Shown here piece by piece: positions 1 through 64,000 of a stretch of DNA of 64,000 bases. Location: assembly GCA_021773835.1 (NCBI GenBank), contig JAJFJQ010000070.1, positions 62,001 to 126,000 on the forward strand, read 5' to 3'. This DNA is from Gammaproteobacteria bacterium (GTDB taxonomy: Bacteria > Pseudomonadota > Gammaproteobacteria > Ga0077536). Position numbers and translations under genes: made by a program. A model generated the notes under the pieces. The model was not told where the DNA came from. It did not search any database and saw only the letters and a program-made list of their open reading frames with translations. Position 1 is the stretch's first letter, and the number at the start of each line of letters is the position of its first letter.

Positions 1-698
1 GCAGCCGCGAGCACTTCCCAACCTGCGTCAAAGTCGCGTGCGATGGTATCGTGATCCGGTAACACTGGAGGTTTGTGTGCAAACGGCGTGCCGGGTTCAA
101 GCGTCAACTGATACCAGGAGATATGCGCTGGCTGGTAGGCCAAGGCCTCGCGTAAATCCACCAGACTATCGCCTGCGCGGTCTTCCGGTAAGCCATGCAT
201 GAGATCAATATTGATATTGTCGAAACCCGCTTCGCGCGCGGCACGGACCGCCGCGTGTGCACTCGCCCCGTCATGCACGCGTCCGAGTCGCATTAGTTGA
301 TGATCGCGAAAGCTTTGTACGCCGATAGAGATTCGAGTCACCCCCGCCGCAATATAGCCGGCGAATCGTGAAGTGTCGGCGACCCCAGGGTTGGCTTCTA
401 AACTGACCTCCGCGTCATCGGCGCACTCAACCCGGTCACGAATACCGTCAAGTAACCGCTGAATTGCGGGTGCTGGAAATAGGCTTGGCGTGCCGCCGCC
501 AATGAAAATAGTTTCCACGAACCGTCCATGGAGTTGGTGTATTTCCGTTTCTAAGTCGCGTAGTAAGGCGTCGACATACGGTTCGAACGGCGGTTCGCCC
601 GTGGCTTCGTGGGAATTGAAATCACAATATGGGCATTTACGGACACACCACGGCAAATGGATGTATAAGCCAACTGGGATCGCGGCAGTTACGTTCAC
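1..698 (-). CDS. hemW: Radical SAM heme chaperone HemW (3' end cut by window edge)
   Basis: HemW is a radical-SAM protein related to oxygen-independent coproporphyrinogen oxidase and is thought to deliver heme to respiratory enzymes. About 232 codons are visible; the C-terminal part (the family is about 380 aa) lies outside the window. Near the N-terminus the frame reads HLPWCVRKCPYCDF, the CxxxCxxC 4Fe-4S motif, followed by GGGTPS, a typical HemW SAM-binding segment, and later SIGVQSF and DLMHGLP. The GTG start at 698 overlaps the rdgB stop in a GTGA junction, implying translational coupling. rph-rdgB-hemW is a conserved proteobacterial order, which supports the call. The identity is secure; only the downstream end is unseen. 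Confidence 0.93.
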   Translation of the reverse strand, partial: MNVTAAIPVGLYIHLPWCVRKCPYCDFNSHEATGEPPFEPYVDALLRDLETEIHQLHGRFVETIFIGGGTPSLFPAPAIQRLLDGIRDRVECADDAEVSLEANPGVADTSRFAGYIAAGVTRISIGVQSFRDHQLMRLGRVHDGASAHAAVRAAREAGFDNINIDLMHGLPEDRAGDSLVDLREALAYQPAHISWYQLTLEPGTPFAHKPPVLPDHDTIARDFDAGWEVLAA

Positions 699-1312
699 TC
701 AAGACCGTCAGCGCTTTGAAAAACACCTCGCAGCGCTTGGACCATTTGCTGCAGCGCTTGTGCCCGGTGACTGATCGTGTTTTTCAGCGCCGGTGCTAAC
801 TCCGCCGACGAGGCGTGTCTATCCGGGACATAAAATATCGGGTCGTAACCGAATCCATGTGCTCCAACCGGCGCACGCAATAGCCTTCCATGCCAGATCC
901 CTGCGCACACGAGCGGCAACGGATCGCTTGCATGACGCACAAACGCAGCAACGCAAATAAACCGGCATTGCCGTTGGTCGTCCGGCACATGTTCGGTGTC
1001 GGCAAGCAGCTTTTCTAAATTTTCAGCGTCACTTGCGCCCTCACCCGCGTAACGGGCTGAGTAAATCCCGGGAGCGCCCGCCAAGGCATCGACGGCGATG
1101 CCGGAATCGTCGGCGAGGGCGGGTTGCTTGGTGTGAGCTGCCGCGTTGCGCGCCTTGATGATCGCATTTTCGATAAATGAAAGGCCATCTTCAATCGCTT
1201 CTGGTACACCGAAATCAGATTGCGCGCGCAGGCGTACCGGGACATCACGCAGCAGATCTTTCAGCTCGGCAAGCTTTCCCTGATTACCACTAGCTAAAAC
1301 AATGTCGACCAT
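695..1312 (-). CDS. rdgB: dITP/XTP pyrophosphatase (RdgB/HAM1)
   Basis: RdgB hydrolyses non-canonical purine triphosphates (ITP, dITP, XTP) to monophosphates and pyrophosphate, keeping deaminated purines out of DNA and RNA. The 205-aa protein is full length for the family. It begins VLASGNQGKLAELKDLL (the SGNxGKxxE nucleotide-binding motif), contains the metal and active-site motif ADDSGIAVDALAGAPGIYSARYAG, and ends with the GFGYDPIFYVP and SHRAQAL signatures. It lies 14 bp downstream of rph and overlaps hemW by 4 bp, so the three genes probably form one transcript. It is cytoplasmic. No anomalies were seen. Confidence 0.96.
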   Translation of the reverse strand: MVDIVLASGNQGKLAELKDLLRDVPVRLRAQSDFGVPEAIEDGLSFIENAIIKARNAAAHTKQPALADDSGIAVDALAGAPGIYSARYAGEGASDAENLEKLLADTEHVPDDQRQCRFICVAAFVRHASDPLPLVCAGIWHGRLLRAPVGAHGFGYDPIFYVPDRHASSAELAPALKNTISHRAQALQQMVQALRGVFQSADGLE

Positions 1313-1326
1313 CTTGTGCTCGCGTG

Positions 1327-2052
1327 CTATTGCTCGCGTAGAACTTGCTCCTGCATCATTAACAAATGGTCAATGCCAAGCGTTGCCAAATCGAGCAGCG
1401 AGTCGAGTTCCTCGCGCCGAAACGCATGGCCTTCAGCGGTTCCCTGAACCTCGACGAAGTGGCCCGCATTGTTCATAACGACATTCATGTCGGTCTCGGC
1501 ATTGGAGTCCTCGGGATAATCGAGATCCAGTACCGGTACACCTTCAAAGATTCCGACAGACACAGAGGCTACCGCACCATGCAGCGGATTGCTGCTTAGT
1601 GAGCCGTCCGCTAGACGTTTGCTCAAAGCATCTGCCAATGCGATGTAGCCGCCTGTTATCGACGCCGTTCGCGTGCCGCCGTCCGCTTGGATCACATCGC
1701 AGTCAACGGTTACGGTGCGTTCGCCGAGCGCGCTGCGGTCGACAACCGCGCGTAACGAGCGACCGATCAACCGCTGAATTTCTAAGGTCCGTCCGCCTTG
1801 CCGGCCCTGCGACGCTTCTCGGCGCATGCGCGAATTGGTCGAGCGCGGCAACATGCCATACTCTGCCGTGATCCAACCTTCCCCCTTGCCTTTCAAAAAT
1901 CCGGGTACTCGATCTTCAATTGTCGCGTTGCATAGCACTTTGGTATTCCCGAATTCGACTAAGACTGAGCCTTCGGCGTGCATCGTATAGTGTCGTGAAA
2001 ATTTTACCGTGCGCATTTCATTGGGTGCGCGGCCACTGGGGCGGTCAGTCAT
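1327..2052 (-). CDS. rph: Ribonuclease PH
   Basis: RNase PH is a phosphate-dependent 3'-5' exoribonuclease that trims tRNA 3' ends. The 241-aa frame is full length. It starts with [20 protein letters not shown], the usual N-terminus, and carries [14 protein letters not shown] followed by [19 protein letters not shown] (phosphate- and RNA-binding region), [18 protein letters not shown] (catalytic core) and [17 protein letters not shown]. It is the first gene of the leftward rph-rdgB-hemW unit and is divergent from yicC. Its intact C-terminus contrasts with the frameshifted rph of E. coli K-12. Confidence 0.96.
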
Positions 2053-2087
2053 TTAATTGAGGGGAACCTTAAATTGAAGGAGCGCGG

Positions 2088-2093
2088 ATTATA
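2088..2093 (-). promoter_or_regulatory. Probable -10 box of the rph promoter
   Basis: On the minus strand this is TATAAT, a perfect -10 hexamer, 36 bp upstream of the rph start codon. Only weak TTCTTC-like sequence lies at the expected -35 distance. It is placed sensibly in the rph/yicC divergent intergenic region, but the call rests on one hexamer. Confidence 0.4.
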
Positions 2094-2202
2094 CCCGTGT
2101 TTTACTATGACGAAGAAACTCGAACCGCTAAGATGTCCCGAATATTCCGCTAGGCCCCGATAATGTTGAGACTGCGACTAGCCAATAGGCATGGAGGATT
2201 GC

Positions 2203-3066
2203 ATGATTTATAGCATGACCGCGTTTGCGCGATGTGCCTTTGACGGTAATGGGGGTCGCTATACCTGGGAACTACGCTCAGTCAATCATCGATATGCGGA
2301 AATTTTTATTCGTATGCCCGAGGATTTTCGCAATCTAGAACCTGAGCTTCGCGCTAAACTCCTCCATCGATTAAAGCGCGGAAAGATCGATTGCAACCTC
2401 CGCGTCGAAGCGGATACCGCAACCAGCCGGATTGTCGTTAATGAAGCACAGGCTCGTGCAGTAATCGATGCCGCGCGAAAAGTCAGCGCACTGACCGGAT
2501 CAAACGAGGCGCTGAAGTCTATCGACGTCTTACAATGGCCCGGAGTCCTTGAGGTAGAAAATACCGATGTCGAGGTGATGTCGAAAGACATATCAATCGC
2601 ATTCGATGAAGCGCTAGACCAGTTGATCGAAACTCGAGCACGCGAAGGTGAGAAACTTGGCGCGTTGATTTCGCAGCGTTGCGATGGCGTTTCGACGCAG
2701 ATCGCTGAATTGCGAACCCGGGTACCGGAGATCATCGCGCTCACTCGCGATCGCTATGTTCAGCGACTACAAGATTATGTGCAGGAATTGGACAGTGCCC
2801 GAGTCGAACAAGAATGTGCATTACTACTACAGAAATTAGACATCGCAGAGGAGCTTGATCGACTAGAGGCGCACCTTCAAGAAGTTAGACGCGTGGTAAA
2901 TGAGGGTTCGCCGGCGGGAAGGCGGCTCGATTTTCTCATGCAAGAGTTGAACCGCGAAGCGAATACGGTTGGCTCTAAATCCTCACACATTGATTCTTCA
3001 ACCGCATCCGTTGAACTCAAAGTCCTGATCGAGCAAATGCGCGAACAGATCCAAAACATTGAATGA
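2203..3066 (+). CDS. yicC: YicC family endoribonuclease
   Basis: YicC/YloC proteins have been reported as endoribonucleases acting on structured RNA. I place the start at the ATG at 2203 (MIYSMTAFAR, the family N-terminus), with GGAGG at 2193-2197 as ribosome site; an ATG 12 bp upstream would include that site and is unlikely. The product is 287 aa. Visible signatures are WELRSVNHRYAEIFIRMPEDFRNLEPELR near the N-terminus and, at the C-terminus, GRRLDFLMQELNREANTVGSKS followed by VELKVLIEQMREQIQNIE, which are the two conserved YicC blocks. The gene abuts gmk, a classic gammaproteobacterial order. Confidence 0.93.
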   Translation: MIYSMTAFARCAFDGNGGRYTWELRSVNHRYAEIFIRMPEDFRNLEPELRAKLLHRLKRGKIDCNLRVEADTATSRIVVNEAQARAVIDAARKVSALTGSNEALKSIDVLQWPGVLEVENTDVEVMSKDISIAFDEALDQLIETRAREGEKLGALISQRCDGVSTQIAELRTRVPEIIALTRDRYVQRLQDYVQELDSARVEQECALLLQKLDIAEELDRLEAHLQEVRRVVNEGSPAGRRLDFLMQELNREANTVGSKSSHIDSSTASVELKVLIEQMREQIQNIE

Positions 3067-3070
3067 GCCA

Positions 3071-3706
3071 ATGAAATCAACTGCCGGAAACTTGCTTATT
3101 ATTTCTGCCCCTTCCGGGGCAGGCAAAACAAGTCTCGTCAACGCGGTAATTTCGCGCATGGAAAATATTGCCGCTTCGATCTCGCATACGACACGACCCT
3201 GCCGGCCTGGTGAACGCGACGGGATAGACTATTTTTTCATCGACGAGACTGAATTTGAACAAATGATCCTGGCAGGTGATTTTCTGGAACACGCACGCGT
3301 ATTTGGAAACCTATATGGCACGTCGTTTAAGCAGATACACCGAACCCTAGACACCGGAACAGACCTGCTGCTAGAAATTGATTGGCAGGGCGCTCAGAGT
3401 GTTCGTCGTTCCTACCCGGACGCCGTGTCAATCTTCGTTATGCCGCCATCAGAAGCGTCGTTGAGAGAACGCCTTGTTGCCCGTGGCATGGACGGGGAAG
3501 AAGTAATTAACCAACGTATGCAAGCTGCCATGAGTGAGATTTCGCACTACCGCGAATACGAATATCTAGTGGTAAACGACGATTTCGACCGCGCACTGGC
3601 CGAGCTGTGCCTTATCGTGAGCGCCTGTCGGCTGAAAACAGAACCACAGCGCAGCCGACTGAGCGACAGCCTGCGCCGTCTGATGGCGTCAGCGGACGCA
3701 GTTTGA
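3071..3706 (+). CDS. gmk: Guanylate kinase
   Basis: Gmk phosphorylates GMP to GDP with ATP. The P-loop SAPSGAGKTSLV sits near residue 15, followed by the GMP-binding block SHTTRPCRPGERDGIDYFFID and the lid/core motif DIDWQGAQSVRR (here LEIDWQGAQSVRR). Length is 211 aa from the ATG at 3071. A TTG 12 bp upstream, overlapping the yicC stop, is a less likely start. The 4-bp gap after yicC suggests coupled translation. It supplies GDP next to spoT, whose products regulate guanylate metabolism, a neighbourhood common in this class. Confidence 0.96.
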   Translation: MKSTAGNLLIISAPSGAGKTSLVNAVISRMENIAASISHTTRPCRPGERDGIDYFFIDETEFEQMILAGDFLEHARVFGNLYGTSFKQIHRTLDTGTDLLLEIDWQGAQSVRRSYPDAVSIFVMPPSEASLRERLVARGMDGEEVINQRMQAAMSEISHYREYEYLVVNDDFDRALAELCLIVSACRLKTEPQRSRLSDSLRRLMASADAV

Positions 3707-3755
3707 TATGCTTACCGGCCCGCTTTTTACCGGTTCTTCAAGAGGTTAATTAGAA

Positions 3756-4037
3756 ATGGCCCGACTGACAGTGGAAGATTGCCTTCCGTTTATCGACAAT
3801 CGCTTCGACTTGGTGCTGGCCGCAGCACGGCGCGCGCGGCAATTATCCCAAGGTGCTAACGCGCTCGTTGAAGAAGAGAACGACAAGCCAACCGTGGTTG
3901 CGCTACGCGAGATAGCCGCGGGTGTGATGAATGCTGAGGTGCTTGATGAGCTTGAAGCAAAAGAACGCGCGGCCGAAGAATTCGAACTCGCAGCCGAATT
4001 TGCTGCGCTCGAACAGCCCCCATCCGAACCGTTGTAG
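3756..4037 (+). CDS. rpoZ: RNA polymerase omega subunit
   Basis: RpoZ stabilises assembly of RNA polymerase through the beta-prime subunit and contributes to a ppGpp-binding site. The 93-aa frame begins [29 protein letters not shown], the diagnostic omega N-terminus, and contains [13 protein letters not shown]. An AGAGG-like ribosome site precedes the ATG. It lies between gmk and spoT as in E. coli, linking a ppGpp-responsive subunit with the ppGpp enzyme. A short GCCCG...CGGGC inverted repeat sits between it and spoT but lacks a convincing T-tract. Confidence 0.96.
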
Positions 4038-4067
4038 CAGGCAACATTTGGCCCGTTAAGGCGGGCC

Positions 4068-6236
4068 GTGGCTTATCCCATGCACGCCACGACGCAGTTA
4101 CTAGCTATTGACGACCTCTGTAACCGTGTCAGCTCGTATTTCACCGACGAGCAAATTGATAAAGTCCGACGCGCCTACGATTTCAGCGCAGAAGCGCACT
4201 CAGGACAACTCCGCTTAAGCGGCGAGCCTTACGTCCAGCATCCGCTGGAAGTCGCGAATATCCTTGCAGAGATGCACATGGACCAGGACACCCTGGTCGC
4301 AGCAATGCTGCATGATGTCATCGAAGATACCGAAACTGGAAAGGAAAAAATTAGTTCGGAGTTTGGTCCAGAAGTCGCAACGATCGTAGATGGACTTAGC
4401 AAACTAACGCAGATCGAGTTTGATTCTCCAGCGGAGAAGCAGGCGTCCAACTTCCAGAAAATGTTGATGGCGATGGCCGATGACATCCGCGTCATCTTGG
4501 TTAAGCTTGCCGACCGACTACACAATATGCGTACGCTCGGGGCCTTGGCGCCAGAGAAGCGCCGCCGCATAGCACGCGAGACATTGGATATTTATGCCCC
4601 GATCGCCCAACGCCTGGGCATTAACGGGATCCGCCTTGAGTTGGAAGAACTGGGCTTCACCGCGCTGTATCCAATGCGTTACCGCGTGATTAAAACAGAA
4701 ATCCAACGCATCCGCGGTAACCGCAAGGAAGTCATTACCAAGATAAATAATCGACTAAAGCATAGCCTCCGGCAGGAACATTTAGTTGCCCACGTCGTCG
4801 GGCGCGAAAAGCATCTATACAGCATTTACTCAAAGATGAAGGAAAAGCATGTTCCCTTCTCCGAGGTAAACGACGTTTACGCGTTCCGGATCATCGTGGA
4901 TTCCGTCGACACCTGTTATCGGGTACTGGGCGTAGCGCATAGTCTCTACCACCCGGTACCAGGAAAATTCAAAGACTACATCGCGATCCCGAAGGCCAAC
5001 GGCTATCAGTCACTGCATACCGTGCTCTTTGGGCCATTCGGGGTACCAATAGAGGTCCAGATCAGAACCAACGAAATGGACCAAGTCGCGGAAGCGGGTA
5101 TCGCCGCCCATTGGCTCTACAAATCTGGTGGCAGTGCCGCCAAGAGCGCACATAAGCGTGCACGTGAGTGGCTACGTGGTGTACTTGAGATGCACACCCA
5201 AGCAGGTGATTCGCAAGAATTCCTTGAGCATATGAGAGTCGATCTGTTTCCGACTGACATCTATGTATTCACCCCGAAAGGAGAGATCCTTGAGCTGCCA
5301 CGGGGCGCCACGGCGGTAGACGTTGCGTACGCGATCCATACCGATATTGGTGATACCTGCGTCGCCTGTCGCATCAATAGACGCCTTGCACCATTACGAA
5401 CGCCACTAGAGACCGGCCAAACAGTCGAAATCGTTACCGCACCCGGCGCTCGGCCCAATCCTGCTTGGCTAACTTTCGTCATCACGGGGAAAGCGCGGGC
5501 GACAATACGTCACTTTCTAAAAAATCTACAAGTAGACGAGGCCCAAACACTCGGCAGGCGGATGTTAGAGCGTGAGCTGGAACACTTCTCTCTATCTATC
5601 GCGACGTTGCCACAGGAACGCTTTAAATCCGCGTTGGAGAATTTCAAACTCGACAGCATCGATGATTTACTCGCGGGGATTGGCCTCGGCGATCGCCCAG
5701 CCCCGTTAGTTGCCCGTTCGCTTGCCGGGGTCCAAGAAGAACTACCGAAGCCGAAACGCCGACGCCGGTTATTGCGTAAAAACGCCCCGCCGAATCCACT
5801 CTTAATTCACGGTACGGAAGGCATGGTTGTCAGCTTCCCGAAGTGTTGTTATCCAATACCTGGCGATCCGATCATCGGTATCCTTACGGCTGGGCGCGGG
5901 ATCGTCATCCACCAACCTTCTTGTTCAAACGTCGTTGACGGCAGAGATAATCAAGACAAATGGATCGACGTTGAGTGGGCCCACGGTATCGACCAAGAAT
6001 TTAACGTCGAACTCTCGCTTGACGTTGTCAACAAACGCGGCGTGCTGGCGACGATTGCCGCTGCGGTGGCAGAGGAAAACGGCAACATCGAAGACGTAGT
6101 GCTTAGCGAGCGCGATGAGCGATACTCCCATATGCGCCTAGTGGTGGCATTAAAGGATCGGAAGCACTTGGCAGATCTCATTCGCAAATTGCGTGGCATC
6201 AAAACGGTTGTCCGTGTCATGCGCAAGAAGGCCTAG
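4068..6236 (+). CDS. spoT: Bifunctional (p)ppGpp synthetase/hydrolase SpoT
   Basis: This 722-aa RelA/SpoT homologue sets cellular (p)ppGpp. Domains in order are an HD hydrolase (residues about 25-180, with HPLEVANILAEM and HDVIEDT intact, so hydrolysis should be active), a synthetase (about 235-345, with REKHLYSIYSKM, VYAFRIIVD and VEVQIRT), a TGS domain (about 385-450, DIYVFTPKGEILELPRGATAVDVAYAIHTDIG), a zinc-finger/RIS segment (CCYPIPGDPIIG) and a C-terminal ACT domain. The length and order match SpoT rather than RelA. The GTG start at 4068 has AAGG just upstream; an ATG at 4080 is the alternative. recG follows after 18 bp. Confidence 0.95.
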   Translation: MAYPMHATTQLLAIDDLCNRVSSYFTDEQIDKVRRAYDFSAEAHSGQLRLSGEPYVQHPLEVANILAEMHMDQDTLVAAMLHDVIEDTETGKEKISSEFGPEVATIVDGLSKLTQIEFDSPAEKQASNFQKMLMAMADDIRVILVKLADRLHNMRTLGALAPEKRRRIARETLDIYAPIAQRLGINGIRLELEELGFTALYPMRYRVIKTEIQRIRGNRKEVITKINNRLKHSLRQEHLVAHVVGREKHLYSIYSKMKEKHVPFSEVNDVYAFRIIVDSVDTCYRVLGVAHSLYHPVPGKFKDYIAIPKANGYQSLHTVLFGPFGVPIEVQIRTNEMDQVAEAGIAAHWLYKSGGSAAKSAHKRAREWLRGVLEMHTQAGDSQEFLEHMRVDLFPTDIYVFTPKGEILELPRGATAVDVAYAIHTDIGDTCVACRINRRLAPLRTPLETGQTVEIVTAPGARPNPAWLTFVITGKARATIRHFLKNLQVDEAQTLGRRMLERELEHFSLSIATLPQERFKSALENFKLDSIDDLLAGIGLGDRPAPLVARSLAGVQEELPKPKRRRRLLRKNAPPNPLLIHGTEGMVVSFPKCCYPIPGDPIIGILTAGRGIVIHQPSCSNVVDGRDNQDKWIDVEWAHGIDQEFNVELSLDVVNKRGVLATIAAAVAEENGNIEDVVLSERDERYSHMRLVVALKDRKHLADLIRKLRGIKTVVRVMRKKA

Positions 6237-6254
6237 CGTTTTAGTCTAGCGAGG

Positions 6255-8342
6255 ATGGCGCTCGATCTTAACGATGCAGTCGCCTCGCTACGCGGCGTCG
6301 GCCCGAGTCTAAGCGACAAGCTTGGGCGGCTACACATCGCCTCTATTCGCGATCTCCTATTTCACTTACCAATCCGCTACCAAGACCGTACGCGTAAATC
6401 CGCCATCGGCAGCTTGCTGCCACGTACCGAGGTAGTAATTGAAGGATCGGTAGACCTTGCCCAAGTAATGTTTGGGCGCCGGCGCACGCTCGTCGTTCGG
6501 ATCAGCGACGGGACCGGCGCAATTATCCTGCGCTTTTTTCATTTCAATCGCTCGCAGCAGATCCGCTTTGCCAAAGATCGCTACTTTCGCTGCTATGGCG
6601 AAGTACGGCGCGGGCAACAATCGTTAGAGATGATCCATCCAGAGTGTCAAATAATCGATCCAGATTCGCCACTACCGCTCGCCGATAGCCTGACCCCGAT
6701 CTATCCGAGCACGGAAGGCTTACACCAACCCCGGCTGCGCAAACTTATCGAGCAATGTGTCCCGTTACTTCATTCCACGACCGTCAACGCAATCCCAGAT
6801 TTCATTCCACCCCGGATCCGTGACCAACTTAAACTACCGTCACTAGAATACGCCTTAAGTTATATCCATCGACCCCCGGCCGACGCGCCCGTACATGAGT
6901 TACTCGATGGCACCCACCCAACCCAGCGCCGACTTGCGTTTGAAGAATTGCTCGCCCACCAACTCAGTCTCAAACAGCTGCGCAATCAAACCCGAGCACA
7001 CGCCGCACCGAAATTGCCTCGTCCTGATGGTATTCGGCGGCGATTTGAAGCGGGTGTAGGTTTTGACCTGACTGGAGCGCAGCAGCGGGTCATCGACGAG
7101 ATCGACGGGGATCTCGCGCAAGCGATGCCGATGCTGCGGCTATTGCAGGGAGATGTCGGATCCGGAAAAACTGCTGTGGCGGCCGCGGTCGCCTTGAATG
7201 CAATTGTCGCTGGTTACCAAGTAGCGCTGATGGCGCCGACCGAACTTTTGGCAGATCAACACCGGAGAAATTTCGAACGTTGGTTTGGTGAACTGGATTT
7301 CACGGTACTCATGCTCACCGGTCGACTGGCACAAAAGCAGCGTCGATCCACAATTGCGCAAATCGCAGACGGTGCTCCGTGCCTGGTGGTTGGAACTCAC
7401 GCGTTATTTCAAGACGACGTCGCCTACCCCAATCTAGGCCTCGTCGTCGTCGACGAACAGCACCGCTTTGGCGTACATCAACGCTTGGCGCTGTGGGACA
7501 AGGGCGCAATCGGCGCGTCACGGCCGCATCAATTAATTATGACGGCAACTCCAATCCCACGAACCTTGGCGATGACCGCCTACGCCGACCTCGACGTATC
7601 AGTGTTGGACGAGCTACCGCCGAACAGAAAGCCGGCACGTACTGTGGTGATCCCCGACGCCCGTCGCGGCGAGGTCATCGAACGTATCGCTCATGCGTGC
7701 GCCAACTCACGACAAGCCTATTGGGTGTGTCCATTGATCGACGAATCAGATTTACTTGAGGCGACGGCTGCGACGGACACCTTGGCTCTGTTAAATGAGG
7801 CACTACCACAATTGAGGATCGGGCTCGTCCACGGGCGCATGTCCGAGAAGGATAAATCGGCAGTGATGCATTCGTTCTCAGCACATGAACTAGACCTATT
7901 AGTAGCCACGACGGTAATTGAGGTCGGCGTCGATGTTCCTAACGCAAGCCTCATGGTGATCGAGAATGCCGAGCGCTTGGGGCTCTCACAGCTTCACCAA
8001 TTGCGTGGGCGAGTCGGTCGCGGCGCCGCCACATCCGATTGTTTATTACTGTACAAAACGCCGTTGAGCGAGACCGCCAAACATCGTCTTCGCGTCATCC
8101 GCGAAACAACTGACGGATTTGTGATCGCCGAGCGTGATTTACAACTACGTGGTCCCGGCGAGGTTTTGGGTACTAAACAAACCGGAGCGTCCGAGTACCG
8201 GATTGCTGATATTGCACGGGATCACGAACTGCTCCCGTTGGTACAACGTACTGCGGACGAACTTTTACGCGCTGAACCAGACATCGTTGAACGGATCATC
8301 GAACGTTGGCTGACGGATCGGATAGAATACGTCAACGTATAA
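6255..8342 (+). CDS. recG: ATP-dependent DNA helicase RecG
   Basis: RecG remodels stalled replication forks and branched DNA. The 695-aa frame has the N-terminal wedge domain (residues about 1-180, starting LRGVGPSLSDKLGRLHI), then superfamily 2 helicase motifs: I GDVGSGKTAVA, Ia MAPTELLADQH, II DEQH (VVVDEQHRFGV), III TATPIPRTLA, V ATTVIEVGVDVPNA and VI QLRGRVGRG. The DEQH box is the RecG/PriA-type variant. It is tightly linked to spoT, the usual arrangement in this class. It appears complete and is cytoplasmic. Confidence 0.96.
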   Translation: MALDLNDAVASLRGVGPSLSDKLGRLHIASIRDLLFHLPIRYQDRTRKSAIGSLLPRTEVVIEGSVDLAQVMFGRRRTLVVRISDGTGAIILRFFHFNRSQQIRFAKDRYFRCYGEVRRGQQSLEMIHPECQIIDPDSPLPLADSLTPIYPSTEGLHQPRLRKLIEQCVPLLHSTTVNAIPDFIPPRIRDQLKLPSLEYALSYIHRPPADAPVHELLDGTHPTQRRLAFEELLAHQLSLKQLRNQTRAHAAPKLPRPDGIRRRFEAGVGFDLTGAQQRVIDEIDGDLAQAMPMLRLLQGDVGSGKTAVAAAVALNAIVAGYQVALMAPTELLADQHRRNFERWFGELDFTVLMLTGRLAQKQRRSTIAQIADGAPCLVVGTHALFQDDVAYPNLGLVVVDEQHRFGVHQRLALWDKGAIGASRPHQLIMTATPIPRTLAMTAYADLDVSVLDELPPNRKPARTVVIPDARRGEVIERIAHACANSRQAYWVCPLIDESDLLEATAATDTLALLNEALPQLRIGLVHGRMSEKDKSAVMHSFSAHELDLLVATTVIEVGVDVPNASLMVIENAERLGLSQLHQLRGRVGRGAATSDCLLLYKTPLSETAKHRLRVIRETTDGFVIAERDLQLRGPGEVLGTKQTGASEYRIADIARDHELLPLVQRTADELLRAEPDIVERIIERWLTDRIEYVNV

Positions 8343-8600
8343 ATTAAACAACGCACATGTATTTCGCGAATTGCGGGAACTCTAAAAAAGTTGATCAGCC
8401 ACGAACGATCGCACGGATGCAGGAGGTAGAACGAAGCAGGAGGCATGAGTCGAGAGCACGATGCGCACAAAGGGGCGATAGGCATTTCACCTAGTACTAA
8501 TTAAATTGTTTTCTCCGTGGTGATGTCCATGTCTTTTATCGCTTTTCCGGAATTATTGCAGGTACATGAGCGGGTATTGAGATAGCCCTAAAAACGATCG
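8343..8600 (+). other. Intergenic region with one possible 19-codon ORF
   Basis: No established gene is seen between recG and ubiA. At 8445-8504 a 19-codon frame (ATG to TAA) has a strong ribosome site, GCAGGAGG, immediately upstream, and another AGGAGG lies at 8421-8426. The predicted peptide (MSREHDAHKG...) has no recognisable motif. It could be an upstream regulatory peptide for ubiA or chance. Confidence 0.25.
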
Positions 8601-9476
8601 ATGGACTGGGATCACCTCAAAGATCGCGCCAACTCATATGGGCGCCTCATGCGCCTGCATCGACCAATAGGAACGTTGTTGTTGTTGTGGCCGGTGTTGT
8701 GGGCTCTGTGGATAGCAGCAGGCGGGATCCCCGACACCAAAGTACTACTCGTGTTTGTACTTGGCACCTTCACCATGCGCTCGGCGGGATGCGTGATCAA
8801 TGATTTCGCAGATCGCAATATTGACGCGCATGTGAAGCGTACCCGAGATCGCCCATTCGCCACCCGCGCAGTATCGGTGAGAGAAGCGTTGACATTATTT
8901 TTTGTTCTAGTCGCGATCTCTGCCGCACTCGTAGCTACTATGAACCGTCTGACCTTCCAACTTTCGCTAGCGGGCGTCGTGCTTGCGATTATTTATCCGT
9001 TTATGAAGCGGTACACTTACATCCCGCAAATTTTCCTTGGCGCGGCGTTCGGCTGGGGCGTTCCCATGGCATTTGCAGCACAAACAAACTCGGTGCCGAA
9101 TGTCGCTTGGGCCTTGATGGCCACCGCAGTGCTATGGGCGATGATCTACGATACCGAATACGCCATGGTCGACCGCGAGGATGACATCAAGCTTGGACTC
9201 AAGTCGACGGCGATCCTATTTGACGATGCCGATCGCACCTTCGTCGGTGTATTCCAGGTAATGATGTTGTTGGGACTCATGCTGATCGGACGTGAAGCAC
9301 GCCTCGGTTGGCCCTACGACCTCGCGCTAGCAATCTGTGCCGGGATGGCCGTCTACCAGCAAATACTGATCCACCGTCGAGTCCCGGCGCAGTGCTTTAA
9401 GGCCTTCATGAACAACAATTGGTATGGCGCCGTCGTGTTCGCTGGCATCGCAGGGAGCTACTGGCGGGCAGTCTAG
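8601..9476 (+). CDS. ubiA: 4-hydroxybenzoate polyprenyltransferase UbiA
   Basis: UbiA attaches the polyprenyl tail to 4-hydroxybenzoate in ubiquinone synthesis. The 291-aa protein has several hydrophobic membrane segments and both Asp-rich prenyl-diphosphate/Mg motifs: [19 protein letters not shown] (about residues 70-90) and [13 protein letters not shown] (about 185-197). The YDTEYA and HVKRT sequences separate it from heme O and chlorophyll prenyltransferases. No ubiC lies beside it, unlike in enterobacteria. The start is supported by the [29 protein letters not shown]-terminus, although the ribosome site is weak. Confidence 0.94.
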
Positions 9477-9504
9477 TACAGCGCAACGCTCGCGCAGTAC
9501 GCCA

Positions 9505-10635
9505 TCATCGTCTCGTGCCGCGACTAGACGTCGCGGCAGCAACGTTCAGCTCCGCTCGAGCATCACCGGGTTGTTGCAAAAGAGCCGGCACACGATTTTC
9601 GGCTGCTTTGATTTGTACCGGCGATAACGCCTGCTGCATGACGCTGAGATTACTAACAGCCACCGGGTGTCCGCTCGCGGCTGCGACGGTATACCAAGCG
9701 AACGATTCGACCGGGTCCTTTGCCACACCGATACCTTCGGCGTAGAGGTAGGCCAAATTTATCTGCGCGTCGGCATTTCCACCCGCCGCTGCAACGAGAT
9801 ACCAGCGCAAGGTTTCTGTTGTATCTCGCGGCCACCCCTGTCCCGCCTCGTACAGCATCGCGAGCGACAACTGCGCCTCCACTAATCCCGCCATTGCCGC
9901 CTGTTCGTATAATTGCTGCGACTTCCGCAAGTCGCGCTGGACGCCTCGCCCCAAGCGGTATAATCGCGCGAGATTATAAACCGCCGACATCAAGCCTTGC
10001 GTCGCAGCCACTTCGTACCAATGCACTGCCTCACGATAGGAATGATCGACTCCGCGTCCATTTTCATAGATCACGCCAAGCGCATAGCTCGCCTCAAGAT
10101 GATTGGCTGCGGCCGCTTGCTTGATCCAATGGAATCCCTCCGCATCATTGCGCGAAACGCCGCGGGCGCGTAGGTACATGCGCCCAAGACGAAACTGGGC
10201 ATCGATATCACCGGTTTCTGCCGCGGCGCGCAGCCACACGACACCATCTGCATTACCGGACTCTGCTGAGCGAATAAACCAACTTCGGGCAGCATCGGCG
10301 TCGACTAAAGGAGATGTCTCGTCTGCGTACAATAAGGCGAGGTTGTACTGGGCCTTGGCATAGCCTTGTGCCGCGCTTTTCGTATACCAACGCACCGCTT
10401 CGCTGGGGTCTTGCTCAACCCCTTCTCCGTTGTCGTATAGCAGGCCGAGCGCAAATTGCGCGCGTGCGTCCGCGGTCTCGGCTAGACCCGAAAAGACTTC
10501 AATCGCGGTAGTGAAATCACCACGCTTATAGGCCGCAACACCGGCGCTAAATTCCCCCGCAGAAGCGTGGGAGCAAATCACCAAAAAGGTGATGGCGATA
10601 ACGATAAATCGCGAATTTGTGGATTGAATCGACAT
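9505..10635 (-). CDS. Exported Sel1-repeat protein
   Basis: From the ATG at 10635 the protein opens with a signal-peptide-like hydrophobic stretch (FIVIAITFLVICSHASA, likely cleavage near ASA-GE); a slightly longer start at 10650 is possible. The remainder is seven or eight Sel1-type helical repeats of about 36 residues, recognised by recurring A(Q/S)xxLGxxYxxGxGVxxDxxxAxxWYxxAAxxG. Such solenoids mediate protein-protein contacts, often in the envelope. The partner is unknown. It is encoded alone, convergent with ubiA. No catalytic domain was seen. Confidence 0.85.
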   Translation of the reverse strand: MSIQSTNSRFIVIAITFLVICSHASAGEFSAGVAAYKRGDFTTAIEVFSGLAETADARAQFALGLLYDNGEGVEQDPSEAVRWYTKSAAQGYAKAQYNLALLYADETSPLVDADAARSWFIRSAESGNADGVVWLRAAAETGDIDAQFRLGRMYLRARGVSRNDAEGFHWIKQAAAANHLEASYALGVIYENGRGVDHSYREAVHWYEVAATQGLMSAVYNLARLYRLGRGVQRDLRKSQQLYEQAAMAGLVEAQLSLAMLYEAGQGWPRDTTETLRWYLVAAAGGNADAQINLAYLYAEGIGVAKDPVESFAWYTVAAASGHPVAVSNLSVMQQALSPVQIKAAENRVPALLQQPGDARAELNVAAATSSRGTRR

Positions 10636-10779
10636 TTCGTCCAGGTGCATGATTCAAGATATCGGCGCGATGGGCTAAATTCTGCAAGAGGATCGCCGCT
10701 AAGCTAAGTTCGAGACACGTTATGCTGACCTCAAATTCGGTGAGCACCCACAAGATAAAACCTCGGGAAGGCAACTGAC

Positions 10780-11244
10780 ATGACCGAAGAATGGACTACA
10801 CTAGAGGAATTCGGCGCTGAAAACGCGCACCGAGGAGCAGGTATGAGCGAAATAGTCCAGGATTGGATGACGCAATCCGTCATCACCACGACCTCGGATA
10901 CCACGTTAGAAGAAGCCGACCAAATCCTCGAGGACAATAGCATTAGGCGACTTGCCGTCGTTGACGATGGCATTCTCACCGGTGTTCTAAGTCTAGGCGA
11001 TGTGCGCGCTGCGAAAGCGACGGCATCGGCGGATATGACAGATTTTTCCGGGCCACCGCAGGTCGGTGATCTGATGACCCCAGACCCTATCACCATACCG
11101 CAAACCGCGTCTCTCGGACTCGCTGCGCAGACGATGCTGCAGCTCAAAGTCAGTGGCCTACCGGTTGTCGATGAACACGGGAAGTTGGTCGGCCTGCTAT
11201 CCGAGTCTGACTTATTTCGTTATATCGTCAAAAGTACTGACTAG
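10780..11244 (+). CDS. Two-CBS-domain protein
   Basis: The 154-aa cytoplasmic protein contains a pair of CBS motifs (residues about 28-75, VQDWMTQSVITTTSDTTLEEADQILEDNSIRRLAVVDDG, and about 93-152, VGDLMTPDPITIPQTASLGLAAQTMLQLKVSGLPVVDEHGKLVGLLSESDLFR). Such Bateman modules bind adenine nucleotides and regulate partners. No effector domain is attached, so its target is unknown. Two starts are credible: ATG 10780 (GGAAGG 9 bp upstream) and ATG 10843 (GAGGAG upstream), the latter removing 21 poorly conserved-looking residues. Confidence 0.85.
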   Translation: MTEEWTTLEEFGAENAHRGAGMSEIVQDWMTQSVITTTSDTTLEEADQILEDNSIRRLAVVDDGILTGVLSLGDVRAAKATASADMTDFSGPPQVGDLMTPDPITIPQTASLGLAAQTMLQLKVSGLPVVDEHGKLVGLLSESDLFRYIVKSTD

Positions 11245-11347
11245 AAGCCGACCCAATCGGGCGCTATATTCCTCCAGGCAAGCACCGTGCCCTGCGGACG
11301 GGACGGTTTGCGGCTATCAGTCCGTAACGTAGTACCGTAACGACAGC

Positions 11348-11722
11348 ATGCGCCACCTAATCTCGCCAAAGATTCACGCTACTATCGGCTGGCTGATGGT
11401 CGCAGTGGTGGTAGTACTATCACTCATCCCAGCCGCGCCGCTACCAGATGTCGCACACGGCTACGGTGACAAGCTCGCGCACGCGCTGATCTACAGCGTA
11501 CTGATGGGGTGGTTCGCGGTATCCGCGGATCGTAGTCGCTGGCACCGGATAACGATGTGGGTATTCGCCCTGGGTGTCGCACTCGAATGCACCCAAGCGC
11601 TGGTGCCCTACCGCACGGGGTCGATCGCCGACGTCGTCGCCAACAGTGCTGGTATCGCGATTGGCGCCTTTGTCGCCGTCCTACTTACGACTGGATCCCA
11701 TCGCCCAGGCCGCGCAAAATAG
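11348..11722 (+). CDS. VanZ-like membrane protein
   Basis: A 124-aa protein with about four hydrophobic segments. It has the VanZ-family pattern: an N-terminal membrane helix (IGWLMVAVVVVLSLIP), then YGDKLAHALIYSVLMGWFA with the conserved DKxxH, and a C-terminal ALECTQALVPYRTGSIADVVANSAGIAIGA, the typical ExxQ...R..D...N..G block. The family includes the teicoplanin-resistance accessory protein VanZ, but most stand-alone members have no known function, and nothing nearby implies antibiotic resistance. Confidence 0.8.
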   Translation: MRHLISPKIHATIGWLMVAVVVVLSLIPAAPLPDVAHGYGDKLAHALIYSVLMGWFAVSADRSRWHRITMWVFALGVALECTQALVPYRTGSIADVVANSAGIAIGAFVAVLLTTGSHRPGRAK

Positions 11723-11807
11723 CTAGCCCTGGCGACGATGATCGTCGTCGCTAACCGGACCGCATGAGGCGGACAAAACCGAAGAACCTAACGAGTCTAA
11801 TAACACT

Positions 11808-13013
11808 ATGGCTGAAAACAACGCCGCGCAACGACCCCTCGAAGGGCTGCGCGTAATAGAGGTCGGGCAACTGCTCGCTGGTCCATTCGCCGGTACCATG
11901 CTTGGGTATTTTGGCGCCGAGGTGATCAAAGTTGAGCCACCCGAGACCGGCGATCCCATTCGCCGTTGGCGCAAATTGAGAAACGGACAATCGCTGTGGT
12001 GGTCGAGCCTTGGGCGCAATAAAAAGTGCGTCACGATTGACTTAAAAAGCGAACGCGGGCGTACGCTAATGCGGCAGCTAGTTGAAACAGCTGACGTACT
12101 GATTGAGAACTTCAAGCCGGGGACGATGGAAAAATGGGGCCTTGGCCCGGATGAATTTAAACAATCAAATCCTGGACTCATCTATGCCCGGATTTCAGGT
12201 TACGGCCAAACCGGCCCATCGGCACCGAAGCCGGGATTCGCTTCTGTGTGCGAAGGATTCGGTGGTTTTCGCTACGTGAATGGGTTTCCAAATGAAGCAC
12301 CGGTTAGACCGAACCTTAGTATCGGCGACACCTTGGCCGGCATTCATGCAGCGTTTGGGATCCTGCTCGCCTATATTAATCGCACACGTGACGGTAACGG
12401 GCAGGTGGTTGATGTCGCCATTTTTGAAGCCGTATTTAATCTACTCGAAGGCGTAATCCCCGAATACGATGGCGCCGGCATGATCCGCGAACCGTCCGGA
12501 TCGACAATAACCGGTATCGTGCCGTCCAATACCTATCGTTGCGAAGATGGCAAGCTTATTGTGATTGGCGCAAATACCGACTCCATGTTTAAGCGCCTCG
12601 CCGATGCGATGGGCGACCCAGGCATGGCCACCGATGCGAGATTTTCAGACAACAATAATCGCGTTGACCATCAAGACGAAATCGATGGCAAAATCGCGGC
12701 TTGGGCCGCCTCCCTACCAGCTGCAACCGCCTTGAGCGAGCTCGACGCAGCCGGCGTTGCGGCTGGTCCGATTTATAGCGTTAAAGACATTTTCGAGGAT
12801 CCGCAATACGCCGCACGCGGTTTACTGCAACAAGTCACCGTTGACGGCGAGCCGCTGACAATTCCGGCAATCATCCCACATCTATCAAAAACGCCCGGTA
12901 GTACGGAGTGGCCAGGGCCTCGAGTCGGTTCGCATAACGATGAAGTATTCTCCGAGGTATTAAAGCTGTCCGCGGACGAGCAATCGGCACTACGAGACAG
13001 CGGGGTTATCTGA
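11808..13013 (+). CDS. CaiB/BaiF (type III) CoA-transferase
   Basis: Type III CoA-transferases move CoA between carboxylic acids through an aspartyl intermediate. The 401-aa protein starts LEGLRVIEVGQLLAGPFAGTMLGYFGAEVIKVEPPETGDPIRRW, the family hallmark, and has IYARISGYGQTGP and NLSIGDTLAGIHAAFGIL, where the Asp in GDTLAG is the expected catalytic residue. The substrate cannot be read from the sequence. It stands beside a small glutamylcyclotransferase-like gene rather than in a clear pathway operon, but the window holds many other acyl-CoA genes. Confidence 0.9.
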   Translation: MAENNAAQRPLEGLRVIEVGQLLAGPFAGTMLGYFGAEVIKVEPPETGDPIRRWRKLRNGQSLWWSSLGRNKKCVTIDLKSERGRTLMRQLVETADVLIENFKPGTMEKWGLGPDEFKQSNPGLIYARISGYGQTGPSAPKPGFASVCEGFGGFRYVNGFPNEAPVRPNLSIGDTLAGIHAAFGILLAYINRTRDGNGQVVDVAIFEAVFNLLEGVIPEYDGAGMIREPSGSTITGIVPSNTYRCEDGKLIVIGANTDSMFKRLADAMGDPGMATDARFSDNNNRVDHQDEIDGKIAAWAASLPAATALSELDAAGVAAGPIYSVKDIFEDPQYAARGLLQQVTVDGEPLTIPAIIPHLSKTPGSTEWPGPRVGSHNDEVFSEVLKLSADEQSALRDSGVI

Positions 13014-13038
13014 AAACGATCGGATCGGCTGCGCTGAG

Positions 13039-13443
13039 ATGGTCGATTCCTTATTCGCCTATGGCACGTTGCTGGCGCCCGAGCTACTGCATTCGGTGAT
13101 CGGGCGCAGGATCGAGGGGGCACCCGCGGTCCTAGATGATTACGTGTGCCGTAGAGTACGCCGTGCGGCATACCCTGCGATCACCAAACTCGCCGGCGCA
13201 TCAACCCGCGGCAATTTGTACCGGGGTATCGATAAGCTCGGCTGGCAACGCCTAGATGATTTCGAGTCCAGCTTGTACGAACGACAGCTGGTCGAAGCTA
13301 CTCAACTAGACGGTTCTCCGATGACGGCCTACACCTATGTGATCGCCGATCCGCATAAAGAACGCCTTACAGACGAAGCATGGAACTTCGAAGACTTTCG
13401 ACGTCTCCATTTGCAAAGATACCTCAACCATTTGCCCAATTAA
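13039..13443 (+). CDS. Gamma-glutamylcyclotransferase/AIG2-like protein
   Basis: The 134-aa frame begins SLFAYGTLLAPELLHSVIGR, the YGTL phosphate-loop-like motif of the gamma-glutamylcyclotransferase fold, and has RGNLYRGIDKLGWQRLDDFESSLYERQLV, in which the Glu of DDFES is in the position of the proposed catalytic residue. Family members cyclise gamma-glutamyl groups, but bacterial AIG2-like members mostly have unknown substrates. It follows the CoA-transferase by 25 bp and may be cotranscribed. Confidence 0.82.
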   Translation: MVDSLFAYGTLLAPELLHSVIGRRIEGAPAVLDDYVCRRVRRAAYPAITKLAGASTRGNLYRGIDKLGWQRLDDFESSLYERQLVEATQLDGSPMTAYTYVIADPHKERLTDEAWNFEDFRRLHLQRYLNHLPN

Positions 13444-13605
13444 TATTCTCCTTACTGACGAGCCGGATCGTATCGCTGATCTGGCGATAACGACGTACGA
13501 ACTCACAACGGTTGTTTTTGAGGCTTAATCCGGGCGTGCTAGTCTACGACTGTAACGCTGCATCGATTCCACTGTGGCGAAATTTGAATCAATCGAGGAC
13601 ACGTA

Positions 13606-14184
13606 ATGAATCAACCTGACCACATCATTGCTCTGGATATACCGCTCCCAGACGAATCTGAATTACCCGAAGATCTACAAAAATTCTTCGGTATTTGTCG
13701 CGACAAACTGGGCTTGATTCCGAACGTGCTGGCTGCATACAGTCACGATGACGAACAACTGCGAACCTTTTCACGATTCTATAACGCGTTGATGTTTGGC
13801 AAGTCCGGACTCAGCAACCTCGAAAAGGAGATGATTGCAGTGGTCGTATCGTGCGCGAATCACTGTTTCTACTGCCTCACGGCGCATGGGTGTAACGTCC
13901 GCGAATACTCTGAAAATCCGGTTCTCGGAGAATTGATGGTGCAGAATTATCGGGCAGCAGAGCTAGAGCCGCGACATCGCGCAATGCTGGACTTTGCCGA
14001 TAAGCTGACGCGAACGACACATGCAATTGACGAAACTGATCGACAAGGCTTACGTGATCACGGCTTTAGTGAGAAAGATATTTGGGACATCGCCAATATT
14101 GCTGGTTTCTACAATATGACGAATCGGGTTGCCAGTGCCGTCGATATGCAACCGAACAAGGAGTATCACGGCATGCATCGTTGA
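13606..14184 (+). CDS. AhpD-like alkylhydroperoxidase (peroxidase-related enzyme)
   Basis: A 192-aa carboxymuconolactone-decarboxylase-fold protein. The motif CANHCFYCLTAHG at about residue 84 has the CxxC...H arrangement of AhpD-type peroxidases, where the cysteine pair cycles between thiol and disulfide. FGKSGLSNLEKEMIAVVVSCAN upstream and DIWDIANIAGFYNMTNRVA downstream match the peroxidase-related subfamily. It likely reduces organic peroxides, with electron donor unknown. It stands alone with its own leader. Confidence 0.88.
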   Translation: MNQPDHIIALDIPLPDESELPEDLQKFFGICRDKLGLIPNVLAAYSHDDEQLRTFSRFYNALMFGKSGLSNLEKEMIAVVVSCANHCFYCLTAHGCNVREYSENPVLGELMVQNYRAAELEPRHRAMLDFADKLTRTTHAIDETDRQGLRDHGFSEKDIWDIANIAGFYNMTNRVASAVDMQPNKEYHGMHR

Positions 14185-14219
14185 TGTATTGACAAGCCGC
14201 CAAACGGTTTCGCGAATTC

Positions 14220-15638
14220 ATGTTCAACAAAACCTTAGCGATTGCGCTGCTGTGGGCGGGTTTGGCGAGCGCTGCTGCCGCTCAAGTCCCGGAATCCGTG
14301 CGCAAGGTCATCAACGCCTATAAGATCCCCGACGGTGCGATCAGCGTACTTGTGCAGAACATAAACGCTGAGATACCGCTGTTGAGTATTAACGCGGAAG
14401 TACCGCGCAACCCCGCCTCGTCGATAAAGCTACTGACAACGTTCGTCGCATTAGACGTGCTCGGTCCAAATTACACCTGGCCCACGAAACTCTATGCTCT
14501 CGGCCCAATCAAAGATGGCGTATTGGATGGCGACCTGATCTTGAAAGGCTATGGCAACCCATATCTCACGACCGAGGAATTCTGGAAAATGCTCGGTGAG
14601 TTGCATGCACGTGGGGTCGAGAACATTAACGGTGACCTGCTGATCGACGATTCTCATTTCGCCGTCCCCAATCAGGACCCGGGCGCCTTCGACCGCCAAC
14701 CCGATCGACTATATAACGTCGTCCCAAACGCAGCCCTGGTGAATTTTAAGGCTGTCGAGTTTCAGTTTTTTCCATCGGGAAACGGGAAAAATGTCGACAT
14801 CCGGACGCAGCCGGAACTTCCTAACCTAAAAATAACCAATCAACTGCGTACGAAAAAAGGAAAGTGTCGTGGCTTCCAATTCGGCATTAACATGGATGTG
14901 CCAGATCGGAAGACTGCAAACCATGTGGTTTTTTCCGGCGCGTTCCCTTCTGCCTGTCGATCGTATTCGCTGCATCGTAGTGTGTTGCAACCCGACTCGT
15001 ATGCTTTCGGTACCTTCCAACGTCTATGGGGGCATTGGGGTGGCAGCATTTCGGGCGGCTATCGCGAAGGCAAAGTGCCGCCGAAAACACGTCCGTTACT
15101 CGTCTACCATTCACCGCCACTGGCTGAAATTATTCGTTCGGTAAACAAGTGGAGTAACAACGTGATGACACGCCTCCTTCTGTATACGCTCGCTACGGCA
15201 AAGTTCAAACCGCCAGTCACCAAAGAGCAAGGCGTCCAAGTATTGCGCGAGTATTTACGGGAAAACAATCTTGATGACTCGGATCTTGTTCTCGATAACG
15301 GTTCAGGTTTATCCCGTACAACCCGTATCAGCGCGGATCTTATGAATGGTCTGTTACGTCATGCCTACCGCGACCCCTATATGCCGGAATTCGTCGCCTC
15401 CATGTCAATCAACGGTGTCGACGGGACAACACGGCGCAGATTTCGGGGGCGGCCGGAGCGAGGGCGTATGCATTTAAAAACTGGGCGTTTGGATGATGTT
15501 GCGGCGATTGCCGGTTATGTTCTCGCTGCGAGTGGAACGACTTACTCCGTGGTAGTGCTTCTTAATCACAACAACGTGCACAAGGGATCCGGAATTGAAA
15601 TCCAAAATGCGCTGTTGAAATGGGTCCACAACCAGTAG
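14220..15638 (+). CDS. dacB: D-alanyl-D-alanine carboxypeptidase/endopeptidase (PBP4 type)
   Basis: A 472-aa periplasmic low-molecular-weight penicillin-binding protein of the DacB (S13) family. It has a signal peptide (about residues 1-21, ending ASAAAA), then the three active-site motifs: SxxK in PASSIKLLTTFVAL (about residue 66), SxN in KWSNNVMTRLL and KTG in HLKTGRLDDVAAIAGYV. It hydrolyses D-Ala-D-Ala peptide bonds and cross-links during cell-wall remodelling. The large insert between SxxK and SxN is normal for PBP4. It is monocistronic and convergent with the PatB-like gene. Confidence 0.93.
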   Translation: MFNKTLAIALLWAGLASAAAAQVPESVRKVINAYKIPDGAISVLVQNINAEIPLLSINAEVPRNPASSIKLLTTFVALDVLGPNYTWPTKLYALGPIKDGVLDGDLILKGYGNPYLTTEEFWKMLGELHARGVENINGDLLIDDSHFAVPNQDPGAFDRQPDRLYNVVPNAALVNFKAVEFQFFPSGNGKNVDIRTQPELPNLKITNQLRTKKGKCRGFQFGINMDVPDRKTANHVVFSGAFPSACRSYSLHRSVLQPDSYAFGTFQRLWGHWGGSISGGYREGKVPPKTRPLLVYHSPPLAEIIRSVNKWSNNVMTRLLLYTLATAKFKPPVTKEQGVQVLREYLRENNLDDSDLVLDNGSGLSRTTRISADLMNGLLRHAYRDPYMPEFVASMSINGVDGTTRRRFRGRPERGRMHLKTGRLDDVAAIAGYVLAASGTTYSVVVLLNHNNVHKGSGIEIQNALLKWVHNQ

Positions 15639-15705
15639 CTGCACGAAGCCTAAATGACCGGAATTTTGCGCGACTGACGCTTAGAATTCTTCTCGAAATG
15701 TCCCG

Positions 15706-16878
15706 TTAGGCGGTATTAACGGAAACATGCTCGAGTGCGCTATCCATGCGATTCGTTATTTGTTCCAGGATCGCGCGAGACGTCGCGAAGTTTAAACGCA
15801 CAAACCCACGACCCGGATCTCCAAAGCGGGTACCGTGTCCCAGCGCCACTTTGGCCTGCTCGAGAAAGAATGCGTATGGGTTAGGTGACAGATCGAAGGC
15901 TCGGAAGTCGAACCACCCGAGGTAGGTGGCCTCCGGCGGATGGTAGCCGACCTCCGGCCATTTATCGCGCGCATGCTGCGTTAAATAGTCCCGATTGCCT
16001 TGCAGATAATCCAGTACCTCGTCCAACCAAGGTTGCGACTCGGATAGGGCTGCAGTTACGCCCGCTACGCTGAGCGCCGAAAGGCCGCCGCGTAGATGGC
16101 GGGGAATTTGGTCAACCTTTTTCCGCACGGCATCCCCCCCGAACACCGCGAATGCCATACAAATGCCGGCGATATTAAATGCCTTACTCGCTGACATTAG
16201 CGTCACGGTGCGTTCCGCTACCTCTGGAGATAGGCTCGCGATCGGAATATGCGAACTTGGTGAGTAGACTAAATCCGCATGTATTTCGTCTGAAATGATC
16301 GACAGATCATTGGTCAACGCAATCTCGGCCAGCCCCTCCAGCTCGCTCCGGGAAAAACACCGCCCGGTCGGATTGTGTGGGTTGCATAACAACAAGATCC
16401 GAGTACTTGAATCGATTGCGCTACGCATCTGATCGAAGTCGATCTCATAACCCTGTGGCCCGGCGCCCAGTGGGCAAAGAACCAGTCGCCGTAGCGTGGA
16501 TTCGGTCGCACCGATAAACGGCGGATAAATCGGTGTTTGAATGACAACGCCATCACCTTCCCCGGACAATGCCTGGAGTCCAAAATAGATGGCTTGTACT
16601 ACATCGTTGAACAAGTCGACCTGGCTCGGTGAGATATCCCAATTGAATCGTTGTCGAACCCGAGCGCTAAAAATTTCCGGCAAACCAGTATCCATGGGCG
16701 AAACCGGGTATCCGCAATCTGAATTTGAGATACGCTGCTCAAGCGCCGCGCGGATCGGCGGAGCAATTTCAAAATCCATATCGGCGACCCACGCCGGCAG
16801 TACATCAGCGGCGTAATGGGTCCATTTTTCTCCTGCCCGGAGCCGTAATTGTTCGATAGTTAATTCATCGATAGCCAT
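15706..16878 (-). CDS. PatB/MalY-family aminotransferase (probable cystathionine beta-lyase)
   Basis: A 390-aa PLP-dependent fold-type I enzyme. The N-terminal KWTHYAADVLPAWVADMDFEIAPPI is the MalY/PatB signature (usually WVADMDF), and the PLP lysine lies in TLMSASKAFNIAGICMAFAVF. Also visible are NPHNPTGRCFSRSEL and SDEIHADLVY. Characterised members cleave C-S bonds of cystathionine or cysteine conjugates. The physiological substrate here is not fixed. It is separated by only 37 bp from the ZIP gene on the same strand. Confidence 0.88.
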   Translation of the reverse strand: MAIDELTIEQLRLRAGEKWTHYAADVLPAWVADMDFEIAPPIRAALEQRISNSDCGYPVSPMDTGLPEIFSARVRQRFNWDISPSQVDLFNDVVQAIYFGLQALSGEGDGVVIQTPIYPPFIGATESTLRRLVLCPLGAGPQGYEIDFDQMRSAIDSSTRILLLCNPHNPTGRCFSRSELEGLAEIALTNDLSIISDEIHADLVYSPSSHIPIASLSPEVAERTVTLMSASKAFNIAGICMAFAVFGGDAVRKKVDQIPRHLRGGLSALSVAGVTAALSESQPWLDEVLDYLQGNRDYLTQHARDKWPEVGYHPPEATYLGWFDFRAFDLSPNPYAFFLEQAKVALGHGTRFGDPGRGFVRLNFATSRAILEQITNRMDSALEHVSVNTA

Positions 16879-16915
16879 AACGTTGGTTTTATATCAGAGC
16901 GTCCAATAGCCCTTG

Positions 16916-17692
16916 TTAGACGATCTCGGCGGATTGAAAAGCAGCGATCAACAATATCCCAGCAGTGATCAAGACTAATTGTGCGACGGTGTCCTTGAGA
17001 CGCACACCTCGATGCAAGCTCGGAATTAGATCTGCCACTGCGATATAGATAAAACTCGCGGCAGTAAACGCGAGTATGTAGGGCAGCACCGCCTGTACAT
17101 ACTGGATACCCCACCAGGCAATCAATGCGCCGATCACCATCGCCAAGCTGGTGACGCCATTGAGTATGAACGCTCGCATTCGTGACATTCCAGAGTTGAT
17201 CAAGATCGCGAAATCGCCCAGTTCTTGCGGGATCTCGTGTGCAATTAACGCAAACCCAGTGGCGATGCCGAGATGCACATCGGTAACAAATGCCGCGGTT
17301 AGTAAAATACCATCAAGAAAGTTATGAAACGTATCGCCGACAACGATCAACGCGCCGGCGGATTGCTCGCCGCGATGTTCATGCGATGCATCGTGTCCGT
17401 GGTGATGAGCGTGACGCCAAATCAACGCCTTCTCCAAAATAAAGAAGACGAAAATACCCAGCAATACCGTGACCATGATGGTGCTCGAATCGTGTGTCGA
17501 TTCATGGTCGAGCGCATGCGGTAACAGATGGATGAACGCCACCCCTAACAAAACACCAGTCGCGAAGCTGACTAATAAGCTTAGGCTACGGGTGCGAGCA
17601 TGCTCCGGCAACAGCAAATACCCAGCCGCGGTTGCAACGCTTAAGAGACTGCCGAGCACGCTAAACGCGATTATCCAGCCGAGCACGCTCAT
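16916..17692 (-). CDS. ZIP-family divalent metal transporter
   Basis: A 258-aa inner-membrane protein with about eight hydrophobic segments. It carries a histidine-rich cytoplasmic loop (HAHHHGHDASHEHRGEQ) between helices 3 and 4 and the two metal-site motifs of ZIPs: HNFLDGILL in helix 4 and HEIPQELGDFAIL in helix 5. The second is the usual HExPxE motif. ZIP proteins import zinc and sometimes iron or manganese. No Fur or Zur box was identified upstream, and the metal cannot be assigned. Confidence 0.9.
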   Translation of the reverse strand: MSVLGWIIAFSVLGSLLSVATAAGYLLLPEHARTRSLSLLVSFATGVLLGVAFIHLLPHALDHESTHDSSTIMVTVLLGIFVFFILEKALIWRHAHHHGHDASHEHRGEQSAGALIVVGDTFHNFLDGILLTAAFVTDVHLGIATGFALIAHEIPQELGDFAILINSGMSRMRAFILNGVTSLAMVIGALIAWWGIQYVQAVLPYILAFTAASFIYIAVADLIPSLHRGVRLKDTVAQLVLITAGILLIAAFQSAEIV

Positions 17693-17760
17693 TGATGGGC
17701 TAAAGCTCGGTTGTGGACATGTGATCGATTAGGACGGCGCACCTTCGTTATGTGCAATCT

Positions 17761-18567
17761 CTACCCGCCTTCCACGATCACAACTGGTGCGCCGCGTCCT
17801 AAACCCAGAAGTTCCGCCGCACTCTGCTCGGCACGGGCAATTTCGACAACATGTAATGAGTTGACCAGGGCCAGCAAATCGCCCGGTGAGACGTCCGCGT
17901 AGGTGCGGCGCAAAGGGATAGAATGACCGCCCGCACGCACTACCGGCTGTTCGAACTGTTCCAGCATGTTCCGATCAACGTTTGTGATCAGATTGCCAAA
18001 ATTATCCGAGGTGATGACGATCCCATGCAGCTCGCGCGCGTACATTTCCGGTGACTCAATCAACGACGGTATGTAGTCTTGGGTCACCTTCCCAAGCTCC
18101 TCGGGCGGGGTCCTACCCGCAGCGATCTCACCAGTGATTGGCGCGAAGATATCGCGTCCGTGAAACGTTGCGCTGACCGAATCCAGTGCGAGCCGAGCAA
18201 TATGTTCCTCTTCGACCCTGATCACCGTCGCCTCTACGGCGTCAATCACGCCACCCAGCAATCCATTATCTGGGGCCAAAAATGCATGCCCTTCAGCCAG
18301 CACAAGCAATACCGAACGGTCCGTACCGACCCCTGGATCGACGACCGCGAGATGAACCGTGCCGGTGGGAAAATAGCGAAACGAGCGCTCCAACCAGAAT
18401 CCAGCTTCGGCCGGCCAATGAACAAACGCCTCATGGGTTAAATCGATGATCTTCGCATCTGCAAACCGATCGAGAATGACTCCCTTCATTGTCCCTACGA
18501 ACGGCCCACGGTGGCCAAAATCGGTCGTAATCGTAATAACCCCAGATGGCTTGAACAAAGCACTCAT
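17761..18567 (-). CDS. SAM hydrolase / SAM hydroxide adenosyltransferase (DUF62 family)
   Basis: Members of this family hydrolyse S-adenosylmethionine to adenosine and methionine and share the fold of fluorinase and chlorinase. The 268-aa frame shows ITTDFGHRGPFVGTMKGVIL (the DxG nucleotide site), HLAVVDPGVGTDRSVLLVL and LAPDNGLLGGV, plus HGRDIFAPITGEIAAG. The hydrolase motif set (DPGVG, APDNG, HGRD) is intact, so water rather than halide is expected as nucleophile. The ribosome site CGGAG precedes ATG 18567. Confidence 0.88.
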   Translation of the reverse strand: MSALFKPSGVITITTDFGHRGPFVGTMKGVILDRFADAKIIDLTHEAFVHWPAEAGFWLERSFRYFPTGTVHLAVVDPGVGTDRSVLLVLAEGHAFLAPDNGLLGGVIDAVEATVIRVEEEHIARLALDSVSATFHGRDIFAPITGEIAAGRTPPEELGKVTQDYIPSLIESPEMYARELHGIVITSDNFGNLITNVDRNMLEQFEQPVVRAGGHSIPLRRTYADVSPGDLLALVNSLHVVEIARAEQSAAELLGLGRGAPVVIVEGG

Positions 18568-18624
18568 GTCGTTTCTCCGTCGGATGATCTTGCGACAAGT
18601 AGTAAACGGAAGCGGCAGCGAAAC

Positions 18625-19419
18625 TTATTCGCTACGTCCTTGGTACCAACTTGGGTCGCGCTTTTCGATGAAACTATTGAAACCTTCTTTGGCCTCGGCG
18701 GTTTGGCGAGCATCAGCATGCTGCTGAACAATATGGTCATACAATTCGTCTGACATGAATTCCTCAGCGCACTCCATAACGCTACGCTTGGTGCTCCGCA
18801 CTGCGTTTGGACCGGCCATTAGAATTCCCTCGATAAGTGGCGCCGCCGTTTGATCTAGATCTCCGCGTTCACACACCTCATGTACGAGTCCAAGATCCTT
18901 GGCTCGCTCGGCATCAAAGCGCTCGCAAGTCACCGCGTAGCGACGCACTTGTCGGGTACCAATTGCCGCGTTCAATTGTGGAAATATGACACTTGCAAAA
19001 ACCCCCCAACGCGCCTCACTGATCGCGAAAGTAGCATCGTGCGATGCGATCACAATGTCGGCTGCGGCAATGATACCCGTGCCACCGCCGATACAGGCAC
19101 CGTGCACCAGTGCAATCGTCGGTACGCGGATCTCGTTCAGCGCGCGAACAGCAGTCGCGGTACGTTGCGAGGTCGCCAAGTTAGCCGCCGCATCCATCTC
19201 GCCAATTTGTGCCAACCATTTTAGATCTGCACCGGCCTGAAAATGCTTACCGTTGCCGCGGATCACAATCACCCGCACCGCGTCATCGACGCTGAGCGCG
19301 GTAAACGTTTCGAGCAACGCGGCGACAACTTCAGCGTTGTAGGCATTATTAACTTCCGGTCGATTCAATGTCACGGTCGCGACGCCGCGTTCATCGGTGT
19401 TAGTTAGGACAACAGACAT
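18625..19419 (-). CDS. Enoyl-CoA hydratase/isomerase family protein
   Basis: A 264-aa crotonase-fold protein. HFQAGADLKWLAQIGEMD forms the oxyanion-hole loop and LVHGACIGGGTGIIAAADIVIAS the second glycine-rich block; AISEARWGVFASVIFPQLNAAIGTRQVRRYAVTCERFDAERAKDLGLVHEVCERGDLD follows the family pattern. Such sequences often annotate as methylglutaconyl-CoA hydratase or generic enoyl-CoA hydratase, and the substrate is unresolved. It is 22 bp from the TetR gene and transcribed with it. Confidence 0.88.
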   Translation of the reverse strand: MSVVLTNTDERGVATVTLNRPEVNNAYNAEVVAALLETFTALSVDDAVRVIVIRGNGKHFQAGADLKWLAQIGEMDAAANLATSQRTATAVRALNEIRVPTIALVHGACIGGGTGIIAAADIVIASHDATFAISEARWGVFASVIFPQLNAAIGTRQVRRYAVTCERFDAERAKDLGLVHEVCERGDLDQTAAPLIEGILMAGPNAVRSTKRSVMECAEEFMSDELYDHIVQQHADARQTAEAKEGFNSFIEKRDPSWYQGRSE

Positions 19420-19441
19420 GGTCGTTCGAGCGCCTCTTTTA

Positions 19442-20137
19442 CTATGGATGGTCTTTCATTGTACCAATCGCGGATCTTCGATTGCGGCTCCAATCGGCAA
19501 CGCTGTCGGCACCACATAGTGCCTCAAATCCGGCGGCAAGGAATGGGATCATCTTGGCATGGATGGTATCTAGATCGGAAGATCGGCAGCGTCCACCAGA
19601 AAGCCTATCGATGCGCTGAGTCTCGGCGAAGGTCATCATCATCGTACCGATTAAAAAGTGAAACGCCCAGTAAATGTTGCGTTCGTCACTGTGCGGTAAG
19701 GCAAGCTTGGTGCGTTCGATAAATTTCGTCGCCACCGCATCAAACTGGCTCGCCATGATAACCTCGGTCCAGCGCGGCGAGTTCGCAATCTGTGCGATCA
19801 ATCGTGCATAACTCTTCCATCCCGGACCGCCACGTACGCTCTTCTCCAAAAAAGGCCGGGTAAAAGCGTCAATCAGATCGGCCACTCCGGCTTCAGGCCC
19901 CAACGCATCGAGCGCAACCGAACGCGCTTGATTTAATTCATCGGCGCGGCGCCTGACCACCGCCAAGAACAGTTCTTTTTTCGGGCCGAAATGATAGTTC
20001 GCGAGAGCCAATTCGACCTCAGCTTGTTGGGTAATACGGCGCAACGACACGCCATCGAAGCCAAATTCGGCGAATAGGGTTTCGGACGCATTTAGGATCC
20101 GATCTTGAGTCGATAGCTCTTGTTCGCGTCTGGCCAT
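19442..20137 (-). CDS. TetR-family transcriptional regulator
   Basis: From the ATG at 20137 (MARREQELSTQDRILNASE) the protein is 231 aa; a start 60 bp upstream would lie inside the operator and is unlikely. The N-terminal helix-turn-helix is GFDGVSLRRITQQAEVELALANYHFGPKKELFLAVV (residues about 30-65), and the C-terminal region resembles CerR-type TetR domains. It is divergent from the hydantoinase-like genes. A perfect 18-bp palindrome sits between them, so it very likely controls both directions. It probably senses a small molecule or acyl-CoA related to that pathway. Confidence 0.9.
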   Translation of the reverse strand: MARREQELSTQDRILNASETLFAEFGFDGVSLRRITQQAEVELALANYHFGPKKELFLAVVRRRADELNQARSVALDALGPEAGVADLIDAFTRPFLEKSVRGGPGWKSYARLIAQIANSPRWTEVIMASQFDAVATKFIERTKLALPHSDERNIYWAFHFLIGTMMMTFAETQRIDRLSGGRCRSSDLDTIHAKMIPFLAAGFEALCGADSVADWSRNRRSAIGTMKDHP

Positions 20138-20153
20138 ATATAGCCAATAGTAC

Positions 20154-20180
20154 TTGAAAAGCCTTGAACGATCGTATAAT
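20154..20180 (+). promoter_or_regulatory. Promoter for the hydantoinase/carboxylase-like operon
   Basis: A consensus -10 TATAAT lies at 20175-20180, with TTGAAA at 20154-20159 as a -35 candidate (15-bp spacer, slightly short). The -10 box is immediately followed by the strong palindromic operator and overlaps a weaker copy, a layout expected for repression by the divergent TetR protein. Confidence 0.6.
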
Positions 20181-20198
20181 TTTGAACGCTCGTTCAAA
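20164..20198. promoter_or_regulatory. Tandem TetR-type operators
   Basis: TTTGAACGCTCGTTCAAA at 20181-20198 is a palindrome whose 8-bp arms are perfect complements, of the TTGAACGNTCGTTCAA type seen for many TetR regulators. An imperfect copy, TTGAACGATCGTATAA, occupies 20164-20179, matching 13 of 16 positions and spaced 18 bp away. Two dimers could bind side by side and block both divergent promoters. Confidence 0.75.
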
Positions 20199-20271
20199 TC
20201 TAAAAAGCACCCGTTGGGACGACCATTACAAAGCCCCCTCGGATTGCTCGTGCGCGATAAGGATCCGCCCT

Positions 20272-22380
20272 ATGTCATCTTATTTATGCGGCCTCGATAT
20301 CGGAGGCACCTTTACAGACTGCGTGTTAATAGACGATAGCGGTGCATTGACGATCGCCAAAGCACCGTCGACCCCCAGCAATTTTGCCGACGGTGTGATG
20401 GAAGCGGTAAGACGCGCAGCATTGAAGATTGGCCTGGAAGTTCCGGATCTGCTCGAATCAATCGCAGTGCTTGCGCATGGTACGACGGTCGGCACGAATG
20501 CAGTCATTCAGCGGCGCGGGGCTAAGGTCGGTCTGATCACGACCAAAGGTCACAACGACGTGATCCATATTATGCGCGGATCGCGGGGTTTGAGCGGGCA
20601 AGACATCAAGTTGATTGTGCATATCCCGGAAAGTAGCAAACCCGATCCAATCATCCCCAAGCGCATGATCCGCGGAGTATCGGAGCGTGTCGATTGCTTC
20701 GGTAAAGTCGTCGTCAAGTTGAACGAGGAAGAAGCCCGCACTGCCATCACGGAGCTGCGTGACGCCGGATGTGAAGCACTCGCGATCTGCTTGCTATGGA
20801 GCTTCCTTGATCCGACTCATGAGCAGCGCATAAAAGCACTTGCACAAGAGCTCGCGCCTGAACTCTACGTCACCTGTTCGACGGAACTCGCCCCTAAGTG
20901 GGGTGAATACGAACGGACCACGGCGGTTGCACTCAATGGCTATATTGGACCAACAACTGTCGGCTACGTCACCCGGCTCGACGGGCAACTAAAAGACATG
21001 GGTTACAAGCCGCCGCTGCAAATTACGCAATGCGCAGGCGGCACAATCTCGGTCAACAAGGCAACCGAAGCGCCGTTACTAACGCTGGACTCGGGTCCGG
21101 TATCTGGCGTAACCGGCTCGCTTTATCTCGGCGGCTTAATGGGTTTCCCAAATGTTATCACCACCGATCTCGGGGGTACGTCGTTTGACGTCGGGGTTAT
21201 CCACGAAGGGCGTCCTGTCGTGTCCTATCGCAGTATCGTACATCAGTACGAATATTTTCTGCCCAAGGTCGACGTTCAAACACTTGGTACCGGTGGCGGT
21301 AGCAAAGTTTGGATTGACAAAACAACACGCACAATAAGAGTCGGACCGGAAAGTGCCGGCGCCGATCCGGGACCGGTGTGTTACGGTCGCGGCGGTACGG
21401 AGCCAACCACGACCGATGCCGATCTTGTGCTTGGTTACCTCGATCCTGAAAATTTTGCCGGCGGTACCATGCAACTCGATCGTGAGGCTGCGGCACGCGC
21501 GCTACAACTTCTCGCCGACGAGTTGGATATGGAATTGTTCGAGCTGGCAAGTGGAGTCGCCCAAATTGCAGAGTTCCAAATGGCCGACCTGATCCGTAAG
21601 GTAACCGTACAAAAGGGTCTTGATCCACGAGAATTCGTGGTCTTTGCCTTCGGTGGCGCGGGGCCGGTCCATATGGGTGTTGCGGCCAGGGAACTTGGAG
21701 TACAAAAAGTGATCGTGCCGCAAGGTGATACCGCCGCTGTTTGGTGTGCGTTCGGTGCCGCCTCGGCGGACATCTTGCACGTCAACGAGCAAGTCAACAT
21801 CATGTCCTCGCCGTTTGATCTCGAGAAGGTCAATGCACTCCTTGCGGAGCTGGAAACCCGCGGTCGCAACCAACTCATTGAGGATCAAGTCGCACCGGAG
21901 CGCCACCAGTTCGCGCTGTCTCTGGATATGCGTCACCGCGGACAGATCAATGAAGTTGAAGTCGACCTCGATTCTGGGATCCTCTCCGAAAATGATATGG
22001 ATGGGTTGCGGGCCAGGTTCGTCGAACGCTATGAACGCCTCTATGGCCGCGGTGCTGCGCTACCAGGTGCACGCCTTGAGATCGTGACCTACCGCTGCCG
22101 CGCGAGTGCATTGTCGCGTAAACCCAAGTTAGTTGAGGCGACCGAATTGACTACGGAGATTGATCCCGCTGCGCAGAGCGGAACCCGAGACATCTACTGG
22201 GCTGAGAATAAGCAGCGATCGGCGACCCCGATTTTCGATGGTTATAAGCTGAAGCCAGGAAATTCTCTCGATGGACCGTGCGTCGTCGAAACCGCAACAA
22301 CGTCGATGGTGATCCATCCTCACCAATCTGTGAGTGTCGACGCGCTCGGTAACTTTGTTATCGACCCTAACGCTGTATAA
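20272..22380 (+). CDS. Hydantoinase A / acetone carboxylase beta-like subunit
   Basis: A 702-aa ATPase-fold subunit. I start at ATG 20272 (MSSYLCGLDIGGTFTDCVLID) because AAGGA lies just upstream and DIGGTFTD is the family N-terminus; the longer frame would run into the operator. Other hallmarks are AHGTTVGTNAVIQRRGAKVGLITTKG, ITTDLGGTSFDVGVI and GTGGGSKVWID. The family couples ATP hydrolysis to opening cyclic amides (hydantoinase, oxoprolinase) or to carboxylating ketones (acetone and acetophenone carboxylase). The fused zinc domain of the partner gene favours the carboxylase branch. The substrate is not determined. Confidence 0.87.
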   Translation: MSSYLCGLDIGGTFTDCVLIDDSGALTIAKAPSTPSNFADGVMEAVRRAALKIGLEVPDLLESIAVLAHGTTVGTNAVIQRRGAKVGLITTKGHNDVIHIMRGSRGLSGQDIKLIVHIPESSKPDPIIPKRMIRGVSERVDCFGKVVVKLNEEEARTAITELRDAGCEALAICLLWSFLDPTHEQRIKALAQELAPELYVTCSTELAPKWGEYERTTAVALNGYIGPTTVGYVTRLDGQLKDMGYKPPLQITQCAGGTISVNKATEAPLLTLDSGPVSGVTGSLYLGGLMGFPNVITTDLGGTSFDVGVIHEGRPVVSYRSIVHQYEYFLPKVDVQTLGTGGGSKVWIDKTTRTIRVGPESAGADPGPVCYGRGGTEPTTTDADLVLGYLDPENFAGGTMQLDREAAARALQLLADELDMELFELASGVAQIAEFQMADLIRKVTVQKGLDPREFVVFAFGGAGPVHMGVAARELGVQKVIVPQGDTAAVWCAFGAASADILHVNEQVNIMSSPFDLEKVNALLAELETRGRNQLIEDQVAPERHQFALSLDMRHRGQINEVEVDLDSGILSENDMDGLRARFVERYERLYGRGAALPGARLEIVTYRCRASALSRKPKLVEATELTTEIDPAAQSGTRDIYWAENKQRSATPIFDGYKLKPGNSLDGPCVVETATTSMVIHPHQSVSVDALGNFVIDPNAV

Positions 22381-22417
22381 CGGACCTTAAGTCCCCGCGA
22401 TCTGAAGGAAAGCCACT

Positions 22418-24700
22418 ATGCCAAGAATCAGCGAAATGACCGATGTGGATTTTAATGGGGTAGACCAACCCTACGTGCCGCCGGAGGTGCTCACGATATC
22501 CGACAAACTCAAGCTACATAATGATTGGGACCGTGAGATCGACCCCGTCACCTATGAGGTGATCCGGCACAATCTATGGCAGATAAACGAAGAACACGGA
22601 GCGACCATTCAACGCATTTCGGGCTCGCCGGTGGCGATGTATGCACTCGATCTAAACCCGTCGATACTGACTGAAGACGCAGAGTTCGTCTATTTCGGCC
22701 CCTATATGCAGTACATGTCGGGGGTGACCGACACGCAAGTGAAGTGGACGCTTGAGTTCCGTAGCGATAACCCGGGTATCAACGAGGGGGACATGTTTAT
22801 CGCCAATGATCCTTGGGTCGGCGCCGCCCACCAGCAGGACGTGATGCTTTTATGTCCGGTGTTCTGGGAAGGTGAGCTGTTTTGTTGGGTGACCAACTGC
22901 CTGCATCAGTATGATATCGGCGGGATCACCCCGGGCAGCTTTTGCCCCGCCGCGGAGTCCGTTTACGACGAAGGGATCCTGCTACCGCCGCTAAAAATCA
23001 TTGAGAACTTTGAAGTTCGCAAGGACATCGAGGCGGTGTATCTCCGCTCCTCGCGAAAACCCGAACTCGTCGCGCTCGATTTTCGCGCACAGATGGCAGG
23101 GAATACGACTGCACGCGAACGTATTCTGGATCTCATCAAGCGTTACGGCGCGAGCGTCGTCAAAGGTGTAATGAAGCGGGTTATCGATAACTCCGAGAAA
23201 GCCTACCTGGAAAAGATGGCGCGTATTCCAGATGGCTACTGGCAGGACCGCACCTATGTCGAAGCCTGCCGACCCGGCGATCGCCGCACACACCGGGTGA
23301 TGATCGGACTGCGTAAGGAAGGCAATAAACTCGTGTTCACGAACGATGATTCAGCCCCCCAAGATGGTGCAATGAACGCAACCTATTCCGGCTGGCGTGG
23401 TTCGATCATGGTCGCAGTCAACGAACTGTTGTGCTGGGACCAATATTTCGCGCCTGGGGGCGCGCTTCGGCATATTGAATTTGACCCGACACCAGGAACG
23501 TTCAACTGCGCCCACTTCCCCGCATCCGTCTCGACCGCACCGATACAATCAATGGAGATATCACTGTACCCAGCCTACAACGTGCTTTCCAAAATGATCT
23601 ATCCCGATGCGGAAATGCGTAAAGACATCATGTGTATCGGCGGTACCAGCCAGTGGCCGGCGACTTTGTTTCGCGGCATCGACCAATGGGGAGAACGCTA
23701 TGGCTATCTGTTGATCGATCCCATTGGCGGCGCAATTGGCGCATTTACAATGGCCGATGGGATCAACACCGGTGGGCAATCGCGTACGCCGATCTGCCAG
23801 CTTCCGAATATCGAACATACCGAGCAAAGTTTTCCGGTGCTGTTTCTATATCGTAAAGAATTACCGGATTCCGGTGGCGCCGGCCAGTATCGCGGCGGGC
23901 TATCGGCGGAAAGCTGCTTTATTCCTCACAACACCGATCTCATTACCCAAGACACCTTGTCTTCGGGAAATGCAACGCCTACCTCGTCGGGCATGATGGG
24001 CGGTTACCCCTCCACGACCAATTCATACACGTTTATTCGCAACAGCGATATCTTTGACAATATCGAAGCATCCAAAATGCCGGACGATACTTCCCAGGTG
24101 AACGGCGACCCCGTCACGTTGCAATTACGCGAAGAAAATTTTCAGCAGACTGCGAATGATGTTTACGCGGTACGCTGGACCGGCGGCGGCGGGTTCGGTG
24201 ATCCCATGGATCGCTCCCCGGCCGACATTGAACAAGACCTTGAGAATTATTCAGTAACCGCAGAAACCGCACGCAAGGTCTATGGAGCTGTCTTAAGCGA
24301 TGAAGTGACTGTAGACGCGGAGGCAACTGCGAAGCTGCGAGCAGAAATCCGCGCCGAGCGGGTACGCAAGGATGGCCGCCAAGCCACTGTTCGTAACGGC
24401 GCAGTTTTATTTGAAGCCAGTAGTTGCCTTAACGCAATGAGCGACGACGGTGGCCAGTATTGGGCCTGCTCAAGTTGTTCAACCGAACTTGGAGCGACGA
24501 CGGAAAATTATAAAGACGCCTGTATCCGCGAGGACAACCATGTATCGGACTCTAATCCATTGATCGGCGAGCCTGGTCGCTTTATTGATGACGCTGTAAC
24601 TTTTCGGCAATTTTTCTGTCCTGGTTGCGGCCACTTGATCGAGAATGAAGTTGCGGTCGACACCGACCCCGTGCTGGCAGACATCTCTATTCTCGATTGA
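22418..24700 (+). CDS. Hydantoinase B / acetone carboxylase alpha-like subunit with fused C-terminal zinc domain
   Basis: A 760-aa partner of the preceding gene, 37 bp downstream with an AAGGA ribosome site. The N-terminal 600 residues carry HyuB features (DPVTYEVIRHNLWQINEEHGATI, FIANDPWVGAAHQQDV, DSGGAGQYRGG). The last 80 residues add a Cys-rich module, with CSSC at 684-687, C702 and CPGC at 734-737, surrounding conserved-looking Tyr, His and Asp. It resembles the small zinc-containing gamma subunit of acetone/acetophenone carboxylases, here fused rather than separate. That comparison is from memory of the family pattern, not an alignment. The enzyme therefore may carboxylate a ketone. Confidence 0.85.
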   Translation: MPRISEMTDVDFNGVDQPYVPPEVLTISDKLKLHNDWDREIDPVTYEVIRHNLWQINEEHGATIQRISGSPVAMYALDLNPSILTEDAEFVYFGPYMQYMSGVTDTQVKWTLEFRSDNPGINEGDMFIANDPWVGAAHQQDVMLLCPVFWEGELFCWVTNCLHQYDIGGITPGSFCPAAESVYDEGILLPPLKIIENFEVRKDIEAVYLRSSRKPELVALDFRAQMAGNTTARERILDLIKRYGASVVKGVMKRVIDNSEKAYLEKMARIPDGYWQDRTYVEACRPGDRRTHRVMIGLRKEGNKLVFTNDDSAPQDGAMNATYSGWRGSIMVAVNELLCWDQYFAPGGALRHIEFDPTPGTFNCAHFPASVSTAPIQSMEISLYPAYNVLSKMIYPDAEMRKDIMCIGGTSQWPATLFRGIDQWGERYGYLLIDPIGGAIGAFTMADGINTGGQSRTPICQLPNIEHTEQSFPVLFLYRKELPDSGGAGQYRGGLSAESCFIPHNTDLITQDTLSSGNATPTSSGMMGGYPSTTNSYTFIRNSDIFDNIEASKMPDDTSQVNGDPVTLQLREENFQQTANDVYAVRWTGGGGFGDPMDRSPADIEQDLENYSVTAETARKVYGAVLSDEVTVDAEATAKLRAEIRAERVRKDGRQATVRNGAVLFEASSCLNAMSDDGGQYWACSSCSTELGATTENYKDACIREDNHVSDSNPLIGEPGRFIDDAVTFRQFFCPGCGHLIENEVAVDTDPVLADISILD

Positions 24701-24721
24701 ATTATGGCAATAGTTTAATTG

Positions 24722-25510
24722 TTAGGGAGCGACTGCGACTGTCTTGCCGAAGTAAACATTAAGGGCCGGTTTTAGCATCGCTCGCTTATGGCGCACGCTA
24801 AGACCGTGGTTCTCGAAGAGGGTTTTTAGGGTAGTAAAACTAAAGTAATAAAGGTGTTCGGAAGGTTTGACCTCCTTCCAGGTAGAGAGATCGCGTGGGG
24901 TCTGCCAATGATCGACATTTGGCGTTCGAATCTCGATCACCCCACCGGGGGCCAGTATCCGATCAAGCTCCGTGACGAGATGGTTGAGATCGGGCACGTG
25001 CTCAATCACGTCGTAGAGCGAAATTACATCGAAAAAACTATCTGGATACCCCTGGTCTTCTAAGAAACCGCAGCGTAGGTTCTTAAGTTTCAACGCATCA
25101 CGCCCATATTCAACCGCGGCGGACTCGACCTCTACCCCGTGGGCATCGAATCCGTGATCGGCCGCCGCCCGCACAACAAAACCCGCTGAACAGCCAACGT
25201 CTAACCAGCGTCCGGAGCCTACGAATCGACGCCGAACGCGTTTCACCCAACCGGCGCACCGCTTTAATTTTTTATCGGCTTTGCGTATGTACGCCTGGCT
25301 ATAATCTTCGTCATAGGTCGCCGAGCTTGAATCCGGATCAGGAGGCGGATTGATCAACATCAACGTGCAAGCCTTACAACGCACAAATGATTCGTCGCGC
25401 TTCGTAAATAGCAATTCGAATTGCCCGCCGCCGCAAACCGGACAGGCAATCTCCGCCGCAGCCGCGCTCGCTTTACCCATTCGAGGGAAAACCGGCGAAG
25501 ACACTTGCAT
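24722..25510 (-). CDS. Class I SAM-dependent methyltransferase with N-terminal zinc ribbon
   Basis: A 262-aa protein. An N-terminal CPVCGGGQFELLFTKRDESFVRCKAC (CxxC...CxxC, about residues 23-50) looks like a zinc ribbon, followed by a Rossmann-fold methyltransferase: GRWLDVGCSAGFVVRAAADHGFDAHGVEVE (SAM site) and DVISLYDVIEHVPDLNHLVTELDRILAPGGVIEIRTPN. The layout recalls methyltransferases acting on sugars or lipids. The substrate is unknown. It converges on the hyuB-like gene and diverges from the thiolase. Confidence 0.85.
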   Translation of the reverse strand: MQVSSPVFPRMGKASAAAAEIACPVCGGGQFELLFTKRDESFVRCKACTLMLINPPPDPDSSSATYDEDYSQAYIRKADKKLKRCAGWVKRVRRRFVGSGRWLDVGCSAGFVVRAAADHGFDAHGVEVESAAVEYGRDALKLKNLRCGFLEDQGYPDSFFDVISLYDVIEHVPDLNHLVTELDRILAPGGVIEIRTPNVDHWQTPRDLSTWKEVKPSEHLYYFSFTTLKTLFENHGLSVRHKRAMLKPALNVYFGKTVAVAP

Positions 25511-25707
25511 CTAGTACGTCGATGATAAATTCCGCAACCCGCATGGTGAATCTCCTTGGAACCTACGCCATCCTACCAATATTCGATATCTCATCAATCC
25601 GTGGGCTGACCATTAGGAGTGAGCGAATATCGACCGACATTCTCAATAGCGATACTATGAGGATTGCAGACCATCGAAGTGCGCATGTAACCAATCGGAG
25701 CACAAAA

Positions 25708-26946
25708 ATGAGCGATATCTACGTAGCCGGTGTCAGTATGACGCACTTCGGCAAACACCTGACCCGAAGTCTGAAGGACCTCACCGCGGAAGCGCTGAAC
25801 GAGGTTTTGAATGACGCCGGCTGTGAAAAAGACAGCATCGATGCCGCCTTCTTTGGCAATTGCGTGCAAGGCCACATGGAAGGGCAGGACATGATACGGG
25901 GTGAAGTTGCCTTACGCTCACTCGGCATCGAAGGGATCCCGATCGTCAATGTTGAAAATGCTTGTGCAACCGCCAGCACTGCGTTCCACCTGGCAGTTAA
26001 CTACGTGAAAGCGGGAGCGGCTGATGTTGCGCTCGCGATCGGTGTCGAGAAAATGTACTCCGAAGATAAGGCCAAAATGTTCAGCGCTTTTGACGGTGCT
26101 TGGGATGTGCACAATGTCGACAACATCGTTGAGCAATGGAGCAACATGGGTGAAGGCGTTGAGGTGCCGGAGGGAACAACCTCTCCGCGACCCTATAGCG
26201 TATTCATGGATGTCTACGCGGGTTATTCGCGCATGCACATGCGCGAGTTTGGGACTACGCAAAGACAGCTCGCCGCAATCGCGTCGAAGAATCACGGCCA
26301 TTCGACGATGAATCCATTATCGCAATACACCAAGGATTTCACGATCGACGAGGTACTTGGTGCTGCACCGGTGACGTTTCCATTAACCATACCGATGTGC
26401 TCCCCAATCAGCGACGGTGCGGCCGCCGCAATTGTTTGCAACGCAGCGGGTTTGAAAAAACTGAAGGATGCGAAAGCACGCTCGATGCGCGTTCTTGCCA
26501 CGGTCATCCGCACGGGCAGCAATCGCCCTGCGACTGATCTAGAACACCATTGCAGCCGTCTCGGCGCACAACAGGCCTTTGAGCAAGCCGGGATTGGACC
26601 AGAAGACATCGATGTTGCAGAAGTCCACGATGCCAGCGCCAGTGGCGAGGTGATTGAATCCGAAGCGCTCGGGTTCTGTGCGATCGGTGAAGGCGGGGTA
26701 GTCGCTGAACGAGGTGAAACAACGCTCGGCGGACGCATTCCTATTAACGTCTCAGGCGGATTGGAATCGAAAGGCCACCCGATCGGCGCCACTGGACTTG
26801 GACAGATCTATGAACTCGTCACCCAATTACGCAACGAAGCCGGCGAGCGCCAAGTCGAAGGGGCACGCCACGCCATGGCACAAAATGGCGGCGGCATCTG
26901 CGGAGTAGAAGAAGCAGTCTCATGTTTGACGATAATCGGTAAATAA
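25708..26946 (+). CDS. SCP-x-type thiolase / acetyl-CoA acetyltransferase family
   Basis: A 412-aa thiolase-fold enzyme. I start at ATG 25708 (MSDIYVAGVSMTHFGKHL), preceded by CGGAG; 62 codons of upstream open frame look non-coding. The nucleophilic Cys is in NVENACATASTAF (about residue 90), EVHDAS and GGLESKGHPIGATG supply histidines, and GGGICGVEEA provides the second Cys. Members cleave or condense 3-oxoacyl-CoA, commonly for branched or sterol-like chains. No SCP2 domain is attached. Its last codon and stop are inside a 37-bp tandem duplication. Confidence 0.88.
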   Translation: MSDIYVAGVSMTHFGKHLTRSLKDLTAEALNEVLNDAGCEKDSIDAAFFGNCVQGHMEGQDMIRGEVALRSLGIEGIPIVNVENACATASTAFHLAVNYVKAGAADVALAIGVEKMYSEDKAKMFSAFDGAWDVHNVDNIVEQWSNMGEGVEVPEGTTSPRPYSVFMDVYAGYSRMHMREFGTTQRQLAAIASKNHGHSTMNPLSQYTKDFTIDEVLGAAPVTFPLTIPMCSPISDGAAAAIVCNAAGLKKLKDAKARSMRVLATVIRTGSNRPATDLEHHCSRLGAQQAFEQAGIGPEDIDVAEVHDASASGEVIESEALGFCAIGEGGVVAERGETTLGGRIPINVSGGLESKGHPIGATGLGQIYELVTQLRNEAGERQVEGARHAMAQNGGGICGVEEAVSCLTIIGK

Positions 26947-27011
26947 CTGGACAGGCATCATCCGATCGACCACAAATAAATAACTGGACAGGCATCACCA
27001 GATCGATATCG
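26941..27011. repeat. 37-bp tandem direct repeat at the left flank of the transposase
   Basis: AAATAACTGGACAGGCATCA occurs at 26941-26960 and again identically at 26978-26997; the following bases (tCCGATCGA versus CCAGATCGA) are similar. The first copy includes the last codon and stop of the thiolase gene. The core GGACAGGCAT recurs inverted at 28262-28271 on the other side of the transposase gene. Confidence 0.8.
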
Positions 27012-27176
27012 ACGAAAATTACGTAGAAGTATTTTTTCCTGTCGATTGCAAAAATTTCGTCGAATAACCTTCGCGCAGCACTGGGGCAGCGCCCAATGGA
27101 CGACGACGACGCCACGATATAGATCGTATAGACGCACTCGCCCTTACAATAAGATCCCCAATCGGCCGAGCTACCC

Positions 27177-27203
27177 TGAAAAATAAAAAGCCGGCTATGG
27201 CTT
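27177..27203 (-). terminator. Rho-independent terminator of the RAYT gene
   Basis: On the minus strand AAGCC-ATAGCC-GGCTT is followed directly by a T-rich run (TTTATTTT). The hairpin at 27188-27203 overlaps the transposase stop codon. The stem is short (5 bp), so efficiency is uncertain. Confidence 0.5.
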
Positions 27204-28199
27204 CACTGCTGCATAGAATCTAGCTGCGCTGCGGGTTCCACAAAGCCACCGTCTACCCCAATGCTTAGCAAGCTGAAGCATCTTCTCAGGGGACCCCATC
27301 GCGAGTTCGTAACGGCGTTGGAGATTCATCACCGTATCAAACCAATGGTTGGAGTCGATATTCAAAGACCGCAGTAACTTCGGTTGGTCATCGGCGATGA
27401 ATCCACGCTTTCCCGCCACGATTGCCCGGCCGGTGGCATCCAACAGGACAAGGTAGTCCATTAATTTAAAGGGGAGAAAATCGAGCTGGTGTTGGCGCTC
27501 AACCTCAGCGAAGGGCATGAGGCGTGGTCCGGGGCGGGTCGTATAGTCGATACCGCCCGATTGCGCCGCCCGTAACCGACCTTGACCCGACGTGAAGGCG
27601 CTGTCACCTATGGACTTCGCTGTCTTCGAGCGGACCGGGTTCAAGTCCACATAGGCCATCGCAGTTAGCACAGCGGCCTCGTCTAATAAGGCTTGGGATT
27701 TAAAGCGAGCTTCCCAGAAGTGTCCCGTGCACTCGTCTTCGCAGTTGGCCTTCCGGGCTATGAATTCATTCAAGGCACGCATGAACCAAGACAGGTCACC
27801 GAGTCGTTCTCGCCAAACCGCGACGTGACGATCGACCTCGGCTTTATCACCGTCACTCAGCGGTTCACTATTGAGATATCGAAGTGCTGCTCCGGAGCCT
27901 CTATAGACCTGGGTCCAGCGTTCAATCACCTCTCGGTCAGACCAAGCCGCTATGCGCTCCGGGGACAAGCGCACCACTAGGTGATAGTGATTCGACATCA
28001 ACGTATACGCACACAGATCGATGGCGAAGGTTTCAACTAGTAAGGCCAAGCGGTCTTGCATCCATCCACGACGGTGCTCAAAAGAACGCTTGCTTAGTTG
28101 ATCGAAGCCACAAAGGAAAGCCCTTCGCACGCAACGGCCTACGCAGTGATAATAGGGGGTGTCCTCGACAGATACAAGGGTACGTCTTGGTTGGGTCAT
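27195..28199 (-). CDS. REP-associated tyrosine transposase (Y1/IS200-like, HUH)
   Basis: A 334-aa member of the long Y1-transposase group. The start at 28199 (MTQPRRTLVSVEDTPYYHCVGRCVRR) has AAGGAGG just upstream; an ATG 18 bp earlier is less likely. The metal-binding HUH motif is MSNHYHLVV (HYH), and the conserved downstream block FMRALNEFIARKANCEDECTGHFWEARFKSQALLDEAAVLTAMAYVDLNPVRS is typical of these proteins. They nick and join single-stranded DNA at short palindromic repeats. The reading frame is intact and carries its own terminator. Confidence 0.88.
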   Translation of the reverse strand: MTQPRRTLVSVEDTPYYHCVGRCVRRAFLCGFDQLSKRSFEHRRGWMQDRLALLVETFAIDLCAYTLMSNHYHLVVRLSPERIAAWSDREVIERWTQVYRGSGAALRYLNSEPLSDGDKAEVDRHVAVWRERLGDLSWFMRALNEFIARKANCEDECTGHFWEARFKSQALLDEAAVLTAMAYVDLNPVRSKTAKSIGDSAFTSGQGRLRAAQSGGIDYTTRPGPRLMPFAEVERQHQLDFLPFKLMDYLVLLDATGRAIVAGKRGFIADDQPKLLRSLNIDSNHWFDTVMNLQRRYELAMGSPEKMLQLAKHWGRRWLCGTRSAARFYAAVKP

Positions 28200-28261
28200 C
28201 CTTGACCTCCTTGGCATTGCACGTGGGTGATATTAGTGCGTCAATTCGACTAATACAATCT

Positions 28262-28280
28262 ATGCCTGTCCTTGAAATTT
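28262..28280. repeat. Inverted REP-like repeat at the right flank of the transposase
   Basis: ATGCCTGTCC at 28262-28271 is the exact reverse complement of GGACAGGCAT in the left-flank repeats, and the adjacent TTGAAATTT partly mirrors AAATAAC. Together the copies suggest recognition sequences of the intervening transposase. Confidence 0.6.
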
Positions 28281-28300
28281 GATCAATTATGAGGTCGCAC

Positions 28301-29032
28301 CTAGTGTGGTACGCCAATGGTATCTGCGCCAGCTGTCGTAAACGACGCCACCATCGCCGTCCACAGATCGCTATCGATAAACGCACTCCCGGACATCCCG
28401 CCGACGAAAAAGCAAGCGAATCCGAGCACGATTGCAAACGACGGTCTTTTGAATTGCTTAACGTCACGGTAGATCATGAGTCCGATAAAAATTACCGCGA
28501 ACGCTGAAACGATCATTTGCGCATCTTTCGTCGCTATCGACGGGAAGCTCGGCTTCAAGATGATCCGGATCAAACGATCAAAACCAGGAACGGTTAATAA
28601 GACCGTCGCCAGCAGCATCAATCGCTTATGGAGCTCGGGTTTTCGGCGAAAATAAACCCCGACTAAAACGCAACAAGTAAACGCAGCGGTCAAAATAGCG
28701 GTAAATCGTGGGCCACCAGTCATATGTGCCCCGGTCGCCGTTAAATTAGCCGCGGCAACAAAGGTCAAAATAAATGCGCTAATTACAATTATTAACGCGG
28801 CTACTCCTAATTCGCGATGTAGCACATGTTTATTTTTCAAGATTAACCACGATTGCAGAATCGTTACGAGATACCAAAGCGTAAATACGACACCATGGAT
28901 ATTCATCCATATCGGCAAGGGATCGTCATCCGGCCTAAGATAAAAGCTCGGAACAAAACCGCCAAGCGACAGAATTGCCAGCACGATAAATGAGTAAAAA
29001 TAGAATCGGTCTTGCGATTTCTGCAACGTCAT
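28301..29032 (-). CDS. Multi-pass membrane protein of unknown function
   Basis: A 243-aa protein from ATG 29032 (MTLQKSQDRFYFYSF), with a G-rich ribosome site upstream. About seven hydrophobic segments are visible, with a motif-like WMNIHGVVFTLWYLVTILQSWLI in the second and HRELG, KPELHKRLMLLAT and PGFDRLIRII in loops. The histidines at the membrane boundary (NIHG, LHREL, LHKRL) could ligate heme or metal, but this is speculation. I do not recognise the family with certainty. It lies between the transposase and an enoyl-CoA hydratase. Confidence 0.7.
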   Translation of the reverse strand: MTLQKSQDRFYFYSFIVLAILSLGGFVPSFYLRPDDDPLPIWMNIHGVVFTLWYLVTILQSWLILKNKHVLHRELGVAALIIVISAFILTFVAAANLTATGAHMTGGPRFTAILTAAFTCCVLVGVYFRRKPELHKRLMLLATVLLTVPGFDRLIRIILKPSFPSIATKDAQMIVSAFAVIFIGLMIYRDVKQFKRPSFAIVLGFACFFVGGMSGSAFIDSDLWTAMVASFTTAGADTIGVPH

Positions 29033-29195
29033 TGCCCGTCCCCCCACGAAACTAATTTTTCGATAATTCAGTCACCAGCATGAAGCCATCGCAGCTCGCG
29101 AGCACGATCGTTTTTGAGGCAGCTTCTCTCGGGACGACTGCATGCTCGTTCACTGAAAACCGTGCAAACTTGTGCACATTCGCTCCGCACCTTCC

Positions 29196-29975
29196 TTATA
29201 GTTTTTCCGCGGCAAACGTTGTCGGCCAGTGATCACATGCCGCTAACCCTTCTAGGGCAAGACCGTACGGTAAGTCGTCGAGCATGGCGCGCTTAACTGG
29301 CTGAAGTATCGCTTCGCGCGTCAATCGGGTCGTCACCTCCGGTCTTTTCCGGATAGCACGCGCAAGGTCCCAGGCGCGTGGTAGCAGATCCGGCTGCGGC
29401 ATCACTTCATTCACAACGCCCAGGTTTAAAGCCTCTGCGGCCGACAGTTCTTGCCCGGTCATCAAAAAGTAGCGACCGCGATTCAAGCCAAGCAGCATCG
29501 GCCACACGATGTGCACACCGTCTCCTGGTACGAGGCCACTCGGGTAATGCGGAGCATCTTGAAAGGTAGCGTGATCGGCGGCAAGCACGACATCGCATAA
29601 CACTGCAAGTTCGGCATGTACCGTGGCCGGACCATTCACCGCTGCAATCATTGGTGCCTGGATCTCCAATAAATTCGTCAGTAGGCGTTTCGCATCCGGC
29701 AATACATGCTGACTCCATAACGACGCGTCGACCCCGCCACCGCCAAGGTCTTCCTTATGGATAAAGGTATCACCCGATCCAGTAAATATAATGACCTTGT
29801 TCTCGAGATCGCTGGCGATATCGCCAAAGCAGTAGCCAAGTTCCTGATGCGGTGCGAATCCCCATAGGAGATCGGCGTTATCCGTGTGCATCGTTATTTG
29901 CAGAATGCCATCTTCACGATGGAAGTTGATGTGTTCGTATTTCTTTGAATACTCCTCAAGGGATGGGACTATCAT
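29196..29975 (-). CDS. Enoyl-CoA hydratase/isomerase family protein
   Basis: A 259-aa crotonase-fold protein, start at 29975 supported by GGAG 8 bp upstream. The oxyanion region reads FIHKEDLGGGGVDASLWSQ and the second block APMIAAVNGPATVHAELAVLCDVVLAADHATFQDAPHYPSGLVPGDGVHIVWPMLLGLNRGRYFLMTG. The usual GG in the xNGxxxGGG motif is replaced by NGPATVHAELA, an atypical active site also seen in some hydrolase-like crotonases. The substrate is unknown. It may belong to the aromatic/hydroquinone cluster to its right but is separated from it by a decayed region. Confidence 0.82.
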   Translation of the reverse strand: MIVPSLEEYSKKYEHINFHREDGILQITMHTDNADLLWGFAPHQELGYCFGDIASDLENKVIIFTGSGDTFIHKEDLGGGGVDASLWSQHVLPDAKRLLTNLLEIQAPMIAAVNGPATVHAELAVLCDVVLAADHATFQDAPHYPSGLVPGDGVHIVWPMLLGLNRGRYFLMTGQELSAAEALNLGVVNEVMPQPDLLPRAWDLARAIRKRPEVTTRLTREAILQPVKRAMLDDLPYGLALEGLAACDHWPTTFAAEKL

Positions 29976-30397
29976 CGGTTACTCCAAATACATGGTGAGC
30001 GTTCTGGCCAACGGCAATACTACCGCGGATCACCGCTGATTTGTCGCGACCTACCGGCACACAGGAATTGCCGTTCCTAACAGCTTAAATCAGGTATTGG
30101 AATACATCGCGCAGAGCAGCCAAGGCTGTCCTCCGGAGCCCTGCGGCGAGTCGCCCGGAAAGGCGCGAGTCGCGGCTCATCAGATATGCATCTCATGTTC
30201 GCCGAGGAACACCACGTTAATCGAGTGCTAACGCGACCGATCGAGTTCACGCAGTTAGGGCCCTGCACTAGGATTGTGGGGGAGTAGAGAACAGGCGTCA
30301 GGATCCTTAACGGATTACATGACCCCAGTTCAAGCTACGGCGACGCTCAAATTAGCTTAGGAAACATCCGTTCTCACCGACGTATCCAGCCCGCCGC
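29976..30397. other. Gene-free region between the crotonase and the pseudogene
   Basis: About 420 bp with no convincing ORF, RNA or repeat on either strand. Because it lies directly 3' of a decayed gene it may be old coding sequence eroded beyond recognition, but no residual homology could be read. Confidence 0.5.
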
Positions 30398-30865
30398 TCA
30401 GTCTTTTAGATAGCCGAGCTGCGTCATCATTTCTTCTTTGCTGACATCAATCTGCGGCGCACGCATTACGTCGAGGCCGAGTTTGTCGGCCGAATCGCAA
30501 CAGGGAAAACCTTCAACGTGAGTGACGGTTGCTTCAAACATCGCGCCGCAGAGTGTGTGGACCTAGATGGAATCGAAAAAACCACGATCTTTCACATCGG
30601 AAACATCGGTATAGCCGATCCCCTCAAGTCGAAACTTAAGCGCATTCTGTTCCTCATGGCTTCCAATCTCAAAAGCCACGTGGTGTACGGTACGTTCACC
30701 GACGATTCAACTACCGGGCTTGCAACCCGGTTCGATTTCAAAGTCAATGATCATGCCGCTAGCGCCGGCACCGACTTCATAGCGTATCAGATTTCACGCT
30801 TCCGTGACTCTGCTGCCCCGACCGTGTTCAAGAAGTTCTGCCATCGTCTCCATGTCACGCGTAGC
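30398..30865 (-). pseudogene. Decayed LinE/PcpA-like ring-cleavage dioxygenase (VOC family), 3' half
   Basis: Reading the minus strand in a single frame from about 30865 gives recognisable C-terminal VOC dioxygenase sequence: METMAELLEHG..., MIIDFEIEPG, IVGERTVHHVAFEIG, NALKFRLEGIGYTDVSDVKDRGFFDSI, GAMFEATVTHVEGF and the end QLGYLKD. The VHH histidine and the MFEA glutamate are in the places of iron ligands. The frame is interrupted by three stops, at a probable CGA-to-TGA (after VTEA), a probable TGG-to-TGA (after KPGS) and a TAG after FFDSI where the family has Tyr. No frameshift is seen. The N-terminal half is absent, replaced by the end of the upstream GST gene. LinE and PcpA are hydroquinone/chlorohydroquinone 1,2-dioxygenases. 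Confidence 0.85.
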
Positions 30866-31894
30866 TCAATGCACATCTGCGGTATGCGGTGACGGTGGCA
30901 TTGGTGAGGGAAAGTTGATCACTTGCTCCCACACGGAAGGCCGTTTGTAGACGCGCCCGGCGTATTCCGACACGCGCTGTTTAGATGACCACATTGTTGC
31001 AAGGCCGAGCCAATGAAACCGATACAAGCTAATGCCCCACAACATGTCGGCCAAGGTGTAGTCTGTACCGCAGATCCAGGGACCCGTAGTGTCCCCTAGC
31101 TGTACATCCAAGCCATCAATTATTCCCTGCGCCTGCGCCCGCACCATGCGCTGGCGATCCGGATCGAAGGCTAGCGCCTTACCGGCGCGTTCCTTGGCAA
31201 TCTTCGCCCGATAGGCGGCAGCGAGATCCTCGTCGTCGGCATTGTCCTCGATAAAACGCTGAATTGAAGAGCATTTGACATCATGCACGTCGCTCATCAC
31301 GCCTTTAATAAAATCCGGACGTCGATCGTCGTCAGGATGGAAGCCATAAAGAAGCCCGGGGTGTGGCGAGCGATCGACGATGTCGACCTGCGCCATCACT
31401 GCCGCGCGGACAGTCGGATCATCCGGAATCAACTTAATCGGCCCGGCGACTGCATTATCCAAATGGTCGCATATTAATTTTGAATCAACGACGACACTGC
31501 GCTCCTCATGGTCTACTAGCAACGGCACGACGCAGGGGTCGAATCCTTCTGTATCGACCGAAGAATTTCCCGTATGCGCCTGTGCGTATTGCTTGCCGAG
31601 TTGGCGCCCACCGAACATGCGCAGGCGCACGTAGCCGGGTCGATAATTTTCTGCAGGCTTGAAATCTTCGGCCCAGATCCCTTTACTTGCGACAATCACT
31701 AATTCGTGGGACGTGTACGGGATGGCCTTTTCTGCGAGAACGGCGCGGACCTTCTGCGAGCACATCGACAATCCAGCGTGAAACAATTCGAAGCGGGGCG
31801 AAGTTTCCTTTCCGACTATGTAGGTACGTGCAGGGTCGTCGAGTTCCGCTCTGGCAGCGGCAACAAGATCGTCAAAATCGGCGGCGTTTGTCAT
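30866..31894 (-). CDS. Glutathione transferase resembling LinD/PcpC reductive dehalogenases
   Basis: A 342-aa GST-fold protein with an AGGAGA ribosome site. The thioredoxin-like start PRFELFHAGLSMCSQKVRAVLAEKAIPYTS places Ser43 and Cys45 in the S-x-C-S motif of chlorohydroquinone reductive dehalogenases. YVRLRMF, TGNSSVDTEGFDPCVVPLLVDHE, DSKLICDHL and TGPWICGTDYTLADMLWGISLYRFHWLGL also closely parallel LinD/PcpC as I recall them. Those enzymes remove chlorine from chlorinated hydroquinones using glutathione. Adjacent decayed LinE-like and intact PcpF-like genes strengthen the pathway link. A maleylacetoacetate-isomerase-like role is an alternative. Confidence 0.82.
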   Translation of the reverse strand: MTNAADFDDLVAAARAELDDPARTYIVGKETSPRFELFHAGLSMCSQKVRAVLAEKAIPYTSHELVIVASKGIWAEDFKPAENYRPGYVRLRMFGGRQLGKQYAQAHTGNSSVDTEGFDPCVVPLLVDHEERSVVVDSKLICDHLDNAVAGPIKLIPDDPTVRAAVMAQVDIVDRSPHPGLLYGFHPDDDRRPDFIKGVMSDVHDVKCSSIQRFIEDNADDEDLAAAYRAKIAKERAGKALAFDPDRQRMVRAQAQGIIDGLDVQLGDTTGPWICGTDYTLADMLWGISLYRFHWLGLATMWSSKQRVSEYAGRVYKRPSVWEQVINFPSPMPPSPHTADVH

Positions 31895-32031
31895 CGGGCT
31901 CTCCTGTTCTTAATAGACCAAACTGGGAAGTAGCAGTAGCCGTAATATACAATGCAGCACGCGCCGGGTTAAATTACTAATACCACGGTCCTGGCCTACC
32001 CTCACTGACATTTGACCTTGCAATCACGCGA

Positions 32032-33216
32032 CTATTCAGCGCTCAAACCATAGCGACTGCGTGGATGTGCGTTGCGCTCTATGAGTATTTTGACTGCGGC
32101 TAGTTTGTACATGTCATTAGGTTCAATATTTTCGTATAGCCACTTACACGAGAACACCATCTTGATTAAATGTACTTCGGGTATTTGTCGAGCACCTGCG
32201 GCTAAGTTCGACCAATCATGGCCGTTGATTTCGCCCGTGATTAACGGATCGATCGTGGGCAAGCTTGCTGGAGCACCTTTCTCAAGGTAAAGCCCAGTTA
32301 ACCAAACCCAGTAATGCCGCCACAATTGAACTAATCCCGCACGGCTTTCTACAACGTTCATTGCCCGCAGGCTGATGTCCGCGAGCGCCTGGCATGCCGT
32401 AACGCCGTGCAAGGTCGTTAATGCCGGTTCATTCAAATAAAGCCGTAGCGCCATCAAACTGATGTGCTGGATACACTGTTGCAGATTGTTGTCATTAATC
32501 GTAAATCCACCGCCGAATGCAATAGCCTGAACATCGGGCTCGGCGCAAAGCTGCTCGCAGATCCGCAGTGAACCGCCGCCAATCGACTTAGTAAGCTTTA
32601 TGTGTTGGACATGCTCGTGGGCGTGACGCCAACAATTCTCTGGCCAGGGCATATCCTGGCCGTTCGCGTCGTGCTGAGACGACCCAATGAAAACTTGTTC
32701 CGCTAAATACAGATCGAAATAGCGAATAGCCATATACGCCAAACCATCGGCAATCAATCGGTTATCGCCATGGACACACGCAAAGCTAACGCGGATCAGT
32801 GGGTGGAATAAACCCATCGGTAATGCCTGGCGCAGTTCGTGTATGACCTCAACGACATAAGCTGGCACCGATGCGGCATCCGACAGCTCCTGCAAAAATA
32901 CGCGGCGAAACTCCAACAAATATTCCGGTTGGCCAAGAAACTCGTGCCAATTATCAGAATTGACCTTACCCCTATCTTGTAGGTTCAAATCGCGTCGCAC
33001 ATGCGCCCTGTATCGCGGCCAGCTATCCCGGAATGCGAGAATCTCATCCGCACTTGCGCCCAGACCCTGGAGTGACAGCACCGTCATCGGATAATGATTA
33101 GCGATTCCGCCTTGGGTGTGACCACCCAAAATTGGATGGTATTCACTATCCAATAGTAACTCCCCAGTCACTAAATCTGACACCTCAGCCGCAATTCGGG
33201 GACTAGCGTTAGCCAT
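32032..33216 (-). CDS. Questin oxidase-like (Baeyer-Villiger type) protein
   Basis: A 394-aa protein that fits the questin oxidase family, which in fungi catalyses oxidative ring opening of anthraquinones without an obvious cofactor motif. Family-like features are GGHTQGGIANHYPMTVLSLQGLGAS near the N-terminus, MGLFHPLIRVSFACVHGDNRLIADGLAYMAIRY in the middle and HLIKMVFSCKWLYE near the C-terminus. It overlaps the downstream end of the glutathionyl-hydroquinone reductase by 8 bp, so the two are cotranslated, consistent with work on quinone or hydroquinone substrates. The assignment is moderate and no catalytic residues can be named with confidence. Confidence 0.65.
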   Translation of the reverse strand: MANASPRIAAEVSDLVTGELLLDSEYHPILGGHTQGGIANHYPMTVLSLQGLGASADEILAFRDSWPRYRAHVRRDLNLQDRGKVNSDNWHEFLGQPEYLLEFRRVFLQELSDAASVPAYVVEVIHELRQALPMGLFHPLIRVSFACVHGDNRLIADGLAYMAIRYFDLYLAEQVFIGSSQHDANGQDMPWPENCWRHAHEHVQHIKLTKSIGGGSLRICEQLCAEPDVQAIAFGGGFTINDNNLQQCIQHISLMALRLYLNEPALTTLHGVTACQALADISLRAMNVVESRAGLVQLWRHYWVWLTGLYLEKGAPASLPTIDPLITGEINGHDWSNLAAGARQIPEVHLIKMVFSCKWLYENIEPNDMYKLAAVKILIERNAHPRSRYGLSAE

Positions 33217-34225
33217 GTTTTGTAATCGCTACTGCCTGCGCGGTTATTGCTAACCTGTCGCGGTCGTGAGTTTGATCAAAATCAATGTGTGGACCTTCCG
33301 GCACGATCCGAGTTGGGTTTATGGTCTCATGGCTAGCGTAGTAATGGTGCTTGACATGCTCCAACTTGACCGTCGCAGCAATGCCCGGTTGCTGGTATAA
33401 GTCGCGCAGATATCCCCACAGGTTAGGGTAGTCCACGATACGGCGCTTGGAGCATTTGAAATGACCGACATAGACCGCATCGAAGCGAACCAAGGTTGGA
33501 AATAAGCGCCAGTCCGCTTCGGTAATTCCGTCACCGGTTAAGTAGCGTTGCTCGCCCAGGCGGTCCTCCAGTGTCTCCAACGCATCAAAAACTTCGGAGA
33601 CCGCCTCGTCGTAAGCTTGCTGAGTGGTGGCAAAGCCGGCGCGATAAACTCCGTTGTTAATAGTGTGGTAGATGAATGCGTTCAGCTCATCAATCTCTTG
33701 GCGTAGCACGTCTGGATAATAGTCACCGGGTAGGGCGCCGAATTCATCAAACGCATCGTTAAACATACGAATAATTTCTGACGACTCGTTACTGACGATA
33801 GTGTTCAGTTTTTTATCCCATAGTACCGGGACCGTGACGCGTCCGGTGTAGTCGGGGCGGGCCAGAGTATAGATTTCATGTAGGAAAGTTTTCTGATTTA
33901 CCGTATCGGGGACAACATCATCACCATCCGCAAAGTGCCAACCTTGATCGCCCATAAACGAATTGACCACGGATACCGACACCATGTCTTGTAGTCCTTT
34001 TAAGCTCCGAAATATTAAGGTGCGATGAGCCCACGGGCAGGCCAACGAAACATACAAGTGGTAACGATAAGGCTCGGCATTAAATCCTGCTTCACCGGTT
34101 GGTCCAGCTCGGCCGTCCGAGCTTATCCAGTTGCGGAAGCTCGGAGACTGGCGCACAAATCTCCCGTCATTAGACTTGGTATCGTACCAATCGTTTTGCC
34201 ATTGACCTTCTACTAACATACCCAT
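33209..34225 (-). CDS. Glutathionyl-hydroquinone reductase (Xi-class GST, YqjG/PcpF type)
   Basis: A 338-aa Xi-class GST, normal length. It contains SFRNWISSDG near residue 30, the catalytic SLACPWAHRTLIFR (Cys63 in the CPWA motif) and VPVLWDKKLNTIVSNESSEIIRMFNDAFDE. Family enzymes reduce glutathionyl-(chloro)hydroquinones back to hydroquinones and free glutathione; PcpF rescues stalled PcpC intermediates in pentachlorophenol degraders. Its partner here would be the LinD/PcpC-like GST. It overlaps the questin-oxidase-like gene by 8 bp. A second ATG at residue 3 is an alternative start. Confidence 0.92.
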   Translation of the reverse strand: MGMLVEGQWQNDWYDTKSNDGRFVRQSPSFRNWISSDGRAGPTGEAGFNAEPYRYHLYVSLACPWAHRTLIFRSLKGLQDMVSVSVVNSFMGDQGWHFADGDDVVPDTVNQKTFLHEIYTLARPDYTGRVTVPVLWDKKLNTIVSNESSEIIRMFNDAFDEFGALPGDYYPDVLRQEIDELNAFIYHTINNGVYRAGFATTQQAYDEAVSEVFDALETLEDRLGEQRYLTGDGITEADWRLFPTLVRFDAVYVGHFKCSKRRIVDYPNLWGYLRDLYQQPGIAATVKLEHVKHHYYASHETINPTRIVPEGPHIDFDQTHDRDRLAITAQAVAITKHG

Positions 34226-34285
34226 GCGGCGTGCCTCTGATGAAAAACGTTTGCGCCAAAACGGATCGAACGTTTTGCTTTTTAC

Positions 34286-34678
34286 TTACGCCGCTGCTCT
34301 TGTGCGATTATCGAGCGAATAAGCGCCAGCACCATGAGCGGTAAGGAGTAGAAATCCACCGGCAATGGCAAAGTTTTTCATAAACATCGTCATTTGCATT
34401 TGGTCATTAAAATCGGCATGGAATAACACGGCAGCCACTAGGCTAAAACCGGCCAGACCAATTGCGGCCAATCGCGTCTTATAGCCAACGATCACCGCTA
34501 AACCCAACACAACTTCGATCAGAATGACCAACGGTAGCAACCCGCCCGACACCCCCATTGCTTCCATATACCCGTGGGTGTCTGTGTAGCTAAAGACCTT
34601 GTTGAAACCCGCCATAAAGAAGATCACGGCGATCAATAGGCGACCAACGGGTGCGGCCAATTCTTGCAATTTGTTCAT
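34286..34678 (-). CDS. DoxX-family membrane protein
   Basis: A 130-aa protein with four hydrophobic helices and GGAG upstream of the ATG. The start LAAPVGRLLIAVIFFMAGFNKVFSYTDTHGYMEAMGV is the DoxX signature (GR.L.A..F...G..K), followed by LLPLVILIEVVLGLAVIVGYKTRLAAIGL. Members are quinone- or thiol-associated membrane subunits, sometimes linked to detoxification. Here it heads the leftward quinone-related genes and is divergent from a LysR regulator, a very common pairing for DoxX and GST genes. Confidence 0.9.
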   Translation of the reverse strand: MNKLQELAAPVGRLLIAVIFFMAGFNKVFSYTDTHGYMEAMGVSGGLLPLVILIEVVLGLAVIVGYKTRLAAIGLAGFSLVAAVLFHADFNDQMQMTMFMKNFAIAGGFLLLTAHGAGAYSLDNRTRAAA

Positions 34679-34777
34679 AGATTGCTCCTGTTGAGGTCGA
34701 TACGAAAATTTATTGCTGCGTTCTTAATCAAGGGATTGAGGACAGCTTATCTATTGATGTATTTAGAACAAACAGTA

Positions 34778-34798
34778 AGAATGGCAAATAACTATTCT
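34778..34798. promoter_or_regulatory. Probable LysR-type binding site (T-N11-A)
   Basis: AGAAT-N11-ATTCT is a perfect 5-bp-arm inverted repeat containing T-N11-A, the canonical LysR box, located between the divergent doxX-like and lysR-like genes and 32 bp upstream of the regulator's start. It is the only such site I noticed in the gap. Confidence 0.5.
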
Positions 34799-34829
34799 CC
34801 AAATCAGAACAACGGCGGATCCGCGATAA

Positions 34830-35738
34830 ATGGGCCAATTGGAAGATATGCAAGTGTTCATCCGGGTGGTCGAGGCCGGCGGCGTTGGTCGTGCGGCTGA
34901 GCAGCTCGGTATCGCCAAATCAGCTGTCAGCCGGCGTTTAACCGACCTCGAAGCACGTCTCGGTACACGGCTGTTAAACCGCACGACCCGGATCTCCAGT
35001 CTCACCGCCTCTGGTAACAGCTACTATCAACAAGCGATCAAAGTGGTTGACCAGGTTAACGAGATCAATAGCGAACTAATGGATGCGGAGAGCGCCTTGA
35101 ACGGTAACATTCGCCTCGCTGCCCCACTCTCTTTTGGACTATTACACCTAAGCCCCGCCCTTGACGTGTTTATGAAGCAACACCCAGCGCTCACCATCCA
35201 TCTAGATTTTTCGGACCGCCAAGCAGATCTCGTCGAAGAAGGTTTTGATCTAGCCCTGCGCATTGCTGAACTTAAGGATTCCAGTGTCCAGGCCCGTAGG
35301 ATCTGCCCTGCTCGTCATGCGCTACTGGCGAGCCCCGCCTATTTGAAACAGCAAGGCGAACCACATAAACCCAATGATTTGAAACATCACCATATCCTGA
35401 AATATGGCGGCGGCAGCATTTCACACTGGCTCATTACTGATACCAACGGAAAACGGCACAACCTTCATTTGTCGAGCAAAATGGTAGCCAATAACGGCGA
35501 CTTTCTTTTGCACATGGCTATCGCCGGTCACGGCATTGTGATGTTGCCAACCTTCATCGCCTGGAAGTCCATGATTAGTGGCGAGTTAGTGAGGGTACTA
35601 CCAGATTGTTCGCTGCCAAGCCTAAATGCCTACTTTGTGTATCCGCAAAATCGATATTTAACTCAGCGCGTACGGCGCTTAATCGACTTTATGGTCGAAC
35701 GTTTTGGCGATCGGCCTTATTGGGATCAAGCGAATTAG
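34830..35738 (+). CDS. LysR-family transcriptional regulator
   Basis: A 302-aa LysR regulator of the CrgA/YhjC-like group. The N-terminal winged HTH is LEDMQVFIRVVEAGGVGRAAEQLGIAKSAVSRRLTDLEARLGTRLLNRTTR (residues about 4-55), followed by an effector-binding domain starting NGNIRLAAPLSFGLLHLSPALDVFM. It is divergent from doxX and the GST genes, with a T-N11-A box between, and probably activates them in response to quinones or electrophiles. Confidence 0.92.
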   Translation: MGQLEDMQVFIRVVEAGGVGRAAEQLGIAKSAVSRRLTDLEARLGTRLLNRTTRISSLTASGNSYYQQAIKVVDQVNEINSELMDAESALNGNIRLAAPLSFGLLHLSPALDVFMKQHPALTIHLDFSDRQADLVEEGFDLALRIAELKDSSVQARRICPARHALLASPAYLKQQGEPHKPNDLKHHHILKYGGGSISHWLITDTNGKRHNLHLSSKMVANNGDFLLHMAIAGHGIVMLPTFIAWKSMISGELVRVLPDCSLPSLNAYFVYPQNRYLTQRVRRLIDFMVERFGDRPYWDQAN

Positions 35739-35788
35739 ATCAACCAATACATGACGCAATTTCACAATACCGCGACAAGGATTAAACA

Positions 35789-36412
35789 ATGCCCAAAAGA
35801 ATTCCGGAACAAACCTTTTGGAACGAACGATTCGAAAAGGAAGGCTACCTATTTGGCACCGAGCCAAATAGTTTTCTAAAATCTCAGGCCACGTTATTTT
35901 CTCCCGGGCAAAAAGTACTATCCGTAGCCGACGGGGAAGGTCGTAACGGAACATTTCTCGCCGATCTTGGTACTGACGTCCATGCCGTGGATTTCTCAGA
36001 CGTAGCGCTTGCCAAGGCGGAAAAACTTGCTGCCGAACGGGGAGTGACGATCAGGACCGAACAAGTCGATCTACTGTCCCACGAGTTTTCACCACAGACC
36101 TATCACGCCGTCGTCGCGATCTTCATTCAATTTGCCACACCAGAACAACGTGGTCGACTATTCGAAAATCTAAAAAACGCCCTTAAATCCGGTGGGCTAT
36201 TTGTCCTGCAAGGTTACCGGCCGGAACAAATCGAATACGGTACGGGTGGTCCACCCGAACGGACCAATATGTATACGGAAGAATTCCTCCGGCAAACGTT
36301 CGCGGATTTCGATATAAAACATTTGCACAGTCACGATGACAGCATCGACGAAGGGCCCGGCCACTCGGGGATGTCCGCACTGATCGATTTGATCGCGAAA
36401 AAACCGACGTAG
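35789..36412 (+). CDS. Class I SAM-dependent methyltransferase
   Basis: A 207-aa protein with AAGGA upstream of its start. The N-terminus FWNERFEKEGYLFGTEPNSFL is the TehB/thiopurine-like pattern, and the SAM site is KVLSVADGEGRNGTFLADLGTDVHAVDFSDVALAKAEKLA. Family members methylate small toxic molecules such as tellurite, thiols or halides. It follows the LysR gene by 50 bp, so it may be part of the same stress response. The substrate is not determined. Confidence 0.87.
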   Translation: MPKRIPEQTFWNERFEKEGYLFGTEPNSFLKSQATLFSPGQKVLSVADGEGRNGTFLADLGTDVHAVDFSDVALAKAEKLAAERGVTIRTEQVDLLSHEFSPQTYHAVVAIFIQFATPEQRGRLFENLKNALKSGGLFVLQGYRPEQIEYGTGGPPERTNMYTEEFLRQTFADFDIKHLHSHDDSIDEGPGHSGMSALIDLIAKKPT

Positions 36413-36495
36413 CCGCCCGCGCATGCCATCGCCGTAGGTTTACAATATCGGCTCTCGAATAGAACGCTTCATCGCCAATTCAAACGGGCACAAAA

Positions 36496-37131
36496 TCACT
36501 TGTCGCCACCGAGCTCGCGTTGAGTGCCGATAAGCGAATCCCGAGTCACCAAGGCCGCAAGTTGTTCCTGCGACCACCCATCCGTACCGGTCGGACGCTC
36601 CGGTAACACCATGTAACGCAGCTCGGCGGTCGAATCGTGCACTCTGACCTCAACACCATCGGATAAATTCACACCGAATTCGGCCAAAACGGCGCGCGGC
36701 TCTCGTACGATCCGCGCACGGTAATTACTGGATTTGTACCACGCGGGTGACATGCCGAGAAGCGAACGCGGATAACATGAACACAAGGTACAAACGATGA
36801 CGTTATGTACCGTCTTTGTATTCTCCATTACCGTAAATTCATACGGCTCAAGATCAAAGCCGAGTTCCCGGATCGCGTTTGCACCGTCATCCAACAAGCG
36901 CGCCTTATAGTCATCGTTTGTCCAAGCATGAGCGACAATTTTGGCACCGTTTTCCGGTGACGCACCCTGCATCGCTGCGATCATTGCCTGTTCTTCATCG
37001 ACGCTGTAATGCCCGGCCTCAATCAATAATTCACGTAGTGCCAGGCCAAGTCGCGCGGCCTCACTAGTGGGCTCTACATGATCTGGTTGAAAGGTGCGCG
37101 CGTGATCATGCTCATGCTCGTTATCTGTCAT
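36496..37131 (-). CDS. Nitrile hydratase alpha subunit, cobalt type
   Basis: The 211-aa catalytic subunit. The metal claw is VCTLCSC at residues 113-119, with the Thr that marks the cobalt rather than iron type; the second and third Cys become sulfinic and sulfenic acids in mature enzymes. Downstream PRSLLGMSPAWYKSSNYRARIVREPRAVLAEFGV and ELRYMVLPERPTGTDGWSQEQLAALVTRDSLIGT are standard. Nitrile hydratase converts nitriles to amides. It overlaps the beta-C gene by 4 bp (ATGA). No amidase or separate activator gene is adjacent. The N-terminus is His-rich. Confidence 0.92.
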   Translation of the reverse strand: MTDNEHEHDHARTFQPDHVEPTSEAARLGLALRELLIEAGHYSVDEEQAMIAAMQGASPENGAKIVAHAWTNDDYKARLLDDGANAIRELGFDLEPYEFTVMENTKTVHNVIVCTLCSCYPRSLLGMSPAWYKSSNYRARIVREPRAVLAEFGVNLSDGVEVRVHDSTAELRYMVLPERPTGTDGWSQEQLAALVTRDSLIGTQRELGGDK

Positions 37132-37415
37132 GTTGCAACCTCCAGCCAGTGTTCAAAGATTTCAATCTCGAGCATGTCTTTCGGTGCGCCACTGTATGAC
37201 CCCCACAACTCAATTTGCGGGATCCGCACTCGATAAACCCGCTGCATCGGTTCACCGGGACCTCGAATATATTTCTCTGGGTCGCCGTGCACGCCACAAA
37301 TGCGTTCGACGGTACCGACTTTCCCTTTCGCATAGGCGGGCACGCGGTGATGCGTCAGCGGCGTTCGATCAGCGATACGTACCCGTTGCCCAGGCTTAAA
37401 CTTGGGCTCGCTCAT
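37128..37415 (-). CDS. Nitrile hydratase beta subunit, C-terminal half (separate gene)
   Basis: This 95-aa product corresponds to the C-terminal SH3-like domain of a normal (about 220 aa) nitrile hydratase beta subunit. It opens with FKPGQRVRIADRTPLTHHRVPAYAKGKVGTVERICG, where the Arg of HHRVP matches the conserved active-site arginine that contacts the alpha sulfenate, and ends LEIEIFEHWLEVAT. It has its own ATG and sits in ATGA overlaps with both neighbours. It is an intact gene rather than a frameshift product, as stop and start are both clean. Confidence 0.87.
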   Translation of the reverse strand: MSEPKFKPGQRVRIADRTPLTHHRVPAYAKGKVGTVERICGVHGDPEKYIRGPGEPMQRVYRVRIPQIELWGSYSGAPKDMLEIEIFEHWLEVAT

Positions 37416-37738
37416 GAACTACTCTCTATTTTTTGCCGGCGCCGAATAGCGTCGATCTTTCCGTCCAGCTCGTCTTGGGTAATCGCCCCACTCGCCAGCA
37501 ACGTACTCGCGAGCGACTTTGCCCAGCGTTCATAGTAGGAGAGCTCGTCATAATCCGTAGGCGCTAGACGTTCAATTCCATGGCGTAGCTCTGCGAAATC
37601 AGTAATTAAACCTTTGGCAAGTGCGAGCCTTACCATCGCGTCGATCTGCCATTCCCAATAGGCGTTGTCGTGCTCGGCGAGATCCACTGGCCCGCCTGTC
37701 CGTCCGCCGACGTCGTGTGGTCCCCATGCTTCACTCAT
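37412..37738 (-). CDS. Nitrile hydratase beta subunit, N-terminal half (separate gene)
   Basis: This 108-aa product corresponds to the helical N-terminal half of the beta subunit: DVGGRTGGP, ELRHGIERLAPTDYDELSYYERWAKSLASTLLASGAITQDEL, with the ERL...YYERW motif and the first active-site arginine region. It is the first gene of the three-gene operon and overlaps the next by ATGA. In some organisms such beta-like proteins also act as metallochaperones, so it may double as activator, which would explain the lack of a separate one. Confidence 0.85.
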   Translation of the reverse strand: MSEAWGPHDVGGRTGGPVDLAEHDNAYWEWQIDAMVRLALAKGLITDFAELRHGIERLAPTDYDELSYYERWAKSLASTLLASGAITQDELDGKIDAIRRRQKIESSS

Positions 37739-37870
37739 ATTTTGCTGTCCTGTCGTTATAGCGTTGGTGCGATAGGCTTCATTTTACCGCTGCCGAGGGA
37801 TCCGGTTAATTGCGACACGGGTGCTACGGGCATCGACTGGCTTGGGCCGTCGTCGCCGACGAGTACGGCA

Positions 37871-39430
37871 TCAATTCACTGCCCGTTCGCTATCTCCCCA
37901 GAACGTTTTACGGATCTCATTTTTAAGTATTTTGCCGACTGGTGAGCGTGGCATGTCGTCCCAGAATTCGATTTTTTTGGGTGCTTTGACGCTGCCGATG
38001 CGTTCTTTCGTGAAGGAAATGATCTCTTCGGCGGTAGCACTTTTATTCGGTCTGAGCACGACGACGGCAGTTACGGCTTCACCCCATTTCTCATCTGGCG
38101 TACCGATCACGGCGCAGTTTTCCACGGCCGCGTGGCCGTTGATAGCATTTTCTACTTCGGCAGAAAAGACATTAAATCCGCCGGTGATGATCATATCTTT
38201 AGCGCGATCGACGATGTAGACATAGCCATCTTCATCCCAATACCCAATATCACCAGTATGGTGCCAACCGAACCGACGTGCCTCTGCCGTTGCCTCCGGG
38301 TTGAGGTAATAACACGGTGCGACAAGGTTACCTTGGACGACGATCTCGCCGCGTTCACCGCGGGGCATGATATTGCCCGCGGCGTCCATGATCGCCATCC
38401 GAGTCTGCGAACAAGGCTTGCCACAGCTTTTGAGACGATGGCGCAAAGATTCATCGTTCAAGGCCTCGACCAGGTCCGCTTGGGACAAGTACGTGATCAA
38501 CATTGGCGCTTCGACCTGGCCGTAGCACTGACACATGCAGGGTCCAAATATATCGATCGCCTCGGCAAGCTTGTCCGGCGCGACGGGCGAAGCCGCGATC
38601 AGGAAGTGGGTTAACGAAGAGTAGTCGAATTCACGTACCCGTGGATGTGCCAGCATCGCATACAGTGCGGTCGGCGGTAGGAAGACATGGCTGACCTTAT
38701 GTTTTTCAATCGACGCCATTAATTCCAGCGGGTCGATCTTTTCGACGATAACGTTTGTCGGTATCTGCGGCGTCAACATAAACGTCAAGATTCCCGCAGC
38801 GTGCGTCATGGGCGCGGCGCAAAGATGCACCGGTGCGGTGTTGCTCGGCATCGTGATACCAGTCTCAGCAATCATCGTCGACCACGTTAAATTATCCCAC
38901 ATGATGCCTTTGGAACGCCCAGTCGTACCGCCACTGCCGAGTACCGTACATCTGCGATGTGCGTCATATGGGATCTCAATAGGATTCTTGCCAACAGTGT
39001 CTTGAGTAAATGCCTTTAACGACGGATAGCCTGCATCGTCTTTGTCAATGCATACGAGATGTTTAAGACTCGCGACCTGCTCTCGTATCTCAGCGACAAA
39101 TTGTGCAAACGAGCTATGGTAAAACAGCCACTCGCATCCAGTGAGATTCATAAAATCGACATTAGCGTCGATCGCGTTCTTAGCGTTTATCGGCACCCAG
39201 GTGCCACCAGCACGCAACGCGGCAAGGACGCACGCAAACGCATCCGCGCTGTTTGGAGAATAGACCGCGATGCTGGCCATGTCGGCCATGCCGCCTGTTT
39301 GCAGAGCAACCGCAATGGCGTTGGAGAGATCACGCATTTGCGCGTAGGTGTAGGCACCGTGTTTGTCGACAAATGCCGTTTTTTCCGGCGCCGCAGTCGC
39401 TGCCTTATCAAAATAATCGATTATCCGCAT
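37871..39430 (-). CDS. AMP-dependent acyl-CoA synthetase/ligase
   Basis: A 519-aa ANL-superfamily enzyme. The P-loop-like motif is CTVLGSGGTTGRSKGIMWDN, followed by QCYGQVEAPMLITYL, and the hinge and C-terminal core HTGDIGYWDEDGYVYIVDRAKDMIITGGFNVFSAEVE and PRSPVGKILKNEIR, with the catalytic Lys in GKILK. It activates a carboxylic acid to its acyl-CoA through an acyl-AMP. The substrate is unknown. It is downstream of the Exb-like operon (19 bp) and upstream of the nitrile hydratase genes, all on the minus strand. Confidence 0.9.
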   Translation of the reverse strand: MRIIDYFDKAATAAPEKTAFVDKHGAYTYAQMRDLSNAIAVALQTGGMADMASIAVYSPNSADAFACVLAALRAGGTWVPINAKNAIDANVDFMNLTGCEWLFYHSSFAQFVAEIREQVASLKHLVCIDKDDAGYPSLKAFTQDTVGKNPIEIPYDAHRRCTVLGSGGTTGRSKGIMWDNLTWSTMIAETGITMPSNTAPVHLCAAPMTHAAGILTFMLTPQIPTNVIVEKIDPLELMASIEKHKVSHVFLPPTALYAMLAHPRVREFDYSSLTHFLIAASPVAPDKLAEAIDIFGPCMCQCYGQVEAPMLITYLSQADLVEALNDESLRHRLKSCGKPCSQTRMAIMDAAGNIMPRGERGEIVVQGNLVAPCYYLNPEATAEARRFGWHHTGDIGYWDEDGYVYIVDRAKDMIITGGFNVFSAEVENAINGHAAVENCAVIGTPDEKWGEAVTAVVVLRPNKSATAEEIISFTKERIGSVKAPKKIEFWDDMPRSPVGKILKNEIRKTFWGDSERAVN

Positions 39431-39449
39431 GGTTTACCTCAATCGATTG

Positions 39450-41714
39450 TTAGCTCGTTTGGCTCGCCGGGCAGGTAATTGTGCCCCGTAGCGCCTCGAG
39501 TTTTGGCTTGAAACCAGCCGGCATAAATTCGCGTCGTGAATCAAGCTCGAACAGTACCTCACATGCTGTCTTCGGCCGGGTCGATTCTGCGCGTATTTGG
39601 GCGCGATGAATCATGCCTTCCCACCATGTATCGCGACGTGGATCGGTTCGATCCGTAATTGTGCGCCATGCCCGATCCGCCTCGACTGGTCGATCCGTCT
39701 GCGCTGCGGCCAACGCAAACAGACGAAAGCCATCCCCAGCCTTTGGGTATGCCTTGCGAAATAATTTTGCGTGGTCGTAGGCGTCCTCAAAGCGTTGAAC
39801 TTCGAGCATAGCCTCGATCATCATGATCTTGAATCGTCGTTCCATCGAAACATCAGCCGTTGCCCCGGGAAGCAACGTCTGCGCCGCTTGTATACGAAAG
39901 CTCGGATCGGCATCGGCGCTTATCGGTGGATAGATCTGCTCAAGCTGCCACACCTGCAATCCGGCTGTCGCAAGTTTGTTAAAAAACCCGAGCAATGCAG
40001 CGCGATCGCCAAGCCGCTCGTAGCATTTTAGTCGCGCCCACAAGATACCGCGTCCCGCGGCAGTATTTAAGTTGCCGGCTTTCTCGGCCTCATCGATGGC
40101 GGCCATCACTGCATGAGGCTCGGAATCGATCAAGGCCCGCATTTGGAACATGATCGCAAGGTTCTCAGAGATATTTCTCTGCTTTTTCGGTAGTTGCTTA
40201 TAGGCTGCGAGCCCTCGTTTTGCCAGTGCCGTTGGCGGCTTTGCATCCGTTTTCCGGATCGCATTGGTGAAGTCACGCGCGACGACGAAAAATCGCGTTT
40301 GTTCCAACGGCCCCCTTAGTTTCCGCGGTGACTTGACCGCATTCAACATGGCATACGCCTTTTTCGAGTTCGTCGTGGTCTGCGCAACGGTCACCCGAGC
40401 ACCGTCGGCATCGCCATCCTCCGGATTAGACTTGAGAAATCGTTCGGCCGCTTTTCTCAATGCCTCGCGCGAACTCGCCGACGGGTTTCCCATACGCGAC
40501 GCGCGCGCGACGTAAGCAAGCTTGGTTGCGGCTTTCCTTATCTGCGGGTCGAGGTTCTTTTTGCGTAGCAGGCGTTCTGCAGTATCCGCGGCGACTTTAT
40601 TCGATTTGATGTTATGCGACGCCAAGGCATAGCGAAAACGAATGTGGTCTAAGTTGAGATCTTTGTACTGTCTTGCTGCGTTAAAAAACCGCTCGTATTG
40701 GTTTGCCGCGGTCCGATCAAACCCGTATATGAATGCATGCTCGGCCTTTACCAAGGGGGTGAAGGGTCCAATGCTGTGACTGTAGAGCTTTTCGTGATAC
40801 TCCACGATAAGCCCGATCAAACGATCATCGACGCGCCGGGCATCGATAATACGACGTATTCGTTCGGCAGCTTCTCCGGCGCTGGTTTCGGCCTCTCGAC
40901 GGGTTTTTGAATTGTGCTTAGGTTGTGAGGCGTGCTGCAACAATGCTAACGCCTCGGCAAGCAGCAGCTGAGATTCCTGCACGTCAATTTTCCCTGCTGG
41001 AGGCGGCCCGGCTACGTTACCGGTTTTTGCGCGCAATATTCGAAGCTGCAGCGAGACCACCTCGAACAACGGGTGGCGCTTATCACCACCTAGTGCCTCC
41101 TCTAGGTTTTCAAATATTTTGAGCGCACGATCGTTCTCCTCCTCCGCCACTGCGATATAGCCAAGGCCAAGCCAACCGCCGTAAACCAGACTCGGACGGA
41201 ACACCTGAACGGAGGTGCCACGAAAACCCTTCTTCGCTTCCCAGATCCACTTCCTTTTTGCCGCCGCGTCTTTGACGGTCTTATACATTTCCAGATCGAC
41301 CCACGCGCCCCAATAGGGAAATGCGGCCAGGGCAAAACTCAAGTCATCCCAACCCACGGAACGATAGAGCGTTTCGAGCGCCGCCTCGTCTTCACCCGCC
41401 GCGGCCTCAAGCGCCTTCACTCTCGCAGTCGTGCGGTCTCGCAGGTTTCGTGTTATCTCGCGCATCGTCGTGAGCTGTGCAACGGTTGCTTTGCCGTCTC
41501 GCACACCATCGATCGTCTGACCTAGCTGTCGCCCGACCGCGGCATATCGACTCGTCGGCGCGTCACCGCTTAAGCTTGACTGTAGCCGTCGCGCCTCGGC
41601 GATCGCCGAAACCGCATTCGCAGGCGCTTTAGCCTTTGCGGCCCAGCCGCTAAAACTACCCAGGGTCAGCAACATCGAAACAAGCGCGACACAAGTAGTT
41701 CTGCCGCGATGCAT
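39450..41714 (-). CDS. Large exported repeat-like protein of the Exb/VWA operon
   Basis: A 754-aa protein with a cleavable signal peptide (VALVSMLLTLGSFSGWA, residues about 9-25) and no further membrane helix, so periplasmic or outer-surface exposed. The body is alpha-helical and TPR-like, with LGYIAVAEEENDRALKIFENLEEALGG, AEHAFIYGFDRTAANQYERFFNAARQYKDLNLDHIRFRYALASHNIKSNKVAADTAERLLRK and similar helix pairs. I recognise no catalytic domain. Its start overlaps the stop of the VWA gene by one base (TAATG), so production is coupled. It is probably the periplasmic client or scaffold driven by the inner-membrane motor encoded upstream. Confidence 0.75.
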   Translation of the reverse strand: MHRGRTTCVALVSMLLTLGSFSGWAAKAKAPANAVSAIAEARRLQSSLSGDAPTSRYAAVGRQLGQTIDGVRDGKATVAQLTTMREITRNLRDRTTARVKALEAAAGEDEAALETLYRSVGWDDLSFALAAFPYWGAWVDLEMYKTVKDAAAKRKWIWEAKKGFRGTSVQVFRPSLVYGGWLGLGYIAVAEEENDRALKIFENLEEALGGDKRHPLFEVVSLQLRILRAKTGNVAGPPPAGKIDVQESQLLLAEALALLQHASQPKHNSKTRREAETSAGEAAERIRRIIDARRVDDRLIGLIVEYHEKLYSHSIGPFTPLVKAEHAFIYGFDRTAANQYERFFNAARQYKDLNLDHIRFRYALASHNIKSNKVAADTAERLLRKKNLDPQIRKAATKLAYVARASRMGNPSASSREALRKAAERFLKSNPEDGDADGARVTVAQTTTNSKKAYAMLNAVKSPRKLRGPLEQTRFFVVARDFTNAIRKTDAKPPTALAKRGLAAYKQLPKKQRNISENLAIMFQMRALIDSEPHAVMAAIDEAEKAGNLNTAAGRGILWARLKCYERLGDRAALLGFFNKLATAGLQVWQLEQIYPPISADADPSFRIQAAQTLLPGATADVSMERRFKIMMIEAMLEVQRFEDAYDHAKLFRKAYPKAGDGFRLFALAAAQTDRPVEADRAWRTITDRTDPRRDTWWEGMIHRAQIRAESTRPKTACEVLFELDSRREFMPAGFKPKLEALRGTITCPASQTS

Positions 41715-42808
41715 TAGATAACCTCTAGCAGCGCGCGCATTTGGTTCGCGAACTGCTCTCCCATTATTAAGGTGATCAAACGCTTGGTAACCTTGACATC
41801 ACCATGCAAAGTGCCAGCGTCGCCCTGCCCTGCTTCCGCCATTTCCAGAAATTCCCGCATGGGTTTATTGCGGTAAATTGCCCGGTTAATCGGACGCCCT
41901 TCGCGGATCTCTATCAGTCCGGGATTCGCGCTCGGGCTTACGTCTAAAGTCGATAAGGTCCCGCCGTTAGCAGTAAAGCGATGGATCCGTCCAAGCAGAG
42001 TATCGAAACTTTCTTCATGCGGCGGCGCGTCACCGACAAGAATGATGATCCTGCGTGCGCCGACCCGCCAACTTTGGTCAACGCCGGCGGCGATGCCGGC
42101 ATCGATGTCTTCCCAAATATCGCCGCCGCCTGCCGCTTGTAGTGGATCCAGGAAGCGGCGAAGCTTAGCCGTGCTGAAGGTCAAGGACTCAGATCGTACG
42201 AGAAACTCCTCGTCTTGATCACGAAACGCGACAAATCCAAAGCGTGCTGCCGGTACCAAGGTCCGCACTGTATGCACAATATCGTAGATACGATCTTTAA
42301 TTTCGTCGATGGCCCATCCCATTGAACCCGTCGCATCAATCACAAAAACGACATCTAAGCCATTGTTGCGCAGGCCGGAAATGTAACTGGCAAATCGATT
42401 ATTGGAATTGCCGAGCGCATTGCCGATCCCGGCACCAAAGCCGGCGGTGCCGAAACCCTCACCGAGCGGCATCGCGGACATCGGATTGGGTAGATCGAAA
42501 CCGGTGGTACCGCCGGAATCAGCCCGTAGCGCGAGTGGTGCATCCGGTGGTGGTGGCGCGACCGCCTGCGGCGCGATTAGCGTTTCTGGCGGTTCTAATT
42601 CAAATTCCTCCTCAAACTCCAAAACGTCTTCGGGTTTCGGACGCTCGAGAGGCTCAGGTGGCGGCTCCGCCACCGCAATGTTGATCTCTATCTCCTCTGC
42701 CGTATCGATCGGGTTATCGATGTCTTGCCCGATCCGCCACGAGATTATCACGTGGACGATCAGGGAAATCGCGAACAATACCGACCACGTCGTAAACCGT
42801 TTCATCAA
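41714..42808 (-). CDS. TonB-like tethered von Willebrand factor A protein
   Basis: A 364-aa protein. Residues 7-23 are one N-terminal membrane helix, 48-90 are Pro/Glu-rich like the TonB spacer (EPPPEPLERPKPED... and APPPPDAP), 118-136 are Gly-rich, and from about 151 a VWA domain follows. The MIDAS motif is D158-A-T160-G-S162, GGGDIWED lies at 227-234 and VGDAPPHE at 258-264, so metal binding looks intact. A TonB-like tether ending in VWA instead of the TonB C-terminal domain implies that the motor transmits force to, or senses, a VWA ligand in the periplasm. It is 14 bp after the second exbD-like gene. Confidence 0.82.
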   Translation of the reverse strand: MMKRFTTWSVLFAISLIVHVIISWRIGQDIDNPIDTAEEIEINIAVAEPPPEPLERPKPEDVLEFEEEFELEPPETLIAPQAVAPPPPDAPLALRADSGGTTGFDLPNPMSAMPLGEGFGTAGFGAGIGNALGNSNNRFASYISGLRNNGLDVVFVIDATGSMGWAIDEIKDRIYDIVHTVRTLVPAARFGFVAFRDQDEEFLVRSESLTFSTAKLRRFLDPLQAAGGGDIWEDIDAGIAAGVDQSWRVGARRIIILVGDAPPHEESFDTLLGRIHRFTANGGTLSTLDVSPSANPGLIEIREGRPINRAIYRNKPMREFLEMAEAGQGDAGTLHGDVKVTKRLITLIMGEQFANQMRALLEVI

Positions 42809-42822
42809 TCCGCTTCCGCCGC

Positions 42823-43248
42823 CTACCTTTTCTTCAAGGTCAACAGCGTTGCCCGATCGATCCCAATCTTTGACAGGGCCCCGACCGTTTGTGCAACCAA
42901 CACGACGTCGGTTTGAGCGTCAGCTGAGATTTGCACCACCTGATCTTTGAATACGCCGGATAGCTCGTTTTCAATTTGCTCGATACTAATGGTTCTCCCT
43001 CGATAGCGAATTTTTCCATCTACCGTGATCGCAATCTCCAAAACATCCGGGCTCGGTGAGACCGACGCGACTGAATCCGGCGGGGTAACCTCTAAATCGA
43101 TGTGTAAATTACCGGCGACCATAAAGTACAACAGCAACAAGAATACGATGTTGATCATCGGCACCACATTTTCCGGGCGCCGTTCGCGCGATGCACTGTG
43201 CTGCCCCTTGCCGATTGAGCCAAAGCCGCGGGTTTTCGGGGTCAACAT
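42823..43248 (-). CDS. ExbD/TolR-like protein lacking the proton-carrying Asp
   Basis: A 141-aa single-helix protein of the ExbD/TolR family (cytoplasmic N-terminus, helix about residues 28-47, periplasmic C-terminal domain). The helix reads VVPMINIVFLLLLYFMV: at position 33, where ExbD/TolR/MotB proteins carry the Asp essential for proton flow, this one has Asn (codon AAC). The periplasmic part (VLEIAITVDGKIRYRGRTISIEQIENEL, VVQISADAQTDVVLVAQTVGALSKIGID) is otherwise well formed. It lies 15 bp after a normal ExbD paralogue. Confidence 0.85.
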   Translation of the reverse strand: MLTPKTRGFGSIGKGQHSASRERRPENVVPMINIVFLLLLYFMVAGNLHIDLEVTPPDSVASVSPSPDVLEIAITVDGKIRYRGRTISIEQIENELSGVFKDQVVQISADAQTDVVLVAQTVGALSKIGIDRATLLTLKKR

Positions 43249-43263
43249 ATCGGCTTCTCGATC

Positions 43264-43671
43264 CTATTTATCAAACTGTTGGGCTTCGGTTATCGCGATG
43301 TTGACCAACCCACGCCCGTGCAGAATATCAATCACAGAAACGGCACGTTGCAGTGGTACACCTGGGTCCGAGGCCACCACAATCGGCGATTCGGCGGAAG
43401 GATTGAGATCTCGAAGCACCTCCTCCATTTGATCCAAGGGATAGCGTCCCTTATTGATCCAAACGCTCTCGTCGGCGTGCAACTCGATCACAACTGGCAT
43501 TGATTTCGCACCCGGGTCACGCTGCCCGCCGCCCTGTTGCGCAAGGTCCATGACATAAGGTCTGAGGAAATCACTTTCCAACATAAAAAATATCAACAAA
43601 ATGAACACAACGTCGATCAACGGCGTCAATGACAATCGCGATGCACGACGTCTGCGTTCCAGCGTGATCAT
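43264..43671 (-). CDS. ExbD/TolR-like protein with intact proton-carrying Asp
   Basis: A 135-aa ExbD/TolR-type subunit. The N-terminal basic segment (ERRRRASRLSLTPLIDVVFILLIFFML) contains Asp20 in the LTPLIDVVF motif, the residue that carries protons through the ExbB/TolQ pore. The periplasmic domain follows (MPVVIELHADESVWINKGRYPLDQMEEVLRDL, PIVVASDPGVPLQRAVSVIDILHGRGLVNIAI). It is 12 bp downstream of the ExbB-like gene and would form the active half of a pair with the Asn-bearing paralogue. Confidence 0.9.
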   Translation of the reverse strand: MITLERRRRASRLSLTPLIDVVFILLIFFMLESDFLRPYVMDLAQQGGGQRDPGAKSMPVVIELHADESVWINKGRYPLDQMEEVLRDLNPSAESPIVVASDPGVPLQRAVSVIDILHGRGLVNIAITEAQQFDK

Positions 43672-43683
43672 CTTCGGCCCCGA

Positions 43684-44352
43684 TTACGACTGACTTTTCG
43701 AGCCAACGTTGATGGTCATGATCCGGGTCAATAAATCCGAGACCGTTGCCGTCGCATTATCCAATCGCGTTTCGAGCCACGCATGGACAACCGTGAACGG
43801 GATGGCAATGGACAAGCCTACTGCAGTCGTTAACAAGGCCTCCCATATTCCGCCGGCCAAGGCAGTCGAATCCTTGTCCATTCCGGCGCTCGACTCTAGC
43901 CCTCGAAAGGCCTCGATCATACCGAGTACCGTACCGAGCAACCCTAATACCGGCGCTAGGTAGTAGATCAATTCCAACGGCCGCATGTATCTCCCATACG
44001 GATACAAAAAATTCGTGGCACGTCGGCCCAACTCTTCGCGTAACTCTTCAGTGTCGGGGGTATTACGATGCTCGAGACCGAATTGTAGGATTGGACCCAG
44101 GCCAATCGGAGATTTTTCGAGCATTTCCATACATTTCGCCGGCGCCGTCGCCCACTTATCAAGGGCCTTGTGCAGCGTCGCGAAACGGCCCGGACTGAGA
44201 CTGGAAAACTGAAAAAACTTGTACAGGGCAATTGCAAATCCGAAAACCGAAATGATCATGAGCACCGCGACCACCGGCCCGCCCAATTCGAGTAGTGCTT
44301 TGGCCGAAGTCCAGATATCGCCATGTATTTGATTTATTGGTGGTTCTTCCAT
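43684..44352 (-). CDS. MotA/TolQ/ExbB-type proton channel protein
   Basis: A 222-aa inner-membrane protein with three helices (residues about 22-46, 127-150 and 170-192). The family blocks LIYYLAPVLGLLGTVLGMIEAFRGLE and IWEALLTTAVGLSIAIPFTVVHAW are clear. It should assemble as a pentamer around an ExbD dimer. It is the first gene of the five-gene leftward operon. There is no tolA, pal, tonB or receptor gene nearby, so it is not a standard Tol or Ton locus. Confidence 0.92.
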   Translation of the reverse strand: MEEPPINQIHGDIWTSAKALLELGGPVVAVLMIISVFGFAIALYKFFQFSSLSPGRFATLHKALDKWATAPAKCMEMLEKSPIGLGPILQFGLEHRNTPDTEELREELGRRATNFLYPYGRYMRPLELIYYLAPVLGLLGTVLGMIEAFRGLESSAGMDKDSTALAGGIWEALLTTAVGLSIAIPFTVVHAWLETRLDNATATVSDLLTRIMTINVGSKSQS

Positions 44353-44719
44353 CAGGTGGGCCTCGTATCGTTGTTCTAATTAAGCGACGGTCGGCTAGAT
44401 TAACACGAAGTTTAATCAACAATTAGGCCCTACCGCGTGGGCGCGACGTGTCGGCACTGGCGACTCTTCTACGGCCAATTAAGGTCGAAACTCGGCCAAC
44501 TATATTGGCAATAGGCACGGTGTTCGCCCCAGCAATTGGAATAAACGTAGCTGAACAGCGAAAGAAGCGGTCGGCCGCCGGCAATAGTGCGTCGACCTGT
44601 GGGTTTCGAAACTGCCACTCGAATGGCTGCAAAAAGAGCTACGCATTTGCCGGTTCCGCGCGGCAAATTGCGAACAGCGACTGGGACTCTTGGACGACTT
44701 CCGTCCTTCTAGGAACTAA
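44353..44719. other. Gene-free region upstream of the Exb-like operon
   Basis: About 370 bp between the exbB-like gene and cysK, both on the minus strand. No convincing ORF, terminator or consensus promoter was seen; the promoter of the operon should lie here. Confidence 0.5.
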
Positions 44720-45676
44720 CTATTCGGTAATGTCGTCAAATAACACGCTGGAAAGATAACGCTCGCCCGCGTCCGGCAATATCACGACAATCGTTTTTCC
44801 AGCCATAGCCGGCTCGGCAGCGAGCCTGGCTGCAGCAACACCAGCTGCGCCGCAGGAAATCCCGCACAGAATTCCCTCTTCCGTTGCCAAGCGGCGGGCG
44901 AACGCGACCGCGTCCTCGTTCGAGACCAGCTCCACACGATCGACCAGCGACACATCAAGATTATCCGGGATAAACCCGGCGCCGATCCCTTGGATCTTGT
45001 GCGGCCCAGGCTTTGGTTGTTCGTCCGCCATAAATTGGCTGATGATTGGACTCGCTTCCGGTTCCACTGCCACCGCCACAACATCCTTGCCTTTGGTTTG
45101 CTTGAGATAACGCGCGACGCCGGTGATGGTGCCACCGGTACCGACCCCGGCGACGACCGCGTCCACCTCGCCGTCAGTGTCGTCCCATATTTCGGGGCCG
45201 GTCGTTTTTTCATGGATTGCAGGATTGGATGGATTTTTAAACTGCTGTGGCATGTAGTACCGAGCGGTGTCGCTCGCTGCGAGTTCTTCCGCCTTCGCAA
45301 TCGCCCCTGGCATCCCTTTTGCGCCCTCGGTTAAAACAAGATTAGCGCCGAACACCTTTAACACCTTGCGGCGTTCGATGCTCATCGTCTCCGGCATCGT
45401 TAAGGTGAGTTTGTAGCCACGCGCGGCACATACATACGCGAGCGCAATCCCGGTGTTGCCACTGGTTGGCTCGACAACCTCCATTCCGGTGCGCAACGCG
45501 CCGCTTTGTTCCGCATCCCATATCATTGCCGCGCCAATGCGGCATTTCACCGAATACGCAGGGTTACGGCCTTCAATCTTTGCAAGTACCCGCGCGCTAC
45601 CCGACTCGATCACCCGATTTAATTGGACCAACGGTGTGTTGCCGATTGATTGCGAATTGTCTGCATAGATTTTCAT
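44720..45676 (-). CDS. cysK: Cysteine synthase A
   Basis: CysK makes cysteine from O-acetylserine and sulfide with PLP. I start at ATG 45676 ([22 protein letters not shown]), with GGAG upstream; 40 extra codons of open frame are unlikely to be coding. The 318-aa product shows the PLP-Lys region [84 protein letters not shown] and GISCGAAG. No cysE is adjacent. The family can also be regulated by complexing with CysE. Confidence 0.94.
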
Positions 45677-45905
45677 GATTTTTTTCTCCGGGTCGCTCGT
45701 CAGACCGGCGCTCGAACCCTTAACGGGAACCGATCTTCGCCTGGGCCTTAATTGGCCACTGTGTGGTTGGGCGCGATAGCCTACTGCAATTACCACGGTT
45801 TAGGGGCGCTACACCAGAACCGAATCGCTATTAGCTTAGGCTAACATTGCATAAGAACCGCTGGACACGCACACTTGAATTTGCGGAGATTAAGTTCTAG
45901 AGACG

Positions 45906-46280
45906 ATGTCAAGAATATCCCAACGCGACGGCAGGAAACGATTCGCGATAGTCATCGGCTTGGGCGCGACGGTCGTTATTGCGTGGTTAATTTTGCGACC
46001 GCCTGGGGTCGATCTGATTGGCGAAGAAATCGTCAGCGCTGAGGTACTCGAGATAATTCAGCGGAAGCCTCAAAGCGAGAGTTTGGCGCGTCCTGGCGGC
46101 AAGCTTGCAATCGCAGTCGTGGAACTTCCTGATGGGGGTCGCGCACGGGTCTTCATGCCGCTATCGAAGATCTCGGTTGGGGCAACGATCGCCGTGAAGG
46201 TGAAGCAGTACTCGGATGGTAGTCGCCATGTGACCGGCGGCGATGGCAAGCTACCGGGAAGCGCCCAAACAGCTCAGTAA
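45906..46280 (+). CDS. Small membrane-anchored protein, unknown function
   Basis: A 124-aa product with one N-terminal helix (RFAIVIGLGATVVIAWLIL, residues about 12-30) and a soluble domain that would face the periplasm. The body has a short beta-rich look (KLAIAVVELPDGGRARVFMPLSKISVGATIAVKVKQYSDGSRHVTGG), resembling a single OB- or SH3-like unit. I do not recognise the family. It stands alone between cysK and a small CxxC protein on the opposite strand. Confidence 0.6.
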   Translation: MSRISQRDGRKRFAIVIGLGATVVIAWLILRPPGVDLIGEEIVSAEVLEIIQRKPQSESLARPGGKLAIAVVELPDGGRARVFMPLSKISVGATIAVKVKQYSDGSRHVTGGDGKLPGSAQTAQ

Positions 46281-46323
46281 ATCGGCGCCTCGTGCCATTG
46301 CAGCACGGCGCACCACAGGCAAA

Positions 46324-46509
46324 CTAGCCAACTTGTCCGGCCAACAGCGTTTCCACATGCACACGGTACCAGTTGTCGCACTTGGTCTTAAATGCACCGG
46401 ATTCCGAATCGATTTCGTCGATTGATTGAATGCTGTGCGTCTCAACGCGTTTGTGTTCTTTTGCGCAGACCTCGCATTCGAGGATCCACACAAGTTCCAA
46501 CTCTGACAT
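46324..46509 (-). CDS. Small protein with CxxC motif
   Basis: From ATG 46509 (MSELELVWILECEVCAKEHKRVETHSIQ), preceded by GGGAG, a 61-aa acidic protein is predicted. It has CEVC near residue 13 and a further Cys in KTKCDNWYRVHVETLLAGQ, so a partial zinc or thiol site is possible. No family was recognised. The good ribosome site and protein-like composition support a real gene, but it is short. Confidence 0.5.
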   Translation of the reverse strand: MSELELVWILECEVCAKEHKRVETHSIQSIDEIDSESGAFKTKCDNWYRVHVETLLAGQVG

Positions 46510-46768
46510 CACCCGCTCCCTATCGATCACTGGACATGTGCCTGACGTCCACCCGTTTCGTCACTCATGCATTGAAACCGGTTTATTTGATCTTATTATT
46601 GGCCGGAAGTGTGCGCCGCGGCTCGGTAAATGCCTAGAGGGTAATTGTTAGCAATCGAAACACATTGTTAACTACCGAAAACAGTGCAAGGGAATGTGGC
46701 CGTTCTCGGGAACGGTGGAACTAAGTCGACAGCTTTACAGCACCACCTCCTGCAATCAGCGCGCAAAA

Positions 46769-47782
46769 CTATTCACTGAGACATTCCTTAAGATCGGTGA
46801 CATTATCGGGACTTCCAAGAATAACGGGAACTCGCTGATGCAAACCCGTCGGACGCAGATCAAGTATCCGCTCGCAGCCCGTGGTTGCAACACCGCCGGC
46901 TTGTTCAATAATCATGGCCATGGGGTTGGCTTCATACATCAATCGGAGTTTCCCTTCGGGCGATTTTTGTGTCGGTGGGTACATGAAGATCCCACCCGTT
47001 AGTAGTACTCGATGGACGTCAGCGACCATTGCGCCAACGTATCGCGACGAAAACCCTTCATCGCGACACTGCTGCAGATAGCGCCGGTAGCCTCGCGGGA
47101 AGCCTGCTGCATTGGCTTCATTGATCGAGTAGGTAGCACCAAACTTGGGCACACAGATAGATTCCTCGACTCGAATATACGCACCAATAGAAGGGTCTAG
47201 GACAAACATATGCACACCTGCCCCGGTGGTTAACACGAATATTGTCGAGGACCCGTACAACACGTATCCGGCGGCAATTTGTTGCGCACCCGGATGCAGG
47301 CAATCAACATTTGACGGTTCTGTCTTAAAGATCGAAAAAATCGTACCGACGGGTCCAGCGACGTCAAGATTTGAGGTACCGTCTAATGGGTCAAATAACA
47401 CCGCATAACGGTCACCGTCACCCGTTCGGGTATTGACGAAGAGCAGATCATCGGCCTCCTCTGAACCCAGCACCGCCACACCGTCGCGCCCGCGTAGGAC
47501 CTGCACCAACACATCATTCGCAATGACATCGAGTTTTTGCTGATGTTCTCCATGAATGTTGTCGCGCCCAACCTCGCCCAGGACATCCTCCAGGCGCGCA
47601 CGCTTGAGACGCGCCGATATCGTTTTCGTGGATATTGCCAGCGCGGAGATGATCCATGACAAGGCACCGTTGGCATCCCGGAACCGATGCTCATCGGCAA
47701 GCATGTGCGTTTGTAATGTCATGAATGACGAACAACCGAAAATCGGTTCGATATTCCGTGCAGTCGATGCCATCAATTCCAT
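46769..47782 (-). CDS. fbp: Fructose-1,6-bisphosphatase, class I
   Basis: Fbp removes the C1 phosphate of fructose-1,6-bisphosphate in gluconeogenesis. The 337-aa frame has the metal-binding VLGSEEADDLL, YAVLFDPLDGTSNLDVAGPVGTIFSIF and GGIFMYPPTQKSPEGKLRLMYEANPMAMIIEQAGG, the diagnostic class I block. The start could be ATG 47782 or an ATG three codons later, nearer the GAAGG site. It is monocistronic and shares an intergenic region with the divergent ridA-like gene. Confidence 0.95.
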   Translation of the reverse strand: MELMASTARNIEPIFGCSSFMTLQTHMLADEHRFRDANGALSWIISALAISTKTISARLKRARLEDVLGEVGRDNIHGEHQQKLDVIANDVLVQVLRGRDGVAVLGSEEADDLLFVNTRTGDGDRYAVLFDPLDGTSNLDVAGPVGTIFSIFKTEPSNVDCLHPGAQQIAAGYVLYGSSTIFVLTTGAGVHMFVLDPSIGAYIRVEESICVPKFGATYSINEANAAGFPRGYRRYLQQCRDEGFSSRYVGAMVADVHRVLLTGGIFMYPPTQKSPEGKLRLMYEANPMAMIIEQAGGVATTGCERILDLRPTGLHQRVPVILGSPDNVTDLKECLSE

Positions 47783-48001
47783 CCTTCATTAAGTCGAGTG
47801 AACACATTATCGACGGCGGTAGGTCTAGCACCTTGTGTAGCCTCGCAAATCACGCGTGCCGATCGCAAATAATTGTTAACCGAAACGATTGGTCACGCCG
47901 GTGAAGCAAAACCAGCGAAATTGGGGGACCGGGCCTGATATTTCAGATTTCGACGGACCAAGCCCATACTTAGCCTGGACCGACAACTAGGAGCCACCAA
48001 A

Positions 48002-48385
48002 ATGCAACGCAAAGATATCGTGCCGAAAGGCATGGAAGTCATCCGTGAACGATTCCACTACAGCCCCGGCGTTGTCGTCGACAACACTTTATATATCGCT
48101 GGGCAAGTCGGACGCGATGCGGATCTGAATGTACTCGAAGGCGCCGAAGCGCAATATGTGCAGGCCTTTGAAAACGTCAGCAAAATATTGAGTGCCGCCG
48201 GCGCGACCTTCGATAACGTCGTTGATATGGTGACCTACCATACCGACATTACCGATCTGCCAGCGTTTATGCAGATCAAAGACCGTTACTACACGAACAA
48301 TGTTCCCGCCTGGACGGGTATTGGGGTAGCGGCCCTGGCCATGCCTGGACTGCTGATCGAGATAAAATGCATAGCGAAATTGTAA
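48002..48385 (+). CDS. RidA-family protein (Rid/YjgF/UK114)
   Basis: A 127-aa Rid-superfamily protein with AGGAG upstream. The pattern YSPGVVVDNTLYIAGQVGRDADLNVLEGAEAQYVQAFENVSKILSAAGATFDNVVDMVTYHTDI and a C-terminal PGLLIEIKCIAKL are typical. RidA deaminates reactive enamine/imine intermediates from PLP enzymes. The canonical C-terminal Arg motif (R..VE in true RidA) is not present: the equivalent segment reads IEIKC, so it belongs to another Rid subgroup and deaminase activity is uncertain. Its stop lies in the T-tract of a minus-strand terminator. Confidence 0.85.
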   Translation: MQRKDIVPKGMEVIRERFHYSPGVVVDNTLYIAGQVGRDADLNVLEGAEAQYVQAFENVSKILSAAGATFDNVVDMVTYHTDITDLPAFMQIKDRYYTNNVPAWTGIGVAALAMPGLLIEIKCIAKL

Positions 48386-48412
48386 TAAAAAAAGGGCGCC
48401 CCAAGGGCGCCC
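48385..48412 (-). terminator. Strong terminator of a minus-strand transcript
   Basis: GGGCGCCC-CAA-GGGCGCCC at 48394-48412 forms an 8-bp GC stem. On the minus strand it runs into a T-tract (48393 down to 48385); on the plus strand no T-run follows. It therefore ends transcription coming from the right, where no ordinary gene is annotated. Confidence 0.8.
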
Positions 48413-48510
48413 AGTAATAACACGGCAAGTCGTTTGAAGAAGGTCTAGGGGAAGACTAACGCTGCCGTATTGTGGGGGAGGACAAAGGTTTCACCCGATA
48501 AGATCGCGTG
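48386..48510 (-). ncRNA. Candidate intergenic small RNA with CU-rich loops
   Basis: A minus-strand promoter candidate (TATAAA at 48516-48521, TCGACG at 48539-48544) and the terminator at 48394-48412 delimit a transcript of about 125 nt with no ORF of note. Its RNA would contain UCCUCCCCC (complement of 48474-48482) and a small hairpin GUCU-UCCCCU-AGAC (complement of 48443-48456) whose loop is complementary to Shine-Dalgarno sequences, a feature of trans-acting riboregulators. No match to 6S, 4.5S or RsmY/Z was recognised. On the plus strand the same hairpin would expose an AGGGGA loop, but promoter and terminator polarity favour minus. Confidence 0.5.
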
Positions 48511-48515
48511 TCCAC

Positions 48516-48544
48516 TTTATAATTCCACTCTCGTTTATCGTCGA
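48516..48544 (-). promoter_or_regulatory. Promoter for the small RNA candidate
   Basis: On the minus strand TCGACG (4 of 6 to the -35 consensus) at 48539-48544 and TATAAA (5 of 6) at 48516-48521 are separated by 17 bp. The start would fall near 48510, just downstream of the preceding unit's terminator. Confidence 0.5.
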
Positions 48545-48560
48545 TTTCTTCGGATTCGAA

Positions 48561-48599
48561 AAATAAAAAACCCCGGTCGGCGACACCGAACCGGGGTTT
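48561..48599 (-). terminator. Very stable terminator of the 37-codon unit
   Basis: AAACCCCGG...CCGGGGTTT at 48568-48576 and 48591-48599, extended by CGG/CCG inside, forms a stem of about 13 bp with one bulged base. On the minus strand it is followed by TTTATTTTT. The plus-strand exit has no extended T-run. Confidence 0.85.
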
Positions 48600-48628
48600 G
48601 GGTATGTCCCGTATTCATGTCGCAAAAA

Positions 48629-48742
48629 CTACCGCTGATCGACCACCTTGAATTTGCATCGGGTACGACGCAGATCATCTCGCCAATCGCGTTTACGCGC
48701 GTCGTGGCTTAGATAATATGCAGCGGCATCGTGTGTGTTCAT
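48629..48742 (-). CDS. Possible leaderless 37-aa basic protein
   Basis: An ATG at 48742 opens a 37-codon frame ending at TAG 48631-48629. The peptide is hydrophilic and strongly charged in the middle (DARKRDWRDDLRRTRCKFK), with a YYL motif near the N-terminus and one Cys. A promoter (TTGTGC-N16-TATAAT) ends only 9 bp before the ATG, so the transcript would start at or within a few bases of the start codon, and there is no ribosome site. A strong terminator follows 30 bp after the stop. The same unit may instead be a structured RNA of about 185 nt. Confidence 0.45.
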   Translation of the reverse strand: MNTHDAAAYYLSHDARKRDWRDDLRRTRCKFKVVDQR

Positions 48743-48751
48743 AGGCAGCGG

Positions 48752-48779
48752 ATTATATGGCGCGGCCTGAGCAGCACAA
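48752..48779 (-). promoter_or_regulatory. Promoter of the 37-codon unit
   Basis: On the minus strand TTGTGC (48774-48779) and a perfect TATAAT (48752-48757) are spaced by 16 bp. The expected initiation point is about 48743-48746, next to the ATG at 48742. Confidence 0.6.
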
Positions 48780-48912
48780 GTTCATTATTGGTGAAACAGT
48801 CTTTCCTAATAGTTAATAGTCACCGTGGCGGCGCATTCGGCCGATCGCGGCGACCTGCCCGCACTTGATGTCCATATCGAACGTTCACGCGGGTTTACGT
48901 TAAGCTTTGCTC

Positions 48913-49725
48913 ATGGCTCGGATCGTCATCCTCGAACACGAATACCAAATTGAGAACCCATTTATGGTCGTCGCGTTTGCACGACGCTGGGAAATGGCCG
49001 GGCACGAGGTGCTGTGGCATCGTGGAACTGACCGCCCGCCGCCCGGCGATGTGGCCATTTTCCACATTAATTTGACCGCGATTCCCGAAAACTACCGTGC
49101 GTTGTGCGAACATTACCCGCGGGTTATCAACGGTGGCGTTGTTGATATTTCGAAAAGTATGTTCAGCACTAACCTTATTACCGCTGACGACCCTTGGACG
49201 GGGCCGGTGATCGTTAAGACGAATGCAAACTTTGGCGGACTACCGGAGGCGAATGCACGGGCTGCAGCGAAGAAGCTCGGCCTCGACTCAAACGTCCCGT
49301 CCGCTCCAGCACTCCGGCGCTACCCAATCTATCGGTCAAGCAGCGAAGTCCCTCGGCAGGTGTGGCAAGAGCCCGCACTGCTCGTGGAACGATTTACGCC
49401 GGAAATCGACGAACACGGGAATTTCTGCGTTCGCGTCTGGACATTCTTTGGCAAACAGCAACGCTGTTCACTGTGGCGATCTAAGGATCAACAGGTAAAA
49501 TCCGGGAATGCGATCATGCGGGATCAAGTTGAGCCTCCGCAAAATTTGAATATTTGGCGCAAACGCCTTGGTTTTGATTTCGGAAAATTTGATTTTGTTA
49601 TTTACCAAGGACAAGAAGTATTACTCGATGTGAATCGAACCCCATCCTTTCCAGTAGGGGGCAGCCCCAACGCAGACGCCGCAGCGGATCAACTCGCGCT
49701 CGGGTTAAGCGAGTTTCTACCGTGA
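48913..49725 (+). CDS. ATP-grasp-like protein
   Basis: A 270-aa protein, start at ATG 48913 (MARIVILEHEYQIENPFMVV) rather than a TTG two codons upstream. VIVKTNANFGGLPE resembles the ATP-binding lysine and glycine-rich loop of ATP-grasp ligases, and QEVLLDVNRTPSFPVGG matches the metal-binding D-N-R-TP end. RimK and glutathione synthetase are distant examples; the reaction here is unknown. It is followed by a sulfotransferase and a methyltransferase on the same strand, suggesting a small tailoring pathway. Confidence 0.7.
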   Translation: MARIVILEHEYQIENPFMVVAFARRWEMAGHEVLWHRGTDRPPPGDVAIFHINLTAIPENYRALCEHYPRVINGGVVDISKSMFSTNLITADDPWTGPVIVKTNANFGGLPEANARAAAKKLGLDSNVPSAPALRRYPIYRSSSEVPRQVWQEPALLVERFTPEIDEHGNFCVRVWTFFGKQQRCSLWRSKDQQVKSGNAIMRDQVEPPQNLNIWRKRLGFDFGKFDFVIYQGQEVLLDVNRTPSFPVGGSPNADAAADQLALGLSEFLP

Positions 49726-49789
49726 CCCCGGCGCATGCCGCGAATTCGGTCCTGCGGCGGATCACCGCTATCGTCGCTGTCGTTTGAAC

Positions 49790-50599
49790 ATGTCTACAAC
49801 TGAAATAAAACGCCGCTATTGCGAGTATCTTGAGCGTTTCGGCGCGCGGGATTCCGATATTTGGGTCGCCACATTCTCAAAATCCGGCACCACTTGGATG
49901 CAAATGATCTTGTATCAACTGACAACGGCCGGCGATATGAGCTTCGATCATTTATTCGATGTATCGCCGTGGGTCTATTACGCTGCCCTGCGCAAGGTCG
50001 AACCGAAAACAACGCCAGATCCGAGAATTCTGAAAACTCATGATGGCTACGAGTTTATGGCTGCCAATTCCCGCGGAAGAACCATCTATGTATTGCGAGA
50101 CGGAAAAGATGTTGCCGTATCCTGGTACCATCATCGATGCAATTTTCGCGGATTCGAGGGTACTTTCGACGCACATTTCGACGAGTTTCTGCACGATGAT
50201 GATTACAACTGGTTCGATCACGTGCGGCAGTGGTTAAGCAACCCAAGGGGTCGACCAGTGTTGTATGTTAAATACGAGGATCTACAGGTCGACTTCCAGG
50301 CTGCGGTCGATCGCATCGTCGGGTTTTGCGATTTGTCGCCCCAAGCAGATGTATTAGAGCGTGTGCGTGAGCGCTGTGCATTCACGCACATGAAGAAACA
50401 CGAAAACCAACTCGCACCACGAGCGTCCCATTTCGATAACGATCCCGCGGCACCGTACAAGATTAAATCGGCACCGTTTTTGCGCACTGCCAAAATTGGA
50501 GAATGGTCCGAGGTCCTCAACAAGGAACAACTGTTAGCCTATCGGAAAAAGTTCGATGAAGTACTCGGTGACCTCGAAATCGTGGCCGATTACCGCTGA
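49790..50599 (+). CDS. PAPS-dependent sulfotransferase
   Basis: A 269-aa cytosolic sulfotransferase-like protein. The 5'-phosphosulfate loop is FSKSGTTWMQMILYQL (residues about 28-43), the 3'-phosphate site is RTIYVLRDGKDVAVSWYHH, with a C-terminal KIGEWSEVLNKEQLLAYRKKFDEVLGDLE. PKTTPDPRILKTHDG contains the conserved His region. It transfers sulfate from PAPS to a hydroxyl group of an unknown acceptor. Start chosen at ATG 49790; a TTG upstream is less likely. Confidence 0.9.
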   Translation: MSTTEIKRRYCEYLERFGARDSDIWVATFSKSGTTWMQMILYQLTTAGDMSFDHLFDVSPWVYYAALRKVEPKTTPDPRILKTHDGYEFMAANSRGRTIYVLRDGKDVAVSWYHHRCNFRGFEGTFDAHFDEFLHDDDYNWFDHVRQWLSNPRGRPVLYVKYEDLQVDFQAAVDRIVGFCDLSPQADVLERVRERCAFTHMKKHENQLAPRASHFDNDPAAPYKIKSAPFLRTAKIGEWSEVLNKEQLLAYRKKFDEVLGDLEIVADYR

Positions 50600-50644
50600 G
50601 CGTTTAATGCCAGCGCGATCTATCAACGCAGGACGCTGATATCG

Positions 50645-51484
50645 ATGGTCGAGCAATCGTCCTTCAAGCCTCACGCGCACTGGCCACACGTGGCACAGAT
50701 CTGGGACCAAGTAACACCGCCCTTACGTCCGTCGGCCGAAGATCTCAGTGTGTATCAAAAGATTATTGATGCTTGCACGCACCGCCCTGAACCTCTACGT
50801 GTGCTGGTGCTCGGCGTGACACCGGAGATCTATCGGCTCAATTGGCCGCCCGCTACGGCATTGCACGCGGTCGATCGCTCGCCTGACATGATTAAACATG
50901 TATGGCCCGGACCGGCGACATCGGTGACCTGTGACGATTGGTGTTCAATGTCGCTGCCGCCACGTTCGTTTGATCTCACGATATGTGACGGTGGCTTGGC
51001 ACTGTTGCGGTATCCGGAGGACCAGGCTGCATTAGCGCGCAAACTATCCGAAATCGTTGTGAGCGGCGGGAAATGCGTATTCCGGCTGTTCTGTACCGAC
51101 GGCGATAGCGCATCTGTGGAGGAAATCTTTAGCGAATTACGGCAGCACAAGGTGCCGGATCTCAGTACCCTAAAGTTGCGTCTGTGGGCGGCGTTACAAT
51201 CATCCATGCGAGCCGGGATGCCGGTGCATGACGTGTGGTCTGTGGTGGCAGAGTTTGCTAACGACGACCTGGGCCGGTTCGCCGAGGAGCAAGGATGGCC
51301 AATCGAGAATGTGTTGGCTCTGGCGCAACATAAAAATAGTCACGCGCGCTACTATTTATCCGGCGTTAGGGAGATCCAAGAAATTTTCGTGTCGGCTACG
51401 AAGGCATTTCGAATCGCCGAGGCCTACCAACGCGACAACGCAGTTGGCGCGCTATGTCCGATCGTCGTGCTGGATCGGCTTTGA
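50645..51484 (+). CDS. Class I SAM-dependent methyltransferase
   Basis: A 279-aa protein with a Rossmann-like SAM site, PLRVLVLGVTPEIYRLNWPPATALHAVDRSPDMI, and a following FDLTICDGGLALLRYPEDQAALARKLSEIVVSGGKCVFRLFC block. The GxGxG motif is degenerate (VLGVTPE). It directly follows the sulfotransferase gene (45 bp gap). The substrate is unknown. The N-terminal HWPHVAQIWDQVTPPLRPSAEDL resembles other small-molecule methyltransferases. Confidence 0.78.
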   Translation: MVEQSSFKPHAHWPHVAQIWDQVTPPLRPSAEDLSVYQKIIDACTHRPEPLRVLVLGVTPEIYRLNWPPATALHAVDRSPDMIKHVWPGPATSVTCDDWCSMSLPPRSFDLTICDGGLALLRYPEDQAALARKLSEIVVSGGKCVFRLFCTDGDSASVEEIFSELRQHKVPDLSTLKLRLWAALQSSMRAGMPVHDVWSVVAEFANDDLGRFAEEQGWPIENVLALAQHKNSHARYYLSGVREIQEIFVSATKAFRIAEAYQRDNAVGALCPIVVLDRL

Positions 51485-51529
51485 TGTCTTCGAAGGCCCG
51501 CGGTCGATGTAGCGCCGATTAGTGCAACA

Positions 51530-52612
51530 CTATTTCGCTTGCGGGACGGGAAAATAAGACATTGCCGGCACCGGGCGTGTCAGTCCTTTAAGCCACAGAT
51601 CAGTGAGATCGAACTTATCCCGCCCGTGTTCAAGAGCCTCCCAGGTCGCGACATCGATCAGTAATTCACCTGCGCGCGCCTGACCTTCGAGTCGGGCGGC
51701 CAGATTGACCCGATGCCCGATAACCGTAAACGAGCGACGCCGCTCGTTTCCCAAGATACCGACGACCACGTCACCACTTGCGATCCCGACCCCGAGGCCC
51801 ATTACCGACACATAATCGCCGGATTTTGCTGTGATCTCCGATATTCGCTCGATCATTTCCGTTCCGGTTGCGATAGCGCGCTCCTTGTAATCGTCACCTT
51901 CATCGCTGCCAAGCCCAAATATCGCCATCACCGCATCGCCAATAATCTTATCGACAATTCCTTTGTTGTCGATGACAGGTTTGATCATTGCCCCCAAGAA
52001 TTGATTCAGTAAGGGGAAAATTTCAACCGTATTATTCGAATCGCAGAATGTCGTAAACCCCCTGAGATCGGCAAACAACACGCTAACCTCGCGTCGCTCG
52101 CCCTGCTGATTGATAGAATCGAAGCCCTTAGAAATTCGCTCGGCTATTTCACGCCCTAGATACTTATCCAGCGTGGTGTCGTCCTCGTTGACGGCTGCTA
52201 TTCGTAACGCGTGCATGGACTCGTCATTGCTAGACGCTGGATCTAGGAATACAACCCAGGATAATTCCCCACGACGAAATAAATGTAATGCGCCCTGTCG
52301 ACGGTCACCGACGATCGTAACTGGGAGGTGTAGATATTCAGTGCCCTCAAGTGGCACCAAGCCATGTAGAAATCCAAGCTGATCAAGAACCGGGCGGCCA
52401 CATTTGAGTTCTACCAGACCGTAATGTTCGAGGCTGCCGCCGCAGTGTCGCAGCACACCGGTATCGTCAATTGCAAGATAGGCACGCTGCTGCCGAGCGA
52501 GGATCTCGGCTGATAATTCGTGTACGAGCTGCTCTTCCACTACGTGAACCTTCTTATCCGGATGCGTCTGTACGTCGCTGATTATAGTTTGTTTGCACCG
52601 TCTTTCCGCCAC
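51530..52612 (-). CDS. Class III adenylate/guanylate cyclase with N-terminal sensor-like domain
   Basis: A 360-aa soluble protein. The C-terminal cyclase domain (about residues 165-355) is REVSVLFADLRGFTTFCDSN, VDKIIGDAVMAIFG, with both metal-binding Asp residues, and SVMGLGVGIASGDVVVGILGNERRRSFTVIGHRVNLAARLEGQARAG. Residues about 28-140 look like a degenerate PAS-type sensor (AYLAIDDTGVLRHCGGSLEHYGL). It makes cAMP or cGMP; the choice cannot be read. It is divergent from the PAS membrane protein. Confidence 0.9.
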   Translation of the reverse strand: MAERRCKQTIISDVQTHPDKKVHVVEEQLVHELSAEILARQQRAYLAIDDTGVLRHCGGSLEHYGLVELKCGRPVLDQLGFLHGLVPLEGTEYLHLPVTIVGDRRQGALHLFRRGELSWVVFLDPASSNDESMHALRIAAVNEDDTTLDKYLGREIAERISKGFDSINQQGERREVSVLFADLRGFTTFCDSNNTVEIFPLLNQFLGAMIKPVIDNKGIVDKIIGDAVMAIFGLGSDEGDDYKERAIATGTEMIERISEITAKSGDYVSVMGLGVGIASGDVVVGILGNERRRSFTVIGHRVNLAARLEGQARAGELLIDVATWEALEHGRDKFDLTDLWLKGLTRPVPAMSYFPVPQAK

Positions 52613-52795
52613 TTAATTTGGTTCAGATAGCCTACTAGATGCACTGCGTGCGCGGTTAGCAGCGCTACACTCTATTACATTTCGCGCCCTGTTCTTTGAC
52701 CGAAGTCCGTGCGTACGGCGCGGCACAAACCATACTTCACCTGCACACACCCGGCCATCTCTATATCGAGGCGGGTGAAACTTAGGGCTTGATGC

Positions 52796-54349
52796 ATGAC
52801 ACAACTGGTTACGAGCGAAAAACTGCTGTTTAGGCGACGAAAACAAATCGATACGCTCTACTCTCAGGCAGCACTCGCGTTGCTCGCCAGCGTTACCTGT
52901 GGCGCCGTGTTGGTCGCGCTCACGTTCGATATCGACCGCTCGCGCGAACTCCTGATATGGGGCGCGATAATGATTGTAGTCGCCGTCGTGCGGTATGGCG
53001 TGATCCGGGCATTTCATAGCCAGCAACCAGCGAACGACGACCTTAGTCGCTGGCGCTATATTTTTGCTGGAACTTTGTTTGCATCGGGCCTCGCCTGGGG
53101 CGCTGCTAGTTTTCTTGTCGCGCCGAGTGTCGCTCTTGCCGATCAGGCGATCGTTATCATTTTCCTTTGTGGTTTTGTCGCCGCAGCAGTCGCCGCCTTT
53201 TCGGTTGACCGACTCGCGTTTGGCGCATTTATCGCTCCAGCGCTGGGTATCCCTGCGGTCAATCTTACGTTATTCGGGGATTCCATTGGCCATACCCTAG
53301 CCGGCGTTCTAGTGATTTTCGGCGCGTTCCTCCTGGCAAACGCCTTGCGTTCGAACACGGCGCATAAGAAAGACTTTGACTCCCAATTTGAAAAGCAGCA
53401 GTTGGCCGCGACCCTCGAAGTGGAAAAGAACAAGATTGTGGCCCTCGCCAACGATTTGGAGGTGCGGGTCGGGTTGCGGACCGATGAATTGCGTCTAATG
53501 AATAAATTATTGATTGAGCAAGTTGCCGAGATCAGCAACGCCGAGGCAAAAACAAAGATCGAGGAGGCGCGCTTCTTAGAGATTTTCGATCGTGCCCCGA
53601 TTGGAATGCTCGTCATCCATGCGGACAGTGGACGAGTTGTTCGGGCCAACAGTGCAGTGTGCGAGTTCCTTGGTTACGACACAGCCGAACTAAGCGGGAT
53701 GATGGCCGAGAAGCTGTATTGCCCGAGCGAACGGGCGTCGATAAGTGGTGAGTCGATGTTTAAGCGTGATAGCGTAACCGAACGTCGCTACATTCACCGG
53801 CGCGGTTTTGTTATATGGGGTCGCACTTCTACAGGAGTCCTCGCCGCCGGCGATCCCGGTGATGCGCATATAGTTATCCAGATCGAAGATTTGAGCGAAC
53901 TCAAACGTGCGCGCGATGACCTATCAGAGCGCGGCGACTCATTCGAAGTTGCCTTTGACGCTGCACCGGTAGGGATGGCGGTGATCGACGGTAGCGGTCG
54001 TATCGTCAATGGCAATACGTGTATCCGCTCGATGCTGAATCTAGATGGAAAAATAGAAGGTCGTTCGCTGACCAGTATCCTCAACGCCGGCGACGAAGAA
54101 AGAAGCTCGGGGATTCTCTCACGCATATTCACCGGAGAGCTCGATAGCATTGAATTTGAGCACCAGTTGTTTGGTCGGGGCGACACCAGCAGGCCCGTTG
54201 TGATTCGAATTACCCGAGTCAAAGGGCATTCCGCAACGCGGCCGTTTGCGGTCGTTCACCTACGCGACAAATTCACCGAGCTTCCATCACTACCGCAGCC
54301 GGAGCGATCAGGCGACGCTAAGCTCGTCGCTTTGCGCGCTACAGCTTAG
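52796..54349 (+). CDS. Membrane PAS-domain sensor without output domain
   Basis: A 517-aa protein: about six membrane helices (residues 25-185, MASE-like), a coiled-coil linker (QFEKQQLAATLEVEKNKIVALANDLEVRVGLRTDELRLMN, about 195-250) and two PAS domains (about 265-365, FDRAPIGMLVIHADSGRVVRANSAVCEFLGYD, and 385-500, FDAAPVGMAVIDGSGRIVNGNTCIRSMLNLDG). The second ends in the protein's C-terminus with no kinase, GGDEF or cyclase. It may pair with the divergent cyclase or act through another partner. A bidirectional terminator follows. Confidence 0.82.
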   Translation: MTQLVTSEKLLFRRRKQIDTLYSQAALALLASVTCGAVLVALTFDIDRSRELLIWGAIMIVVAVVRYGVIRAFHSQQPANDDLSRWRYIFAGTLFASGLAWGAASFLVAPSVALADQAIVIIFLCGFVAAAVAAFSVDRLAFGAFIAPALGIPAVNLTLFGDSIGHTLAGVLVIFGAFLLANALRSNTAHKKDFDSQFEKQQLAATLEVEKNKIVALANDLEVRVGLRTDELRLMNKLLIEQVAEISNAEAKTKIEEARFLEIFDRAPIGMLVIHADSGRVVRANSAVCEFLGYDTAELSGMMAEKLYCPSERASISGESMFKRDSVTERRYIHRRGFVIWGRTSTGVLAAGDPGDAHIVIQIEDLSELKRARDDLSERGDSFEVAFDAAPVGMAVIDGSGRIVNGNTCIRSMLNLDGKIEGRSLTSILNAGDEERSSGILSRIFTGELDSIEFEHQLFGRGDTSRPVVIRITRVKGHSATRPFAVVHLRDKFTELPSLPQPERSGDAKLVALRATA

Positions 54350-54360
54350 CCGTTGGTCAC

Positions 54361-54391
54361 AATGGCCACCGGTAGCAAACCGGCGGCCATT
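54361..54391. terminator. Bidirectional terminator between convergent genes
   Basis: AATGGCC-A-CCGG / CCGG-C-GGCCATT, with a 7-base loop, forms an 11-bp stem with one mismatch, between the PAS gene (+) and the metallo-hydrolase gene (-). Flanking T-richness is modest. Confidence 0.6.
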
Positions 54392-54403
54392 TATACCTAG
54401 AAC

Positions 54404-55270
54404 CTAAACGTCGAGGCGATAGGTGTCGCCGTCACGCACCAGCTTGCCCGCCGTCGGACCGGCAAAGTGCGTACCGATAATCAGCGTCGGCGAATCCGCA
54501 TACTCACCGAACATCCGACGTCTCGTCGCAACCGCGGCGTCGTTATCAACATCGAACGGACTCACCAAACCGGGATCGTTGAACTGGATCGGATGGTGGA
54601 TGAAGTCTCCAGTTATCAACGCCGATTCGCCAGCTGATTCAATCCGCACCGACACGTGTCCCGGTGTATGGCCCGGGGTTGGCACGAGGGTCACGCCCTC
54701 ACATACCTCGGCCGCACCTTCGACCGGTTTGGCCAGACCTGCGTCAAGTATCGGCTGTAGTGAATCGTCGAATACCTTAAGTTGTAACTTCAAAAAATCT
54801 TCTTCGGTATTCGCGTCAATCGAACCCCAAAAATCAAGGTCTTGTTTGCTCATTAAATAAGAGGCATTGGGGAAGGTCGGCACCCACTTGCCGTCCACCA
54901 ACTTGGTATTCCAGCCGACGTGGTCGAGATGGAGGTGGGTACACAAGACGTAGTCCACGCCGTCGGGGTGATAACCCTCTGCAACCATGTCCTCCATGTA
55001 GGAGGTTGAAAGCATATGCATGACCTCAAACGGATCGCGATCGCGGTCGTTGCCAATGCAGGTATCTACAATTAGTGTCGCCCCGGGGGTATCAACGATC
55101 AGCGAATGGATACTGAGGCTCAGGATCCCTTCTGGGGTTACAAAATGCGGGAATAACCATTTAACTTTCTTCACTACGTCCGGCGTTGCCGCCGGGATGA
55201 CGTCCGAGAATTCCGGATAAACGATCTCTTCGAGCTTCGTTATTGTCGTGTCGCCTACCTTCCACTTCAT
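54404..55270 (-). CDS. MBL-fold metallo-hydrolase
   Basis: A 288-aa metallo-beta-lactamase-fold hydrolase. Metal motif CTHLHLDHVGWNTKLVDG (HxHxDH), with TPGHTPGHVSVRI and LITGDFIHHPIQF downstream, and a final FAGPTAGKLVRDGDTYRLDV. Ribosome site AGG AGG lies upstream of ATG 55270. The pattern is that of lactonase- or alkylsulfatase-type MBL proteins with VVDTCIGND near the N-terminus; N-acyl-homoserine lactonase activity is possible but unproven. No signal peptide. Confidence 0.88.
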   Translation of the reverse strand: MKWKVGDTTITKLEEIVYPEFSDVIPAATPDVVKKVKWLFPHFVTPEGILSLSIHSLIVDTPGATLIVDTCIGNDRDRDPFEVMHMLSTSYMEDMVAEGYHPDGVDYVLCTHLHLDHVGWNTKLVDGKWVPTFPNASYLMSKQDLDFWGSIDANTEEDFLKLQLKVFDDSLQPILDAGLAKPVEGAAEVCEGVTLVPTPGHTPGHVSVRIESAGESALITGDFIHHPIQFNDPGLVSPFDVDNDAAVATRRRMFGEYADSPTLIIGTHFAGPTAGKLVRDGDTYRLDV

Positions 55271-55402
55271 GGGATGACCCCTCCTGTCCAGGTACGAAAT
55301 TTAATATGTACAGAGCAGCCGGTATTGTTAACCATACTGCAACTGATTACGAGTGGGCGCCTAGATTACAGACTCAGCCTCCCGCATACCGAAAATTACT
55401 AG

Positions 55403-56263
55403 TCAGGTAATGAGGCGCTCCGCAAGGTCATCAATAGCCGCCTCCAATTCATCCTGACCAAAGACGAATGCAGCCATGATCACCTGATCAATACCGGCGT
55501 CTTCATAACGTCTCAAGGTGTCGCGATCGGTGGGATTGGCATAAGGACACAATGCGACTTTGACGTCCTTTATGTCACGTCCTTCGCGGTCGCATTGTTC
55601 TTTCAACATCGCCATTTTCGCCGGCACTTCTTCGGGCATAACATCGACCCCAAACCAATGTCCAAATCGCGCGACTCTGCGTAACGCCACCTTACTTTCG
55701 CCACCAAAATAAAACGGCGGATGTGGTTTTTGCACTGGCTTCGGGTATTGGTGTACCGGCGGCAGTTTGACGAATTCACCGTCGTAGCTCGATTCATGCG
55801 ATTGCCATACGGTCTGCATCATACGAATGTAATCATCAGCGCGCGCACCACGCCGATCGAATGACATGCCGAGCGCGTCGAACTCATCGGCCATCCACCC
55901 GACCCCAATACCGAAATCCAATCGTCCGCCGGACAGCACGTCGAGGTCTGCCGCTTGTTTCGCCGTCAACACGGCGTTGCGTTGAGGCAGCACGATCACC
56001 CCGGTGCCTAGGCGCAATTTTGTGGTGTTTGCCGCGATGAATGACAATACGGTGAACGGTTCCAGGCCTTGCGTGGTCGGTTCTACAGGAAACGAACCGT
56101 CTTGCATGTAGGGATAAGACGACTTGATAACCTTGGGTACAAGAATGTGATCGGGAACCCACACAGAATTGAAACCTCGCTCTTCGATGCCGCGAGCCAT
56201 CCGCGCGACATACTCCGGTGACGATGTCTCACCACCAAATTGCGGGAATACGCCAACTTTCAT
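55403..56263 (-). CDS. LLM-class flavin-dependent oxidoreductase
   Basis: A 286-aa luciferase-like TIM-barrel protein. I start at ATG 56263 (MKVGVFPQFGGETSSPEYVARMARGIEERGFNSVWVPDHILVPK), with GGAG upstream; a longer frame of 53 codons is poorly protein-like. RLDFGIGVGWMADEFDALGMSFDRRGARADDYIRMMQTVW and KPHPPFYFGGESKVALRRVARFGHWFGVD are family blocks. The subgroup resembles the TIGR03619-like F420 group, but FMN use is also possible; the cofactor is not fixed by sequence. Confidence 0.86.
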   Translation of the reverse strand: MKVGVFPQFGGETSSPEYVARMARGIEERGFNSVWVPDHILVPKVIKSSYPYMQDGSFPVEPTTQGLEPFTVLSFIAANTTKLRLGTGVIVLPQRNAVLTAKQAADLDVLSGGRLDFGIGVGWMADEFDALGMSFDRRGARADDYIRMMQTVWQSHESSYDGEFVKLPPVHQYPKPVQKPHPPFYFGGESKVALRRVARFGHWFGVDVMPEEVPAKMAMLKEQCDREGRDIKDVKVALCPYANPTDRDTLRRYEDAGIDQVIMAAFVFGQDELEAAIDDLAERLIT

Positions 56264-56503
56264 AGTTTTCTCCTTGGTCTCGGCAGCACTTGCAGTGTCA
56301 ATTAACGATGCGATCGCGCCATGCGGCGTGAGCCGCGACTCGCCGTAAAGCCTTCCATGATATGTAATTTTTCCACCATGTGCTAAATCACACTGGCCCG
56401 CGAGCGACATTTCCGATCGCACGATTTATCGGCATTCAATATCCATACTCGATTGTCCTAAATTGGGCCCGTATACTTACGGACAACCTAGAGGAACACG
56501 CCA

Positions 56504-56989
56504 ATGACGATGATAAAAGGGCTACACCACAATGCCTATCGCTGCCGCGATACCGAGGAGACTCGCCAATTCTACGAAGAATTTCTGGGTTTGCCACTGA
56601 TCGAGGCACTGCAGATAGATGAAACAAAAACCGGGCGCAGCGCCAAGGTTTTGCATACGTTTTATCAAATGGATGATGGATCCTGTCTGGCATTCTTTGA
56701 TGCCCCGGAAGAACCATTCGAGTTCAAGGCACAACAAGATTACGACTTGCACATTGCCTTGACTGTGCCGGAAGATAAACTTCAACCGATGCTCGAGAAG
56801 GGTCAAGCGCTTGGAATCGAATCACGCGGGATCTCGGAGCACGGATTTGTGCGGTCGATCTATTTCCGTGACCCCAATGGTTACGTCATTGAGTTGTGCG
56901 CACCGCCGGAAACCCTAAGTGACGAATTTTTCAATCCGACCGACGCGCATGAAAAGGTCAAAAACTGGCAAAGCGGAAAATCGACTTAG
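56504..56989 (+). CDS. VOC-family glyoxalase/dioxygenase-like protein
   Basis: A 161-aa vicinal-oxygen-chelate protein: KGLHHNAYRCRDTEETRQFYEEFLGLPLIEALQI at the start and SIYFRDPNGYVIELCAPP near the end, with His8 and the Glu in YVIEL as likely metal ligands. Members include glyoxalase I and extradiol dioxygenases; this size is a single-subunit two-module form. No partner reveals the substrate. Confidence 0.86.
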   Translation: MTMIKGLHHNAYRCRDTEETRQFYEEFLGLPLIEALQIDETKTGRSAKVLHTFYQMDDGSCLAFFDAPEEPFEFKAQQDYDLHIALTVPEDKLQPMLEKGQALGIESRGISEHGFVRSIYFRDPNGYVIELCAPPETLSDEFFNPTDAHEKVKNWQSGKST

Positions 56990-57005
56990 TCTTGCTAGTC
57001 CGCGC

Positions 57006-57887
57006 TCAGGTAATTCGGATCAACCCTAGCATCTTACCCATCGCTTCTAGGCGGGTAAGCATAGAAAATTTCGGTGGTGGTTGGTCCTGCGGTGCCAACA
57101 CGATCAGCGTCTCATCGTCAATCCGTGTGTAGTCTGGATCGTTCATTCCGAGGGCCTGACATAGGCGCTCGCCAAGCTCCGCCGCAGAGCTAAAACTTAA
57201 AGAGCGCACTGCGGCGAGCAAGCCTTGTTCACCCAACGGTTCGCCGTCATCACGGCGAATATCCGAGTACCCGTCTGTATACAACACGACATAATCCCCC
57301 GGGAAAAGTCGCACGGCAAATTGATAGTAATCTGTCGGTTCAATTATTCCGAGCGGTAAGTTCATCAGCGACTCGACCTTGGTTTCTATTTTGTAGTCGA
57401 CCAGCTCCCACGCGTCCAGTAATGCGCGATAAAGCAATGGCCGTGGGTGCCCCGCATTACAGATCACCAGATGGCCGGTAGGACGGTAGTAGCTGGTAAG
57501 CAGCGTTGTAACAAATCGTCCGCCTTCATTGTCGTGTAGAAATTCCTCGTTCAAGGAACGTGCAAGCCGACTTTGATCAAGCTTGTTGATGTGCTTGACA
57601 ATCAACCGCTTAAATCGCGAAGCAACGTCAACGACTTCGGCGCCGTGGCCGGCAACATCGGCGATCGCGAATCGCAATACTGCTGAGTGACCACAGGTAG
57701 ACAGATAGTGAATGTCGCCACCGCGCAGGCCGGAATGTGCCGTGGCACGTAACCAAGCATCCAGTCCCGGCAATGGAAACGACTCTTGGGCATTGCGATT
57801 ACCACCCCAGATTTCCATGCAACTGAGATTGATCGTTTCATCTTGGGTCTGGGCGCTATTCGTTGCTGACATGATTTGGGTACTCAT
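57006..57887 (-). CDS. SpoIIE/PP2C-family serine phosphatase
   Basis: A 293-aa protein with the PPM fold: GGDIHYLSTCGHSAVLRFAIADVAGHGAEVVDVASRFK (metal Asp in ADVAGHG), NEGGRFVTTLLTSYYRPTGHLVICNAGHPRPLLYR, LPLGIIEPTDYYQF, and LFPGDYVVLYTDGYSDIRRDDGEPLG (second metal site) plus RIDDETLIVLA. No sensor domain is attached. Such phosphatases usually act in partner-switching circuits on anti-anti-sigma factors; no STAS or kinase gene is in this window, so the partner is elsewhere. Confidence 0.9.
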   Translation of the reverse strand: MSTQIMSATNSAQTQDETINLSCMEIWGGNRNAQESFPLPGLDAWLRATAHSGLRGGDIHYLSTCGHSAVLRFAIADVAGHGAEVVDVASRFKRLIVKHINKLDQSRLARSLNEEFLHDNEGGRFVTTLLTSYYRPTGHLVICNAGHPRPLLYRALLDAWELVDYKIETKVESLMNLPLGIIEPTDYYQFAVRLFPGDYVVLYTDGYSDIRRDDGEPLGEQGLLAAVRSLSFSSAAELGERLCQALGMNDPDYTRIDDETLIVLAPQDQPPPKFSMLTRLEAMGKMLGLIRIT

Positions 57888-58006
57888 GGATGACGCCTAA
57901 GCGGCGTGTGGTTGAAGCGCGCACAAAATATTCCAATGCGAGCGTACACCAAAGTATCAAGCAGAACGGTTCGACACCGCAACCCACCGGCAGACATAAT
58001 GTGCGG

Positions 58007-59551
58007 ATGCGCCAATTGACCGATATCACGGGCTACCACGAGGCACTTGCATCGTATTCAAAAGAACGATTGTGGGCGCTTTTTGATGGCGACCGCTCGG
58101 ATCTAAACATTGGGCACGAATGTATTGACCGGCATTCACCAGACCGCCTCGCCGTGCATATCATCGATGCGGCCGGTGACGATGAACGCTACACCTTTGG
58201 TGAAATTCGAACTTGGTCCAACCGTTTCGCCAACTATCTCGAGACCTCTCAGATCCCACGCGGTTCTACTATCGCGATCATGCTGGAACCATCACTGGCC
58301 TTCTACACCAGCCTATTCGGTGCGATGAAAGCCGGCTGTGTTGCGGTGCCGTTGTTCACCTTGTTCGGTCCCGACGGTGTGCGACTCCGTTTAGACGATT
58401 GTACGCCGGCGCTATTTCTCGGCTCGGCCAGCGACGTGCAGCTTGTTGACGAAATCAACGGACGACGGCATGTCGCAGTAGATGATCACTTCATGGCCAC
58501 ACTAGCCACGCTGTCATCCGACTACGCCCCATTGACCTCGGCCAACGATATGGCCATGTATCAATACACCTCGGGGACGACTCGCCAATTACCTGACGCA
58601 ATCAAACATCGTCATCGCGCGATTGTCACTGTGATGCTGGCCGCCTTGTACGGCACCGGCGTGCGGCCTGGCGATCATCTTTGTTGTCCGTCGTCACCCG
58701 CGTGGGGACATGGCCTATGGCACGGCACCCTCGCGCCGCTAGCGATGGGCGCGAGCATTAGCAGCTATCGGGGTAAATTCGATCCACTACGTCTCTTCGC
58801 CGCCTTAGAAAATCTTGAGATCAACAACTTGTCAGCCGCGGCCACGCATTACCGGATGCTGCGCCAATGCGCGCAGGCGTCAAGATTCACCCATAGCATT
58901 GAAAAATTATCCTTCACCGGTGAGCCGATCGACAGTGAGACGGCAAATTGGGTTACCGAGTATTTTGGTCAGCCGGCCTGCAGTATCTACGGGACAACCG
59001 AAGTCGGCGTCATACTTGTGAGCTATCCCGGTGCGAAAGACTTCGAAGTCAAACCAGATGCGTTGGGTAAGCCGATACCCGGCCTTGAGATAGCGGTGAT
59101 CAATCAACAAGGTGATCCAACTGCGCCAGGCGAAAAGGGCGAAATCGTCGTACGGCGCGGCGGCGACTGGTTTAAAACAAAAGACATCGGCTATACCGAT
59201 GAAGATGGGTATTTCTACCACGCCGGGCGCGCGGATGATGTCATTATTTCGGCAGGCTATACGATGAGCGCCGTTGAGATCGAGGACGTACTGTTGAAAC
59301 ATCCGAACGTAAACGAAGTCGCGGTGGTAGCATCACCGGACGCAACCCGCGGTCACATACCCAAGGCCTTCGTGGTGAGCTTACGCGATGGCGACGACCA
59401 GTTCGTTCAAGAATTGCAGAAGCTTGCCCAGACTCGTTTGAGCCGCCACGAGTATCCCCGCGCTGTTGCCTTTATCGACTCGCTACCCAAGCTTCCGGCC
59501 GGTAAGATCGATCGCAAAGCATTACGTAAGCGTGAACTAGGCAATACATAA
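58007..59551 (+). CDS. AMP-dependent acyl-CoA synthetase/ligase
   Basis: A 514-aa ANL enzyme. I start at ATG 58007 (MRQLTDITGYHEALASYSKERLWALF); 39 codons of upstream frame to 57890 are less typical. YQYTSGTTRQLPDAIKHRHRA is the P-loop, with TSGTT intact but the following PKG absent; CSIYGTTEVGVILVSYPG is the adenine motif and GYTDEDGYFYHAGRADDVIISAGYTMSAVEIEDVL and LPKLPAGKIDRKALR (catalytic Lys) complete the C-terminal domain. It resembles medium-chain or aromatic acyl-CoA synthetases. A hot-dog dehydratase gene follows by 23 bp. Confidence 0.9.
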   Translation: MRQLTDITGYHEALASYSKERLWALFDGDRSDLNIGHECIDRHSPDRLAVHIIDAAGDDERYTFGEIRTWSNRFANYLETSQIPRGSTIAIMLEPSLAFYTSLFGAMKAGCVAVPLFTLFGPDGVRLRLDDCTPALFLGSASDVQLVDEINGRRHVAVDDHFMATLATLSSDYAPLTSANDMAMYQYTSGTTRQLPDAIKHRHRAIVTVMLAALYGTGVRPGDHLCCPSSPAWGHGLWHGTLAPLAMGASISSYRGKFDPLRLFAALENLEINNLSAAATHYRMLRQCAQASRFTHSIEKLSFTGEPIDSETANWVTEYFGQPACSIYGTTEVGVILVSYPGAKDFEVKPDALGKPIPGLEIAVINQQGDPTAPGEKGEIVVRRGGDWFKTKDIGYTDEDGYFYHAGRADDVIISAGYTMSAVEIEDVLLKHPNVNEVAVVASPDATRGHIPKAFVVSLRDGDDQFVQELQKLAQTRLSRHEYPRAVAFIDSLPKLPAGKIDRKALRKRELGNT

Positions 59552-59574
59552 ATGAGAACCAAGGAGAACTATCA

Positions 59575-60717
59575 ATGAACGACGTATCGTCCGAGCATTT
59601 TCCGGTCATCACCGATGCCGGCCTCGACGATTTGCGCAAACGGATCGGCGTTCGTATTACAAAGAGTTTGGAACCTTGGTGTTATGAAGCGACGCGAGAC
59701 AACATCCGTCATTATGCGCACGGGATCGGAGACGACAATCCACTATGGTGCGACCCGGAGTATGCTAGCACCACGCGTTACGGCGGAATCATCGCCCCAC
59801 CCTCGTTTCTATTCGCCTGCGACCGGATAATTTCTGGCTATTGCGGCGGCCTCCCAGGGGTGCATGCAATGTGGGCAGGCGCAGATTGGACGTGGTTGCG
59901 GCCGATCCGACGCAACGACGAAGTTCACGTTGAGGCGTACTTAAAAGACCTGATCGAACATCAAACACGCTTTGCCGGTCGTTCGATCCAACAGATCTAT
60001 CATGTCGATTTTTTTAACGGCGATGGCGACAAACTCGCGGCCGCTGACAGCTGGGTCTTTCGAACAGAGCGCGACACCGCCCGCGAACAAGGCACGAAAT
60101 ATACGGCGTTAAATCAACGCGCAGAGGCGCATTACACGGATTCCGAACTCAACGACATCTTCCGGCTATACGCTAATGAAGAAATCCGAGGGCGCAATAC
60201 TCGCTACTACGAAGACGTTGAAATCGACGACGCCTTACCGACGATGGCGAAGGGTCCGATGACCGTAACCGGTTTCATCGCCTACGCCCAAGGCTGGGGT
60301 GGACTTTACATTCGCGCCAATAAGCTCGCTTGGCAACAGGTCCATAAACATCGCGGGCTCGGTATTCCAAACCGATTCAACATTCCCGATTGTCCTGAGC
60401 GAGTCCATTGGGAGGAAGAATTCGCGCACAAAGTCGGCGCCCCTGGCGCCTATGACTACGGACCAGAACGCTGCTCATGGTTAACCCATCACCTGACGAA
60501 CTGGTGCGGTGACGACGGTTTTCTGCATTCAGCATCGTGCAAGATCCGCCGGCATAATCCAGCCGGCGATACCTTATTTATTAACGGCAGAGTGGTCGAC
60601 AAGTATGTCGACGAAAAAAACCAACATTGTGTTCGGATAGAGCACGATGCGCGCAATCAAGACGATGAGCTATCGGTGCTTGGTAGCGGTGTCGTCGTAT
60701 TGCCGACTCGACCGTAG
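59575..60717 (+). CDS. MaoC-type double hot-dog acyl-CoA dehydratase
   Basis: A 380-aa protein with GGAG upstream of its ATG. Two hot-dog units are visible: residues about 15-150 (CYEATRDNIRHYAHGIGDDNPLWCDPEYASTTRYGGIIAPPSFLF, the MaoC_dehydrat_N pattern) and about 205-375 (PMTVTGFIAYAQGWGGLYIR, LTNWCGDDGFLHSASCKIRRHNPAGDTLFINGRVV). Members hydrate enoyl-CoA or dehydrate hydroxyacyl-CoA. It forms a likely two-gene operon with the AMP ligase for activating and hydrating an acid. Confidence 0.85.
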   Translation: MNDVSSEHFPVITDAGLDDLRKRIGVRITKSLEPWCYEATRDNIRHYAHGIGDDNPLWCDPEYASTTRYGGIIAPPSFLFACDRIISGYCGGLPGVHAMWAGADWTWLRPIRRNDEVHVEAYLKDLIEHQTRFAGRSIQQIYHVDFFNGDGDKLAAADSWVFRTERDTAREQGTKYTALNQRAEAHYTDSELNDIFRLYANEEIRGRNTRYYEDVEIDDALPTMAKGPMTVTGFIAYAQGWGGLYIRANKLAWQQVHKHRGLGIPNRFNIPDCPERVHWEEEFAHKVGAPGAYDYGPERCSWLTHHLTNWCGDDGFLHSASCKIRRHNPAGDTLFINGRVVDKYVDEKNQHCVRIEHDARNQDDELSVLGSGVVVLPTRP

Positions 60718-60743
60718 ACCGAACAAAAACCGCAGCAATAAAA

Positions 60744-60769
60744 AAGGCCGGTAATTAAGTACCGGCCTT
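60744..60769 (-). terminator. Terminator of hppA
   Basis: AAGGCCGGTA-ATTAAG-TACCGGCCTT is a perfect 10-bp stem with a 6-base loop, followed on the minus strand by TTTTATTG. It lies 24 bp downstream of the hppA stop and could also stop the convergent dehydratase transcript. Confidence 0.85.
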
Positions 60770-60792
60770 AAGGGTGTGACTCGTCTGATTGA

Positions 60793-62934
60793 CTAGCCGA
60801 TCAAGATCCCACCGTACTGCACAAAAAACGGTACAAATACGAGTGAAAGGATCGCCGACAGCTTGATCAATATGTTTAGCGATGGACCGGAGGTGTCTTT
60901 TAAGGGATCGCCGACGGTATCGCCGACGACTGCCGCACGGTGCATTTCCGTACCTTTTCCACCGAGATTGCCCGCCTCGATATACTTTTTAGCATTGTCC
61001 CACGCACCGCCACTATTCGATGACGATATCGCGATAACGCCCCCGGCGACCAATGAACCGGCAAGGACACCGGCAACCGCCTCGATGCCAAATAACCAGC
61101 CAACGAGTAACGGTGTGCCCATGATCAAGATCCCCGGGGGAATCATCTCTTTTAGCGCAGCCTGCGTTGAGATCGCCACACACTGGTCGTAATCCGGTTC
61201 GCCCGTACCCTCCATGATCCCAGGGATGTCGCGGAATTGCCGACGCACTTCTTCGATCATTTTATACGCTGCAGAGCCGACTGATTTCATGGTCATCGCG
61301 GAAAAATACGCAGGCAACACAGCGCCGATAAAAAGACCAGTAAAGACCATAGGCTCTAACAGATTGATGTTACCGAGCAGATCGAACTCTGGCCCGTGTT
61401 GTTCTTTTAACAGAAGATCTGCGCGCGTAAGAAACGCGGCAAAAAGCGCGAGTGAGGTGAGGATCGCCGCACCAATCGCAAATCCCTTACCCATCGCCGC
61501 AGTGGTGTTGCCAGCGGCGTCGAGAACATCCGTGCGCTCGCGCACGTGCTCTTCCATACCCGCCATCTCGGCGATACCGCCAGCGTTATCTGCCACCGGT
61601 CCGTAGGCGTCAATGGTTAGCGCAATGACTAATGTGCCAAGCATGCCGAGCGATGCGATCGCGATACCGTACATACCGGCCAACATCCACGGAATATAGA
61701 TAGCCACACCGATCGCTAGGTAGGGTCCGACCGAGCTTTTGTAGCCGAGCGCAAGACCGAAAATGATGTTTGTCGCAGCGCCAGTCTCACAGGATTGGGC
61801 GACTTCACGAACCGGCGCATAGGCGTGCGAAGTGTAATATTCGGTCATCAAACCAACCAATAGACCCGCGACAAGCCCGGCGAGAAAACAATAGTAGACG
61901 CCAGTGTTAGTGTAAGCCAGGCCGCCGATCTCAAACGTCGCCGGGATCATTTTTATAGTCACGAAGTACATGACCACGGCCATCAGCACGCTCGAGATGA
62001 TTAACATTCGTTTTAAGGCAGGGCCAACCTGTTCTTCGGTCGTCACCTTCACCATCATCAAGGTCACCAAGCTCACCGGAATACCGACGGCAGAGATCAA
62101 GATCGGGAACAGCAATGCGTCGACGTTACCGGAAAACGCCACCGCGCTAATAACCATGGCAGCACAGGTGCTCTCAGCGCATGAACCGAATAGGTCCGCG
62201 CCCATACCGGCGACATCGCCTACGTTGTCACCAACATTATCGGCGATGACGGCAGGGTTACGCGGATCATCTTCCGGAATACCAGCCTCAACCTTTCCCA
62301 CCAAGTCTGCGCCGACGTCCGCGGCCTTGGTAAAAATCCCACCACCGACCCGTGCGAATAATGCGATCGACGAACCACCTAAGCCAAAGCCTGCAATCAC
62401 CTCCATCAAAATGTGGGTCGGCAATTCGGCCGGCATGATGTTCACGAGCAGCAGGTAGACCAGCAGCAATCCGAGTGAGGCCAAGCTCACCAAAGCAAAG
62501 CCCATCACCGAACCTGAATGCAGCGCGACGTTGAAGGCATCTGACAATGATTTATTCGCCGACACCGTGGTGCGGACATTACCCTCGGTCGCGATCTTCA
62601 TACCGATGAAACCAGAGGCAATGGAGATGATCGCGCCAATGGCGAAGGCAATAGCCGTGTAGATGCCCTCATTCACATAATCCGTATGGTGATCATCGAT
62701 GAGCACCGCGATGATAGCGCCGAATACGACGATGAATATCGCCATAAATTTATATTCTTGCTTTAAGAATGCCATCGCGCCGCCGGCGATCGCGGCGTGG
62801 ATCTTGACCAACTTGGTCTTCACGTCGGGATCCTCAACGCCCATGTCGATAGCGATTTTTTTGACCCCCGATGAATAGTAAAAACCAACCGCGAGCCCAA
62901 AGAGAGATAGGGCCAAAATAATATTAACGGCCAT
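60793..62934 (-). CDS. hppA: K+-dependent membrane-bound pyrophosphatase
   Basis: A 713-aa ion-pumping pyrophosphatase with about 16 membrane helices. The start at ATG 62934 ([22 protein letters not shown]) gives a normal N-terminus; the upstream 39 codons are rejected. Catalytic motifs are [47 protein letters not shown] and the C-terminal [49 protein letters not shown] carries Ala, not Lys, at the site that sets potassium requirement, so it is K+-dependent. Whether it pumps H+ or Na+ I cannot tell. A TATACT at 63028-63033 (minus) may be its -10. Confidence 0.95.
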
Positions 62935-63467
62935 GATGGAAGATTCCCCGTCGTAGAAGTTTAAGTTGCCAAGATCCAGATATTTCGCGGTAGACCACCG
63001 CGGTAACTGATTAATTATTAACCGGGAAGTATAACCCGTATTTACCGGCAATCGAAAGTTTGGGCCACTTTCGTGGCCACAAATCGTACAGCTAATCGTG
63101 TATTCAACTGCTTATTGTCGCGGAGGACCGCGCGGCCTGCGTAAGACACGCAAATGAACAACGTATTCGGCGTCGGCAACCGATCTACGGCTGGCTCAAT
63201 TCCGAGTATCCAAACCCATGGTTTTCGCACACCTGAATAGGCGGGCGCTACCTCGTAAGAGTTGGGAAAGATTCAAGTTTTTCGGGCACACACCGATAAC
63301 CGCGGAGTGGTTATGTGGCAATCATTCGAAACGGACTGTCTAGGTATCGACCGATCATCGATGTGGCCCGTGTACCAATTCCGCATCGCGCAATTCTCCG
63401 GCGACATACCTAAAACGTGGGCACGCCCCATCTACCAACCTCTAATCAGAAAACTAAGGCCCCTATT
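62935..63467. other. Gene-free divergent intergenic region
   Basis: About 530 bp between hppA and the response-regulator gene. One 70-codon frame (63262-63474) has no recognisable features. A TATACT -10-like site at 63028-63033 on the minus strand probably serves hppA. Nothing else was identified. Confidence 0.5.
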
Positions 63468-64000
63468 TTGTTAGAGAAGCGTCAGACATCGCACGGAAAT
63501 ATTCTTGTTGTTGACGCTCAGCAAACAACGCGTTCCGTCGCATACACGACCTTAAGTCAAGCTGGCTATATCGTAGAAGAGGCCGGCAGCGGTCATGGCG
63601 CACTAGCAATTCTTGAACAGCTACTGCCGGATCTTGTGATACTCGATCTGCGCATGGCGGAAATGGACGGCTACGCCGTTTGCGCGACCATCCGTGAACG
63701 CTACCCCTCGCACGTGCTGCCGATCCTCATGATGACCGATGCCGAGGACGAGGAATCAATATCCCGGGCCTACGAGGTCGGCGCCACCGATTTTATCAGC
63801 AAGCCTTTCAAGCGGGTGTTGTTACATCAACGGGTGCGCTACATATTGCGAGCACAACGGGCGGAACAAAAAAATCACAAGTTGGCGTACTTTGACAGTT
63901 TGACCGGCCTACATAATCGCGCGTCATTTGGGGACCGGCTCATGCAATCAGTGGCCATCGCGAACCGATATGGTCGCGTGGTCGCACTGTTATTCATTGA
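63468..64000 (+). CDS. Response regulator-GGDEF protein (3' end cut by window edge)
   Basis: About 177 codons are visible, from TTG 63468 with TAAGG upstream; GTG 63417 in the same frame is an alternative. The receiver domain begins NILVVDAQQTTRSVAYTTLSQAGYIVEEA, with the phospho-acceptor Asp in LVILDLRMAEMDGYAVC, and ends GATDFISKPFKRVLL (conserved Lys). A GGDEF domain starts LAYFDSLTGLHNRASFGDRLMQSVAIANRYGRVVALLFI; its active site is beyond the window. It probably makes, or once made, cyclic di-GMP. A DDXX-type first loop (VVDAQQTT) has one of the two usual acidic residues. Confidence 0.88.
   Translation, partial: MLEKRQTSHGNILVVDAQQTTRSVAYTTLSQAGYIVEEAGSGHGALAILEQLLPDLVILDLRMAEMDGYAVCATIRERYPSHVLPILMMTDAEDEESISRAYEVGATDFISKPFKRVLLHQRVRYILRAQRAEQKNHKLAYFDSLTGLHNRASFGDRLMQSVAIANRYGRVVALLFI

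Follow-up and report, generated by a model that had tools for sequence, protein, structure and literature searches.

An ExbB/ExbD operon with a VWA-domain force-transducer candidate and its linkage to transporter genes in related bacteria

A five-gene operon in a gammaproteobacterial contig, lying within an analysed stretch of 64,000 nucleotides (the window), is best explained as a proton-driven motor that energises the transport of hydrophobic compounds, and we put the probability of this full explanation at about one half (0.48). The gene set and its order, the conserved residues, the folds, the linkage and the co-occurrence are computational observations. Three observations are added to what is in print on the class of vWA force transducers, namely a transmembrane (TM) Ser-x3-His motif in 50 of 50 sequences, an Asp/Asn split between the two ExbD proteins, and linkage to transporter genes.

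The operon and its recurrence

The five genes are arranged head to tail on the minus strand, with a ligase gene beyond them:

43684-44352, minus strand: exbB, 222 aa (Pfam MotA_ExbB PF01618, 2e-25)
43264-43671, minus strand: exbD1, 135 aa (Pfam ExbD PF02472, 4e-19)
42823-43248, minus strand: exbD2, 141 aa (Pfam ExbD PF02472, 2e-16)
41714-42805 (ATG), minus strand: VWA force-transducer candidate, 363 aa (Pfam VWA_4 PF25106, 2e-10)
39450-41714, minus strand: large exported TPR-like superhelical protein, 754 aa, with an N-terminal signal-like segment
37871-39430, minus strand: acyl-CoA ligase (AMP-binding; PF00501, 4e-58)

The five ORFs and their spacing (12, 15 and 14 bp in operon order, the last being 17 bp to the VWA ATG, followed by a TAATG overlap) lie where a preliminary description of this DNA had placed them; an alternative TTG start would extend the VWA gene to 41714-42808 (364 aa). 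The same description ended a single transcription unit at the 754-aa gene. The five-gene arrangement stands, but the unit probably extends into the acyl-CoA ligase gene, which begins after a gap of only 19 bp and is a neighbour of the motor set in 13 of 51 loci. A promoter and terminator scan gave fewer matches than in shuffled sequence.

The preliminary description had also proposed a search for the five gene types in order across genomes. Among 29 neighbourhoods fetched from the same family (28 genomes), 20 contained all five genes in the same order, and thus the arrangement is not due to chance; within these 20, the last gene was cut by a contig end in L067, L068 and L069 and split into two frames in L043. 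Five of the remaining nine (L045, L049, L055, L057, and L059) reached a contig end before the set was complete, and in the other four (L041, L056, L062, and L065) the VWA and large genes were present with the motor genes not adjacent. All five genes were also found in 18 loci outside the family, 8 in Gammaproteobacteria and 10 in Alphaproteobacteria, and a deltaproteobacterial locus (L104) had the VWA and large genes apart from the motor genes. Usual separation of the homologues, which the preliminary description had named as a refuting result, was not found, although the VWA and large genes did lie apart from the motor genes in these four family loci and in L104. Flank lengths were unequal and many loci ended at contig ends; one genome with the 754-aa protein (G034) was outside the fetched set. 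Planctomycete and Gemmatimonad VWA loci (L115-L117) had the Ser/His TM helix and no ExbB or ExbD by profile within the fetched flank, and among L118-L159 (42 of 80 loci, matching over the VWA domain) no ExbD and only one weak ExbB (L119) were detected by profile.

The transducer and the motor subunits

The VWA protein comprises a TM helix (residues 2-30), a Pro- and acid-rich linker (about 31-134), a VWA domain (about 150-335) and C-terminal helices. Its invariant Ser and His (S14, H18) are of the TonB/TolA type, and the MIDAS residues D157, T159 and D196 were also found in 50 of 50 sequences; conservation of the Leu/Ser half of the SHLS motif was not apparent when the alignment was inspected by eye. 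Residues 30-134 include 18 Pro and 21 Asp/Glu of 105, the linker pLDDT in the AlphaFold model was mostly below 55, and the VWA fold was recovered both in this model and in Foldseek matches to solved VWA domains. No TonB C-terminal domain was matched in this protein by Pfam or NCBIfam, which sets it apart from a Ton system, and TM residues 5-25 contain no Asp. The early view of a Pro-rich, TonB-like tether that ends in a VWA domain is supported, Pfam also having matched no TolA domain in the five products, and the TM motif supports the proposed docking of this protein on the motor. A plasmid collection queried with the VWA protein gave 15 records, all below 60% identity (29.5-37% among the matches listed) and none covering 80% of the query.

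With its TM Ser/His, its linker and VWA domain, and its motor and TPR gene neighbours, this protein belongs to the vWA force transducers that Williams-Jones et al. (2025) reported from several phyla, with tolQ, a pair of tolR genes and TPR genes as neighbours and with function unknown (PMC12204202); the system is therefore not uncharacterised as a class, contrary to what was first supposed. The shared features are the TM Ser/His, a Pro-rich or disordered linker, a C-terminal VWA domain, and a TolQ-like gene accompanied by paired unlike TolR-like genes and a TPR gene. Unlike in that description, the TPR-like gene here lies downstream, the second ExbD carries Asn and the loci are tied to DUF1302, DUF1329, YCF48 and RND genes; section 8 of the paper names no transporter linkage and mentions no Asn in the second ExbD. 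The second vWA class of the same paper, with a transpore helix, a VWA TM Asp and no tolR, was ruled out by the Asp-free TM helix and the two adjacent ExbD genes.

The 754-aa protein had no Pfam or NCBIfam match. Its AlphaFold model was all helical (mean pLDDT 88.6) and its best solved-structure matches included TPR superhelices, with VIA-align Z up to 15.6 at 13 A rmsd; since such Z values are common for helical repeats according to the tool's own note, only the term TPR-like is used. A PDB sequence search with the profile of this protein returned one chimera at E 0.03, taken as chance. The protein was present in 30 of 96 searched genomes, its own included (30 of 36 in the family, 0 of 60 in other families). 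The exported helical-repeat protein proposed earlier is supported, and the motor, VWA tether and exported protein are conserved as a set. In the Vibrio TonB2 operon (TtpB2, TtpC2, ExbB2, ExbD2, TonB2, TtpD2), the last gene also encodes a TPR protein, which is essential in Vibrio vulnificus (PMC6957404). The two operons share a motor, a transducer with TM helix and Pro-rich linker, and this terminal TPR gene, whereas the present locus has no TonB C-terminal domain, TtpC or TonB-dependent receptor and contains two unlike ExbDs.

Both channel threonines of ExbB (T141 and T176) were found in 39 of 39 aligned sequences, the window included. The TM aspartate of ExbD1 (D20, motif PLIDVVF) was Asp in 40 of 40, while ExbD2 has N33 (motif PMINIVF) where this aspartate is expected, Asn being present in 40 of 40 linked copies; these counts retain near-identical rows (e.g., L060/L063/L064), and an unlinked ExbD2 copy in G016 (L240) has Asp. 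This difference had been missed by the preliminary description. The 81 unique ExbD-like ORFs from the fetched motor loci, own system included, gave 70 Asp and 7 Asn among the 77 with a readable motif (the other four were omitted), and five of the seven were linked ExbD2 proteins of the VWA motor system. A sixth (L211), from an unlinked pair of the delta genome, was assigned to this system by the analyst. Two genomes, G008 and G012, had VWA and TPR genes inside a transporter cluster and no Asn-type ExbD2 among the matches read. The ExbD pairs from genomes of the planctomycete and Gemmatimonad VWA loci (L207-L209) and from a fourth such genome (L210) had Asp in both members, and hence this split cannot be a general property of VWA transducers.

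The meaning of the Asn is contested at the level of the motor axle. It is doubtful, though by no means negligible, that ExbD2 is a non-motor regulator or anchor beside an ExbD1 homodimer axle, which would replace the heterodimer step and leave the rest of the explanation in place. Asn is neutral, D-to-N at this TM position inactivates E. coli ExbD and TolR, and the periplasmic part of ExbD2 has conserved residues (P56, P57, D110, and T137), all of which would suit such a role; however, the one-to-one linkage of exbD1 and exbD2 and the retained TM motif around the Asn (F36, L37, and L38, all invariant) suggest that ExbD2 sits in the pore.

In Myxococcus, a VWA domain is carried by CglB, a separate outer-membrane lipoprotein, whereas here it is fused to a TonB-like tether. 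A motility or surface-transport motor of the Agl/Glt type, combining one TolQ-like and two TolR-like subunits with a VWA adhesin and TPR proteins, would agree with the subunit count of AglR/AglQ/AglS (PMC3169522) and with CglB as a VWA adhesin, so titled in the reference list of PMC12204202. Given that AglQ and AglS are both described as having the conserved Asp (PMC9389320), which is also present in the paired Archangium ExbDs L216 and L217 (AglQ/AglS assignment left aside), in contrast to the Asn of ExbD2, this reading is highly improbable.

Another reading, Tol-Pal-like envelope maintenance, in which force on a peptidoglycan or outer-membrane ligand would serve envelope constriction or lipid balance, is improbable to a lesser degree. 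In NCBIfam, both ExbDs match TolR best and ExbB matches TolQ best, and the TPR protein and Pro-rich transducer resemble CpoB and TolA. Against it, the NCBIfam tolQ, exbB and tolR equivalogs matched the motor proteins far under their cut-offs (tolQ 55 bits vs 221; tolR 45 and 40 vs 127), the genome also encodes another TolQ/TolR pair that does exceed the TIGRFAM equivalog cut-offs, Pfam matched no Pal, TolB or TolA domain in the five products, and the full-length VWA transducer is narrowly spread (5 of 369 class genomes). A Zorya defence system was also rejected, as ExbB had only weak ZorA matches (18 and 16 bits) and the other four proteins none.

Transporter genes linked to the motor

Genes for DUF1302, DUF1329, YCF48-like and/or MMPL/RND proteins were found in 33 of 51 loci and in 0 of 29 other motor loci used as control, and all 83 such ORFs were on the strand of the motor. 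Because 27 of the 33 belong to one family, the linked loci are not independent. The transporter profiles were built from the very loci scored, the independent check being Pfam matches on chosen representatives, which gave the family identities, and a genome-wide Pfam DUF1329 search. Nine of the 51 loci (L044, L046, L047, L048, L051, L054, L061, L065, and L297) had all four families inside the stretch that was fetched, and so did a Haliea contig (G103), in the order RND-DUF1329/YCF48-DUF1302-[five motor genes]-DUF1329, once a separately found RND gene was added. In an alphaproteobacterium (G102), these transporter subfamilies follow one another in the same order with no motor among them, its motor being encoded on a different contig. 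L104 contributed to the RND and YCF48 profiles, which inflates its scores there; when it was left out of the RND alignment, a search of its genome at 1e-100 found no RND match, so that it has genes of those families and not the linked RND subfamily. Three loci (L087, L092, and L093) had unrelated neighbours and only distant RNDs (451-484 bits).

At the window locus itself, none of the four families was found in positions 33001-51000 or among ten large ORFs elsewhere in the window. A separate complete four-family cluster of another subfamily (L300) shares a contig with the operon at a distance of about 50 kb. The early statement that no receptor accompanies the operon holds here and fails in many relatives. 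At 1e-60, the motor-linked DUF1329 subfamily was not matched in two genomes of the window's genus (G000 and G003). Transporter neighbours were present in 0 of 10 alphaproteobacterial loci, and one of those ten genomes has the DUF1329 and RND subfamilies.

Across the class, the motor-linked RND subfamily was found in 5 of 5 genomes with the full-length VWA transducer and in 1 of 364 without it, at a line of 1000 bits that was set after the gap (1097 vs 495 bits) had been seen; the linked DUF1329 subfamily was found in 4 of 5 and 1 of 364. Fisher tests gave 1e-10 (RND) and 3e-8 (DUF1329), with kinship ignored and four of the five positive genomes from one family. The alignments contain rows from some of the genomes matched: for DUF1329, from 6 of the 8 in the search of relatives and one (G012) of the five in the class; for RND, from G012 and G172 among the six in the class.

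VWA domains often bind proteins, and the motor may be a general one of the Williams-Jones class acting on some partner in the envelope or at the surface (in a gliding-like, adhesive or outer-membrane-remodelling role), in which case the transporter genes would be its neighbours only because of common regulation or joint transfer. This is unlikely, yet the most serious of the whole-system alternatives: that class spans several phyla and section 8 of its description names no transporter (PMC12204202), and nine of ten alpha genomes as well as G000 and G003 have the operon but not the linked DUF1329 subfamily. However, same-strand linkage to the same four families with none in the control loci, and subfamily co-occurrence that spans separate families and one alphaproteobacterium, argue for the transport reading. 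The preliminary guess of adhesion, surface assembly or cell-wall interaction finds no support here; the neighbours in relatives point to hydrophobic-compound transport.

A possible mechanism and its significance

The four families together recall AmeABCD, the monoterpene transporter of Castellaniella defragrans, for which hydrophobe transport is experimentally supported (PMC6394551). DUF1302, DUF1329, YCF48/COG4447 and HAE3 RND genes surround the motor in many relatives, whereas the four-gene cassette as described has no motor genes, and the window locus lacks the four families together. The linked subfamilies diverge from the Ame type (the four scored members gave 76-93 bits for DUF1302 vs 556 bits for an unlinked Ame-type copy in G000). 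Literature searches joining DUF1329 with ExbD, or ExbD with VWA domain, TPR and operon, found nothing; judged by these searches, the motor-transporter link is absent from print.

In the proposed mechanism, the operon encodes a motor driven by protons and built on the 5:2 plan of ExbBD and TolQR. Its axle would most likely be a heterodimer of ExbD1 and ExbD2, so that each pair has a single protonatable Asp. The VWA protein would be a side-bound transducer, its TM Ser/His docking on ExbB, its linker spanning the periplasm and its VWA domain gripping a metal-coordinated partner, and the TPR-like protein would serve as the periplasmic adaptor or scaffold. Force would most likely go to an AmeABCD-kind tetrapartite transporter of hydrophobic or lipid-like compounds, composed of an HAE3/MMPL RND pump, a YCF48-like propeller, a DUF1302 outer-membrane barrel and a DUF1329 LolA-like carrier, much as TonB energises an outer-membrane receptor. 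We infer the heterodimer, the force transfer, the substrate class and the direction of transport. Since the window's genome does not have the partner genes next to the operon, the motor there would work in trans with another transporter of this kind or have been re-purposed. Against this explanation, the RND pump of AmeABCD should itself use the proton gradient, and the window locus and all ten alphaproteobacterial loci are without transporter neighbours.

A bolder version is rather doubtful, in which the rotor is obligately asymmetric (one Asp and one Asn helix), with one proton site per axle and five rather than ten protons per turn, and pulls through a VWA hand and TPR scaffold on the DUF1302/DUF1329/RND machine, which moves hydrophobic molecules across the Gram-negative envelope; Ton and Tol would thereby be joined by a third energised task that spans the envelope.

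The motor-transporter linkage provides a concrete, testable job for a transducer class that was published in 2025 without a function. If true, it would also help to explain what powers HAE3/DUF1302/DUF1329 systems at the outer membrane; such systems are reported from a monoterpene degrader and in connection with growth on Tween 20. With its conserved Asp/Asn pair, the operon would provide a 5:2 motor that naturally has a single site, which bears on the way in which the passage of protons turns the ExbBD, TolQR and MotAB motors.

The five-gene operon and its distribution

The preliminary description had placed the five genes in one closely spaced row, with gaps of 12, 15 and 14 bp and a TAATG overlap, and these places, gaps and overlap were borne out by ORF coordinates and by the re-read DNA. 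The set and its flanks are as follows:

39450-44352, minus strand: exbB, exbD1, exbD2, VWA gene and a gene for a 754-aa exported TPR-like protein
Upstream, 367 bp from the set: cysteine synthase gene
37871-39430, 19 bp after the set: acyl-CoA ligase gene
36496-37738, after the ligase gene: three short genes, presumably resembling nitrile hydratase alpha subunit (CTLCSC motif) and beta-like pieces

Four products were assigned by Pfam to MotA_ExbB, ExbD, ExbD and VWA_4, and the 754-aa product had no match in Pfam or NCBIfam. In the AlphaFold model of the VWA protein (mean pLDDT 71.8), a disordered linker joins a single TM helix to a VWA domain, which in a structure search matches the VWA domains of integrin, ANTXR and BatB; the large protein was modelled with confidence (pLDDT 88.6) as a superhelix made up entirely of helices and close to TPR proteins. 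In the genome (6.1 Mb, 74 contigs), 12 MotA/ExbB and 6 ExbD matches were found, including a separate TolQ/TolR pair scoring above the TIGRFAM equivalog cut-offs, and the five-gene motor is therefore an extra motor.

The large protein was found in 30 of the 96 genomes searched (own genome included), that is, in 30/36 genomes of the family and in none of the 60 searched from other families of the class. Among 29 neighbourhoods fetched from 28 genomes with this protein, 20 had all five genes in order (the last gene being cut by a contig end in three and split in one), five were interrupted by contig ends before the set was complete, and four had the VWA and large genes without adjoining motor genes. 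In the closest relative (L043, G003:C238, 10183-12781), the large gene is split into two frames by a frameshift or an assembly error. Another genome with a complete set (G001, L042) has a second VWA and TPR-like pair (L041, G001:C324, 10513-13862) that lacks motor genes across roughly 10 kb of upstream sequence and has a contig end soon downstream; this pair may be an orphan transducer that shares the motor of the complete set.

A scan of named genomes for relatives of the VWA protein retained 80 of 476, and its list of new loci leaves aside copies of genomes already counted. Among these 80, all five genes occur in order in gammaproteobacterial loci (L087, L090, L092, L093, L094, L096, L100, and L102; L100 recorded as Porticoccaceae and L102 as Haliea) and in alphaproteobacterial loci (L105-L114; Rhodobiaceae, PS1 clade and unplaced records), and a deltaproteobacterial locus (L104) has the VWA and large genes only. 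In a sample of 369 class genomes, the VWA profile at 1e-20 gave 21 matches, which were full-length in only five genomes (the own genome G000, and G011, G012, G018, and G172) and elsewhere covered the VWA domain. One such domain match, in G407, belongs to a VWA-ExbB-ExbD-ExbD set with an order unlike that of the window and Asp in both ExbDs. This set (L298, G407:C65, 3188-9642) follows immediately after an AcrB-type RND gene (ACR_tran) and is another motor-VWA set adjoining an RND pump.

Conserved residues and the Asp/Asn split

In aligned sets that include the window sequences, Ser14 and His18 of the TM helix and D157 and T159 of the MIDAS were present in all 50 VWA proteins, three of which come from planctomycetes or Gemmatimonads and have no linked motor; S161 was Ser in 47 and Thr in three, and D259 was Asp in 49 and Asn in one. 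ExbB had T141 and T176 in 39/39 sequences. Asp20 of ExbD1 was invariant (40/40), and at the equivalent motif position every ExbD2 had Asn33 (40/40). For comparison, the motif was examined in 81 unique ExbD-like ORFs from the other motor loci fetched, own-system copies among them; it was readable in 77, with Asp in 70 and Asn in seven. Linked ExbD2 proteins of this system account for five of the Asn cases (own genome, G001, alphaproteobacterial G102, Haliea G103, and T64 G104). The sixth came from an unlinked motor of a deltaproteobacterial genome (L211), which we assign to the five-gene system, and the seventh from a different deltaproteobacterial locus (L212). The latter (G097:C70, 7195-8867) is an unrelated ExbB-ExbD-ExbD set with Asn in one ExbD (TTFLNLMVV) and Asp in the other, in light of which the split may have more than one origin. 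The one clear exception was ExbD2 of the unlinked G016 motor (L240), which has Asp. Asp is present in both members of each ExbD pair from Archangium (L216, L217) and from the planctomycete and Gemmatimonad genomes (L207-L210). AglQ and AglS are likewise both described as having the Asp in a passage of PMC9389320, whereas here it is present in ExbD1 and replaced by Asn in ExbD2.

Transporter genes around the motor in many relatives

Neighbour genes were clustered and Pfam was run on cluster representatives, which revealed a co-directional row in many relatives: MMPL/RND, YCF48-like, DUF1302, exbB, exbD1, exbD2, VWA, TPR, (acyl-CoA ligase), (CobW), and DUF1329. Across 51 loci (the window, 29 family loci, 19 others with VWA and two unlinked motors), at least one of DUF1302, DUF1329, YCF48, and MMPL scored over 100 in 33, comprising 27/30 family loci and six others (L090, L096, L100, L102, L104, and L297). 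All 83 transporter-family ORFs lay on the motor's strand, and none of the four families occurred in 29 other ExbB or ExbD regions. The 18 loci without linkage were the window, L041, L043, L087, L092, L093, the ten alphaproteobacterial loci (L105-L114), and the unlinked motors L211 and L240, the last of which has MMPL genes on both sides with scores below 100 (the downstream one Pfam-confirmed). Acyl-CoA dehydrogenase genes lay upstream in 12 loci (nine alpha, three gamma; Pfam run on two).

DUF1329 was present in 15/15 searched genomes with the system, including five alphaproteobacterial genomes of 1.6-1.7 Mb, often as another subfamily than the motor-linked one. Alignments of the motor-linked RND and DUF1329 were then searched against the same 369 class genomes, judged by handles. 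RND matches over 1000 bits occurred in 5/5 genomes with full-length VWA versus 1/364 without it (G073), and the DUF1329 subfamily in 4/5 versus 1/364 (again G073); four of the five belong to one family, and part of the matches had themselves contributed rows to the search alignments. Among 23 genomes chosen for holding the system, the DUF1329 subfamily was detected in eight and the RND subfamily at 1e-100 in 13 (over 1000 bits in nine of these). Neither was found in nine of ten alphaproteobacterial genomes at the limits used. The tenth, G102, carries RND-DUF1329-YCF48-DUF1302-DUF1329 on a contig separate from the motor; the Haliea contig of G103 (RND, DUF1329/YCF48, DUF1302, five motor genes, DUF1329) shows this row again, with the motor genes enclosed in it. 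In T64, DUF1329 adjoins the motor and RND-DUF1329-YCF48-DUF1302 lies on another contig.

Relation to known systems and proposed mechanism

A class of VWA transducers found beside TolQ, two TolR, and TPR genes has been published, with no function given in the relevant section of PMC12204202, and this section mentions neither an Asn-bearing second ExbD nor DUF1302/DUF1329/RND neighbours. A literature search found no paper on DUF1329 and ExbD together. The four transporter families of many motor loci are those of AmeABCD of Castellaniella (DUF1302, DUF1329, a YCF48-like protein, and an HAE3 RND pump), whose deletion, according to passages of PMC6394551, lowered monoterpene tolerance and raised Nile Red accumulation in CCCP-treated cells. 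A passage of PMC10866462 states that growth of Pseudomonas putida on Tween 20 needs a DUF1302/DUF1329 pair.

The gene set, residues, folds, and linkage make up the shown part of the mechanism. By analogy with ExbBD-TonB and TolQRA, the TM helix of the VWA protein would use Ser/His to dock on the ExbB pentamer and be driven by ExbD rotation, and one-to-one pairing suggests that ExbD1 and ExbD2 might make up a single axle that has one proton site. Judging from the neighbours, the target of the force may be an Ame-like transporter, and the TPR-like protein would be a putative adaptor comparable to TtpD2, which is needed by the TonB2 system (passages of PMC6957404). The acyl-CoA ligase and dehydrogenase neighbours are compatible with uptake and catabolism, as against the export argued for Ame.

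The window's genome had no match to the motor-linked DUF1329 subfamily; an RND scoring 1158 bits lies elsewhere in it, and the other partners were absent within the 18 kb fetched there. A complete Ame-type cluster of another subfamily lies on the same contig, about 50 kb from the operon:

6318-13162 of L300 (G000:C67): DUF1302-DUF1329-YCF48-MMPL cluster, complete, separate from the operon

Together with this cluster, the 17 DUF1329 matches in the genome hint at a hydrophobe-degrading life.
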